From Zanthoxylum bungeanum (taxonomy: Eukaryota; Streptophyta; Magnoliopsida; Sapindales; Rutaceae): 64,000 bases of DNA. Every line of letters begins with the position of its first letter. Position 1 is the stretch's first letter. The notes beneath the pieces are model-generated. The model saw nothing but the letters and a program-made list of their open reading frames with translations, had not been told where the DNA came from and made no database searches. Below, piece after piece: positions 1-64,000 of this stretch. The position numbers and the translations under genes were made by a program. The stretch is from NCBI GenBank assembly GCA_019454045.1, contig SKCR01033445.1, positions 62,001 through 126,000 on the forward strand. Reading direction: 5' to 3'.

Positions 1-329
1 GGATAACAAGCCAATTATTATTACTATTTAAATATGCCTTTTATTATTTTGTAAGGCTATTTACTTCAAGACCTTCCGATACCCTATGCTATGTTCTATG
101 CACTGCTTATTTTCTCCTTAATTTATGCTCTTTTTCTAAACTATAATTTCGAGTTAATTTATGTTCTAATTATTTAAGAGTATTGATATTTGTATTAAGA
201 GGAGATAAAATAATAATAAAATTTAATCATAAAATATCAATATTCTATAAACTAAAAATAAATTTTAACACAAAAATCTAATATGTTATGATTTTTATCA
301 TCCTTTTACCTGTCATCTTTCGTTCATTT
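1..329. other. AT-rich sequence upstream of psbX, nothing recognised
   Basis: This stretch is strongly AT-rich with many short A and T runs. I see no open reading frame, repeat array or RNA gene. It is probably distal promoter or intergenic DNA of psbX. Confidence 0.5.
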
Positions 330-390
330 GAACCTACCAATAAGATAACCTTATCAACTATCCCAAAAGGAGAGACCGCCACGTGTCCAT
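330..390 (+). promoter_or_regulatory. Putative light-responsive promoter elements of psbX
   Basis: A CCAAT-like box is followed by GATAAC at 344-349 and its inverse TTATC at 351-355, which fit I-box cores. A G-box CACGTG lies at 380-385 inside GCCACGTGTCC. I-box plus G-box is a common arrangement in nuclear photosynthesis genes. No convincing TATA box is seen between here and the start codon at 511, which is not unusual for photosystem genes. The motifs are read directly; their function is inferred. Confidence 0.55.
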
Positions 391-510
391 CTCTGGTGAC
401 ACCAATTCCCTCCACTACCTCTATCTGATATTAAGAGAATAAGAGGCTAAGCTAACCCAAGTAACACGAGCAGTTAAGCACAGACCAGAACACAGAAAAG
501 GAAGTGATTA

Positions 511-849
511 ATGGCTTCAACTTCAGCTGTTTCAATGGCCATGCCATTAACTCGTGCAGCAACCCAAAAGAGGGTCCCAAGCTCTGAAGCATTCGTCAAG
601 CTATCAAAGGTAATGGTAGCTTCAAAAGTTAAGGCTTCTTCTTTGAAAGAGAAGGCTGTCACAGGGCTGACTGCTGCTGCCCTGACAGCTTCCATGGTGA
701 TTCCTGAGGCTGCTGAAGCTGCTGGCTCTGGCCTTTCTCCATCACTCAACAACTTCTTGCTCAGCATTGCAGCTGGCGGTGTTGTGCTTGCTGCCATCTT
801 TGGTGCTGTCATTGGCGTCTCCAATTTTGACCCCGTTAAGCGAAGCTAA
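511..849 (+). CDS. psbX: Photosystem II subunit X (PsbX), chloroplast precursor
   Basis: This 112-residue protein is the nuclear precursor of PsbX, a one-helix subunit of the photosystem II core in the thylakoid membrane, near cytochrome b559. Residues 1 to about 45 are rich in Ser, Ala and Lys and look like a stroma-targeting transit peptide. Residues 48-70 form a hydrophobic thylakoid-transfer segment ending in AEA, a typical thylakoid processing site. The mature part would be residues 71-112 (42 residues, starting AGSG), close to the usual PsbX size, with one membrane helix at about 80-103 and the conserved end [10 protein letters not shown]. The start ATGGCTTC is a typical plant start context. 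The gene has no intron and is intact. The antisense reading frame is a shadow. From family memory the match to plant PsbX is strong along the whole mature part. Confidence 0.96.
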
Positions 850-1154
850 GATATATAAATTCAGACAATGTATTTTCGATTTTATGTATTTTTATATGCT
901 TTCTGCCAAGAACCTTGTGTTGTTTGTGTAATTTATGAAAGTAATTGAATCCCATAAACATGTGACTTCTGAAATTTTCAATTTCCCTTGTGGTTTAACT
1001 CACGATCACGTCATTTCATTCTTCATCTTCATAATTGTTTTCATATGTAGAAAAAAAAAAAGCAAACAAATCAAAGAATCTTAATTTAAAGAGTACAACA
1101 GAAACAAGGTTACTAAATCTAAAATAATTAATTTACTATATGGTTTAAAATCAT
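850..1154. other. psbX 3' flank between convergent genes
   Basis: AT-rich sequence that should contain the psbX 3' UTR and poly(A) site, followed by intergenic DNA up to the tail of the RPA1 remnant on the other strand. I see no clear AATAAA and no other feature. Confidence 0.5.
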
Positions 1155-1490
1155 TCATTTTTTATGAGATTTGGAAATCAAATCAAGCAAGTACCTGTAC
1201 CTGCTCTCGGAAGAATAGTTCGCCAGGTCTGACTTAATAACAGTAATCTTCAATCTCCGCTCATCTATTAATTAGACTTTACTCCGAATTATCTCACCAA
1301 ATCTAATATCATCCGACAATTCATATTTCAAGTTTTCAACATCTACAACTCTTCTGCTGGGCAGCTCAAGATCTCTTCACCAGATTCTTGGAAAGCTGTT
1401 ACCTGGTCAGCCCTGTTGGGTCTGGAATATGGGCTTGAAGAAGATAAGTATAATCACATTCATCAAACATCCTCATCAGGGCATAAACAA
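1155..1490 (-). pseudogene. Replication protein A 70-kDa subunit (RPA1-like), C-terminal fragment, broken
   Basis: Read on the - strand, pieces match the C-terminal DNA-binding domain of plant RPA1, the large subunit of the single-strand DNA-binding complex used in replication and repair. In order they are DECDYTYLLQAH, GLT, QVTAFQESGEEI, LKYE, DDIRFGEIIRS, ERRLKITVIKSDL and YSSESRY, then a stop at 1155-1157. Lesions: a one-base deletion shifts frame between GLT and QVTAF; a stop replaces the Tyr of the ELY motif; a short duplication lies around LK/LKYE; and about 15 residues between IIRS and ERRL are replaced by a few codons including a stop. No exon for the upstream DNA-binding domains was found further right before the retrotransposons begin. 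It lies tail-to-tail with psbX. It is clearly related to RPA1, but a divergent functional exon is not formally excluded. Confidence 0.75.
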
Positions 1491-2740
1491 GAAAAATGAT
1501 CCCTCGAAATGTCTCTTAAAATATAAAGTTACATATTTATCATATTTAATATCTTTTTGATGAAAAAATGGATGAAAATGACTATTACATTTATAAGTAA
1601 CCAATCAACATTTTTCAAACATTCATATATGTTTCATTCGAATTTCAAATCATAATCTGTAAGATGCTACATACAGTTCACATTCACACCTACAACTTTC
1701 ATCATGAAATATCTCCCAAATTAGGACTTCTATAAGGTCAAAATCAATCTCAAAATTGTTATGGCACAACAATTACAATCAAATAGTCATAATCACACAA
1801 TATAATATCCAACAATTTTTGGATATTTTTGGAAGATTCTCAAATCGTAATTTTGATTTTGGGATAGAATGATATTGGAGAATAAGAGTTTGAGTATAGT
1901 AATATGTGTTGGAATGTCTTGAAGTGGAAATCGTGAAATTTGAAAGGACCGATTACGCGAATTAAGTATACAATTTTATGCAGAAAATTTTTATTACTAC
2001 GGCTATAGAAATAGAAATCGAACTCTGATTTAGGTGTCGAAATTTGCATCGGAAAGCCCTCAAAAATATGAATTTCTGTAAAGGTCCAATGTTAGGGACC
2101 TGGATGTAATTTCATGAAATTGTCTATAAATACCCTTTAGTTTCTGAAATTGTGCAAGCTCAAAAGTTTGAAAATCTTCCTCACCCAACCTCATCACCAT
2201 TTTGGACGCGAGGGAGAAGAGGTGGCCATACCGGCAGGCTAGCACCATCTGGTGCGCCGGACCGTCCCCTGCCCAATGATGGCTGGTGGCCGACCAAAAC
2301 TCACCAAAGACGGCAGAAACAGAGAAGAAGATGTGCACGAGCTCCTTGTCTCACTCTGAGCTCGACGCTTCATTTCGCGGCGTAATCCACCCGTCAAATC
2401 GAAGCTTATGAGATGTATTACGGTGTTACGGTGTAAGTTTTTTCGTACGGTGTTCGGTTTCACATGAATCAAGGCAAAATCGTTCAGTGAATAGTGTGAC
2501 ACATTTGCGTAGTAGCTCCGATTCGAATTTCATCGATTCCAGGGGTTAAGAGTCTGTATATACCCTTGGAATCTCGGTAAGACATCCCGGTAAAATTCGT
2601 TATTTTTCAAGTTAATAGTGTTGTTGGTAGAATTCGTGTGAAATCAGAATGTACTGGATCTATCTGGTAGGATTTACGATTTTCTGATAAAATCATATTT
2701 CGCTCGTGTCTGTGCTTTGATGAATGTAATGATAGATATG
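1491..2740. other. Non-coding, possibly part of an old LTR, left flank of element A
   Basis: No supported gene. From about 1800 the texture changes. There is a TATA-like TCTATAAATACC at about 2122, then a GC-richer stretch (2200-2400) and a run into the insertion site of element A at 2740. The right flank of A resumes at 27345 after the shared ATATG duplication, so 1800-2740 and 27345-29305 were once contiguous. The TATA box, GC-rich leader and length resemble LTRs of chromovirus (Del/Tekay-type) gypsy elements, but I found no LTR pair or primer site to prove it. Confidence 0.35.
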
Positions 2741-3042
2741 TGATGAGTGGTAAATGTATCACTATTTCCCACTCATTTGACCTAATATTTTGTATAGTTT
2801 CTTGAGCTTTGTGAATATTTTGATGTGTTTTGTGTTATTTTATAGATAAATAAAGTTTCAGGACTCTCTGGAAGTGATTTGGGGCCAAAACAGTGAAAAA
2901 CAGACAAAATGGCAAAATGGTCATTTGGCGCGTCGCGACCGCTAACGTGCACCGGGAGCTGCTAAAATGCACCGGGACACATGTCAAAATCTGAGAATTT
3001 TGATCTTGCTAACGTGCGCCGATCATGCTAACGTGCGTCTGC

Positions 3043-3216
3043 CACGTGTCATCATCACATACTGCCGACAATCGCCATCGCCACGTGTTAGCCACGTGGC
3101 GTCCACAACGACACATGCCGAGTCAGCGTGCCACGTGTCAGCCACGTCATCATCAGCCAATCATATCGTGACACGTGTCACAATCATATGGTGCCGACAA
3201 TCAACATCGCCACGTG
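3043..3216 (+). promoter_or_regulatory. Cluster of six CACGTG (G-box/ABRE) motifs in the LTR
   Basis: CACGTG occurs at 3043, 3082, 3093, 3132, 3172 and 3211, mostly as GCCACGTGTC, with further CCACGTC half-matches between them. The cluster sits about 160-340 bp upstream of the TATA box at 3379. G-box/ABRE sequences are bound by plant bZIP and bHLH factors in light, abscisic-acid and stress responses. That this LTR responds to such signals is inferred from motif density only. Confidence 0.6.
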
Positions 3217-3320
3217 TCGCCACATCATCGCCACGTCAGCACAATTATTGAGTTAATTATCCAAAATGTCATGTCAGCAGATAAGGGAATCAAAGCAACC
3301 AATCAGAGCGTGCCACATAG

Positions 3321-3385
3321 GCGTGTCGCGACGCAAGAAGAAACTTGCGCGTCGCGACGCGCGATGCATGTTTTTGCCTATAAAT
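3321..3385 (+). promoter_or_regulatory. TCGCGA palindromes and TATA box of the Athila LTR
   Basis: GTGTCGCGACGC at about 3323 is followed by the perfect 16-base palindrome GCGCGTCGCGACGCGC at 3347-3362, then TATAAAT at 3379-3385. The same two-palindrome-then-TATA layout recurs in the LTR of H (58758-58818) and, mutated, in the 3' LTR of A. CGCG boxes are bound by CAMTA factors in plants; a promoter role here is inference. Confidence 0.55.
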
Positions 3386-4720
3386 TAAGCTCGAAATTTC
3401 AGTTTCAGATGTACCTTCCTCTCTGTAATTCTCTGATAATTCTAAGGAGTTTGTATCTAGTTTGTTTTAATTTCAGTTTTGTAATTAATTTTATTTACTT
3501 TTTATAATAGTAATTTACTTTCTTTACTTTTTCAGTTTTTACTATTCAGCAATGAGGAGGTAACTTCCCCATGTTATGGTGAAAGGTAAAACTTTTATTA
3601 TTGCTATTTAGATTAATCTCCCTTAATTATAATATAATAACTACTTAAAACCTGACTTAATGAGGATACCGCTATATTGGCCGATTGGTAATTGATATTA
3701 AATTGGTTTTAACCTGACTAAGCATGGATACCGCCTGGTTGATCGGTTGGTAATTAATTATTAATTTGACTTAATCAGGTTACCGCTTATATGGCTGGTT
3801 GGTAATATCACACAAGTTAATATATTATATTAAGGGAGATATCTAAAATAGTAGTAATAAAAGTGGATCCTTTAACCACTAGCATTTTCTTTAATTGTAC
3901 TTTTTCCTTTTTAATTTTCAGCATTTACTTTTCAACATTTTAATTTATGTCTTTTATTTTTAAGTTTTTACTAGTTGTAAATATGAGTCGTAGCTAAGCC
4001 CGTTATCTGGGGTTGTGATGAATTCCAATGTCACCGGTTAATAATGGGTTATTTTATAGTTTGGGTAATATAAAGGTTTACTTATTAAGTCTTAAGCTTA
4101 ATGCTTCTGGTTAACTGGTCATTAATAAGATTGATCTGGTAAACTTAAAATAAACTTGACAAATGAATTTTAGGTTTTAGCCTAAGACTTAATAGCCCAC
4201 GATCTTCCTTGGGGATAGATAACTCTTTAATAGATTTCCTTACAGGATAGACATATACCTGTCGGGCGGGGGTAACCACAAATGGAACTAAATCTTAATG
4301 AATCCAGGTAATTTGATTGACATAGACATATGATTTAATTGGGTTACACTGGGTATTTGCATCTTACCATCGACAGAGGCTTTTACAGAATTTCGTGTTT
4401 TAGGTTAGTAAACAAATATATTACACAGACATGAAATAACCTCTTCATCTTTAAAAAGATATTGGAAGAAATCACAACCATGGATAGTTTTATAAACTTG
4501 AATTTTCCTCAATCTACTTTCGCGTCTTTTTATTTACTTGTTTTAATTTTAAAGTCACCATTTCAATCAAACAATCAATCCAATAGATACTAGTAATCAT
4601 TTGGCCTCATAAAATTAATAGCTTAGGTATTAAGTCCTCGTGGGATCGATACTTTTTATACTACTTGAACGATACGTGCGCTTGCATTATACGCGTGTGA
4701 TTACGCACCGGTCAAGTTTT

Positions 4721-4738
4721 TTGCGTCGTTACCGGGGA
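4721..4738 (+). other. Primer-binding site (tRNA-Asp type) of element A
   Basis: The 18 bases match TGGCGCCGTTGCCGGGGA at 15 of 18 positions. This consensus is complementary to the 3' end of plant tRNA-Asp and is typical of Athila elements. The perfect form is present in elements C and H. Confidence 0.85.
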
Positions 4739-4845
4739 CTTAGTTATCTTTCACTGTTAGTTTTGGGTTTAGATACGTTACTTGTATCTCATTTCTTTTT
4801 ACTTGTTATTTCTGTTTTCTTGTGTTTCAGGTTCTCAGACACTAC

Positions 4846-7292
4846 ATGAGACGAACCAGAAGCTTTGAACTCCGACCGCTTGACCCATAAATTGAAAGAA
4901 CCATCAGACAGTTGAGAAGGGAAAAGCGAGAAGGCCAAGAAGCTTTAATCAACATGGAACCTAAACCTTTGGAAGTTGCACCACCAATACCCATTCGAGA
5001 CGGAACCATTACGGTGGTTGACGGCTTCATTTCCTGTATTGTACTTCCTCCCTTACCAGCAAATGCGTGTGACATCAAAACATGCATTCAGATGATTCAG
5101 CAGTCAGTTCAATTTGGGGGGAATGTAACTGAGGACCCTAATGCCCACATCAGCAACTTCCTGGAAGTTTGCAGCACTTTCAATTACAACCGAGGAGCTG
5201 AAGAAGCAATGAGACTGCAAATTTTTCCATATTCCTTGAAAGACAGAGCTAAAGCATGGCCACATTCACTACCAACAGGTTCCATCATAACTTGGAACAC
5301 TCTAGCCACCAAATTCCTTGCAAAGTATTTTCCACCAGCCAGAACAGCAAAACTGAGGAATGACATCACATCCTTTGTACAAAAAGACTCGGAAACTCTC
5401 TAAGAAGCTTGGGAAAGGTACAAAGATTTAATCCGGAAATGTCATCACCATGAGATTCCAAAATGGCTTCAAGTCCAAACTTTCTATAATGGACTTTCTG
5501 GACTAATGAGAACCACAATTGATGCTGCTGCTGGAGGAGCTTTGATGGCAAAATGAGAAGATCAAGCCTGGGACTTAATCGAAGAAATGGCCAACAACAA
5601 TTCCTTATGGCCAACAGAAAGGAGCATGATTCAAAGAATTGCTGGAATTTATGAAGTTGGAGCCAACACAACAGTTAATGCCAAGCTAGATCAGATATGC
5701 AAATTCATGGAGACTCTCGGTATGCAAGGCAATATTGGAGCCACAAGTTCACCATATGGAGGAGCACCAGAACCAAACCAACAAGAAGAGACGGTGAATT
5801 ATGTCAACAATTTCAACAAACATGGGAACAATCCATATTCCAACACCTACAACCCAGGGTGGAGGAATCATCCCAATTTCTCATGGAGCAATAATTCAGG
5901 GCAAAAGAACTATCCACCATCTGGATTCCAACAGCAACAGAACAAAGGCTAGGAGCAGGCAAATGAACCAGGAATAGCGGAAGTGCTGACTCAGTTAAAA
6001 AAATATGATGCTATATTTCAGAGTCAATCTGCCTCTATTAAAGCACTGGAAAATCAAATTGGACAACTGGCCAATGCTCAAAGTTACAGACCGCCAGGAA
6101 ATCTTCCCAGCAACACAGAACCAAATCCAAGGAACCGAGGGAAGGAGCAATGTCAAGCCATGACTTTGAAAAGTGGTACTGAGATCAACAAAGATGTTGG
6201 AATCAAAGCATCCATTGAAGAAGTTTCAAAAGATGCAGTTCCACAGATGGAGGAAAAAAAAGCAAAGGAAAAAGATCAAATCACTCCACCTCCACATTTT
6301 CCTCAACGTCTTCAGAAAACAAATTGGATAAGTAGTTTGCTCGATTCTTGGAGGTGTTCAAAAAGCTGCATATCAACATTCAATTCACAGAAGCCTTGGA
6401 AGAAATGCCCAGCTATGTCAAATTCATGAAAGACATTCTTTCATGAAAACGGAGATTGGGAGATTACGAGACAGTAGCATTAACGGAAGAATGCAGGGCC
6501 ATCATTCAGAGGAAACTTTTCCCAAAGTTGAAAGATCCTGGCAGTTTCACTATCCTATGCACCATTGGAGAACATTACATCGGTAAGGCTTTATATGATT
6601 TAGGTGCAAGTGTTAATTTGATGTCTTTTTCTATTTACAGGAAACTGCAAATTGGAGAATCAATGCCTACCTCAGTCTCTCTGCAACTTACTGATCGAAC
6701 GCTTGCATTTCCGAGAGGAGTGGTTGAAGATGTGCTGGTCAAAGTCGACAAACTTATTATCCCAGCAGATTTCATTATCCTTGACATGGAAGAAGATAAA
6801 GATGCACCTATCATCCTTGGAAGATCATTCTTGGCTACAGGTCGAACTGTTATTGATGTACAAAAAGGATAACTAACCATGAAAGTTCAGGACCAAGAAG
6901 TTACCTTTAATGTTTTCAAAGCCATGAAATTCCCAAGTGATGAAAAGGAAGAGGAATGTTTCAGAGTTGATGTTGTTGATAGTATCATCCAGGAAACTGA
7001 GCCACCTCCCACAGACAAACTTGAAGCTTGCATCACCAACATGACTGACAATGAGCTAGATGCTGAAATCCTGGAATGTATCAACTATCTTGACAAACCA
7101 TTTTTTTTCAAATCGACACCACCAGTTGAAAGTCTAGAACTACCAAAGAAGGAGAAAATCAAACCCTCAATTGAAGAACCACCACAGTTGGAGCTGAAGC
7201 TATCGTCGAGCCATCTCAGGTATGCATTCCTTGCAAACTCTTCTGAATTACCTGTGATTATTTCTTCTTCGCTAACATTGGAGCAGGAATAA
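4846..7292 (+). pseudogene. Athila gag-protease region of element A, broken
   Basis: Encodes the structural Gag protein and the aspartic protease that would process it. An upstream ATG at 4846 runs 14 codons to a TAA at 4888-4890, and the likely working start is ATG 4954 (MEPKP). The gag core is at 5100-5500 (FLEVC..., LKDRAKAW, KYFPPARTAKLRND). In-frame stops lie at 5401 (Tyr codon position), 5554 and 5950. Near 6320 the frame shifts after RLQK. The protease follows in another frame with YDLGASVNLM (about 6594), matching the DLGAS active-site form of Athila, then IILGRSFLATG. A stop at 6870 and one at 7290 interrupt the linker to RT. Similarity to C and H runs the whole length. Confidence 0.88.
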
Positions 7293-7304
7293 AAGTTACT
7301 GAGA

Positions 7305-7888
7305 GTGTTACAAGAACACAAGAAAGCAATTGGCTGGACTATAGCAGACATTCGAGGCATTAGTCCATCATTTTGCATGCACAAGATTCTGATGAACGAT
7401 GAGTACAAACCCACAGTGGAGCATCAACAGAGACTAAATCCAATCATGAAAGAGGTCGTGAAGAAAGAAATCATCAAATGGTTGGATGCTGACATCATTT
7501 ACCCCATATCATATAGTATTTGGGTGAGTCCTATGCAGTGTGTACCGAAGAAATGAGGAATTAATGTAGTCAGAAATGAAAAGAACGAGCTAGTTCCAAC
7601 AAGAACGGTGACTGGATGGAGAGTATGTATGGACTACCGGAGGCTGAACAAAGCAACAAGGAAATACCATTTTCCGCTGCCATTCATTGATCAGATGCTG
7701 GACAGACTGGCGTGACATGAGTTCTATTGTTTTCTAGACGGATACTCGGGGTACAATCAGATTGCCATCGCCCTAGAAGATCAGGAGAATACAACTTTTA
7801 CATGTCTGTATGGTACTTTTGCATTCCGCAGGATGCCATTTGGACTATGTAATGCTCCTGCCACATTCCAAAATTACATGATGGCCAT
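7305..7888 (+). pseudogene. Reverse transcriptase of element A, N-terminal half, split by element B
   Basis: RT fingers and palm part: AIGWTIADIRGISPSFC, then VVKKEIIKWLDA, WRVCMDYRRLN (about 7620), FLDGYSGYNQI (about 7733) and FAFRRMPFGLCNAPATFQ (about 7820). Stops occur at 7554-7556 and near 7713. At 7889 element B interrupts the gene; the frame resumes at 21176 with FMDDFFMFG, so the catalytic FMDD lies on the far side. The duplicated GCCAT makes the original join clear. Confidence 0.9.
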
Positions 7889-10092
7889 TGTAGGCACTGA
7901 ATTTTTGCATGTAAGTCCTGATGATGAGTCTCAAATGGAGACACTACCTCTTTTATTGTGAAAGTCGCGGGAAACGAACGTCGGAAGGGAAAAGTCAAGA
8001 ATTGACGCATTGTTGGATTTGATTCGCTGGATTAGCTTCAGGTTTGCTTGTTGGACCTCCGTTTTAAAACACACTCTTAGCCCAAAACCCCACAAACCAC
8101 ACGCCAAGCCCACACATTACCAAAGCCACACGCCCAAGCCCATTAAATCACATCCAAAAATATCTAACACATTAAACACATGATTAAAATCAAATTAAAT
8201 CACCTTCCTAATTAAAATAAATCACATGCCTAAATTAAATAAATCTAAATAATTCACCTTCCTAATTAAATCAAATCATATCCATAACTAAAAGAGAAGA
8301 AATCAAATTAAATCAAATCACTTCCCTAATTAAAAGATTTTTCCCTATCAAATACTAATTAAAAATATCTCTCATTAATTACCCAAATCCTTTCCCTATT
8401 CACACAAGGTAAACCCATCCCTTTGCCTATAAAAAGAACCATTAACCCCACATTTCTAACCCTGGCTCATTCTTACGAAATCAACCCTAATATTCTAAGC
8501 TCATTCACACGAAAACATGAGAGAAAATAACCTAGCTGCTCTCACGCCCTTGCCCTCACACCACACTACCGAGCCCACAAATTCTCTCCATTCACTAGCC
8601 CTCACGCACACACTCACCTCACCTCACTCACCGACACCAACAAAATCACACAGCCCTTCAACCAGCCAAAGCCACACACGTAACATATAAACCCTTCTCA
8701 CAGCCACGTTAGCCCATAATCAACCCGTCTTCACACAGCCCATGCAATAAACTGTGAACTGCCTCTACCCATGCATGCGTGGAACACAACGGCCAAGCAG
8801 TCCCTCACAAACCTAGTAATTCAGCCATGTTAACTACCCATCACCTACGCTGCAACACACTCACGTTAACTGCTCCCTCACTTAACCTGGAAACAAGCCA
8901 CTGACGCCCTACACGTGATGCACAAAACCTCTGAAACCAACAGCCCTTCATCACGCCTAAATACTGCCAGTGGACAGCCCTCAAACACACCATAAATAGT
9001 CCCCGAAATACCCCAAAACTGCCGCATAAATTGCCCAGTTTTTAGCCTTAAAACCGCACAAAACAGCAACCCAATACCCCTCAAAAAACCCCCAAAACAG
9101 TCCTCTAATTACCAAAAAAATAGTGACCAGAAAATACAACACAAACATCAGCGAAACTGAGTGAAAACACAGCCCATACAGCGAAACAGCGAGGAAAAAC
9201 GTTGGATTGGTGAACCAGAAAAGTTGCGGAACATCAACCCTTCTGACGGCCGTGTAACGCGCTTCCGAGAGACGACAAAAGAGGTTAGACCTGAGGGCAC
9301 CCTTTTTACTAATTATCTTTCGTTTCTTTACTTATTTTAATATATTATCGCATGAGAGTCGTTTGTTTTGGCATGATGTGAATTCCGGATGAACGGAATA
9401 AGTGTTCTCTTTTGTGATATATCGGATGGAAACCCGGACGTAAATTCCGTAGCCGAATCCGAATGGACGGTAGTGCGGTTTGCACTCGGGATACAACGCC
9501 TTGTACTATTTGACAGACACACGTATTTTGTTTCATCCAACCATGTATTTGAGCATGATTAGGTTGCTAGTACGTTATTTATTTTTGTAAGCATGATTTA
9601 GTCTAGTATGTTATTTAGTTATTTATTTTTAAGTATGATTAGTTATTTATTTTGCATTTGGAATTTGCATTATGTTTATGTTGTTATTTGTTTTCCGCAT
9701 TATATAATTGAAGCATGTTCATGGGATTGCCGTGTGTTATTGTGTGTTTGCCGTGGTGATAACTTACTTTTCAAGCATGCAAATTTAGACATAGGACTTA
9801 TCTTTATGAACATGAACTAGATATAGGTTATTCTTGAGCATGTTGCGTAGATTCGGTTAAGATATTGCACAAATCACATCATTACAAGTGGCATTAAGTA
9901 AGGGACCATTCCGAACCCAATGGTTTGAGGTCTTCCCTTGCGAGGGGTGAGTGCGGCCTTAAATCACATTTTCTCGGTTCACATCGGGTGGCGGCTCCAT
10001 GTTATTTCTCCGGTTTAGTTCCCCGTGAGCTATTCCGTACTCCTAAACAGGCCGCGAGCCTAGAATAGCGTCATCGATTTCTGTGTCCTACA
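7889..10092 (+). repeat. 5' LTR of element B
   Basis: 2204 bp. A TATA box TATAAAA at 8428-8434 probably starts the genomic transcript about 30 bp downstream. The middle is unusually C-rich on this strand (8540-9070). The 3' part holds GATGTGAATTCCGGATGAAC and similar blocks shared with 18972-21175 and, inverted, with the solo LTR at 53764-56117. Confidence 0.92.
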
Positions 10093-10095
10093 GTC

Positions 10096-10113
10096 TGGCG
10101 ACTCCACTGGGGA
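10096..10113 (+). other. Primer-binding site of element B
   Basis: TGGCGACTCCACTGGGGA starts three bases after the LTR end. Sites of this form are known from Tat/Ogre-lineage elements, usually assigned to tRNA-Arg; I could not verify the tRNA here. Confidence 0.7.
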
Positions 10114-12380
10114 TAGAGAATTTACCCCGAAATAATGTCTTGTAATGATTGTGATTTGTGCTTTAGTTAACCGTGTTTACCGTGGGTTGAAAGGGGTTTA
10201 ATCAAAGGCACTATTAAGGCTAGGTAATGGTTTGATGTCTTCCTTCATTCACTACTTTTCTATAAGGAAAAGTTGTGAAGGCACCTAGATAATCATGTAC
10301 TTGTAGCTTATTGTGATGGACTAATTTAGAGGACTCGTTGTTTATTCCTGTCACCAATGCGATAAGAGCCTAAGAGGCTTGGGTATTTAAGAGAGTTCGC
10401 TCCACCCTCCCTCTGGGGAATCTACAATGAGAAATCCATTTGACAGTCAGTCATACACCATAACTCATTGGCACGTACCTTAGCGTATAAAAAAAGTGCG
10501 CTCACTTGGTCGCTCGGACCCTTGAGTGGGGAGACCTAGTTGTGGGCAACCCTTCGTCGACGAGAGCCTTTGTCTGTACCCCTATAAACCCGCATGTGAA
10601 TTATTGTTGTATGACTAATAGAGACTATTCCTTTATGTTTGCGTTTAGGACCATCGTCATTTGGATTCAGTTGGACTTTTTGTCATGAGGTATGGGCTTG
10701 TTGGGCCATTTAAACTGGGATGAGTCTGTGCTTTATGACAATTGGGCCAAAAGTTTCTAAAATGCCGACAAGCCATTTTGTGTTTAGGCCTCGTATCATT
10801 TGAAGTTGTTTAGCCATGTTATCGCAAAGTGTAAACTTGTTGGGCCTTTTCAACTGGGACAAGTTTGCACCGCGCAATAGTATGATTGAATGCTTTAAAA
10901 TGATAATGGGCTGACTTATATATTCCATGCATCTCACACATCCCATGCATATCATGCATACATGCATCATGTTAACCCTGTGTCTTAAAATCCATCATAG
11001 ATATCCGTTGGGTTAGGAAAAAAAAAGAGACTTGTCAAAGAAGAGTTTAGCAAACATGGATATCGTGGAAAAGGAAACCGAGGAACATAAAATTTTACTG
11101 CAAGGATAGAAACACCATTGGGGGGCCTTCAAAACAAAACAAAAAAGAAAAAAAAGAGAAAAAAAGAAGAAAAAAAGAAGAGAAAAATTGGTTGTAGTCC
11201 TTAATAGTTAGGCATAAGTCCGATGATGAAATTGTTTACTTTAGGGTGAAACCTTAGAAACGATAAGCTCTTGATGTGCTTTTATCTGATACTTTGAGTG
11301 ATTGATCTATGTTAGACTCGCAAGCACTTGATTATGGTTCTTAGCAGTGAAAACCTGAGTAGTTAGCAAAGTGACTAGTTGAAGAAATTGTAGGTCGGTG
11401 AATGACCGTTTGCTTAGATGTCTATCTTGATTTGCTTATGTTATGATGTGTGGTATGGTTGAAAATGAAAGAAAAGTCTCTAAAGAAAAGAATTGAACCA
11501 CCTATAACCAATAAGCGTGAAGCTACCCATGGGCGAGTATTAGGACCACCATGAGGAGAAATGCTACCTTAAAGGGTAGGTGTGTTGAAAAAAAGAGAAA
11601 GGAAAAAAGAGAAAAAAAAAAAAAAAAAAAAAAAGAAGTTCAAAATAAAAAGAAAAAAGAAAGAGACAAAAGAGAAAGAAAACCATACCACATTGAGCAC
11701 AGAAAAGCAACTGCAAGCATAATTGAGACATCTAGGTTGGTTTGACCCATCGATCCCAATTTTTAGATGAAATCATTGAGTTGGCTTACCTGGGGATGAA
11801 TCTGCAAAGGAACATTTGCACACACACAGTTTGAGTCTGGCTTAGATCATTTATTCAAAGACTTGGATTTGAGTTGCATTGAATGTTTTGAAGGTTCTCT
11901 GGTTTCAAAACTGGAATTCTTTGAGGACGATAATATGTGTAGCTATTGGGACTATTTCGTAGCATGTGATATAGTATAATGATATGGAATGCCACACACG
12001 TGGTTCACATTGACCTATTACAAGCAGCGAAGAGCGAAAAGCTAAATCAAGACTGGGGGCGACCAGTCTACCATCCCGCGAATAAGGGATATAACAAGAA
12101 CTTGAGCCATGAGACCAAAGGAAACTGAGCAATCACCAGAAGAGAACTGAAAGGAAGAAACTGTAAGCAGACCCAGGGGGTAACCGAAGACATCTGTAGA
12201 CAAAGGGCGCCGAAGAGCACAAAGAAGACCTAACCCATCGGAATAGGAAACACATTCATGCATACATGCATACACGTCATATACACGCAATCTTCGTCTT
12301 GTTTTTATTCACAGGTTTCAAAGAAGAAAAAGAGAAAGCGGCAAAGGCAAGGCAATCAGAAGCAGCAACAGTACAATGTC
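10114..12380 (+). other. Non-coding leader of element B
   Basis: No open reading frame of note and no gag or pol motif. It contains purine-only tracts at 11118-11190 and 11571-11690, the second with a run of over 20 A. Elsewhere it looks like ordinary AT-rich sequence with the phrase GTTGGGCC...AACTGGGA repeated near 10700 and 10835. Confidence 0.6.
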
Positions 12381-12930
12381 ATCAGTTTCAGAAATGAATC
12401 AGCATCAGTTTTGGGAATGAATCCCAGGGGGCGAAGCCCGCATCATCAGTAGTTTCAGGAATGAATCCCAAGGGAATGAATCCCAGGGTCGAGGCCCACA
12501 TCGTTAGAGTTTCGGAATGAATCCCAGGGGGATGAATCCTAGGGTCGAGGCCCACATCGTCAGAGTTTTGGAATGAATCCTAGGGTCAAGGCCCACATCG
12601 TCAGAGTTTTGGAATAAATCCGGTAATGAATCCCAGGGTCGAGGCCCACATCGTCAGAGTTTTGGAATGAATCTGGGAATGAATCCCAGGGCCGAGGCCC
12701 ACATCAGCATCAGTTTTGGTGATGAGTCTAGGGTCGAGGTCCACATCAGTATTAGTTTTGGGGATGAGTCCCAGGGTCGAGGCCCACATCAGCAGCAGTT
12801 TTGGGGATGAGTCCCAGTGCCGAGGCCCATACATCAGTATCAGTTTTGGGGATGCGTCCCAGGGTCGAGGCTTACATCAATATCAGTTTTGGGGATGAGT
12901 CCCAGGTTTGAGGCCCACACATCATCAGAA
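12381..12930 (+). repeat. Tandem repeat array I of element B (about 40-60 bp units)
   Basis: About a dozen imperfect copies of a unit containing GAATGAATCCCAGGGTCGAG followed by GCCCACATC and CAG. Later copies change GGAATGAATCC to GGGGATGAGTCC. Related units reappear after the nested element C at 18591-18870 (CCCAGGGTCGAGGGCCCACA), showing that C sits inside the repeat-bearing 3' part of B. Confidence 0.85.
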
Positions 12931-13970
12931 AGCTGGGAATGGCACTCCGAGAATGGAGCATGGTTCAGGAATGAACAAAGCCGGGAATGGCACTCCAAGA
13001 ATGGAGCATGGTTTGAGAATGAGTAAAGTCGAGAATGGCACTCCGAGAATGGAGCATGGTTTGAGAATGAGTAAAGTCGAGAATGGCACTCCGAGAATGG
13101 AGCATGGTTCGAGAATGAACAAAGCCGAGAATGGAACTCCGAGAATAGAGCAAGGTTCGAGAATGAACAAGTCGAGAATGGAGCATGGTTCGGGAATGAA
13201 CAAAGCCGAGAATGGAGCAAGGTTCGAGAATGAACAAGCCGGGAATGGCACTCCGAGAATGGAGCACAATTCAAGAATTAACAAGCCGGGAATGGCACTC
13301 CGAGAATGGAGCACATTTCGAGAATGAACAAGCCGGGAATGGCACTCCGAGAATGGCGCACAGTTCGAGAATGAACAAGCCGGGAATGGCACTCCGAGAA
13401 TGGAGCACAGTTCGAGAATGAACAAGCCGGGAATGGCACTCTGAGAATGGAGCACAATTCTAGAATGAACAAGCCGGGAACGAAACTCCAAGAATGGAGC
13501 ACAGTTCGAGAATGAACAAGCCGGGAATGATACTCCGAGAATGGAGCACAGTTCGAGAATGAACAAGCCGGGAATGGCACTCTGAGAATGGAGCACAGTT
13601 CTAGAATGAACAAGCCGGGAATGGCACTCCAAGAATGGAGCACAGTTCGAGAATGAACAAGCCGGGAATGGCACTCCGAGAATGGAGCACAGTTCGAGAA
13701 TGAACAAGCCGGGAATGGCACTCCGAGAATGGAGCACAGTTAGAGAATGAACAAGCCGGGAATGGCACTCCGAGAATGGAGCACAGTTCAGGAATGAACA
13801 AGCCGGGAATGGCACTCCGAGAATGGAGCACAATTCGAGAATGAACAAGCCAGGAATGGCACTCCGAGAATGGAGCACAGTTCGAGAATGAACAAGCCAG
13901 GAATATCACTCCGAGAAGGGAGCACAGTTCGAGAATGAACAAGCCGGGAATGACACCCCGAGTATGGAGT
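12931..13970 (+). repeat. 47-bp tandem repeat array II of element B
   Basis: About 22 copies of a 47-bp unit with blocks GAATGAACAAGCCGGGAATG, GCACTCCGAGAATGGAGCAC and AGTTCGA. Copies from about 13210 onward are very regular; the first few vary (AAAGTCGAG for AAGCCGGG). Because 47 is not a multiple of three and the unit lacks stops in some frames, long artificial ORFs appear on the - strand; they are not treated as genes. Satellite-like arrays near the 3' end are typical of Tat/Ogre-type elements. Confidence 0.93.
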
Positions 13971-14063
13971 CCACCTCCCTGCTAGCGCTAAGTTTAAAGT
14001 CGTCAGCCAGACTTGACTTCTCGAACGTTAAGCTGGATCTGAAAGTGTAACACTTTCTTTTTG

Positions 14064-14387
14064 TCACTCAAATGATTCTCCCCAGTAGTGCTTGACACGC
14101 TTGTTTTTAACCTTGAAAGTTTTGTTGGAGTCAGGATCATGTATCTCAACGGCTCTATCTGGTAAAACTTTGGTGATCACAAATGGACCTGACCACCGTG
14201 ATTTTGGCTTCCATGGGAAGAATTTCACCCTTGATTTGTTTAACAGTACCTTCTGCCCTGGTTCCAGTTGTATGCGCACTAACTTCTCATCATGTCTTTT
14301 CTTGCCCTTTTCTTTGTACAATTTGGCATCCTCAAAAGGCTGATTGTGAAATTCCTCCAATTCGTTGAGCTGGTGGAACTTTTTCTC
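14064..14387 (-). pseudogene. Integrase C-terminal tail of element C
   Basis: About 107 codons matching the DNA-binding tail of Athila integrase: [40 protein letters not shown] and VKHYWGESFE, ending in TGA at 14064-14066. A TAA at 14388-14390 separates it from the upstream Gag-protease frame, in the same reading frame. The match to A (23041-23345) is clear. On its own it has no catalytic residues. Confidence 0.85.
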
Positions 14388-16622
14388 TTATGTTGCTTGT
14401 AGTGTAAGAATTGGCTTCTTCAGTACAAAAGACGCTTTATCTTTAGGCTCCACAGGCAATTGACATGTTTTAAGTTTGTCAATAGAACTTTGCATTGCAT
14501 CAGAGTTCTGAACGGTACTATGTATCACATCAAGTTTGAAACATTCCTCCTTCTTTTCATCATCTGGGAAATTCATGGCCTTGAAATCATTGAATGTTAC
14601 TTCTTGGTCTTGTACCCTCATGGTTAATTCTCTTTTTTGTACATCAATAATGGTTCGACCTGTAGCCAAGAATGGTCTCCCGAGGATGATTGGCACGTCT
14701 GCGTCTTCCTCCATATCAAGGATAATAAAATCTGCTGGGAAAATGAATTTGTCAACCTTGACCAGCACATCTTCAACTACACCTCTCGGAAATACGAGCG
14801 TTCTATCAGCAAGTTGTAGTGAGACTGAAGTTGGCATTGTTTCTCCAATCTGTAATTTCCTGAAAATAGAAAAAGGCATCAAGTTAACACTAGCACCTAA
14901 ATCACACAGAGCCTTACCGAAGTCATGTTCTCCTATGGTGCAAGGAACAGTGAAACTGCAAGGATCTTTCAACTTTGGGGGAAGTTTCCTCTGAATGATA
15001 GCGCTGAATTCTTCTGATAATGCTACTGTCTTGTAATCTCCCAATCTCCGCTTTCGTGAAAGAATGTCTTTCATGAATTTGGCATAGCTGGGCATTTGTT
15101 CCAACGCTTCTGCAAATGGAATGTTGATATGCAGCTTTTTAAAGATCTCCAGGAACCGAGAAAACTGCATGTCCAATTTGTTCTTCTGAAGACGTTGAGG
15201 AAAAGGTGGAGGTGGAATGATTTGTTCTTTTTCCTTTGCTTCTTTTTCCTCCATCTGTTGCTTTGTTTCTTTTAGAACTTCCTCAGCAGCTGTTTTGGCT
15301 CCAACATCTTTGTTGATTTCAGTACCACTTTTTAACATGATGGCATGACATTGTTCCTTCCCCATGTTTCTTGGATTTGGCTCTGTGTTGCTAGGAAGGG
15401 TACCTGGCGGTCTGTAACTCTGAGCATTTGCCAGTTGTCCAATTTGATTCTCCAGTGCTTTAATAGAAGCAGATTGACCTTGAATTAATGCTGCTTGGGA
15501 TTGAAACATAGCATCATATCTTGCTGCTTGAGATTGAAACATAGTATCATATCTTGCTGCTTGAGAGTCGTGTTTTACTTCTATCATTTTCAAGTGGGTC
15601 AACATTTCTGTTATTCCTGATTCATTTGCATGTTCCTTGCTTTTGTTCTGTTGCTGGAATTCAGGTGGTGGATAGTTCTGCTGTTGGCCTGAATTGTTGC
15701 TCCATGAAAAATTGGGATGATTCATCCACCCTGGGTTGTAGGTGTTGGAATATGGATTGTTCCCCTGTCTGTTGAAATTGTTGACATAATTTACCGTCTC
15801 TTCAAGTTGGTTCGACTCTGGTGCTCCTCCATATGGTGAACTTGTGGATCTAGTGGTAAGAGTCTCCATGAATTTGCATATCTGATCTAGCTTGGCGTTG
15901 ACTGCTGTATTGGCTCCACTTTCATATATTCCTGCAATTCTTTGGATCATGCTCCTTTCTGTTGGCCACAAAGAATTGTTGTTGGTCATTTCTTCGATTA
16001 GGTCCCAGGTTTGATCTTCTCCTTTTGCCATCAAGGCTCCTCCAGCAGCAGCATCAATTGTGGTTCTCATTATTCCAAAAATCCAATTATAGAATGTTTG
16101 GACTTGAAGCCATTTTGGAATCTCATGGTGAGGACATTTCCGGAGCAAATCTTTATACCTTTCCCAAGCTTCGCAGAGGGATTCTGAATCTTGTTGTACA
16201 AAGGATGTGATGTCATTCCTCAGTTTTTCGGTTCTGGCTGGTGGAAAGTACTTTGCAAGAAATTTGGTGGCTAAAGTGTTCCAAGTTGTGATGGAACCTG
16301 CTGGTAGTGAATGTAGCCAAGCTTTAGCTCTGTCCTTCAAAGAGTATGGGAAAACACGCAATCTCATTGCTTCTTCAGCTTCTCGGTTGTAATTGAAAGT
16401 GCCGCAAACTTCCAGGAATTTGCTGATGTGGGCATTAGGATCTTCAGTTGCATTCCCCCCAAACTGAACTGACTGCTGAATCATCTTAATGCATGTTTTG
16501 ATGTCACATGCATTTGCTGGTAAGGGAGGAAGTACAATACATGAAATGAGTCTGTCAACCACCGGAATGGTTCTGTCTCGAAAGGGAATTGGTGGTGCAA
16601 CGTTCAAAGGTTTAGGTTCCAT
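14388..16622 (-). CDS. Athila Gag-protease polyprotein of element C (open, with deletion)
   Basis: This 744-codon frame is the longest in the window. Residues 1-60 lead into the Gag core at about 45-185 (QFGGNATEDPNAHIS, LKDRAKAWLHSLP, FPPARTEKLRND, EAWERYKDLLRKCPHHEIP). A Gln/Asn-rich stretch at about 260-330 ends in QAARYD-type short repeats. The protease is at about 590-690 with CDLGASVNLMPFS as active site and IILGRPFLATG as flap end. At about 14466 an in-frame deletion joins the region after protease directly to the integrase tail (CQLPVEPKDKAS). The TAA at 14388 then ends it. The upstream ATG at 16730 is followed by TGA and TAA before this ATG. It could still make Gag and protease, but not RT. 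Whether it is expressed is unknown. Confidence 0.85.
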   Translation of the reverse strand: MEPKPLNVAPPIPFRDRTIPVVDRLISCIVLPPLPANACDIKTCIKMIQQSVQFGGNATEDPNAHISKFLEVCGTFNYNREAEEAMRLRVFPYSLKDRAKAWLHSLPAGSITTWNTLATKFLAKYFPPARTEKLRNDITSFVQQDSESLCEAWERYKDLLRKCPHHEIPKWLQVQTFYNWIFGIMRTTIDAAAGGALMAKGEDQTWDLIEEMTNNNSLWPTERSMIQRIAGIYESGANTAVNAKLDQICKFMETLTTRSTSSPYGGAPESNQLEETVNYVNNFNRQGNNPYSNTYNPGWMNHPNFSWSNNSGQQQNYPPPEFQQQNKSKEHANESGITEMLTHLKMIEVKHDSQAARYDTMFQSQAARYDAMFQSQAALIQGQSASIKALENQIGQLANAQSYRPPGTLPSNTEPNPRNMGKEQCHAIMLKSGTEINKDVGAKTAAEEVLKETKQQMEEKEAKEKEQIIPPPPFPQRLQKNKLDMQFSRFLEIFKKLHINIPFAEALEQMPSYAKFMKDILSRKRRLGDYKTVALSEEFSAIIQRKLPPKLKDPCSFTVPCTIGEHDFGKALCDLGASVNLMPFSIFRKLQIGETMPTSVSLQLADRTLVFPRGVVEDVLVKVDKFIFPADFIILDMEEDADVPIILGRPFLATGRTIIDVQKRELTMRVQDQEVTFNDFKAMNFPDDEKKEECFKLDVIHSTVQNSDAMQSSIDKLKTCQLPVEPKDKASFVLKKPILTLQAT

Positions 16623-16837
16623 GTTGACTAAAGCTTATTGGCCTTCTCACCTTTCCCTTCTCAACTGTCTGATGGTTCTTTCAATTTCTGGGTCAAGCGG
16701 TCGAAGTTTAAAGCTTCTGGTTCGTCTCATGTAGTTTCTGAGAACCTGAAACACAAGAAAACAAAAACAATAAGTAAAAAGAAATTAGATACAAGTAACG
16801 TATCTAACCCCAAAACTAATAGTGAAAGATAAATAAG

Positions 16838-16855
16838 TCCCCGGCAACGGCGCCA
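16838..16855 (-). other. Primer-binding site of element C
   Basis: The + strand reads TCCCCGGCAACGGCGCCA, i.e. the perfect tRNA-Asp 3' end. It lies six bases inside the LTR border at 16862 and fixes the element as - strand. Confidence 0.92.
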
Positions 16856-16861
16856 AAAACT

Positions 16862-18590
16862 TGACCGGCGTAAACACACACATATAACGCAAGCGCACGT
16901 ATCGTTCAAGTAGTATAAAAATATCGATCCCACGAGGACTTAATATCTAATCTATTAATTTTATGAGGTCAAATGATTACTAGTATCTAACAGGTTGTTT
17001 GATTGATTTGAAATGGTGACGATTCTAAATTTAAAAACAAGTAAATAAAATTGTTCGAAAGTAGGTTTTAAGAAAATTCAATATTAAAAACTATCTAGGG
17101 TTGTGATTTCTTCCAATATCATTTTAAAGATGAAGTGGTTATTTTATGTTTGTTTAAGAAATCGGTTTACTAACCTGGAACACTAAATTATGCAAAAGCC
17201 TCTGTCGATGGTCAGACACAAATACCCAGTTTAACCCAATTGAACCATATGTCTATCTCAACCAAATTATCCGGATTCATTAAGTTTAAGTTCCAATTAT
17301 GGCTACCCCCGCCCGACAGGTATATGTCTATCCTGTAAGGAAATCTATTAAAGGGTTATATATCCTCAAGGAAGATCGTGGGCTATTAAGTCTAAGGCTG
17401 AAACCTAAAATTACTTTGTCAAGTTTATTTTAGATTTACCACATCAATCTTATTAGTGGCCAATTAACAAGACGCATTAAGCTTAAGACTTAAAAAGTAA
17501 ACCTTTAAATTACCCAAACTATAATTTTACCCCTTATAAACCGGTGATATTGGATTTCATCACAACCCCAGATAACTGGCTTAGTTACGACACATATTTA
17601 CGGGTAGTAAAAAAAACTTAAATAAAATAAAAGACATAAAGTAAAATACTGAAAATTAAATACTAAAAATTAAATACTGAAAAGTAAATGCTGAAAGTAA
17701 ATGCTGGAATTAAATACTGAAAAGTAAATGCTGAAAGTAAATTACTGAAAAGTAAAAACTAAAAATTAAAGAAAGAAAAGTATTGTGCGTAAAAGTAAAT
17801 TGCGGAAAGTAAAAAATGAAAAGTAAAGAAAAGAAAGTGCGAAAGCGGAAATTAATTACTGAAAGCTGTAAATAAACAAACAAGATACAATCTTCTTAGT
17901 ATTCTTAAGGAATTCCTTAGAAGAAAGTATGAATTTTACAAATGAAATGGCTTGGTATTTATAGGCAAAATTTTACCTCCATCAAATCATCCACCAAATC
18001 AATTATTAATTGCTCCACTAATTGCTCCACTAACTGCTCCACCAAATCCATTATTAATTGCTCCACTAATCTCTTATCATGTTTGGTGATGATTTGATAA
18101 TTTTTATTATTTATTTATTAATTTATTTTTTTGCTTTGAAAATGATTGAAAGTGACTTTAATAATTACACACAACACACTTCTGGATGGTTCATCAATTT
18201 CGGGCATGAAATATTCAGAATTCGAAATTATTTTGCCTTTCAAAGCTGTATATCTTTGAGTCTTCTTTAATTTGGAACTTGAATCAGCACAATCCGATAT
18301 CGGAGTAAAAGGTTATGCCCAAAATACGATAGATGCGCAAAATTAGAATTTCCAAAACTGCATTTCGTCAAAAACGCCATTTCAAGTTTCCAATCTCCAA
18401 AATTAAAATATCAAGTACAATAATTGCCCTTATTTGACCCATATTTCATCCTAAATGATTTCATTGAGATTCGATATTATTTTATCTGAAAAATAAACTA
18501 AAACATATCAAAACGTTCATCAAACCCGAGAAACTAAACAAAATATTAAGTTAAAGGGGCGGTAAATATTGATATATTTTCCGCTCATCA
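16862..18590 (-). repeat. 5' LTR of element C
   Basis: 1729 bp. On the - strand it starts TGATGAGCGG and ends CCGGTCA, like the LTRs of A and H. Its R/U5 half is close to theirs, but the U3 half differs. Short expansions occur at 17630-17870 (units like TACTGAAAAGTAAATGCTGA) and at 17990-18075 (TTGCTCCACTAA units). Confidence 0.88.
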
Positions 18591-18971
18591 CAAAGCCCAG
18601 AGGTCGAGGCACCTCACCACCATATCAATTCAGTTCAAAAAAACAGGCAAGTCAGGTGGCAGTTGGCGAGCCAGGAATTCATTCATCATTACTTTTAGGA
18701 TGTGTCCCAGGGTCGAGGGCCCACACATCCGTTGCCGTTTCAGGATGCGTCTCAGGGTCGAGAGCCCACTGCATCAACAACATAGTTCACATTCGGTGGT
18801 TCGGGAACAAAGCCCAGGGCTCGAGGCACCTCGCCACCATATCAACTTAGTTCGAAGCAACAGGCAAGTCAGGTGGCAGCTGGCAAGCCAGGTAAGTAAA
18901 AATGCATTGCATAACTTTCATAGGATTGTCACTGTTACACAGTGCACAAGTCCCATCAAAGTGGGGGTGAC
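18591..18971 (+). other. 3' internal end of element B after the nested element C
   Basis: Contains two copies of AAAGCCCAGRG..CGAGGCACCT (18592 and 18820) and CCCAGGGTCGAG units related to array I, then the purine tract AAAGTGGGGGTGAC that directly precedes the 3' LTR. No coding signal. Confidence 0.75.
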
Positions 18972-21175
18972 TGTAGGCAATGCATTTTTGCATGTAAGTC
19001 CCGATGATGAGTCTCATATGGAGACACTACCTCTTTGATTGTGAAAGCCGCGGGAAACGAACGTCGGAAGGGAAAAGTCAAGAATTGACGCATTGTTGGA
19101 TTTCATTCGCTCGATTAGCTTTGGGTTTGCTTGTTGGACCTCCGTTTTAAAACACACCCTTAGCCCAAAACCCCACAAACTACACGCCAAGCCCACACAT
19201 CACCAAAGCCACACGCCCAAGCCCATTAAATCACATCCAAAAATATCCAACACATTAAACACATGATTAAAATCAAATTAAATCACCTTCCTAATTTAAA
19301 TAAATCACATGCCTAAATTAAATAAATCTAAATAATTCACCTTCCTAATTAAATCAAATCATATCCCTAACTAAAAGAGAATAAATCAAATTAAATCAAA
19401 TCACTTCCCTAATTAAAAGATTTTTCCCTATCAAATACTAATTAAAAATATCTCCCATTAATTACCCAAAACCTTTCCCTATTCACACAAGGTAAACCCA
19501 TCCCTTTGCCTATAAAAAGAACCATTAACCCCACCTTTCTAACCCTGGCTCATTCTTACGAAATCAACCCTAATATTCTAAGCTCATTCACATGAAAACA
19601 CGAGAGAAAATAACCTAGCTGCTCTCACGCCCTTGCCCTCACACCACACTGCCGAGCCCACAAATTATCTCCATTCACTAGCCCCCACGCACACACTCAC
19701 CTCACCTCACTCACCGACACCAACAAAATCACACAGCCCTTCAACCAGCCAAAGCCATACACGTAACATATAAACCCTTCTAACAGCCACGTTAGCCCAT
19801 AATCAACCCATCTTCACACAACCCATGCAATAAACCGTGAACTGCCTCTACCCATGCATGCGTGGAACACAACGGCCAAGCAGTCACTCACAAACCTAGT
19901 CATTCGGCCACGTTAACTGCCCCTCACCTACGCTGCAACACACTCATGTTAACTGCTCCCTCACTTAACCTGGAAACAAGCCACTGACGCCCTACACTTG
20001 ACGCACAAAACCTCTGAAACCAACAGCCCTTCATCACGCCTAAATACTGCCAGTGGACAGTCCTCAAACACACTTCAAACAGTCCCCGAAATACCCCAAA
20101 AATGCCGCATAAACTGCCCAGTTTCTAGCCTTAAAACTGCACAAAACAGCAGCCCAATACCCCTTAAAAAACCCCCAAAACAGTCCTCTAATTACCAAAA
20201 AATAGTGACCAGAAAATACAACACAAACAACAGCGAAACTGAGTGAAAACACAGCCCAGACAGCGAAACAACGTGGAAAAATGTTGGATTGGTGAACCAG
20301 AAAAGTTGTGAAACATCAACCCTTCCGACAGCCGTGTAACGCGCTTCCGAGAGACGACAAAAAAGGTTAGACCTAAGCGCACCCTTTTTATTTATTATCT
20401 TTCGTTTCTTTTACTTATTTTAATATATTATTGCATGAGAGTCATTTGTTTTGGCATGATGTGAATTCCGAATGAACGGAATGCGTGTTCTCTTTTGTGG
20501 TATATCGGATGGAAACCCAGACGTAAATTCCGTAATCGAATCCGAATGGACGGTATTGCGGTTTGCACTCGGGATACAACGCCACGTACTATTTGACAGA
20601 CACACGTATTTCGTTTCATCCAACCATGTATTTGAGCATGATTAGGTTGCTAGTACGTTATTTATTTTTGTAAGCATGATTTAGTCTAGTATGTTATTTA
20701 TTTATTTATTTTTAAATATGATTAGTTATTTATTTTGCATTTGGAATTTGCATTATGTTTATGTTGTTATTTGTTTTCCGCATTATATAATTGAAGCATG
20801 TTCATGGGATTGCTGTGTGTTATTGTTTGTTTGTCGTGGTGATAACTTACTTTTCAAGCATGCAAATTTAGACATAGGACTTATCTTTATGAACATGAAC
20901 TAGATATAGGTTATTCTTGAGCATGTTGCGTAGATTCGGTTAAGATATTGCACAAATCACATCATTACAAGTGGCATTAAGTAAGAGACCATTCTGAACC
21001 CAACGGTTTGAGGTCTTCCCGTGCGAGGGGTGAGTGCGGCCTTAAATCACATTTTCCTGGTTCTTACCGGGTGGCGACTCCATGTTATTTCTCCGATTTA
21101 GTTCCCCGCGAGCTATTCCGTACTCTCAAACAGGCCGCGAGCCCAGAACAGCGTCACCGATTTCTGTGTCTTACA
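18972..21175 (+). repeat. 3' LTR of element B
   Basis: 2204 bp, colinear with 7889-10092 along the whole length. TATA box at about 19511. It ends TTACA and is followed by the GCCAT duplication and the continuation of the RT gene of A. Confidence 0.92.
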
Positions 21176-22030
21176 GCCATTTTCTCAGTCATGCTGGAAC
21201 AGAGTATGCAGGTTTTCATGGATGACTTCTTTATGTTTGGAGACTCTTTTGACCACTGCTTGTAAAATCTGGAACATGTGTTACAAATATGTGAAGATAC
21301 CAACCTGGTGCTCAACTGGGAGAAATGCCATTTCATGGTGCAGGAAGGCATCGTCCTTGGACACCGGATCTCACAAAATGGGATCGAGGTAGACAAAGCA
21401 AAGATTGAAATAATTAAAAATTACCTCCGCCAACATCAGTCAAAGGGATTCGAAGTTTTCTCGGACAAACAGGTTTTTACAGGAGATTTATCAAAGACTT
21501 CTCAAAGATTGCTAAACCTATGCGCAATCTTCTGGAAAATGATATGCCTTTCGAATTCACCAAAAATGTCACGAAGCTTTTGAGATCCTAAAATAGAAGC
21601 TGGTTTCTGCTCTTATCATTGTAGCACCAGACTGGACTCTTCCATTTGAGATGATGTGCGATGCTAGTGATTTTGTTGTAGGTACAGTTTTGGGACAACG
21701 CAAAGCAAAAGTTTTCCACACCATTTATTACTCCAGCAAAACTCTGAATGAAGCTCAACTCAACTACACAACCACCGAAAAGGAGTTGCTCGCAGTTGTG
21801 TTCGCTTTGATAAATTTTGATCCTATCTGCTGGGTCCCAAAGTGGTGGTCTACACAGATCATTCAGCAATCAAATACCTGAATGCGAAGAAAGATGCCAA
21901 ACCCAGATTGATCCGTTGGATACTTCTTCTGTAAGAATTTGACGTGGAGATTCGAGACAGAAAAGGAACAGAAAACAAAGTGGCAGATTATTTATCAAGG
22001 ATCGAGAATGGAGAAACAGCTGGCAAAGAA
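21176..22030 (+). pseudogene. Reverse transcriptase C-terminal half and RNase H of element A, broken
   Basis: Begins with the RT palm: QVFMDDFFMFG (about 21211), where MDD is the catalytic pair, then VLNWEKCHFMV and GIVLGHRIS. A stop lies near 21263 and frameshifts near 21440. RNase H starts with FEMMCDASDF (about 21650) and has TEKELLAVVFAL (about 21780); a frameshift near 21830 is followed by DHSAIKYL and VADYLSR. The catalytic Asp and Glu positions are recognisable, but the gene cannot make a continuous protein. It continues the frame cut at 7888. Confidence 0.88.
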
Positions 22031-23381
22031 TTGACAATCAAAGAAAATTTTCCAGATAAACAGCTGTTTGCCAAGAAACAGCATGATGCTCCTTGGTATG
22101 CTGACTATGTCAACTACATAGTATCGGGAAAATGGCCGTTGGAATGGACAACTCAGCAACGGAAGAAGTTCTTCAAAGAAGTCAAACATTATGTTTGGGA
22201 TGAACCATACATGTTCAAACATTGTGGTGATCAATTACTGAGACGATGTATTCCACAAGAGGAGGTCAATAGTGTCTTGCAGCACTGTCATTCATCACCA
22301 TACGGCGGACACTTCAGCGGGAATAAAACTGCAGCCAAAGTCTTTCAATCAGGTTTGTTCTGACCCACTCTTTTTAAATATGTTTACTTGTTTTCTCTTC
22401 AATGTGACAAGTGCCAGAGAACGGGAAATATTTCGAGGAGAAATGAAGGACCTCTGCAAAATATTCTGGAAGTGGAGATATTTGATGTATGAGATATTGA
22501 TTTTATGGGACCCTTTTGTTCCATCATTCAGAAACATGTACATACTGGTTGTTGTAGACTACGTCTCCAAATGGGTTGAAGCAATTGCACTACCATCAAA
22601 GGATTCAAAAGTGGTGATCAAATTCCTTAAAAAGAATATTTTCACTCGCTTCGAAACACCTCAGGCTATTATCAGTGATGGTGGCACACATTTCTGCAAC
22701 AAATATTTCGATGCACTCCTATCCAAATATAGAGTTACTCATAAAGTTGCCACTGCCTATCATCCACAGTCAAACGGACAGGTTGAAGTTTCAAACAGGG
22801 AAATCAAAAGAATCTTGGAGAGAACCGTTGGATCAACAAGGAGGGACTGGTCTACAAAATTGGATGACGCATTATGGGCCTACCGGACAGCTTACAAAAC
22901 ACCCATTGGTATGTCCCCATATCGAATGGTGTTTGGGAAAGCATGACATCTGCCAGTTGAGCTTGAACACAAGGCTTACTGGGAACTAAAGAAGTTGAAT
23001 CTTGATCCATAAGCTGCAGGAGAGAAACGACTTCACCAACTCAATGAATTGGAGGAATTTCGCCTACAGGCTTATGAGAATGCCAGATTATACAAAGAAA
23101 AGACCAAGAAATGGCATGATCGAAAAATAGTATGTAGACAACTGGAACCAAGGCAGCAGGTGTTGTTATACAATTCAAGGTTAAAAATTTTCCCTGGAAA
23201 GTTGAAATCAAGGTGGTCAGGTCCATTTATGATCACTCAGGTTTTACCATATGGAGCTATTGAGTTACTTGATCCCAACACCAATGAAACATTCAAGGTT
23301 AACAGTCAGCGTGTCAAGCACTACTGGGGAGAATCATTTGAGCGACAAAAAGAAAGTGTCACATTTTCAGATCCAGCCTAA
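22031..23381 (+). pseudogene. Integrase of element A, broken
   Basis: The zinc-binding N-terminus is visible as [14 protein letters not shown], then a stop at 22361 and [10 protein letters not shown] (about 22405). The core shows DFMGPF (about 22500), IISDGGTHF (about 22670) and [12 protein letters not shown] (about 22780), the D, D and E of the active site. Stops follow GKA at 22944 and after NLDP near 23010. The C-terminal tail (LYKEKTKKWHD, SRWSGPFMITQVLP, VKHYWGESFE) ends at 23381. Normal Athila gene order places the 3' non-coding region next; here a LOG-like copy follows instead. Confidence 0.88.
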
Positions 23382-23579
23382 CGTTCGGGCAGTCATGTCT
23401 AGATGACGACTTTAAACTTAGCGCTAGCAATGAGGCAACCCATGCAATTTGTGTATATATTGTGATCTGGTGTGTTTTATTTTTGTGAGTTTAATTTTTG
23501 CAGGTAAAGTCATTTCACGATGGAAGAAGCTCTCGTAAATCTTCACAAGTAATTTCCTTCTCTCCCTCAAAAATCTCTG

Positions 23580-24163
23580 ATGAAAGTCTACAAAGCTCGC
23601 TTGGAACAAATGAGACTACTGATGATCAAGAATATGCACCTAGTATACGGTGGTGGCAATCTTGGATTAATGGGGATTATTTCAAAGGCCGTACAGGATG
23701 GAGGCAGTCAAGTTCTGGGAATCATCCCAAAACCCTTGGCAGAGTGGATCTTATAGGATCATCAAACGGAGAAGAACTGATCGTGCCAGGTATGTTTGAA
23801 CGACTGGTGGAAATGATTAATCGTGCTGATGCTTTTATTACTTTGCAAGGTGGTTTGGGTACGTTGGAGGAGATTTTTACAGTGCTATCTTGGGCGAACT
23901 TGAACATACACCAGATACCAATTGGACTATTCAACGCAGATGGATTTTATGATTTTCTTTGTGTATTTCTTGATGATGCCCGGAGAAATGGGTTCGTGTC
24001 AAAACCTTTAAAAGAACTCATTTTCACTACCAGAACTGCCCAGAATTTAATTGACCAAATCCTAACCTATGAACCATAAATTGACCCTATCATTTCCAAG
24101 ATAAAATGGTCCAATGATGATCGTGGTAAGAAATGTCGAATAAATCTGGATCTTAACCTTTAA
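23580..24163 (+). pseudogene. Captured LOG-like gene (cytokinin riboside 5'-monophosphate phosphoribohydrolase), intronless, broken
   Basis: LOG enzymes release active cytokinin bases from their nucleotides in the plant cytosol. Frame one (23580-23750) reads [31 protein letters not shown] and LAEW, the nucleotide-binding front half. A one-base loss near 23745 then moves to another frame: NGEELIVPGM, INRADAFI, QGGLGTLEEIF, LNIHQIPIGLFN and GFVSK. The family motif PGGxGTxxE is present with Pro changed to Gln; Glu is kept. A TAA at 24077-24079 follows LTYEP, but the frame reads on to 24163 through a basic tail ending LDLNL, similar to tails I recall in some plant LOG proteins. The first ~25 residues (CVFCGS strand) are missing. 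About 190 codons run without introns although plant LOG genes normally have several. It lies between integrase and 3' LTR of A, on the same strand. The family call is strong; activity is unlikely. Confidence 0.87.
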
Positions 24164-25373
24164 ATTTCCCATTTAGATGTAGAATTTCAGCTAACCAGGT
24201 ACTATCTTCTAAACTCATCTTCTACTTTTTAAGACATTGGGGACAATGTCTCATTTAGGTTTGGAGGTGGGGAATAGTTGTAGTATTTTGTTGTTTTTAT
24301 TTTTAGTCCAAAATTTTCGAAAAATTCAAAAACAAATCGAAAAATTTTACAAAAATCAAAAAAAATATTGTGTTTTTAATTTGATTAATCATGTAAAATT
24401 GGTATGAGATAGTTGTGTAAGGAGTTTCCACTCCTGAGACGTATCTCAACCTATTTCAGAACAAGTTAATTTTTATTTATTTCATTTTGAATTATTTAAT
24501 TTGTGAATTCTCCTTAAAACTGATTAAAATGGATCTTCATATGCTTAGTTGACAGATATTATCAACATACATGGTAACATATGGACATGAGTAGTAATTG
24601 ACGAGTTTGTAATATTCAGTGCTCTAGTTTAATTGGAGGAAGCATCTAAAAAAGTGATGGGATAAAAAAAACGTCTGAGATCCGAGTTATTAAGTCAGTA
24701 TGGGTGTTTTAACACCTAGTGCTCTAAAACCAACTGGTTTGGGAGCCACTGGCCCAAAGCTTGCTACATGGATGGTAGATGTTGCAAAATATATTTATCT
24801 GAAGTCAGAGTAATTAAGTCTGTAGGGGTATCTTAACACCTAGTGCCCTAAAGCCAACTGGTTTGGGAGTCACTGGCCTAAAGCTCGCTACATGGATGGA
24901 AGATATTGTATATTACTCTCTTCTTAACTACACTTGTGACTATTGTGGGCAAAAATGAGTTGATTAATATTTTGTTGGCTGTGTGTATGGAGAATGGTAA
25001 AAATAAATCGGAGAATTTACTTATTCAGTAATTTAGAAAGAAAGAAAACAACTTTAAACTTGGATAAGAAGTTTTGCCTAGTTAGTCATTAACTTCTTTA
25101 TTCTCTTTTCTCTTGTCTTTTTATTTTTGTGTGCATTAGTTTTACTATCTTTTTTACTTTTGTAAAACGTTTGTGGGTATCGTTTCTGTAAGCCCTCACG
25201 AGACTATACCTCATCCACTAGGGACACCTAGGGGTTTAAAGGCTTGTTACATACGCTAAATGCAACCATGATCCCTACAAAAGTGGCTTAGCTTAATTTT
25301 ATTTTAAAGATGTTTATGTTATTTTATTTTATTATTTTGCTCGAGAACTAGCAAAATGTTAGGTTTGGGGGTA
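24164..25373 (+). other. 3' non-coding region of element A with two purine tracts and a duplication
   Basis: An Athila-like block ACATTGGGGACAATGTCTCA is followed by a purine-rich tract at about 24258, and a second tract AGGTTTGGGGG at 25361 directly precedes the 3' LTR and is the likely plus-strand primer. A segment of about 105-110 bp at 24681-24790 is repeated at 24804-24908 with minor changes (block AACACCTAGTGC...CTACATGGATGG). No coding signal seen. Confidence 0.75.
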
Positions 25374-27344
25374 TGATGAGTGGTAAATATATCACTATTT
25401 CCCACTCATTTGACCTAATATTTTGTATAGTTTCTTGAGCTTTGTGAAAATTTTGATGTGTTTTGTGTTATTTTGTAGATATATAAAGTTTCAGGACTCT
25501 CTGGAAGTGATTTGGGGCCAAAACAGTAAAAAAACGGACAAAAGGGCAAAATGGTCATTTGGTGTGTCGCGACCGCTAAAGTGCGTCGGGAGCCTGCTAA
25601 AATGCACTGGGACACGTGTCAAAATCTGAGAAGTTTGATCTTGCTAATATGCACCAGATCTTGCTAACGTGCGCCGATCTTGCTAACGTTCGCCTACCAC
25701 GTGTCATCATCACAGGTTGCCGACAACCGCCATCGCCATGAGTCAGCGTGCCACGTGTTAGCCACATCATCATCAGCCAATCATCTCATGACACGTGTCA
25801 CAATTATACGGTTTCGACAATCAATATCATCATGTGTCACCATGTCATCGCCATATCATCGCCACATCAGCACAATTATTGAGTTAATCATCCAAAATGC
25901 CACGTCAGCAGATAACGAAATCAAAGCAGCCAATCAGAGCATGCCACGTAGGCGCATCGCGATGCAAGAACAAACTTGCGCGTCGTGACGCGCGATGCAT
26001 TTTTTTGCCTATAAATTCAGCTTGAAATTTCAGTTTCAGATGTACCTTCCTCTCTATAATTCTCTGATAATTCTAAGGATTTTGTATCTAGTTTGTTTTA
26101 GTTTCAGTTTTATAATTAATTTTATTCACTTTTTGTAATAGTAATTTACTTTCTTTACTTTTTCAGTTTTTATTATTCAACAATGAGGAGGTAACTTCCC
26201 CCTGCTAGGGTGAAAGGTAAAACTTTTATTATTGCTATTTAGATTAATCTCCCTTAATTATAATACAATAACTACTTAAAACCTGACTTAATGATAATGC
26301 CGCTATATTGGCCGGTTGGTAATTGATATTAAATTGGTTTTAACCTGACTAAGCATGGATACCGTCTGGTTGGTCGATTGGTAATTAATTATTAATTTGA
26401 CTTAATCAGGTTACCACCTATATGGCTGGTTGGTAATATCACACAAGTTAATATATTATATTAATGGAGATATCTAAAATAGTAGTAATAAAAGTGGATC
26501 CTTTAACCCTAGCATTTTCTTTAATTGTACTTTTTCCTTTTTAATTTTCAACATTTACTTTTCAACATTTTAATTTATGTCTTTTATTTTTAAGTTTTTA
26601 CTAGTTGTAAATATGAGTCGTAGCTAAGCCTGTTATCTGGGGTTGTGATGAATTCCAATATCACCGGTTAATAAGGGGTTATTTTATAATTTGGGTAATA
26701 TAAATGTTTACTTATTAAATCTTAAGCTTAATGCTTCTTGTTAACTAGCCATTAATAAGATTGATCTGGTAAACTTAAAATAAACTTGACAGAGGAATTT
26801 TAGGTTTTAGCCTTAGACTTAATAGCCCATGATCTTCCTTGAGGATAGATAACCCTTTAATAGATTTCCTTACAGGATAGACATATACCTGTCGGGCGGG
26901 GGTAACCACAAATGGAACTTAATCTTAATGAATCTAGGTAATTTGATTGACATAGACATATGATTTAATTGGGTTACACTGGGTATTTGCATCTGACCAT
27001 CGACAGAGGATTTTGCAGAATTTCATGTTCCAGGTTAGTAAACCAATATATTACACGGACATGAAATAACTTCTTCATCTTTAAAAAGATATTGGAAGAA
27101 ATCACAACCCTGGATAGTTTTATAAACTTGAATTTTCCTCAATCTACTTTCGCGTATTTTTATTTACTTGTTTTAATTTTAAAGTCACAATTCCAATCAA
27201 ACAATCAATCCAATAGATACTAGTAATCATTTGGCCTCATAAATTTAATAGCTTAGGTATTAAGTCCTCGTGGGATTGATACTTTTTATACTACTTGAAC
27301 GATACGTGCGCTTGCGTTATACGCGTGTGATTACGCACTGGTCA
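25374..27344 (+). repeat. 3' LTR of element A
   Basis: 1971 bp, colinear with 2741-4714. CACGTG motifs remain at 25613, 25698, 25752 and 25792, while others have become CATGTG, consistent with C-to-T decay at methylated CG sites. Followed by the ATATG target duplication. Confidence 0.93.
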
Positions 27345-28850
27345 ATATGTGTTAATTATGATGATATGATAATATTTAGATAGTTTCAGAAATTTTCAGA
27401 GGGTCCAGGATCTTTCCGTATCGTTATCGGAAGCTTTTGCGAAAGATTTTCTGAAAATATGTAATTTGAGGATTTAAATTATTTGGTTGTCCTGGAATGG
27501 TATATCATAATGTATTAAGAGTATTTGAATGGTTTTAGGAGGAACCAGAAATATCCGAAACATTCCAGATTTGTTCATAACACTTTCGGATTTTTCAGAG
27601 GATTTTCGGGTTTTAGGTCGGAAAGTGATTTTGATGTTATGAATTTGTAGAGTTATATTTTTTAAGAGTAAGAGACTAAAATTTTTGGAATCAGACTTGA
27701 TTTAGGTATTCCGAGAAGATCTAGAAATTTGTTATCATTAGTCGAGAATTCTGGGTAACGACGATTCTAATCATATTTCACTATTTATTTTGACATATCT
27801 GAATATGATCAGGGGTGTTTGTGTAGCCAAGTAAGTATTTCATGCAATGAATATTTGATGTATGGATTGTTGTTTGCTTGTTTGTTTCTATAGGAAATAT
27901 GTGTTGTGTGTGTGTGTAGATATGTCGGTATAATCATTTTTTGAACAAGCACACGATATCGTGTTATCTTTTTATAATTTTGTGAGTTACTTGCCAATGG
28001 ATGATGGATTTGATATATGTTGTGTGATGTGTGATGTATCTGACGTGAGTATGGACATTATTGTTTATTTATTTTCCGAAAAAATGTTTTGAGAAGTTAG
28101 TTTTAAAAAAAAAAATTGAGTGAAATGTATTTGACTTTGCTTATGTTATTATATGATATGTTTATGTCAAGGTGTGCATATTAGGTTTTTACTGTTTTAT
28201 ATTTTTGAAACCATCGTGGTGCTTTGTATATGGTCTTATCCAGCTGCAATGGACCGACCTGTAACCCTTTTGTTGACATGGTCTTATTTCGGACAGTGTT
28301 TGGTTTGTGCGCGCGACCCAGGCATTGGACTCCCGATAATTTCAACCAGCTGACTTGGTTCCTGGACACCTGATATGATTTTATGATGACATTGATTTAG
28401 AAATTTGATTTCGATCACAGAGATCATTTTTCTGATATATTGAGAAACCTTTGTTTTATAGTTTTCTAAAAAAGCATTTTGAAAAGTTATTCTCAAAAGA
28501 TTCACTTTTGGAATACATATATCTAAGACGCATTAGATTTTTCTTACGATATTATATATTTTCTCCATGGTGCACGTACTATGTTTTACTTATTTTAATG
28601 ATTTTGACCCGTTGTGGTGCATGTATAGGGTTTTATCCATCTAGAAATGGTCGACCTGTTACCCTCTATCCACATGTTCATGTATTCGTACATTGTCTAG
28701 TCAGGGTGCGCGATTCAAATAATGGACGCCTGATTAGTTTTGATGATTTCGATTTTGGAACTTGATTTAAATGTTTGGAAATTTTTATTTTCAGAAATAT
28801 TTATTTTTGAATAAGTTTGGCTTTAAAAATGATTACCTTTTGTTTTGGTA
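27345..28850. other. Right flank of element A, non-coding, possibly old LTR
   Basis: Continues the sequence cut at 2740. No supported gene. It contains a diverged internal duplication: about 28211-28352 and 28612-28745 share GTGGTGC, TTTTATCCA, TGGNCGACCTGT and GACCC/GATTC...GGAC blocks. A short TG run lies at about 27903. General look and motifs resemble a chromovirus LTR, but no second LTR or primer site was found. Confidence 0.35.
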
Positions 28851-29281
28851 GCTGATGATGTATAAGATTGATTGTGAAGAACTTGTATTATGATCTCTAT
28901 TTCTGATGGTGAATGAGATTGATTGTATGAAATTTTTTATTATGATTTCTGTTTCTAATGGTAAATGAGATTGATAATATGGAATTTGTATTAGGATTTA
29001 TGTTTCTAATGTTGAATGAGATCGATTGTATGGCATTTGAAATATGGTTTCCATTTTTTTATAATGAATGTGATTAACTGTATAGAATTCGCATTTTATT
29101 TTCGTTTCTGACAATGACTGTGATTGCATGTAAAGAATCTGTATTTTGTCTTATGTTTCTAATAATACATGTGACTGCCTGTAAGGAATTTGTATTTTGT
29201 TTTTCATTTATGATGATGGATGTGATTGATTGTATAGAATCTGCATTATGATTTATGTTTCTGTTGATGGGTGAGATTAAC
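28851..29281. repeat. Diverged 51-bp tandem repeat
   Basis: About 8.5 copies of a unit of about 51 bp with the core GTTTCTAATGGTGAATGAGA followed by TTGATTGTATGGAATTTGTA and TTATGATTTAT. Copies differ at many positions, so the array is old. It is cut or ended about 25 bp before the start of copia element F at 29306. Confidence 0.8.
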
Positions 29282-29305
29282 CTTGTGACATTATTATTAG
29301 TTATG

Positions 29306-30457
29306 TGTTGGACAATTATGACCCATAACATCACTGTTTGTAAACGACATGGTGTTCTTTGTACAAATTAACTATGTGACAAAGGAAATTGATCTTTTAT
29401 CATTTGTAATTGGATTACTTAGATATATAAATGATAAAAGTCCATATGATTAGTACCAGAATAATAAGATATGAGACAGTATTAATCCACGAAAGGTTTA
29501 ATCATTAAATATCCTTAGTCATAGTATTATCGAGACTGGACATCGATAATGCGGAATAGGCTAGTATTGCACTTGTGCGCGTTATGGAAGCTTAACAACA
29601 TAGTTCTCATATATTTAAGTATTGGATACTTATGCAAGTGTGATAGAAGGTTCTGTTAGTTGTTGGACCAGGAACAGCTTCGCTCTGGATAGACCCATCG
29701 GAATCCCATTGGTAGTATGACTATGTGTCTATGGGAATCCGAATCAGGGTAGGTGTATGTGGTCTTAACCTGAGACTTGCATCGCTAATACTTGCGACAA
29801 TCAGTATACTTTGGTTTTGATCGTCCGGAGCTTTAACAAGTTCTGTGTACGCCTCTTCTGGGTTTACTAAGAATCGTAGTGTATTGGGTGTGATATCAAG
29901 ATGGAAGTATCACTTCAGTCATATGGAGATGATGATCACGCAGAGATACAGAACTAATACTCTTAAATGCTGCAGCTATCGGGATAATATGACTAGGTCA
30001 TGATTATCCGATTACAGAGACTAATTGCTAGTGATCTGATATATGCTTCGTACGGGGCAGACAAAATTCCAGCCACAGGCCTAGCATGTGACATCTGATA
30101 CTAGATCGTAATACGCAATATATTGTATATTACGCCTGATACAGATTATATATATTCCATGTTGAATATATTTCTGGATAATTGGGTAGGCACGGTGCTT
30201 TGCTAGAAGCCAACCATGTCTTGTAAATCGGTAAGAACGTGGTACGGGGTACGCACGTGTCGGATAATCTGACAACCGTATTTACTGCCAACATATCCAT
30301 GGATCTCTTGGGTCGCTTCCCAAAGAATCACCGATGACATTTGACTCGAACAGAATTAATCTGGGATTAATTATGAGAGAGAAAATTAATCTGGGATTAA
30401 TTACGACAATAATTAATCTCGGATTAATTGCGTCAAGAATTTATCTGGGATTAAATT
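29306..30457 (+). repeat. 5' LTR of element F, first part
   Basis: Starts TGTTGGACAATTATGACCCA, the same start as the E LTR read on the other strand. Ends at the insertion of E, whose target duplication AAATT is 30453-30457. The last 100 bp hold four copies of AATTAATCTGGGATTAATT-like palindromes. Confidence 0.88.
29394..29440 (+). other. Conserved hairpin near the start of the copia LTR
   Basis: CTTTTATCATTT (29394-29405) pairs with AAATGATAAAAG (29429-29440), and inside it GTAAT (29406) pairs with ATTAC (29414). Equivalents exist in E (32305-32351) and, with compensatory changes, in G (45304-45351 and 53225-53271), always about 85-135 bases into the LTR. The role is unknown; RNA 3'-end structure or protein binding are possibilities. 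Confidence 0.7.
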
Positions 30458-32437
30458 TGTTAGGATTCTAAGGTCAAACCCAAGATCAATTTAAGCATAG
30501 AAACATGTGTGAATACTCAAAAGAAGTATGGCGGAATCATACTTACAATGATCGGCTTTTGCGATGTGAGGAACAAAAAAAAATTTCTCCTTGGCTCCTC
30601 CATTGAAGCTCACAGAAATGGCATGTTTTCGTGCTCCATTTGTGTTCTTCAAGCTCCAAGCTTTGGTGAGCATTCCATGCCCATGGGTGGGTTTCCCTAT
30701 CACCTTTGGATGACTCCTTAGTGTGCTAGCACCTTGGAAAATTTGCCACAAATTCTTCCATGGCTTCTCCTTGCTCACGGCATTGAAGAAAATAAAAGAG
30801 AGAAGAAATGGCCCAAGGCCGAATGGTGGAAGGAGGGAGAGAGAGGGGAAAGTCAAGTGTGTTGGTTGTTTTGATTTCAAAAATCAAAAATAAGATATAC
30901 CAAAATTTTGGTAAATCATCTCCCATCTTTACCAACTTGGAGTGTTAAACACACTATCACCAACCACCAACTTCTATCACTATAAAGTGATAAAGTTGAC
31001 TAGTGATGTGACTTGATGTGACTTGTGGGCCCCACTTGATTCGAAATGCGAGTGGGCCCGCAAACACTCCCGGGCTCGGGTTTGCTAATTCCGAATCAAT
31101 GAATTTTCCGTTGCGACGTAATTAAATCAAATTTAATTAAATAATTATGCCTAGTAAAATTACTATTCACGTCGCTAGTGAATTAATTCTAAATTAACTC
31201 GTTCGCCCAAATTAAAATCCAATTTTAATTCCGCGTCGAAATCTAATTTCATTTAATATATCGAATATATTATTTTATCGATTAATTCCAAATTAATCGT
31301 TCTCTCTCTCAAAAAGTATTTTATCCCAGATAAAATATCTCCGTAATTAATCTCAGATTAATTTCCTCTCTCATTAATTAATCCCAGATTAATAATGTGT
31401 GAGTCATACGTCATCGGTGAATCTTCGAGAAGCGACCCATGAAATCCCCGGATATCTTGGCAGTAAATCCGATCGTCGGACTATCTGAACACGTACGTAC
31501 CTAGTACTACGTTTTTATCAATTTACAAGACATGGTTGGCTTCTAGCAAAGCACCGTGCCTATCCAATTCTCCAGAAATATTCTTAAAGGAATATGTAAT
31601 CTATATCAGGCGTAGTATACGTAGTATTGCGTATTACGATCCAGAATCGGATGTCACGTGCTAGGCCTGGGGCTGGAATTGTGTCTGCCCCGTACGAAGC
31701 ACATATCGGATCTCTGGTAACTAGTCTCTATAATCGGATAATCATGACCTAGTCATATTATCCCGATTAATGCAGTACATAAGAGCACCAGTTCCGTATC
31801 CTACGTGATCATCATCTCCACTATGACTGGAGTGATACTTCCGTCTTGACATCACACCCAATACACTACGATTCTCAATATACCCAGAAGAGGCGTACAT
31901 AGAACCTGTTAAAGCCCTGGACGACCAAAACCAAAGTATATTGATTGTCGCAAGTATTAGCGGTGCAAGTCTCAGGTTAAGACCAAATACACCTACCCTG
32001 ATTCGGACTTCCATAGACACATAGTCATACTACCAATGGAATTTCGAGGGGTCTATCGAGAGCGAAGCTGTTTCCGTACCATCGGTAAACACAACCTCCT
32101 ATTACACTTGCATGAGTATCCAATACCCAAATATATGAGAACTATGTCGTTATGCTCCCACAACACGCACAAGTGTAATACTAGTCTATTCTGCATTATC
32201 GATGTCCAATCTCGATAATACTACGACTAGGGATATTTAATCATTAAACCTTCGTGGATTGATACTGTCTCATATCATCTCAATTCGAAACTAATCATAA
32301 GGACCTTTTATCATTTATATATCTTGGTAATCTAATTACAAATGATAAAAGAGCAATTTCCTTTGTCACATAGTTAATTTATACAACAACACCATGATTG
32401 TACAAATAGTGATGCTATGGGTCATAATTGTCCAACA
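30458..32437 (-). repeat. 3' LTR of element E
   Basis: 1980 bp, TG...CA on the - strand, with the purine tract (CTCCTATTTGG read on +) just inside the border at 32438. Contains the hairpin at 32305-32351 and the palindrome array at about 31118-31393. The 129-codon - strand frame at 30491-30880 has no recognisable domain and is not called a gene. Confidence 0.92.
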
Positions 32438-35400
32438 ATCTCCTATTTGGCCTATAGCCAATCACTCAAGTGTCCTACACCCGAACTATGTACGGTTCGC
32501 TCAAACTTCTGCAGAGAAAATGCTTTCATCAGCGGATTTGCAGTGTTATCATCTGATGCGATTTATTCGATCATCACATCGTCACGATGTATGATCTAAA
32601 CGAATTAGATGAATATTTGAAGTATATATCTAGATCGTTGATGAGACCATTAATTCTTTAGCCTGTGCTGTAGCCTAACTCAGCTGCTAACAGAACTTCT
32701 CCCAATCTGATTAGGATTATTATCAATCCAAAAGGCTTCTATTGCTGCCTCAGCTGCAGCAATATTCCGCTTTTGTTGTTTATTCGGCAACAGTATCTTG
32801 CTTGGAAGATTTCCAGCTCACTGTTCCGTTATTCAAACTATATAGTACCATTATTACGATTTATAGTCATTTTCATCGGTTAGGATACTTGCAGCAGTAA
32901 ATCCAGTCACTTCAAGTTATCCTCCTCCATAGCTTAAGAAAGCATCCTTAGATCATCTAAGATACTTAAAGATGTTCTTAACATCAATCCAGTGACTATC
33001 ACTTGGATTGGCCTGATTGTGACTCCATATGGTCAAAGCATATGAGACACCAGGTCGCGTACATTTATCAATATACGAGTTCTCGGAGAGTGCCAACAAA
33101 TTTTAGATTTATCCCAGTAGATCCTTATTCCTAGAATAAAGGTTGTCTCTCCCAAGAATTCTACAGAGAATTTTCATGAAAGCCAAGCTTTCACCGATTA
33201 TATTATGGGAATGTCATTTCCAAGAAATGATATGTCATCATTTTAGGACAATCACTATCAGTGCGCTCCCACTAACCTCCTTATATACACAAGAATTACT
33301 ATCGTTTTGAATTAAATCATATACCATTATGATTACATCAAAACGATAGTTCCAAGAACGCAATGCTTGCTTCAATCCATAAATGGATCGAATTAACTTG
33401 TAAACCTTGTTTGCTTATTTTGGTACGACAAAACCGTAAGGATGTTGTAAACATCCTCCAAAAGGTTTCCGTTTAAGGAAAGCGATTTTGACGTTCAGCT
33501 GCCATATTTCATAAATGAAACATGCAGCATTAGCAAGCATTATCCAAATGGATTTAATCATGGCAATGAGTAAAAGGTTTCGTCGTAATCGACACAATGT
33601 TGATAACGATACCTTTTCGCTACAAGCCCAGCTCAGTACGTTGGTATGTTGCCTTCCATGTTTGTCTTCCTTGAAGACTTATATAGTACCAATGGGCACA
33701 ATGTCTTGCGGTATTTCAACTAGTATCCAAACTTGGTTGGTATACATGGAATCCATTTCGGACTTCATGGCACTTTGCCATAATAGGGAGTTGACAACTT
33801 GTATCACTTCCTCATACGTAGTCAGTTCGTATTCCTCAATAAGATTGACATCTTTATGAGGTGAGATCAGAAACCCATATCCCAGGTTGTTTTCTGACTC
33901 TCTCCGACTTACGTGGTTCTTGTGTATTCGAAGATTATTGGTATAGTTTCATCCTTGATGAACTATCTGTGTTCCATAAGGAATCGGTGCCTGGAATAGT
34001 ATTACTCTGATTTTCATCGAGTTTTACTTTCCTCCCACTTACCACTGCATATCGGTATTCCTCTTAGGAAAACTGCATAGTGAGCAACAATTAAATTGTT
34101 CTCATGTGAGTTGTATAAGTACTATACTTTGGTTACCCTAGGATAACCCACAACTTAGGCACTTATCCGATTTGGGTTTTAGTTTGGTATCATCCAAACA
34201 TATGCCTAGCATTCCCAAATCTTCAAGAATGAGAAAACCCAGTTTCTTTCCTGTTCATATTTAATATGAAGTCTGTCTAACAGATTTTTATGGAACCTTA
34301 TTCAAAATAAATTTTGCAATGTATAATGCGTGTCCCTAGAAGGAAAATGGTAGCTCAGAGCGACTCATGATTAACCTTACTATGTCCAACAAGGTTCGGT
34401 TTCTCCGTTCGGACACACCGCTCAATTGAGGTGTTCCAGGAGGATTCCACTTTGAAATAATACTATACTCTTTCAAGTATTTGAGAAACTTATTGCTTAA
34501 GTATTTTCCATCATGGTCTAACCATGACGCTTTTAATACTTTAGCCGGTCTGTCTGTCTACTTCGTGTCGAAACTATTTTGAATTCATCAAAAGTTTATG
34601 ATCCGTGTTTCACAAGAAACACATAACCATAACGCGATGCCACATCCGTAAAGGTTATGAAGTATTCATATCCACCTCTAGCCTAGCTAGATATGGGCTC
34701 ACTTATGTCACTATGAACGAGGGCTTACAGATCGGTGGCACTTACACTTTTACCAAGTAAACGGTATTTTAGGCACTTTGCCTAATAAACTAGATTCGTA
34801 GACATTATTTGAATAGAATCAAATCCGTCCTAGTATCCACTCTTCAAAAGTATGGATATACGAGTCTTGTTTAATGTGTCCTAGACAACAATGCCACAAA
34901 TAAGTCTCATCTGATTAAATCAGTTTGAGCTATTTGTTTGTCATGTCATATGTATGAGATTCATTTATATTCAAAATATAAATATTGTTATTCACATCTA
35001 ATGTGCTTATCTCAATATCATCTTTATAAAATGAAACACTTTAGTGTTCTAGAATATAAAGGTATATCTGCAACGGATTAAACCCTGATATAGAGATAAT
35101 GTTTCTAGTCAAACTAGTTACATTGTAACAGTTTCCTAATTTAAGTACTCACCCGAAGGGTAGTTCCTAAACTTAGGTCTCTACGGTTAAAAAAGTGACT
35201 CTCGTCCCGTTTTCATTTCACAGAAAAATCTCAACTGAAGTCAGTATCCTGCTTATCAGCAGATTCTGCACACCAGTACATATATTTATGTACCACATCC
35301 AGTATCTAAAATCTAATTTTAATACTAGTAGTGAACATGTTGATGACAAACATATTTGAAGTCGGAGCCTTGCCCGTTTTCAATTCCTTCATGTCTGCCT

Positions 35401-35993
35401 TGTCCATATGGCAGTCACGCTTCCAGTGACCCCGTTTGCCACAGCTTAAGCAGACATTTTGGGATATGTCCTATGTCTTCCCAGAAGATTATAATGATTT
35501 TGTCTTTTCCCCTTTTCCACACCCCAGAAGCGTTTGGCCAAGCCTTGGCCTTCTGGGATGTCGAAGTAAGATGCGTCTTGCGCTTCTTGCCCTATTGCAA
35601 ACTCTGGCTTTGTCTCCTTGAGTATAGCCATTAACTCTCCAAGAGTTTTCTATTGCAATTTGTACTTCTAAGATCTAAGGATAGATCTATGAAGATCCTT
35701 CAATTTCAATATCATACTATAAGGATCTAATCCTTAGTTCTGAACTAAGAAATTAAGGAGTCTTTGCGGCAAGCATAACGGATTAAGCACTAAAGTTATC
35801 ATCACATGAATATTCCAAATATCATGTTCTACTATTTGCTCAACTCCGGGCTTAGGCTCGAGACGTCACTCTATCAAATAAAGTAATTTCTCGGTCTCCA
35901 GGACTATCCTGAGATTTTATTCCCAATGTGAAAATTAAAGCCGTTTAAAAAACATTTTCTCCCAGGATTATGTTCTAAACGCTAATCTTTCAT
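32438..35993 (-). pseudogene. Decayed gag-pol of element E
   Basis: Order on the - strand: gag start near 35993 (weakly like F gag), gag end with SYFDIPEGQGLAKRFWG (35446-35631), integrase with WLDHDGKYLS, NPPGTPQLSGVSER and NRTLL (about 34387-34560), then RT with QLNVKIAFLKRKPFGGCLQH (33415-33597) and remnants toward the LTR. No frame exceeds about 62 codons, so no protein can be made. The RT segment carries an extra base after FL, shared with element G. Confidence 0.8.
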
Positions 35994-38321
35994 TTATCTT
36001 GATTCCAATAGTCTAACTATCAAATCAACGATTTTAGGTACTATTTAATATAATGATTACTATAGTCTAACTATATAATCAACTATAATTTAAATTGGTT
36101 AAATTCAAATATATTGATTACTATAATCCAATTATATAATCAACTATAATTGAAGTAGTTTGAATACAGTCCAACTGTTTTATTAAAACAACAATTAAAT
36201 ATTAGTCTAACTAATATATTAATTTGATGACGAAAAATTTGAAATGAGCGCGTATTGACAAGTATCTAAACGAATATTGCAAATTTAATACTTGCCTCCC
36301 ACTATTTTTCGGCGAGCCTCTAACCCTCTGTTGAGTACTCGGGAAACCTTGTTTCCTAGTGGGCTAGGATCCCGTTAAATAACACACAATCTTGACTTTG
36401 GCCAACAAATTGTATGATAATTAACTAGGTAGATCTCTAAGATCAATTGGATCCCATCCAATTCCTAGATCCAGTAGGTGGACATCCAAGTCCGAAACAT
36501 ATATCTTATATATGCCAATATATCCAATATATTCCCTAACATTTTTCCTCTGAATCAATTAAGCCTTGGCTTTGGCACAACAAACTTAATGATTCCAGTT
36601 AAGCGGTACCCATTGACTTTGGAAAGCTTCATAATCGATGTCGATGGACAAGAAATGATCTTGACTTTGGCCAACAAATCACAACTTGGACAAGACACAC
36701 GATATGGAACAAAGCCTTCATGATTCAAACACATCCGCGATGGACAAAGGTCTTGACTTTGGCCAACAAACCAATGCCAATCTTGGATCTTGAGTAAGAA
36801 TCACTCAATGGAAGGAAAAATGCTTAATATGTTTTGAGGGTTTTTCTCGTAATTGGCAACCAATTATTTATCTTTGTTAAGGTCTCATCATCATACACCC
36901 TTAAACATGCATTCTAAAAACATAATAAGGCGCGTATAAATAAAATAATAATGATATGCGGATGGATACTTAACACATTTTGTTCCTAGAACAAATCTCT
37001 CATTTTCCTCTCTCCCTCTAGCACAAATATTACTTCTACCCAATTACATAAAACTTCTAAAGAAACCACATTTACATTGAGGGGAATAGGTGAGAAGAGA
37101 AATACAAAGAGTCAAGAGGTAATAGGCTGGACACGCAGGTCCAATTTAATAAATTCTAAATTTATTACAATAATTTCCAAAATTGCCCTCACCCATCTAA
37201 TATCCATCCGATATACATTATTCATACATCGCATCCATGTATTCACACAAAGCATGTTATCAATCAATCTAATCCAATTAATTAATCTGAAATTAATGAT
37301 CATCCAATGTTCAAACAACGATTTGATTTTGCGCGAGTCCAACTCGTTTTACGAATAAGTACTCAAAGTACGAATTCTTGAATTATATTAAACTACAATA
37401 TTAAATCCAATTGAATTTGTATTTAATACTAATTCTATATTTAATTCTAAATTAAATAACTTTTTAATGTGCCTTTACGACTTAGATTCCAAATCTAATC
37501 GTTACGGGTCCCAAAGCCCAATTAACATCCAATGTCAATTTAATTAAAGTCCAATTGGCTTTCAATTAATTTCATAAGGCATGGACTTTGGTCAATATGG
37601 GTCAAACCCAAATACTAAAGCCCATTTAAGGAATCACCCTTATTTGCCAAGAAACCAATTTAGGCCAATTAGGCCCAATTAAAATTAAAGGTCCACTTAA
37701 TTATATTTGGACTTTATGGATATGGTTTTGGGCCCAATTGGATCCAACCAATTAGCCTAAACCAAACTTGGCCCAACCAAGCCCATTAAGCCCAAATACA
37801 ACTTTACAAGCCCAATTCCAAATTTGGCCCAATTAATTAAATTACAAAATTCCAAATTTCACAATTAAATTAATTAAAGTGTATGCCATAATTAATTAAC
37901 CAAATTAATATTTCCAAAACATCAATTTACATAATTAATTATGCTTATCATCATCAACTTATGTCCAACACAATTGAATCAAAAAATCAACTCATTTTAC
38001 ATGTTTATCATTCACGGCAATTAGGGATTTTTCATGTCCGATTCCGAATTCAATCCAATTAAATCCTAAATCAACATTTCCCAAATAATTCCAACTCATC
38101 CAATGATCAAAATCAAAAATCACCATGACATTAGGGCACCTCCAAGTTTCGGCCAAGCCTATATTTTGGGGAAAAATTGATCCAATCCATTTTTCACAAA
38201 ATTGATCACAAACAACTCCAAGTCATCCATATACAAGCATGCTCAAACAAGTAATTTAGTCAAAACTTGCTCAAATCCAATTTACCCAAATTTTACCCTA
38301 AGTATATTTCAAGCTCAAAAT
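35994..38321 (-). other. Leader region of element E
   Basis: Non-coding region of about 2.3 kb between primer site and gag. It contains three exact copies of CTTGACTTTGGCCAACAA (36391, 36660, 36752) and repeated GGCCCAATT blocks near 37650-37830. No supported ORF. Confidence 0.7.
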
Positions 38322-38334
38322 GGCTCTGATACCA
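38322..38334 (-). other. Primer-binding site of element E
   Basis: Reads TGGTATCAGAGCC on the - strand, one base from the LTR. This matches the 3' end of initiator tRNA-Met and is the standard copia primer site. Confidence 0.92.
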
Positions 38335-38335
38335 T

Positions 38336-40315
38336 TGTTAGGATTCTAAGGTCAAACCCAAGATCAATTTAAGCATAGAAACATGTGTGAATACTCAAAA
38401 GAAGTATGGCGGAATCATACTTACAATGATCGGCTTTTGCGATGTGAGGAACAAAAAAAATTTCTCCTTGGCTCCTCCATTGAAGCTCATGGCAATGGCA
38501 TGTTTTTGCGCTCCATTTGTGTTCTTCAAGCTCCAAGCTTTGGTGAGCATTCCATGCCCATGGGTGGGTTTCCCTATCACCTTTGGATGACTCCTTAGTG
38601 TGCTAGCACCTTGGAAAATTTGCCACAAATTCTTCCATGGCTTCTCCTTGCTCACAACATTGAAGAAAATAAAAGAGAGAAGAAATGGCCCAAGGCCGAA
38701 TGGTGGAAGGAGGGAGAGAGAGAGGAAAGTCAAGTGTGTTGGTTGTTTTGATTTCAAAAATCAAAAATAAGATATACCAAAATTTTGGTAAATCATCTCC
38801 CATCATTACCAACTTGGAGTGTTTAACACACTATCACCAACCACCAACTTCTATCACTATAAAGTGATAAAGTTGACTAGTGATGTGACTTGATGTGACT
38901 TGTGGGCCACACCTGATTCGAAATACGAGTGGGCCTGCAAACACTCCCGGCCTCGGGTTCGATAATTCAGAATTAACGAATTTTCCGTTGCGACGTAATT
39001 AAATCAAATTTAATTAAATAATTATGCCTAGCAAAATTACTATTCACGTCGCTAGCGAATTAATTCTAAATTAACTCGTTCGCCCGAATTAAAATCCAAT
39101 TTTAATTCTGCGTCGAAATCTAATTTCATTTAATATATCGAATATATTATTTTATCGATTAATTCCAAATTAATCCTTCTCTCTCTCAAATAGTATTTTA
39201 TCTTAGATAAAATATCTCTGTAATTAATCCCAGATTAATTTTCTCTCTCATTAATTAATCCCATATTAATAATGTGCGAGTCATACATCATCGGTGAATC
39301 TTCGGGAAGCGACCTATGAGATCCCTGGATATGTTGGCAGTAAATCCGATCGTCGGACTATCCGAACACGTACGTACCTAGTACTACGTTTTTACCGATT
39401 TACAAGACATGGTTGGCTTCTAGCAAAGCACCGTGCCTACCCAATTCTCCAGAAATATTCTTAAAGGAATATGTAATCTATATCAGGCGTAGTATACGTA
39501 GTATTGCGTATTACGATCCAGCATCGGATGTCACGTGCTAGGCCTGGGGCTGGAATTGTGTCCGCCCCGTACGAAGCACATATCGGATCTCTGGTAACTA
39601 GTCTATATAATCAGATAATCATGACCTATTCATATTTTCCCGATGACTGCAGTACATAAGAGCACAAGTTCCGTATCCTACGTGATCATCATCTCCACTA
39701 TGACTGGAGTGATACTTCTGTCTTGACATCACACCCAATACACTACGATTCTCAATATACTCAGAAAAGGCGTACATAGAACCTGTTAAAGCCCTGGACG
39801 ACCAAAACCAAAGTATATTGATTGTCGCAAGTATTAGCGGTGCAAGTCTCAGGTTAAGACCAAATACACCTACCCTGATTCGGACTTCCATAGACACATA
39901 GTCATACTACCAATGGAATTCCGAGGGGTCTATCCAGAGCAAAGTTGTTTCCGTACCATCGGTAAACACAACCTCCAATTACACTTGCATGAGTATCCAA
40001 TACCCAAATATATGAGAACTATGATGTTATGCTCCCACAACGCGCACAAGTGTAATACTAGTCTATTCCGCATTATCGATGTCCAATCTCGATAATACTA
40101 TGACTATGGATATTTAATGATTAAACCTTCGTGGATTGATACTGTCTCATAACATCTCAATCCGGAACTAATCATAAGGACTTTTTATCATTTATATATC
40201 TTGGTAATCTAATTATAAATGATAAAAGAGCAATTTCCTTTCTCACATAGTTAATTTGTACAACAACACCATGATCTGTACAAATAGTGATGCTATGGGT
40301 CATAATTGTCCAACA
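38336..40315 (-). repeat. 5' LTR of element E
   Basis: 1980 bp, nearly identical to 30458-32437. Palindrome array at about 38995-39275; hairpin at about 40191-40228 with one extra T in the left arm. Confidence 0.92.
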
Positions 40316-41078
40316 AAATTCGTCTAGAATAGAGAACGCGATTAATTTGGAATTAATCGGCAAAGTAAATTTAATAGTTAAATTGGATTTTACTATTTAA
40401 TTTATTAATTTAGGCTAAAATAATATATCAGATATATTAATTGAAATTGGATTTCAGTACGAAATTAAATTGGATTTTAATTCAAGCGAACGAATTAATT
40501 TAGACTTAATTCGCAAGCGACTTTCGTAATAATTTTGTGAGGCATAATTATTTAATTAAATTTGATTTAATTATTTAGCGACGGAAAATTCGTTTAGTCA
40601 GATTAAACGAACCTGAGCCCAAAGTGTGTTGTGCATGCCAACTTAGATTTGGAATTTAAATGGGTGGGACCCAAGACTTACATCAACTTGTCAAAGATTG
40701 ATGGAGGTAGTTGGCAACATTTATTAACTCCTTTAATAACACACAACCACCAACTTTGGAAGTTAATTTTGTATTAGTTTTGGAAAACAAAAACACAATA
40801 TTCCCTCTCTTCTCCATTGTAAAAATTGTGACCCTCTTTTCTCTTTTGAAATTTTTGTTGCAAAAATTTCAAGCAAGCTAGCACTTGGGAGTCTCTTTAA
40901 GGTGATAGGGAAACTCACCCATGAGTTTGGAACAACAAAGAAAGCTTGGAGCTTCTACATCCGATGAGAAATTTCGAACTTCTCTACCGAGCAATGTAAG
41001 TAATTTCCGTAACTTATCTTGTAATATTCACACAATAATCACGCTTAGAGATCATGTGGCATGTCTAGGACATTAACA
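40316..41078 (+). repeat. 5' LTR of element F, second part
   Basis: Resumes after E with the duplicated AAATT, then GATTAATTTGGAATTAATC and further palindromes, and ends ACATTAACA before the primer site. With part one the restored LTR length is about 1.91 kb. Confidence 0.85.
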
Positions 41079-41079
41079 A

Positions 41080-41091
41080 TGGTATCTGAGC
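41080..41091 (+). other. Primer-binding site of element F
   Basis: TGGTATCTGAGC, one mismatch from TGGTATCAGAGC, placed one base after the LTR. Fixes F as + strand. Confidence 0.85.
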
Positions 41092-43341
41092 GAGATCTAA
41101 GCTTGATTTGAATTCTAGGGTTCTAAACTTTAATTTGGGATTTTTTTACTTGGAGCATGATTTGTCTAAATTGATTGCTTGGTTGTGTTAGTATGATGAT
41201 GAATTGGATTTATGCATCTTTCGAATTGAGATAAATTGATTAGATCAAAAATCCCCAATTCCTATGTCATGGCCGAATGCACCCTAGATAATGTTCATGG
41301 TGATTTTTTGAATTTGACAATTGGATATGCTAATTGGCATGAAATTTAATGTTAATTGTTGATTTAATTGGATTGAAATCAAAATTGGATGTTAATTTCA
41401 TGTATTGTCGTGAACTTGAGCATGTTGGAATGAGTTGATTTTGCTTCAATTTGTGTTGGACATGAGTTGGATAATTAAAGCATGATTAATTAGTTTAATT
41501 GATGTTTTGGAAATATTAGTTTAATTAATTAATTATGGAAATTACACTTTAATTAAAATTAATATGATATTTAAAATATTATGTTAATAAATATTAGTCT
41601 TTAAATTGGATTGAACTAATTATGTTGTTTTTGGGCTTAATGGGCTTGGTTGGGCCAAGTTTGGTTTTGGTCAATTGGGTTGGATCCAATTGGGCCTAAA
41701 ACCATTTCCATAAAGTCCAAATATGATTATTGGGCCTTTAAAAATTTAATTGGGCCTAATGGGCCAAAATTGATTTTTGGGCAAATGGTGATTCCTAATT
41801 GGGCCTTGGCTTTTGGGTTGGATCCATAATGGCCAAAGCCCACGCCTAAAGAATTAATTGAAAGCTCATTGGACTTTAATTGAATAGTATTGTATACTAA
41901 TTGGGCCTTTGAGACTCATTAAGATTGGATTTGGAATCCAAGTCTAAAAGGCACCATTAAAAGTGTAATTATTTAATTTGGAATTAAAAATGAATTAGTA
42001 TTGGATACAATTTAAATTGGATTTAAAATTATAGTTCGATATAATTCAAGAATACTTACTTTGAGTATTTATTCTTAAACGAGTTGGACTCACGCAAATC
42101 AAATCGTTGTTTGAACATTGGATGGTCATTAATCAAAGATTCATTAATTGGATTAGATTTATTGACAGCATGCCTTGTGTGAATACTTGGATGTATTTGT
42201 ATGAATAATGTATATCGGATGGATATCAGAAGGGTGGGGGCAATTTTGAAAATTATTGTAATAAATTTAGAATTTATTAAATTGGACTTGCGTGTCCAGC
42301 CTATTATCTCTTTACTCTTTGTATTTCTCTTCTCACCAATTCCCCCCAATGTTAATGAGGTTTCTTTAATGTATTATGTAATTGGGTAGAAGTATGAATA
42401 GTGCTAGCGGGAGAGAGGAAAGTGAGAGATTTGTTCTAGGAACAAATTGTTAAATATCCATCCGTATATCATTATTAATTTATTCAGGCCTTATTATGCT
42501 TTTAGAATGCATGCTTAAGGGTGTATGATGAGACCTAATCAAAGATAATAAATTGATTGCCAATTTATGTAAAAAAACCTTCACTTTAATATTAAGCGTT
42601 TTCATTCTATTGAGTGGTTCTCTCTCAAGATCCAAGATTGGCATTGGTTTGTTGTCCAAAGTCAAGATCATTGTCTATCTTGGATGTGTTTGAACCACGA
42701 AAGCTTTGTTACATATCGCATGTCTTGGGAAGTTGTGATTTGTTGGCCAAATTCAAGGTCACTTCTGTACATCGACGTGGATTACGAAGCTTTCCCACTG
42801 TCAATGGGTCGCGCTTAACTGGAATCATCAAGCTTGTTGAGCCAAAGCTAAGGCTTAGTTGATTTAGAGGAAAATGTTAGGAAATATATATTGGATATAT
42901 ATCTCTGACTTGGAGGTCCACCTACCGGATCTAGGAATTCGATGGGATCCAATTGATCTTAGAGATCTACCTAGTTAAGTTTCATACAGCTTGTTGGCCA
43001 AAGTCAAGGTTGTGTGTTATTTAACGGGATCCTAGCCCACAAGGGAACTAGGTTTCCCGAGTACTCCACAGAGGGTTAGAGGCTCGCCGAAAAATAGTGG
43101 GAGGTCAGTATTAAATTTACAATTTCTTTTAATACTTGCTTACACGCGCTCTTTTATTTTATTTATCGTCGTTATAAATATATATTAGTTGGACTTATAT
43201 TGAATATTGCTTTCTTTGAACAGTTAGACTGTACAAGACACTACTCCACTTGTAGTTGGTCATATAGTTAGACTATAGTAACCATTATATTTTGAGTGTA
43301 CCCAAAATCGTTGATTGGATAGTTGGAATATTGCAATCGAG
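41092..43341 (+). other. Leader region of element F
   Basis: Non-coding, about 2.25 kb. Three copies of TTGTTGGCCAAAGTCAAG occur at 42649, 42740 and 42991 (the first two with one change each). Also carries AATTGGGCC-type repeats near 41640-41800. It ends just before the gag ATG at 43342. Confidence 0.7.
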
Positions 43342-43356
43342 ATGGCTGGAAAGATT

Positions 43357-45436
43357 TGTTGGTTTTATCTAGGTCCCAAGATCATCAAACAAGCATGAAT
43401 AAGTGTAAAATACATATCAAAGAAGTTGCGGAATACTTACATTGATCGGTCGAGACGATTTGGTGAAGAAAAAATTGATTTTGCTCCTCCAAAAACGCAA
43501 CTGCAGTGACCAGTCCACTGCCTCACGTTTTTCAGTTTTGGTTCACTTTTTGAGCTTCGAATCTTCGTCGTTTGATTCCCGGCTCGTGGGTGAGTTTCCC
43601 TAACACCTTCGTATGTCTCCTAGGAGTGTGCTAGCACTTGGATTTTGCCACAAAATCCTCAAAATTGGCTCACCATTTTCGCCCAAGCAGTGGCAGTTCA
43701 CTGCCTTGTGCGTGAGCTTTAGGGAGAGAAAAAAAAGAGATGAAGATTATGTGTTAGTTGGATTAGAAAAGTGTGTAAATGTTTGGTTTATATATTTTCC
43801 AAAATATATTAATGATTTACCAATTAATTTTCAAAAGTCAAATGGTGTAAATCATTTAATTGATTTCTAAAATCAATTCATTTACCAAACATTCCAACCA
43901 CTCCACTAACTCACATCAAGTCACATCTTTCATTCTATCAAGTGACAAGTTGTCACATCACTCAAAGTGACATTTGATTTGACGCTTGATGTGACGCTAG
44001 ATGCGACTAGCGATTTGACGCTTGATTTGATTTGCCGCACTCGAATTCGAAATACGAATGCGCTCGCAAATAATCTCGGGCTCGGGTTCGCTAATTCTAA
44101 ATTAACGAATTTTACCGTTGCGTCGTAATTAAATGATTACGCCTAGCGATTTCACTATTCACGTCGCTAACGAATTAATTCTAAATTAATTCGCTCGCCC
44201 GAATTAAAATCTAATTTTAATTTCGCGTCGAAATCCAATTACGATTGATATATCAATATATCAATTTACCCGATTAATTCTAAATCAATGTTTCTCTCTT
44301 TAGACGATATTTTATCCCAAATAAAATATCTCCGTAATTAATCCCAGATTAATTTTCTCTCTCATCAAATTAATCCCAGATTAATTATGAGTGCGAGTCA
44401 TACGTCATCGGTGTATCATTGGGAAGCGACCCATGAGATCCCCGAATATGTTGGCAGTAAATACGGTCGTCGGACTATCCGAACACGTAAGTACCAAGTA
44501 CTACGTTTTACCGATTCATAAGACAAGGTTAGCTTCTAGCAAAACGCCATGCCTACCCAATTCTCCGGAAATATTCTTACAGGAATATATAGATCTGTAT
44601 CAGGCGTAGTATACAGTAGTATTGTGCATATCGGCCCAGTATCGGATAGTCACGTGCTAGGCCTGGGGCTGGATAAGTGTCTGCCCCGTACGAAGCACAT
44701 GTCGGATGTCTGGTAACTAGTCTCTATAATCGGATATACATGACCTTGTCATAATATCCCGATGGCTGCAGCACCTCAGAGTACTAATACCGTATCCTGC
44801 GTGACATCATCTCCACTATGACTGGAGTGATACTTCTGTCTTGACATCACACCCAATACTCTACGATTCTCAATATACTCAGCTTCGGCGTACACAGAAC
44901 CGGTTAGAGTCCTAGACGACCTCAACTAAAGTATATTGATTGTCGTAAGCATTAGCGGTGCAAGTCTCAGGTTAAGACCAAATACACCTACCCTGATTTC
45001 GGATTCCCATAGACACATAGTCATAATACCAATGGGATTCCGAGGGGTCTATCCAGAGCGAAGCTATTTCCCGTACCATCGGTGAAACACAACCTCCTAT
45101 CGCACTTGCATGAGTATCCAATACCCAAATATATGAGAACTATGCTGTTGTGCCCTCACAACGTGCACAAGTGCAATACTAACCTATTCCGTATTATCGA
45201 TGTCCAGTCTCGATAATACTACGACTAGGGATATTTAATGATTAATCCTTCGTGGACTGATACTGTCTCATATCATCTCAATCCAGGAACTAATCATATG
45301 GACCTCTCTTCATTTATATATCTAAGGTGATCTAATCACAAATGATGAGAGTGCAATTTCCTTGTCACATAGTTAATTTGTACAACATCACTATGATCTG
45401 TACAAATAGTGACGCTATGGGTCATATTATCCAACA
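43357..45436 (-). repeat. 3' LTR of element G
   Basis: 2080 bp. Its inner border at 45437 is followed by CTCCCACTTGG (purine tract on the - strand). Hairpin at 45304-45351 and palindromes at about 44100-44385 correspond to those of E, but the outer third of the LTR differs from E. Confidence 0.92.
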
Positions 45437-48400
45437 ATCTCCCACTTGGCACATAGCCAGTCACTCAAGTGTCGTACACCCGAACTATGTACGGTTCGCT
45501 CAAATTGCTGAGAAAAGGTTTTCGTCAGCGGATTTCCATGATTATCGTCTGACGCTATTTATACGATCATCACATCGCCACGATGTATGATCCGAACGAA
45601 TCAGATGATATAGAGTAGTATATATCTGGATCGTCGCGATGAGACCTTTAATTCCTTAGCCTTGTGCTGACGCCTAGCTCAGCTGCTAACAGAACTATAT
45701 CTAATCTAATTAGATTTATTATCGACCCAAATGGCTTCTATTGCTGCCTCAGCCGCAGCATAATCCGCATTTGTTGTTTATTCGGCAACAGTATCTTGCT
45801 CGGAAGATTTCCAGCTCACTGTCCCGTTTTCAAACTTTATAGTATCGTAGTATTAAACTGTTTGGAAACTTGCAGCAGTGATCCCAGTCACTTCAAGTTC
45901 TCCTTCTCCATAGTTTTAGACAACATCTTTAGTTCTCTAAGATACTAATAGATGTCCTTAACTTCAATCCAGTGACTATCACTTGGATTGTCCTGATTGT
46001 GACTCCATATGCTCAAAGCGTATGAGACACCATATCAAGTACATTTTAAATGTACAATTTCCCAGAGAGTGTTAACAACTCCAAATCTATCCCAGTAGAT
46101 CTTTATTCCTTGAATAAAGGTTGTTACTCCCCAGAATTCTATGGAGAATATCTATGAAAGCCAAGCTTCCACCAATTGCTTTATGGGAATTTCACTGTCA
46201 GTGCGCTCCCACTAACCTCCTTATATACACAAGAATTATTTCGTTTTGAGTCAAATCATAAACCATTATGATTATTTCAAAACGTCGGTTCCAAGAACCT
46301 TATGCTTGCTTCAATCCAAACATGGATCGAATAACCCGCAAACCTTGTTTGTCGGTTATACAAAATCGTCAGGATGTTGTAAGCATCCTCCAAAAGGTTT
46401 CCTTTTCAGGAAGGCGATTTTGATCTTTAACTGACACATTTCATAAATGAAATATGCAGTATCAATAAGCATCATCAAAATGGATTTACTATGGCAACAG
46501 GTAAAAGGTTGAACCGTTATTAACATAACGTTAATAACGATACCTTTCCGTCACAAGCCTAGCTTGTACGTTGGTATGTTGCCATCCATGTATGTCTTCC
46601 TTGAAGACGTTTACAGTACCAATAGGCACAATGCCTTGCGGTACAACAACTAGTATCCAAACATAGTTGTTATACATGGAGTCCATTTCGGACTTATGGC
46701 ACTTTGCCATAAAAGGGAGTTGATACCTTGTATCACTCCTCGTACGTAGTCGGTTGGTATACCTCTCATAAGATTTACATCTTTAAGGGGTTACTTCAGA
46801 AACCCATACCCCAGGTTGTTTTCTGATTCTCTCCAATCTACGCGGTTCTTGTGTATTTGAAGATTAATGGTTTAGTTTCATCCTTGATGAACTATTTGTG
46901 TTCCATTATGGACTTCGTGCCTTGAATAGTATTACTCTGATTTTCATCGAGTATCACTATCCTCCCTTGACCAGACCACTGCATATCGGTATTCCTCTTT
47001 GGAAAACCGCATGGTGAGCAACAATCATATTGTTCTCATGCGAGATTATAAGTACTATACTTATGGTTTCCTTAGGAAAACCTATATTTGGCACTTATCC
47101 AATTTGGGTCCTTAGTTTGGTATCATCCAAACGTTATGCCCGGCATACCCAAATTATTAGGAATGAGAAACCATGTTTCTTTCCTGTTCATATCCATATG
47201 ATATCTGTCAAACAGATTTATATGGAACCTTATTCTAAATAAGTTTTGCACTGTTAATACATATCATGTTGAAGGAAATGATAGCTCAGAGCGACTCGTG
47301 ATAAACCTTATCATGTCCAACAAAATTCGGTTTTCGTTCGGACACACCATCTAACTGACGTGTCTCGGGAGGAGTCCTCATCTGAAAGAATACTATACTC
47401 TTTCATGTATGTTTGAAACTTACTGCTTAATTATTTTCATTACGGTCTTACCGTGACGGCATAATACTATAGTCGATCTGTTTATCTACTTCGTGTCGAA
47501 ACTCTAAAAGTTTCCGATCTGTGTTCTTCAAAAGAAACACATAACCATAACGTGATGCCACATCCTTAAGGTCACGAAACATTCATGTTCACATCTAGCC
47601 TAGCTAGATATGGGCCGACTAACTTCACCATGAATAGGGCTAACAGATCGGTGGCACTTACACTATTACCAAGTAAACAGTGTTTTAGGTACTTTACCTA
47701 ACAAACTAGATTCGTAGACTTTATTTGAATAGTCAAATCAGTCCTAGTACCCACTCTTCAAAAGTGCGGATATACGAGTCTTGTTTAAATGTGTCCCAGA
47801 CAACAATGCCACAAATAAGTCTCTATTGATCAAATCAATTTGAGCTATTTATTTGTCATTTTATATGTTTGAGATTTTAATTATATTCAAAATATAAATT
47901 CTGTTATTCACATCTAATGTGTTTATCTCAGTATCATCTTTATATAATGAAACACTTAGTGTTCTAGAATATAAAGGTTTATCCACAATGGATTAAACAC
48001 TGATATAGAGATAATGTCTCTAGTCAAACTAGTTACATTATAACAGTTCCTAATTTAAGTACACACCGAAGGGTAGTTCCTAAACTTAGGTATCTACGGT
48101 CGAAACAGCGACTTCCGTCCCGTTTCCGATTCGCAGAGCAATCTCAGCTTGAAGTCAGTATCCTGCTCAAAGCAGATTCTGAACATCAATACATATATTT
48201 TATGTACCACACTAAGTATTTAAAATCTAAATTCAATACTAGTAGTGAACATAACTTTGACAATCATTTTTAAAGTAAGAGCCTTGCCCTTTCTTTAATT
48301 CCTTCGTGTCTGCCATATACAAATGGTAGTCACTTTGGGATATGTCAATTATCCTTTTCAATATTTCAGGAACCTTAGGCCAAGCCTTGGGTTTTTAGAA

Positions 48401-48760
48401 TATCGAAACAATGTGCACCTCGTGCTACATGCCCAATTGCAAATTTGGACTTTATCTCCTCTAGAATAGTCAATTAAATCTCCAAGAATTATAAATTGCA
48501 ATTTTAATACTTCTTAAATCTAAAATTAGATTTATGACAAGTATATTAATTAAGCACTAAAGTCATCATCACATAAATCTTCCAAAGATTTTATGCTCTA
48601 CTTATATTGCTTAATTTTGGGCTTAAGGTATAATAAGTTATTTTATCAAATAAAGTAACCTATTATTTATTCCCAATTTGAAAATTAAATCATTTAAAAT
48701 ATTTTAATCCCAGATTATATTTTAAATATCCAACTTTTCAATTTTATCTTGATTACAATA
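45437..48760 (-). pseudogene. Decayed gag-pol of element G
   Basis: Colinear with the E interior. RT remnant near 46370-46430 reads KIAFLKRKPFGGCLQHP on the - strand in pieces; integrase remnant near 47330-47400; gag near 48300-48740. The RT piece shares the extra base seen in E. No usable reading frame remains although the LTRs are almost identical. Confidence 0.75.
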
Positions 48761-51275
48761 GTCCAACTATTTAATCAACGATTAGTGGTACTATATATAT
48801 TATAATGATTATAATAGTCCAACTATATAATCAAATATAATCCAAATTAATTAACTTCAATTACATTGATTACTATAATCCAATTATAAAATCAACTGTA
48901 AACTGAAATTAATTAATTCAAATATATTGATTAATATAATCCAATTATATATAATCAACTATAATACAGTCCAACTGTTTATTAAAACAACAATTTAAAT
49001 ATTAGTCCAACTGACATTTAATTTATATGACGAGTGATATTTGAATGAGCGCGTATGGCGAGTAATTGAACGAATATTGCAAATTCAATTCTTGCCTCCC
49101 ACTATTTTTTCGTCGAGCCTCTAACCCTCTGTCGAGTACTCGGGAAACCGTGTTTCCTAGTGGGCTAGGATCCCGTTAAATATCACACAATCTTGACTTT
49201 GGCCAACAAATTGTATGATAATTAACTAGGTAGATCTCTAAGATCAATTGGATCTAATCCAACTCCTAGATCCAGTAGGTGGACATCCAAGTCCTAAACA
49301 TATATCTTATATATGCCTATATATCCAATATATGCCTATATATCCAATATATACCCTAACCTTTTTCCTCTGAATCAATTAGGCCTTGGCTTTGGCACAA
49401 CAAACCTAATGATCCCAGTCAAGCGTGGACCCATTGACCATGGAAGCTTCGTAATCAATGTCGATGGACAAGAAGTGGTCTTGACTTTGGCCAACAAACC
49501 ACAACTTGGACAAGACACCAATATGGAACAAAGCTCGTGATTCAAACACATCTTCGACGGACAAGGGCTTGACTTTGGCCAACAACCCATGCCAATCTAG
49601 GATCTTGAGTAAGAATCACTCAATGGAAGGAAAAGACGCATGATATTTAAAGAGGGCTTTTCGCGTGCAAATTGGCTACCATTTCATTATCTTTGTTAAG
49701 GTCTCATCATCATACAACACCTTAAACATGCATTCTAAATACATAATAAAGCGAGTATGAAATAAAATAATAGTGATATGCGGATGGATACTTAACACAT
49801 TGATCCTAGATCAAATCTCTCCCTTTCTCACTCAAGCTAGCACTTGTATTACTTCTACCCCTTACACTACACTTCTAAAGAAACCTCATATACATTGAGG
49901 GGAATAGTTGAGAAGAGAATACAAAGAGAATAGAGGTGATAAGGCTCGACACGCAGGTCCAATTTAATAAATCGAATTTATTACAATAATTTCCAAAATT
50001 GCCCCACCCGACTAATATCCATCTGATATACATTATTCATTCATCACACAACATGTATTCACACATAAGCATGCTATCAATCAATCTAATCAAATTAATT
50101 AATCTGATAATTATGTGATCATCCAATGTTCAAACAACGATTTGATTTTGGTCGAGTCAAACTCGTTTTTGCGAATAAGTACTCAAAGTACGAATTCTTG
50201 AATTAAATTAAACTACATCATTAAATCCAATTTAACATGTATTTAATACTAATTCACTATTCAATTCCAAATTAAATATTACACTTTATTTAATAAACCT
50301 TTAACAACTTAAATTCCAAATTTAATCGTGTCGGGTCTCAAAGCCCGATTAACGTCCAACGTCAATTCAATTCAAGTCTAATGGGCTTTAATTAATTTCT
50401 TTAAGGCGTGGGCTTCGGCAACCAAAGCCAATCAAGGAGTAACCCATAACCCCATAAGCCCAAAATCAATTAGGCCCAATTAAACTTTAAAGGTTTATAA
50501 GTTGTATTTGGGCTTAACGGAAGTGGCTTTGGGCCCAATTGGATCCAATCCAATTTGTCCAAATCCAACTTTGTACAACAAAGCCCAATAAGCCCATTTA
50601 CAACATAATAAGCCCAATCCAATTTAAGGGCCTAATTAATTAAATTACACAAATCCAATTTCGCAATTTAATTACCTAAAGTGCATTACATGATTAATCA
50701 TCCAAATTCAATATTTCCAAAACATTAATTAGTCCAATTAATCATGCTAAACATCATCATCACATGTCCAACACACTTTGATGAAAAATCAAACTCATTT
50801 ACATGCTTCCAAAGTCTCGGCCAAAGAAGGTAATTTTATCCGATTTGAATTCAATCCAATTAATTACACAATCGACATCGAATTAACTTCCCGAATTTTT
50901 CATACACATCCAATGTTCAAAAATCAAAAAATCCAAGACATTATAGGGCATAATGCATTCGGCCACCTTAAGGAAATTGGGGATTTTTGTTCAATTCAAA
51001 ATTCAATCTAATTAATCTTAAATTAACACATCCTATATGATTCCAATTCATCCAATGAATCAAAATCAAAAAATTCCAAATTTCCAAATAACCCTAAACT
51101 TTCGGCCAACACATATATTTTGGGGAAAATTATTCCAAATCAATTTTCATGAAATTCATCCAATCAAACTCAATTCACATCATTTAAACATGCTTAATCA
51201 AACAATTTAACTAAATCATGCTCAAAATCAATTACACCCAAATTTTAAGCCCTAAAAATTTCATGCTTGAACCTA
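48761..51275 (-). other. Leader region of element G
   Basis: Non-coding. Contains CTTGACTTTGGCCAACAA at 49192, 49480 and 49568, the last with its final base pair region intact, in the same order and similar spacing as in E. Further right are GGCCCAATT-like repeats (50440-50640). Confidence 0.7.
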
Positions 51276-51289
51276 GGCTCTTGATGCCA
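51276..51289 (-). other. Degenerate primer-binding site of element G
   Basis: Reads TGGCATCAAGAGCC on the - strand, differing from TGGTATCAGAGCC by one substitution and one extra A. One base separates it from the LTR. Confidence 0.65.
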
Positions 51290-51290
51290 T

Positions 51291-53356
51291 TGTTGGTTTA
51301 TTCTAGGTCCCAAGATCATCAAACAAGCATGAATAAGTGTGAAATACATATCAAAGAAGTTGCGGAATACTTACATTGATCGGTCGAGACGATTTGGTGA
51401 AGAAAAAATTGATTTTGCTCCTCCAAAAACGCAACTGCAGTGACCAGTCCACTGCCTCACGTTTTTCAGTTTTGGTTCACTTTTTGAGCTTCGAATCTTC
51501 GTCGTTTGATTCCCGGCTCGTGGGTGAGTTTCCCTAACACCTTCGTATGTCTCCTAGGAGTGTGCTAGCACTTGGATTTTGCCACAAATCCTCAAAATTG
51601 GCTCACCATTTTCGCCCAAGCAGTGGCAGTTCACTGCCGTGTGCGTGAGCTTTAGGGAGAGAAAAAAAAGAGATGAAGATTATGTGTTAGTTGGATTAGA
51701 AAAGTGTAAATGTTTGGTTTATATATTTTCCAAAATATATTAATGTTTTACCAATTAATTTTCCAAAAGTCAAATGGTGAAATCATTTAATTGATTTCTA
51801 AAATTAATTCATTTACCAAACATTCCAACCACTCCACTAACTCACATCAAGTCACATCTTTCATTCAATCAAGTGACAAGTTGTCACAATCACTCAAAGT
51901 GACATTTGATTTGACGCTAGATGACTAGCGATTTGACGCTTGATTTGATTTGCCGCACTCGAATTCGAAATACGAATGCGCTCGCAAATAATCTCGGGCT
52001 CTCGGGTTCGCTAATTCCAAATTAACGAATTTTACCGTTGCGTCGTAATAATTGAATTACGCCTAGCGATTCACTATTCACGTCGCTAACGAATTAATTC
52101 TAAATTAATTCGCTCGCCCGAATTAAAATCTAATTTTTAATTCGCGTCGAAATCCAATTACGATTGATATATCAAATATATCAATTTACCCGATTAATTC
52201 TAAATCAATGTTTTTCTCTCTTTAGACGATATTTTATCCCAGATAAAATATCTCCGTAATTAATCCCAGATTAATTTTCTCTCTCATCAAATTAATCCCA
52301 GATTAATTATGAGTGCGAGTCATACGTCATCGGTGTATCATTGGGAAGCGACCATGAGATCCCCGAATATGTTGGCAGTAAATACAGTCGTCGGACTATC
52401 CGAACACGTAAGTACCAAGTACTACGTTTTACCGATTCACAAGACAATGTTAGCTTCTAGCAAAACGCCATGCCTACCCAATTCTCCGGAAATATTCTTA
52501 CAGGAATATATAGATCTGTATCAGGCGTAGTATACAGTAGTATTGTGCATATCGGCCCAGTATCGGATAGTCACGTGCTAGGCCTGGGGCTGGATAAGTG
52601 TCTGCCCCGTACGAAGCACATGTCGGATGTCTGGTAACTAGTCTCTATAATCGGATATACATGACCTTGTCATAATATCCCGATGGCTGCAGCACACCTC
52701 AGAGTACTAATACCGTATCCTGCGTGACATCATCTCCACTATGACTGGAGTGATACTTCTGTCTTGACATCACACCCAATACTCTACGATTCTCAATATA
52801 CTCAGCTTCGGCGTACACAGACCGGTTAGAGTCCTAGACGACCTCAACTAAAGTATATTGATTGTCGTAAGAATTAGCGGTGCAAGTCTCAGGTTAAGAC
52901 CAAATACACCTACCCTGATTTCGGATTCCCATAGACACATAGTCATAATACCAATGGGATTCTGAGGGGTCTATCCAGAGCGAAGCTATTTCCCGTACCA
53001 TCGGTGAAACACAACTCCTATCGCACTTGCATGAGTATCCAATACCCAAATATATGAGAACTATGCTGTTGTGCCCTCACAACGTGCACAAGTGCAATAC
53101 TAGCCTATTCTGCATTATCGATGTCCAGTCTCGATAATACTACGACTAGGGATATTTAATGATTAATCCTTCGTGGACTGATACTGTCTCATATCATCTC
53201 AATCCAGGAACTAATCATATGGACCTCTCTTCATTATATATCTAAGGTGATCTAATCACAAATGATGAGAGTGCAATTTCCTTGTCACATAGTTAATTTG
53301 TACAACATCACTATGATCTGTACAAATAGTGACGCTATGGGTCATATTATCCAACA
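51291..53356 (-). repeat. 5' LTR of element G
   Basis: 2066 bp, near-identical to 43357-45436 apart from small indels. Hairpin at about 53225-53271; palindrome array about 52020-52310. Confidence 0.92.
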
Positions 53357-53361
53357 AGATT

Positions 53362-53763
53362 AGCGTTAGAGACATCTTCATGGGCGATAATGTCTTTAAC
53401 GCCTCCAATTTTCCAGATTGGGAGATGAACCTCAAGATAGTCCTAGGAGCTGAGAAGTTACTATATGTCATAGAGAAACCCCTCGGGCCTGAGCTCGGAG
53501 TTGAGAAATTAGTAGAGCATGAGCTTTGAAAGACTCATCATGATGATAAATTTAGTGCTCAATCTGTAATGCTTGCCGCAATGACTCCTCAATTTTGTCG
53601 TCAGAACAAAGGATTGGATCTTTATAGTATGATGTTGAAATTGAAGGATCTTCACAGATCTAATCTTAGATCTTAGAAGCATGAATTGCGAAAGAAGCTC
53701 TTTCACTTGCGTATGTTAGAGGGTACATATGTCGAGCATTATGTGTCGCAGATGATTGCTGAC
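53362..53763 (+). pseudogene. Gag of element F, N-terminal part
   Basis: The start is the ATG at 43342 (five codons, MAGKI), cut by G, and continued here in frame: VRDIFMGD, FNASNFPDWEMNLKIVLGAE and VIEKPLGPELG, typical of the copia Gag N-terminus. A TGA follows VEHEL near 53527 and another stop lies near 53673. It breaks at 53763 where solo LTR D is inserted; the frame IAD continues at 56123. Confidence 0.85.
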
Positions 53764-56117
53764 TGTAGGACACAGAAACTGGGCGACGCATGCTGTTCCA
53801 GGCTCAGGGCCTAGTTGGGAGTACGGAGTAGCCCAGGGGGGACTAAACCGGAGAATAATGGAGTCGCCACCCGGTGTGAACCGGGAAAATGATTTAAGGC
53901 CGCACTCACCCCTTGCAAGGGAAGACCTCAAACCGTTGGGTTCGGAATGGTCCCTTACTTATGTCGTTTGTAATGAATGGATTTGTGCAATATTAACCAA
54001 GTCTACTCAACATACATGTTGGTCAAAGTAGTCTAAATTCTTATAAAGTCTAAATCTAGGTTTGCATGCTTCAAAAGTAAACTTTCATTACGAAAAACAT
54101 TCAACATCACACAAAAGCATATTAAATAAAATACGATTTAAACATAATCAAACTCCTATTGCGAAATAAAATAATTAAATCATGCTAAAAATAAAACAAC
54201 TTCCTAATGGCCTAGTCATGCTCGAATACAAGTTTGGATGAAATAAAATACATGTATCCTTCAAGTGGTACGGGGCATTGTATCCCGAGTGCAAACCATA
54301 ATACCGTCCATTCGGATTCGGCTATGGAATTTATGTCCGGGTTTCCATCCAATATACCACAAGAAAGAACACATATTCCATTCGCCCGAAATCACATCAC
54401 ACACTAATTCATAATTCTCATGCGAAGAAAAGTAAATTACATGTTTTTCTAAGTTACTAATTTACATAACCTAAATTAAATAACATGCTAAACCAATTAT
54501 TCATGCTAAACACATTTCCTAAGTCATTATTTTATGCGAACAAATTCCAAACAACATGCTAATCTAATTATTCATGCTAAACATCATAAAACACATTTCC
54601 TGAGTCATTATTTCATGTGAATAAATTCCAAACAACATGCTAAACTAATTATTCATGCTAAACACATAAAATACATTTTCTGAGTCATTATTTCATGTGA
54701 ATAAATTCAATAATATAAACCCTCAGGTCTAACCTTTTGTGTCGTTCTTCGGAGGTGCGTTATACGGCCGTCGGAAGGGCTAAGACACCACGATTTCACC
54801 GGTTCACTGGTTCGACGTTTTGCTCACTATTTCGCCGTTTTATTCACTGTTTCCACTTCGTTCCGCTGCGATTTAAGTCTCCACACTTAGCTCACTGGTT
54901 TGCAGTGAAGTAGGGGCTGTTTTGGTGATTTTTATGGGGTATTGAACTGCCGTTTGCTCGGTTTTCTTAAGGACTTTCAAGTGCAGTTTTTATTCACTGT
55001 TTCGGTGATTTTGGTCACTGTTTTGAGTGCAGTGAGCTGCTGTTTTGGCGTGAGCAGTGAGGGTTAAATGAGGCAGTTTGTGCGCTGGTTTGAGGGGCTG
55101 AATTTAGACTAATCCAGAGGCAGTGTGGGCGCAAGTTTGAGGGCAGTAAGGTATGCTTTATGCGCTGGTTGTGATGAGCTGATTCCAAAGGCTGAAATGG
55201 AGGCAAATGGCGTGAAGATCAGGGGTTGGAAGAGGCAGTAGGTGCGCTTGAACACAAGGGCTGATTGGAGGCAGTGAGGGGCTTGAATATAAGGGCTGAT
55301 TTGGAAGTGATGAAGGGCGTGAAGGTGGGCAGTGAAGGAGGGGCTTTGGGCGTGACTTGTAGAGGGAATGAGGGGCTGTTTATGATCTCCAAATGTTTAA
55401 GTGTTTGGTTAATGTATGCTAGATATGTATTAGGTATGTGCTAAGTGTTTCAAGGGAGGAAAATGGTGGTTTATATAGGCAAATGGAGGTGTATTAATTA
55501 GGTAGGCTAATGTTGTTGGAGGGTTATTAATTGGGGTGGTTAACTTTGTTGAAAAATTGGAAAGGGAGGTAGCTAAGGTCATGGGCGTGGGGTTGGAGCT
55601 TAAATGGTGTAGGGTTGGCTATTAAATGGTGTAGGGAAATGTTATTAAATGGTTTGGAAAAAATGGTAAATGGGTGGCTTTGGTGTTAATGAGTGTGGGG
55701 TTTGCTTAATAAATGGCTTGGAAATTTTGTGTCAAGGTAAAAGTAAGGTCAAAGGTGTAAAGTAAGTTGGTAGAAGGGTAAATCATGTTTGAATAGTGCA
55801 TGGAGGGGTGAAATTGTGTGTTTGGGCGTGGGCTTCTTGGTTGGTGGGCTTGGTGTTTGATTTGTTTTGGTTTCATGGGCTTTGGATGTGGGTTTTGGTG
55901 TTTAGGTGAGCTTAGAGTGGTTTGCGGGGATTTCGGGACAAGGATATGCCTCGAAACGAAGATTCAACAAGCGAACTCCGAGCGAATTCAACGAATCAAA
56001 ACCAATGATGTGTCAATTCCTTTCCGACGACCGTTTTCTGCGACTTCCATGACTCAAAGGTAGTGCCTCCTTACGAGGCACATCATCGGGTTGGTATGCA
56101 AAAATGCAATGCGTACA
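53764..56117 (-). repeat. Element D: solo LTR of the B family, - strand
   Basis: 2354 bp, TGTA...TACA, flanked by CTGAC at 53759-53763 and 56118-56122. On the - strand it starts TGTACGCATTGCATTTTTGC, like the LTRs of B, and ends CTGTGTCCTACA. A TATA-like TATATAA lies at about 55471. A single LTR with a perfect target duplication is the usual product of recombination between two LTRs, which removes the interior. It interrupts the gag of F, which reads on correctly when D is removed. Confidence 0.92.
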
Positions 56118-56540
56118 CTGACATCAAACAGCTAGGTCAGTTGGGCATAACCTTTGAGGCCGAGACTTCCATAGATTTGATCTTACAGTCTTTGCCCGAG
56201 TGCTGGGGCGGGTTCGTCATTAACTATAATATGATGAACCAAGAAAAGACTCTTGGAGAGTTAATGGCTATGCTCAAGGAGGCAAAGCTAAAGCTTACAA
56301 AAGGGAAAGAAGCGCAAGGTGCATCTTACTTCGACATCCCAGAAGGCCAAGGCTTGGTTGAAGGCTTCTGGGGGTGTGAAGAAAAGGGGCAAAGGCAAAA
56401 TCGTCACAGTCTTCTGGGAAGAAAAATGACATATCCCAAGATGTCTGCCTAAACTGTGACAAACGGGGTCACTAGAAGCGTGACTGTCGTATAGACAAGG
56501 CAGACATGAAGGAAGTGAAGGCAGGCAAGGCTCCGACTTC
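56118..56540 (+). pseudogene. Gag of element F, C-terminal part with zinc knuckle
   Basis: Continues gag: IKQLGQLGI, LPECWGGFVINYNMMNQ and LGELMAMLKEAK, then ASYFDIPEGQ. A frame change follows, and a zinc knuckle is visible near 56448 as CLNCDKRGH, stop, KRDC (CX2CX4HX4C with a stop in place of the Trp after His). This is the RNA-binding part of copia Gag. Confidence 0.82.
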
Positions 56541-58186
56541 AGGTATGTTTGTTATTGTAATAAATGTGTCCACTACTGGTTTTAAAAATTGGATTTTTGA
56601 TACTAGATGTGGTACATACATATGTACTGATGTGCGGGATCTGCTGATTAGCAGGAGACTGGCTTTAGATGAGATCGACCTATGAGTCGGAAACGGGACG
56701 AGATTCGCTGTTTTGGCCGTTAGGACCTATGTTTTGTACCTGTCCTTGGGGCATGTAATTACATTAGGTGACTGTTATTATATACCTAGTTTGACTAAGG
56801 AACACCATCTCTGTATCCAGTTTAACCCGATGCGGTTGTACCTTTGTATTAATGAACACTAGGTGTTTAGTATATAAAGATAACATTTTGATATGTACAG
56901 CAGATGTTAATGATGGTCTTTGTATTTTGAATATAAATGAATCTCAAACATATAACATGACAAACAAAAGGCTCAAACTAAGTAACACGGATGAAACTTA
57001 TCTGTGGCATTGTCATGTGGGACGCATTAACAGAACTCGTATATCCACTCTTTGGAAGAATGGATACTTGGACGGATTTGATTCAAATTCAAATGACGTC
57101 TGCGAATCTTGTTTATTAGGCAAAATGCCTAAAACGCCTTTTAGCGGTAAGGGTGTATGTGCCACCGAGTTGTTAGCCCTCGATAATAGTGACGTATATG
57201 GGCCCCTGTCTAGCTAGGCTAGAGGTGGTTATGAACACTTCGTAACCTTTACAGATGTTGCATCGCGTTATGGTTATGTGTGTCTTACGAAACACAAATC
57301 GAAAACTTTTGATAAATTCAAAGAGTTTCGACAGGAAGTAGAAAAATAGACCGGAAAAAGTATTAAAAATATTGCGGTTGGACCGTGGTGTAGAATAATT
57401 AAGCAATGGGCTTCAAGATTACTTGAAATAGTATGGTATTCTTTCACAGTGGACTCCTCCCGGAACACCTCAATGAAAGGTGTGTCTGAATGGAAAAACC
57501 GAACTTTGTTGGATATGGTAAGGTTTATGATGAGTCGTACTAAGCTACCAATTTCCTTCACGGGATACGCATTGAACAGTGCAATACTTATTTTGAATAA
57601 GGTTCCGTCAAAGTATGTTGGACAGACTCCATAGGGAATATGGACAGGAAATAAACTAGGTTTCTCATTCCTGTAGATTTGGGTATGCTGGGCATATATT
57701 AAACGTTTGGATGATGCCAAACTAGAACCCAAATTGGATAAGTGTCTATTTGTAATTGGTTATCCTAGGGAAACCAAAGGATATTATTTCCACAACCCAG
57801 AAGAGAACAAAAATATTTGTTGCTCTCCATGCGGTTTTCCTTAGATGAATTCCTAAATGCAGTGGTAAGTGGGAGGAAAGTAAAACTCGATGAAAATCGG
57901 AGTGATACTGTTCCTGGCACCGATCCCCTCACGGAACACGAACAGTTCATCAGGGATGAGACTGTTCCATAATCTTCTAATACACAAGAACCGTGTAGGT
58001 CGGAGAGAGTCAGAAAAACAACCTAAGCGGCATGGGTTTCTGATCTTACCTCATGTAGATATTAATCTTATTGAGGATAATGAACCGGCTAAGTATGAGG
58101 AAGCGATACAAGGTATCGACTTCACTTTATGGCAAGAGGCCATGAAGTCCGAAATGGATTCCATGTATACAACCAAGTTTGGACAC
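56541..58186 (+). pseudogene. Protease, integrase and RT start of element F, broken and truncated
   Basis: Protease remnant at about 56592: NWIFDTRCGTYICTD, where the active-site DTG/DSG has become DTR. GAG-pre-integrase zinc region at 56852-57217: YLWHCHVGRIN and CESCLLGKM. Integrase core: VTFTDVASRYGYV (about 57240) and GVSEWKNRTLLDM (about 57480), with stops between. Pieces up to TLWQEAMKSEMDSMYT (about 58130-58170) are the start of RT. Homology then stops and the LTR of H begins at about 58187. Confidence 0.82.
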
Positions 58187-60226
58187 TTTTGTGAATATTT
58201 TGATGTGTTTTGTGTTATTTTGTAGATAAATAAAGTTTCAGGACATTCTGGAGGTGATTTGGGGCGAAAACAGTGAAAATTGGACCAAATGGCATTTTGG
58301 TAATTTTCCGTGTCGCGACACCTAACATGCGCCTAACCGTGATAACGTGTGTCGGGTCCACATGTCAGAATTTGAGAAGTTTGACTTTACTAACGTGCAC
58401 TGTGCCACGTGTCACCATCACAGCGATCTGCTAAAGTGCGTCGTGCCACGTGTCATCATCCTATGGTGCCGACAATCGCCATCGCCACGTGTCACTCCAC
58501 GTCATCATCCACATCACTAGTTGACCGAGTCAAAGTGAAACATCATCGCCACATCATCATCAACCAATCACAGTGTGCCACGTGTCGCAATCCTACGGTG
58601 CCGACAATCTCTTTCGCCACGTGTCGTCACGTCAGCGCCACGTCATCGCCATGTCAGCATAATCATTGAGTGTCAGCCGCCTTGCCACGTGTCACCTTAT
58701 CACCTTATCCAGAATCGCCACGTGTCGAGCTCTCTGCATGCCATGCTGTAAATCACGGGCGTCGCGACGCCAAAGGCTATAGCGTCGCGACGCCCAGAGT
58801 CTACTGAGGCCTATAAATTCAGCTCGATGTTTCAGTTGTAGATGTACCTTCCTCTCTGAATTCTCTGATGTAAATAGGGAATTTTCTATTTAGTTTGTTT
58901 TAATTTCAATTTTGTAATAAATTTTAATTACGTTCTGTAATAGTAATAGTAATTTACTTTCTTTATTTTTTTACAGTTTTTACTATTCAACCATGAGGAG
59001 GTAACTTCCCCCTGCTAGGGTGAAAGGTAATTATTTTACTATTGCTATTTAGATTAATCTCCCTTAAATATAATATATTCACTATTTAAAATTTGACTTA
59101 AAAAGGATACAGCTATATTGGTCGGTTGGTAATTCATTTTAAACTAGTTTAAACCTGACTAAGCAAGGATACCGCCAGATTGGTCGGTTGGTAATTAAAT
59201 TTTCTTACCGCCTATATGGCAGGTTTATTTTGGTTCCGCCTTTATGGCTGGTTGGACATAATTTGACTTAATCAGGTTACCGCTATATGGCCGGTTGGTA
59301 AAATAATCACAAGTTAATATATTATATTAAGGGAGATATCTAAAATAATAAATAGTAAAAGTTGATCCTTTTACCTTACCATTTTATTTTATTGTAATTT
59401 ACTTTTCAGCTTTTACTTTACCGCAATTACTTTTCAGCATTCTTATTTTATGTCTTTTACTTTTAAATTTTTACTAGCCCTAGTTATGTGTCGTAACTAA
59501 ATTAGTTATCTGGGATTGTGATGAATTTTAATATCACCGGTTTATAAGGGGTTATTTTATAGTTTGGGTAATTTAAGGGTTTACTTATTAAGTCTTAAGC
59601 TTTATGCGTCTTGTTAATTGGCCACTAATAAGATTGATCTAGAAAATCTAAAATAAACTTGACAAAGGAATTTTAGGTTTCAGCCTTAAACTTAATAGCC
59701 CATGATCTTCCTTGAGGATAGATAACCCTTTAATAGATTTCCTTACAGGATAGACATATACTTGTCGGGCGGGGGTAGCCATAATTGGAACTTAAACTTA
59801 ATGAATCCATGTAATTTGGTTGACATAGACATATGGTTCAATTGGGTTATACTGGGTATTTGTGTCTGACCATCGACAGAAGCTTTCGCATAATTTAGTG
59901 TTCCAGGTTAGTAAACCAATTTATTACACAAACATGAAATAACCACTTCATCTTTTAAAAGATATTAGAAAGATTCACAACCCTAGATAGTTTCCTAATA
60001 TTGAATTTTCTTAAACCTACTTTCGTGCAATTTTATTTACTTGTTTTTTTTTAAATTTAAAATCATCACCATTTCAAATCAATCAAACAACCTGTTAGAT
60101 ACTAGTAATCATTTGACCTCATAAAATTAATAGATTAGGTATTAAGTCCTCGTGGGATCGATACTTTTTATACTACTTGAACGATACGTGCGTTTGCGTT
60201 ATACGCGTGTGTGTAAGCACCGGTCA
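58187..60226 (+). repeat. 5' LTR of element H, lacking its first ~67 bp
   Basis: Colinear with the A LTR from the block GTGAATATTTTGATGTG onward. Carries the CACGTG cluster, paired palindromes and TATA box, then ACCTGACT/GGTTGGTAAT repeats with one extra unit near 59210-59260. Confidence 0.9.
58406..58818 (+). promoter_or_regulatory. Seven CACGTG motifs, two palindromes and TATA box in the H LTR
   Basis: CACGTG at 58406, 58447, 58486, 58579, 58618, 58686 and 58719. Palindromes GGCGTCGCGACGCC at 58758-58771 and GCGTCGCGACGC at 58782-58793. TATAAAT at 58812-58818. The layout matches the A LTR; the motifs here are all intact. Confidence 0.6.
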
Positions 60227-60232
60227 AGTTTT

Positions 60233-60250
60233 TGGCGCCGTTGCCGGGGA
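60233..60250 (+). other. Primer-binding site of element H
   Basis: TGGCGCCGTTGCCGGGGA, a perfect complement to the tRNA-Asp 3' end, six bases after the LTR. Confidence 0.93.
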
Positions 60251-60358
60251 CTTATTTATCTTTCACTATTAGTTTTGAGGTTATATACCTTTACTTGTAT
60301 CTAATTTATTTTTACTTATTGTTGTTGTTTTCTTATGTTTCAGGTTCTAAGAAACTTC

Positions 60359-62640
60359 ATGAGACGAACCAGAAGCTTTGAACTCCGACCGCTTGACACA
60401 TAAATTGAAAGATCCATCAGACAGTTGAGAATGGAAAAGCGAGAAGCCCAAGAAGCTTTAGTCAACATGGAACCTGAACCTTTGGAAGTTGCACCACCAA
60501 TTCCGATTCAAGACAGAACCATTTCGGTGGTTGACAGACTCATTTCTTGCATTGTACTTCCTCCATTACCAGCAAATGCGGGTGACATCAAAACATGCAT
60601 TCAGATGATTCACCAGTCAGTGCAGTTTGGGGGAAAAGCAACTGAAGATCCTAATACCCACATCAGCAACTTCCTGGAAGTTTGCGGCACTTTCAATTAC
60701 AACCGAAAAGCTGAAGAAGCAATGATATTGCGTGTTTTTCCATACTCCTTGAAGGACAGAGCTAAAGCTTGACTACATTCACTACCAGCAGGTTCCATCA
60801 CAACTTGGAACACTTTAGCCACCAAATTTCTTGCAAAGTAATTTCCACCAGCCAGAACTGGAAAACTGAGGAATGACATCACATCCTTTGTACAACAAGA
60901 CTCGGAAACTCTCTACGAAGCTTGGGAAAGGTACAAAGATTTGCTCCGGAAATGTCCTCACCATGAGATTCCAAAATGGCTTCAAGTCCAAACCTTCTAT
61001 AATGGACTTTCTGGACTGATGAGAACCACAATCGATGCTGCTGCTGGAGGAGCTTTAATGGCAAAAGGAGAAGATCAAGCCTGGAACCTAATCGAAGAAA
61101 TGGCTAACAACAATTTCATGTGGCCAACAGAAAGGAGCATGATCCAAAGAATTGCAGGAATTTATGAAAGTGGAGCCAATACAGCAGTCAACGCCAAGCT
61201 GGATCAGATATGCAAATTCATGGAGACTCTTATCACTAGATCCACAAGTTCACCATATGGAGGAGCACCAGAACCAAACCAACTTGAAGAGACGGTGAAT
61301 TTTGTCAACGATTTCAACAAACATGGGAACAATCCATATTCCAACACCTACAACCCAGGGTGGAGGAATCATCCCAATTTTTCATGGAGCAACAATTCAT
61401 GGCAAAAGAACAATCCACCACCTGGATTCCAATAGCAGAACTATCCACCACCTGGATTCCAGCAACAGAACAAAGGCCATGAGCAGGCAAATGAACCAGG
61501 AATAGCAGAAGTGCTGACTCAGTTAAAAAAGTACGATGCTATGTTTCAGAGCCAATCTGCTTCCATCAAAGCACTGGAGAATCAAATCGGACAACTGGCC
61601 AATGCTCAGAATTACAGACTGCCAGGTAATCTTCCCAGCAATACAGAACCAAATCCAAGGAACCGAGGGAAGGAGCAATGCCAAGCCATTACTTTGAAAA
61701 GCGGTACTGAGATCAATAAAGATTTTGGAATCAAGACAACAATTGAGGAAGTTCCAAAAGATGCAGTTCCACATATGGAGGAAAATGAAGCAAATGAAAA
61801 AGAAAAAGATCAGATCACTCCACCTCCACCTTTTCCACAGCGACTTCAGAAAAACAAACTAGACAAGCAGTTTGCTCGATTCCTGGAGGTATTCAAAAAG
61901 TTTCACATCAACATCCCATTTGCAGAAGCATTGGAAGAAATGCCCAGTTATGTCAAATTTATGAAAGACATTCCTTCATGAAAATGGAGATTGAGAGACT
62001 ACGAGACAGTAACATTAACGGAAGAATGCAGCGCCATCATTCAGAGGAAACTTCCCCCGAAATTGAAAGATCCTGGCAGTTTCACTGTCCCATGCACCAT
62101 TGGAGAACATTACATCGGTAAGGCTTTATGTGATTTAGGAGTTAGTGTTAACTTGATGTCTTTTTCTACTTACAGGAAACTGTAGATTAGAGAAGCAATG
62201 CCTACCTCAGTCTCGTTGCAACTTGCTGATCGAACACTAGCATTTCCAAGAGGTGTTGTTGAAGATGTGCTGGTCAAAGTTGACAAACTCATTCTCCCAG
62301 CAGATTTCATCATCTTTGACATGGAAGAAGACAAAGAAGTACCTATCATTCTTGGGAGACCATTCTTGGCTACAGGTAAAACTGTGATTGATGTGCAAAA
62401 AGGAGAACTGACCATGAAAGTGTAGGACCAAGAAGTTACCTTTAATGTTTTCAAAGCCATGAAATTCCCGAGCAATGAAAATGAAGAAGAATGCTTCAGA
62501 GTTGATGTTGTTGATAGTATCGTTCAGGATACTGAGCCAAATCCCACGGATACACTCGAATCTCGCATCACCAACATGACTGACAGCGAGCTAGATGCTG
62601 AAATCCTGGAATGTATCAACTACCTTGACAAACCATTCTG
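60359..62640 (+). pseudogene. Athila gag-protease of element H, broken
   Basis: An upstream ATG at 60359 ends after 14 codons at a TAA (60401), as in A; ATG 60467 (MEPEP) is the likely Gag start. Gag core at 60600-60980. Stops at 60770, 60841 and 61433. A Gln/Asn-rich part has a duplicated PPPGFQ unit (61420-61465). Protease near 62130 reads CDLGVSVNLMSFS (Ala of DLGAS changed to Val), then IILGRPFLATG. Stops at 61979, 62184 and 62423. It is more intact than in A but not translatable throughout. Confidence 0.88.
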
Positions 62641-62642
62641 AT

Positions 62643-63255
62643 TCAATCAACACCACCAGTTGAAAGCTTGGAACTGCCAAAGAAAGATCAAATCAAGCCT
62701 TCGATTGAAGAACCACCACAGTTGGAGCTGAAGTTACTTCTGAGCCATCTCAGGTATGCATTTCTTGGAAACTCTTCTGAATTACCTGTTATTATTTCTT
62801 CTTCACTAACATTGGTGCAGGAAGAAAAGTTACTGAGAGTATTACGAGAGCACAAAAGAGCCATTGGCTGGACTATAGCAGAAATTCGAGGCATTAGTCC
62901 ATCATTTTGCATGCACAAGATTCTGATGAATGATGAGTACAAACCCACAGTGGAGCATCAACGGAGACTCAATCCAATTATGAAGGAAGTTGTGAAGAAA
63001 GAAATCATCAAATGGTTAGATGCTGGCATCATTTACCTCATCTCAGACAGTAGTTGGGTAAGTCTTATGCAGTGTATGCCAAAGAAATGAGGAATTACTG
63101 TTGTCACAAATGAAAAGAACGAACTGATTCCAACAAGAATGGTGACTGGATGGAGAGTATGCATGGACTATCGAAAGCTGAACAAAACAACACAGAATGA
63201 CCATTTTTCGCTGCCATTCATTGATCAGATGCTGGACAGACTGGCGGGACATGAT
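62643..63255 (+). pseudogene. Reverse transcriptase N-terminal part of element H
   Basis: LPKKDQIKPSIEEPP, AIGWTIAEIRGISPSFC, EIIKWLDAGII and WRVCMDYRKLN, ending at RLAGHDF. One stop at 63088. The palm with FLDGYSGYNQ and the catalytic MDD are absent because sequence jumps to integrase at about 63255. Confidence 0.87.
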
Positions 63256-64000
63256 TTCCATCCAATTATTCAAAAGTGGTGATCAAATTCCTGAAAAATA
63301 ACATTTTCACTTGGTTCGGAACACCTCGTGCAATTATCAGTGATGGTGGCACATATTTCTGTAACATATACTTTGATGCACTCCTATCCAAATATGGAGT
63401 TACTCACAAAGTTGCCACTGCTTATCATCCACAGTCAAATGGACAGGTTGAAGTTTCAAACAGGGAAATCAAAAGAATCTTGGAGAGAACTGTTGGATCA
63501 ACAAGGAAAGATTGGTCTACAAAACTAGATGATGCATTATGGGCCTACCGAACAGCTTACAAGACACCCATTGGTATGTTCCCATATCGATTGGTGTTTG
63601 GGAAAGCGTGCCATCTGCCAGTTGAGCTTGAACACAAGGCGTACTGGGCACTGAAGAAGTTGAATCTTGATTCACAAGCTGCAAGAGAGAAACGACTTCA
63701 CCAACTCAACGAATTGGAGGAGTTTCGTCTATAAGCTTATGAGAATGCCAGATTGTACAAAGAAAAGACCAAGAAATGGCATGACCAAAAAATAGTGCAC
63801 AGACAGTTGGAACCAAGGCAGCATGTGTTGTTGTACAACTCAAGGTTGAAACTTTTCCCTGGAAAGTTGAAATCAAGGTGGTCAGGTCCATTTGTGATCA
63901 CTCAGGTTTTTCCATATGGAGCTGTTGAGTTACTGGATCCCAACACCAACGAAACATTCAAGGTTAACAGTCAGCGTGTCAAGCACTACTGGGGAGAATC
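63256..64000 (+). pseudogene. Integrase core and tail of element H, cut by window end
   Basis: Starts in the integrase core at [15 protein letters not shown], then [34 protein letters not shown] and, after a stop at 63732, LYKEKTKKWHD, SRWSGPFVITQVFP and VKHYWGE to the last base. The zinc-binding N-terminus and first catalytic Asp are deleted. The frame differs from that of the RT part, so the join is out of frame. Confidence 0.87.

Follow-up and report, generated by a model that had tools for sequence, protein, structure and literature searches.

The feature analyzed here lies in the window, the whole 64,000-nucleotide stretch of Zanthoxylum bungeanum DNA under study, and is best read as a degenerate copy of an accessory gene conserved in a family of Athila-type LTR retrotransposons. 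We are confident that this family carries a LOG gene that is borne by the element, has been under selection, and has been repurposed. We favor an explanation in which an old capture may have given rise to a nuclear accessory protein with a TOPLESS-binding tail, and as a whole we give it an even chance of being right.

Element A and its decayed LOG copy

Element A is a full Athila-type LTR element spanning positions 2741-27344, with TG...CA ends and a 5-bp target site duplication (TSD), ATATG, that was read at 2736-2740 on the left and at 27345-27349 on the right; TG...CA LTRs with a 5-bp TSD (GACTC) were also found at another LOG locus, L041. The 5′ LTR (2741-4714, plus strand; TG...CA ends read) is 92.07% identical to 25374-27345 in a BLAST of the window against itself, and the 3′ LTR (25374-27344, plus strand) was placed by the same comparison together with a reading of its end and TSD. 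Divergence between the two LTRs is 0.060 (K2P, 1938 sites), which we take to correspond to a few million years at plant rates in common use. The primer-binding site (PBS; 4721-4738, plus strand) matches 15/18 positions of a tRNA-Asp-type PBS, an 18-mer that is presumably the complement of tRNA-Asp and that is matched at 18/18 positions at window position 60233, in L041, and in L042, and at 17/18 in L039. The gag region is a DNA match to the gag of element B, which itself matches PF03732 (E 7.2e-22). The pol order is RNase H (21597-21881, plus strand; PF17919, E 5.6e-21), the H2C2 zinc domain of integrase (PF17921, below cut-off), and the integrase core frame (22242-22946, plus strand; PF00665 [rve], E 3.8e-15), with a weak reverse transcriptase (RT) match below cut-off; element A thus has the order of gag, RT-RNase H, and integrase expected of Athila, with RT weak. 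Pol ends in an open frame for the integrase C terminus (23013-23381, plus strand), which matched no Pfam family at 1e-3 and is 53-90% identical, over the best stretch, to its counterpart in 13 other LOG loci. Upstream of the 3′ LTR, a ACATTGGGGACAATGTC block was read at 24234-24250 (plus strand), and its exact 14-mer core is present in 27/38 other LOG loci. We assign element A to the Athila (Ty3-gypsy) lineage on the basis of its PBS, its extra 3′ ORF, and the CATTGGGGACAATG block, which we take to be an Athila trait.

A nested LTR element (7889-21175) lies in the pol of element A, with LTRs at 7889-10093 and 18972-21175 (95.4% match) and a TSD, GCCAT, at 7884-7888 and 21176-21180, all ends having been read. 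Inside this nested element, positions 12413-14024 hold 47-48-bp tandem repeats, with 16 in-register copies in family D1. An internally deleted Athila-type remnant occupies 13974-17714 (minus strand), where a gag frame (14388-16634) abuts an integrase C-terminal frame and 16861-17714 forms the LTR side. Direct and inverted copies of ~1-2 kb, ~74-97% identical, fill 29306-53357 and resemble more nested repeats. Finally, a related element, D, was found by self-BLAST at 58188-64000 (plus strand) and extends past the end of the window. Directly beyond (L051) are its 3′ LTR, its LOG gene, and ORF-X, a companion gene located after integrase and before LOG that encodes a protein of ~180 aa in other copies; in L051 ORF-X and LOG are both frameshifted, and the LOG tail is intact.

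A sequence-only reading of the window had described a LOG-like frame lying in sense orientation after the integrase of element A and before its 3′ LTR, with Athila sequence on either side. We recovered this frame as an N-terminally truncated LOG-derived gene (23627-24163, plus strand) that matches PF03641 at E 7e-27, a value that rules out chance similarity; the flanks are as described, with integrase ending at 23381 on the left and the ACATTGGGGACAATGTC block and LTR on the right. Its best solved relatives are the Arabidopsis LOG proteins At2g37210 (E 9.8e-27) and At5g11950 (E 9.1e-21). The one frameshift (near 23745) and one late stop (24077-24079) reported earlier are both present, and the missing N terminus was traced to a single deletion of ~795 bp relative to L039 (junction 23627-23629), which removed most of ORF-X and ~40/217 LOG codons. 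The LOG sequence is real but was begun too early, at 23580: positions 23520-23628 (plus strand) are a remnant of ORF-X, comprising its start only and carrying one in-frame stop (tblastn, 86% over 43 aa), and LOG runs from ~23627. Similarly, the copy had been called near complete and intronless, of which the second part stands, the frame reading through where host LOG genes are interrupted (8/8 loci read), but the first does not, given the deleted codons. Past the late stop, the codons still read the C-terminal tail GKKCRINLDLNL (24125-24160, plus strand), a basic cluster with an EAR-like LDLNL (24146-24160), up to a stop at 24161-24163, and the position of the PGGxGTxxE motif reads LQGGLGTLEE. 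Just upstream of ORF-X, a pyrimidine-rich tract ending in CAG (23485-23503, plus strand) was read that resembles a splice acceptor and may function as one.

Abundance, carriers, and selection

The element carrying LOG is very abundant in the host genome, which was surveyed over 3.96 Gb in 51,709 contigs. A profile search with PF03641 returned 47,331 first-look candidates and a search with ORF-X returned 45,721, loose numbers that are lower bounds for large families. From each search 150 places were scored; all of those scored against PF03641 match (E <= 2.6e-33), 147/150 without an internal stop. Among 38 loci chosen by LOG score, a selection biased toward intact copies, LOG was present in 38/38 and integrase plus ORF-X in 13/38, with at most 3.4 kb viewed per locus and near-duplicates suspected (L005/L006, L019/L020, and L037/L038). 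A second sample of 20 loci was chosen with the ORF-X of L008 as the query and ranked by similarity; it leans to L008-like copies, overlaps the LOG-chosen set (L052 is L008, and L068 is L015), and includes a near-duplicate pair (L058/L059). Integrase was found in 20/20 of these loci, some LOG in 19/20, more than 500 nt of LOG in 18/20, and a complete open LOG frame in 6/20. These loci bear out the proposal that the LOG-derived gene is carried as part of the element, and integrase and LOG between matching LTRs were seen directly for element A and its neighbor, element D. An alternative, raised in the sequence-only reading as a chance insertion, is that LOG landed independently in this single copy of the element. 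No support for it was found, and it is refuted by the same module in element D (L051), the 45,721 ORF-X candidates, and the ORF-X-chosen loci; we assign it a vanishingly small probability.

A second type of carrier, represented by L041 and L042, is ~7.7-7.8 kb long, pairs LOG with a Cys-motif or acidic ORF, and has no match to the window's pol; in L041 the LTRs are 98.5% identical to each other, and the LOG frame is complete, with 218 codons. In the pol-less carriers L041 (2583-3785) and L003 (1-810), two ORFs were observed, one with a Cys motif and one acidic, for which the best Pfam match (E 0.011) is below cut-off. In L005 and L006 the open LOG frame extends well upstream (L005, 1081-1341) across a hydrophobic stretch, which may be a coincidence or an N-terminal extension. 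A scan of viral contigs with the LOG alignment gave 27 pattern matches, none of them confirmed, and a search of a plasmid collection gave no match.

The check for purifying selection proposed in the sequence-only reading returned dN/dS values of ~0.2-0.3 among host copies. In the LOG-chosen sample, 24/38 loci have a complete frame, and the 23 that remain after removal of one near-copy gave a dN/dS of 0.213 for the core (bootstrap, 0.15-0.29) and 0.245 for the tail, the latter with a wide interval (0.09-0.90). Because that set was picked by LOG score, the 18 ORF-X-chosen copies, from which 2/20 loci with <500 nt of LOG were left out, are the better test of selection, and they gave 0.268 for the core and 0.236 for the tail. 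Among score-chosen copies with a complete frame (L006 and L016 left out), dN/dS was 0.195 without integrase in the stretch viewed (0.14-0.27, n = 15) and 0.256 with integrase (0.18-0.38, n = 7). ORF-X gave 0.28 (n = 8 copies). The low values may in part stem from selection that acted on master copies prior to amplification. They nevertheless weigh, in both the LOG-chosen and the ORF-X-chosen samples, against LOG being a passenger, that is, a captured host fragment without function that was amplified by chance with the element. The broken copy in the window and the 14/20 ORF-X-chosen copies without a complete LOG frame would suit a passenger; tails of the same kind in rows sharing only ~50-60% identity with those of the host and the retention of LOG in pol-less copies would not, and we consider this reading highly improbable.

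Pocket, tail, and companion gene

In CgLOG, according to the excerpted report (PMC4979012), Arg99 and Glu122 are proposed to be catalytic, the prenyl site is made up of Met96, His97, Lys100, Glu125, and Trp129, and alanine at substrate-site residues nearly abolishes activity. Arg99, Glu121, Glu122, and Trp129 are retained in 38/38 host element copies, which thus keep the catalytic PGGxGTxxE together with Arg99 and Glu122. His97, Lys100, and Glu125 are each replaced in 38/38 (by S in 36, L in 37, and I in 35, respectively), and no copy keeps any of the three. The cellular proteins compared were the top 120 among 7,901 matches to a single Arabidopsis LOG3 query and are therefore LOG3-like only; prenyl-site and catalytic residues are retained in 120/120, and At5g11950, in its own alignment, also retains His97, Lys100, and Glu125. 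Among 153 relatives termed element type by their sequence, with element context seen in the host genome only, Lys100 occurs in 0 (6 gaps), Glu125 in 0 (2 gaps), and His97 in 6, and Arg99 is absent from 16 of the 146 with a residue there (Q in 12 and L in 4). The basal relatives P0132, P0135, and P0160 and five listed Xanthoceras proteins retain all three prenyl-site residues. Those from Xanthoceras sorbifolium (P0087-P0090 and P0113) are annotated at 290-406 aa, contain two consecutive LOG-like stretches with a mostly ordinary pocket, and are possibly element or tandem copies. The LOG fold itself is kept: L030 scores 121.5 bits against PF03641, and an AlphaFold model of the relative P0002 (pLDDT of >=90 at 160/217 residues) matches LOG structures in Foldseek, the best being 2a33 (E 9.8e-22).

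With three of the five prenyl-site residues changed in every host copy, it is doubtful that the element LOG performs the ordinary cytokinin reaction, and the label "cytokinin-activating" given to the window copy is not supported. That the protein is still an ordinary cytokinin-activating enzyme, raising free cytokinin and division in transposing cells, might be argued from its fold, with LOGs as the closest structures, from the retention of Arg99 and both Glu residues of PGGxGTxxE in all 38 copies, from the low dN/dS, and from the ordinary residues in P0132, P0135, P0160, and the five Xanthoceras proteins. Against this stand the three replacements in the host, the finding of Lys in 0/147 relatives with a residue at position 100, and the effect of alanine at the substrate site (PMC4979012), and we regard such an enzyme as decidedly unlikely. 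Alternatively, the protein may have become a nucleotide hydrolase for a new substrate, acting on a different pool of nucleotides in the course of reverse transcription or in stress signaling. This would fit the kept catalytic residues, the hydrophobic residue that stands in place of Lys100 in almost all copies, and a low dN/dS across the entire fold, beyond the tail. However, it leaves the conserved basic and LxLxL tail unexplained, and Arg99 is absent in 16/146 relatives; we consider it unlikely.

Under the favored reading, as a nuclear accessory protein, the element LOG would act through its tail. A basic cluster plus LxLxL is the usual ending of element LOGs; examples are KRRRINLDLNL (host), KKLRLDLSLSL (Populus), and KKRRVDLNLSL (elsewhere). 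A strict LxLxL within the last 9 residues was found in 30/38 host copies, 112/156 relatives, and 0/120 cellular proteins, where 136/156 relatives (by the script's test) and 97/120 cellular rows reach the tail region; a relaxed pattern raised these counts to 32/38, 127/156, and 5/120. The 6/38 host copies without even the relaxed pattern mostly lack it through truncation or frameshift. The tail lies outside the profile and the query that picked the LOG loci, and LxLxL codons are present in 18/18 usable ORF-X-chosen copies. EAR motifs follow the consensus LxLxL or DLNx(x)P according to the excerpted source (PMC9956375), and the tail conforms to the first of these forms (30/38 strict). In the P0002 model, residues 203-217 have a pLDDT of <50, which predicts disorder and is what one would expect of a short linear motif. 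Tails of the basic-plus-LxLxL type are short and may have no function, and we view a TOPLESS mechanism for the element LOG as an appreciable possibility that falls short of a probable one.

The companion gene has affinities of its own. Among 13 loci with ORF-X, the 9 with open frames were scanned against Pfam and non-open frames were left out; Viral_NABP was matched by 9/9 at E <= 0.01 (best, 6e-8) and Carla_C4 by 8/9 (best, 5.2e-7), and the Pfam cut-off for Viral_NABP, 23 bits, was exceeded by L008 (29.9) and L005 (26.9). ORF-X contains KKRRAK and, after it, a four-Cys motif, for example CYKCARMFCNTRC. Viral cysteine-rich proteins (CRPs), in the excerpted account (PMC12172455), combine an NLS with a zinc finger; several of them are silencing suppressors, and one is a transcription factor that causes hyperplasia. 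At 146-181 nt upstream of the LOG start, a pyrimidine tract with a GACAG-GATCCAGAC-like block was found in 37 of the 38 loci with a start site, the CAG being lost in 10/37 of these splice-acceptor-like blocks, and a similar site lies upstream of ORF-X in the window. These signals suggest that LOG and ORF-X could both be expressed from spliced subgenomic RNAs.

Origin and comparison with known systems

The host's own LOG-like exons account for 29 of 150 scored places and are 54-94% identical to the query; the other 121 are <=48% identical. The intronless frame of the element, set against the interrupted host LOG genes, fits the capture of a spliced transcript. In a phylogenetic tree, element-type LOGs form one clade (support 100/99, 77 rows) and cellular LOGs another (96/91, 18 rows, namely 17 of the 120 listed LOG3-like proteins plus At5g11950), with a long branch leading to the element LOGs. 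The tree left out relatives that were alike at ~93% or above or that fell outside 185-260 aa, so that the Xanthoceras proteins are not among its rows. Plant LOGs comprise five groups, according to the excerpted source (PMC11593424), of which the tree covers the LOG3-like proteins and At5g11950. A LOG family tree had been proposed as a means of finding the parent gene; the element LOG falls outside the 18 cellular plant rows, and no parent was found among them. Since Populus and Reevesia proteins fall inside the element-type clade and Xanthoceras proteins match the element-type profile, the element LOG gene looks old.

Athila-like elements reportedly carry a further ORF on the 3′ side of pol (Steinbauerova et al. 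2011), and two of these elements are said to be similar to LOGL4. According to the excerpted report (PMC9289625), a YgdH/LOG domain is also present in gypsy consensuses from Populus trichocarpa and from two species of Citrus, a finding presented there as "in line with" the 2011 study. LOG capture is therefore not new, contrary to what the sequence-only reading had supposed, nor is it limited to the host. In the open-licence literature, outside which most subscription papers lie, we found no report in print of the pocket change, the EAR-type tail, or the virus-type companion. Searches of the same literature found nothing related on EAR or TOPLESS with LTR retrotransposons, on carlavirus with retrotransposon or Athila, or on PF05515 with retrotransposon, and no LOG paper for LOGL4 or Athila among the matches listed; neither "LOG" nor "cytokinin" occurs in the review PMC7264820.

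Taken together, we propose that a spliced host LOG transcript may have been captured long ago as cDNA and turned into a nuclear protein whose C-terminal EAR-type motif would bind TOPLESS-family corepressors. Such binding would alter host transcription in those cells in which the element is mobile, perhaps at genes for silencing or growth. ORF-X may be a second nuclear factor, and both proteins would be made from spliced subgenomic RNAs. As a tentative extension, the two genes might form a nuclear effector cassette in which a plant-virus-type zinc-finger factor and a LOG-fold factor turned into a TOPLESS-binding EAR protein jointly reprogram host transcription, silencing, or cell division to the benefit of the element, which would have aided its rise to tens of thousands of copies. 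If true, this would be a plant transposon that, like a virus, develops proteins for manipulating its host, with a captured hormone gene and a gene of viral type as the raw material, and the reason why some Athila families retain extra genes in the envelope position would become testable. Populus P0036, a "LOGL10" entry, falls inside the element-type clade; entries of this kind are possibly not cytokinin genes, and including them could make LOG families look larger than they are.

The cellular proteins LOG3 (At2g37210) and LOG8 (At5g11950) share with the element LOG the fold and the catalytic Arg and Glu, at ~46% and ~40% identity, respectively, in the structural match of P0002. The element LOG differs from them in the replacement of H97, K100, and E125, in its basic and LxLxL tail, in its lack of introns, and in being element borne. 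The Citrus and Populus elements (PMC9289625) resemble the host element in having a LOG-type domain in Ty3-gypsy, but their excerpted account does not include the pocket changes, EAR-like tail, virus-type ORF, pol-less carriers, or such copy number found in the host element. Likewise, in excerpts of the same report, Phalaenopsis gypsy elements keep a host-type enzyme gene, AlkB/2-ODD, across many copies; there the enzyme is different, the elements have Ogre/Tat traits, and RNA demethylase activity has been shown, whereas the element LOG, like ORF-X, is known from sequence. ORF-X, with its KKRRAK and four-Cys motif, resembles carlavirus and allexivirus CRPs (Viral_NABP and Carla_C4) in their NLS-plus-zinc-finger arrangement (excerpted in PMC12172455). 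Unlike them, it lies in the envelope position of an LTR element and has a long extra C-terminal part. Finally, the TOPLESS-binding EAR effectors HaRxL21 and Jsi1, as excerpted (PMC7446885 and PMC8126959), also place an EAR-type motif in the protein of a genetic parasite; the element LOG, in which the motif is recognized by sequence, differs from both in being a transposon protein with a LOG fold.
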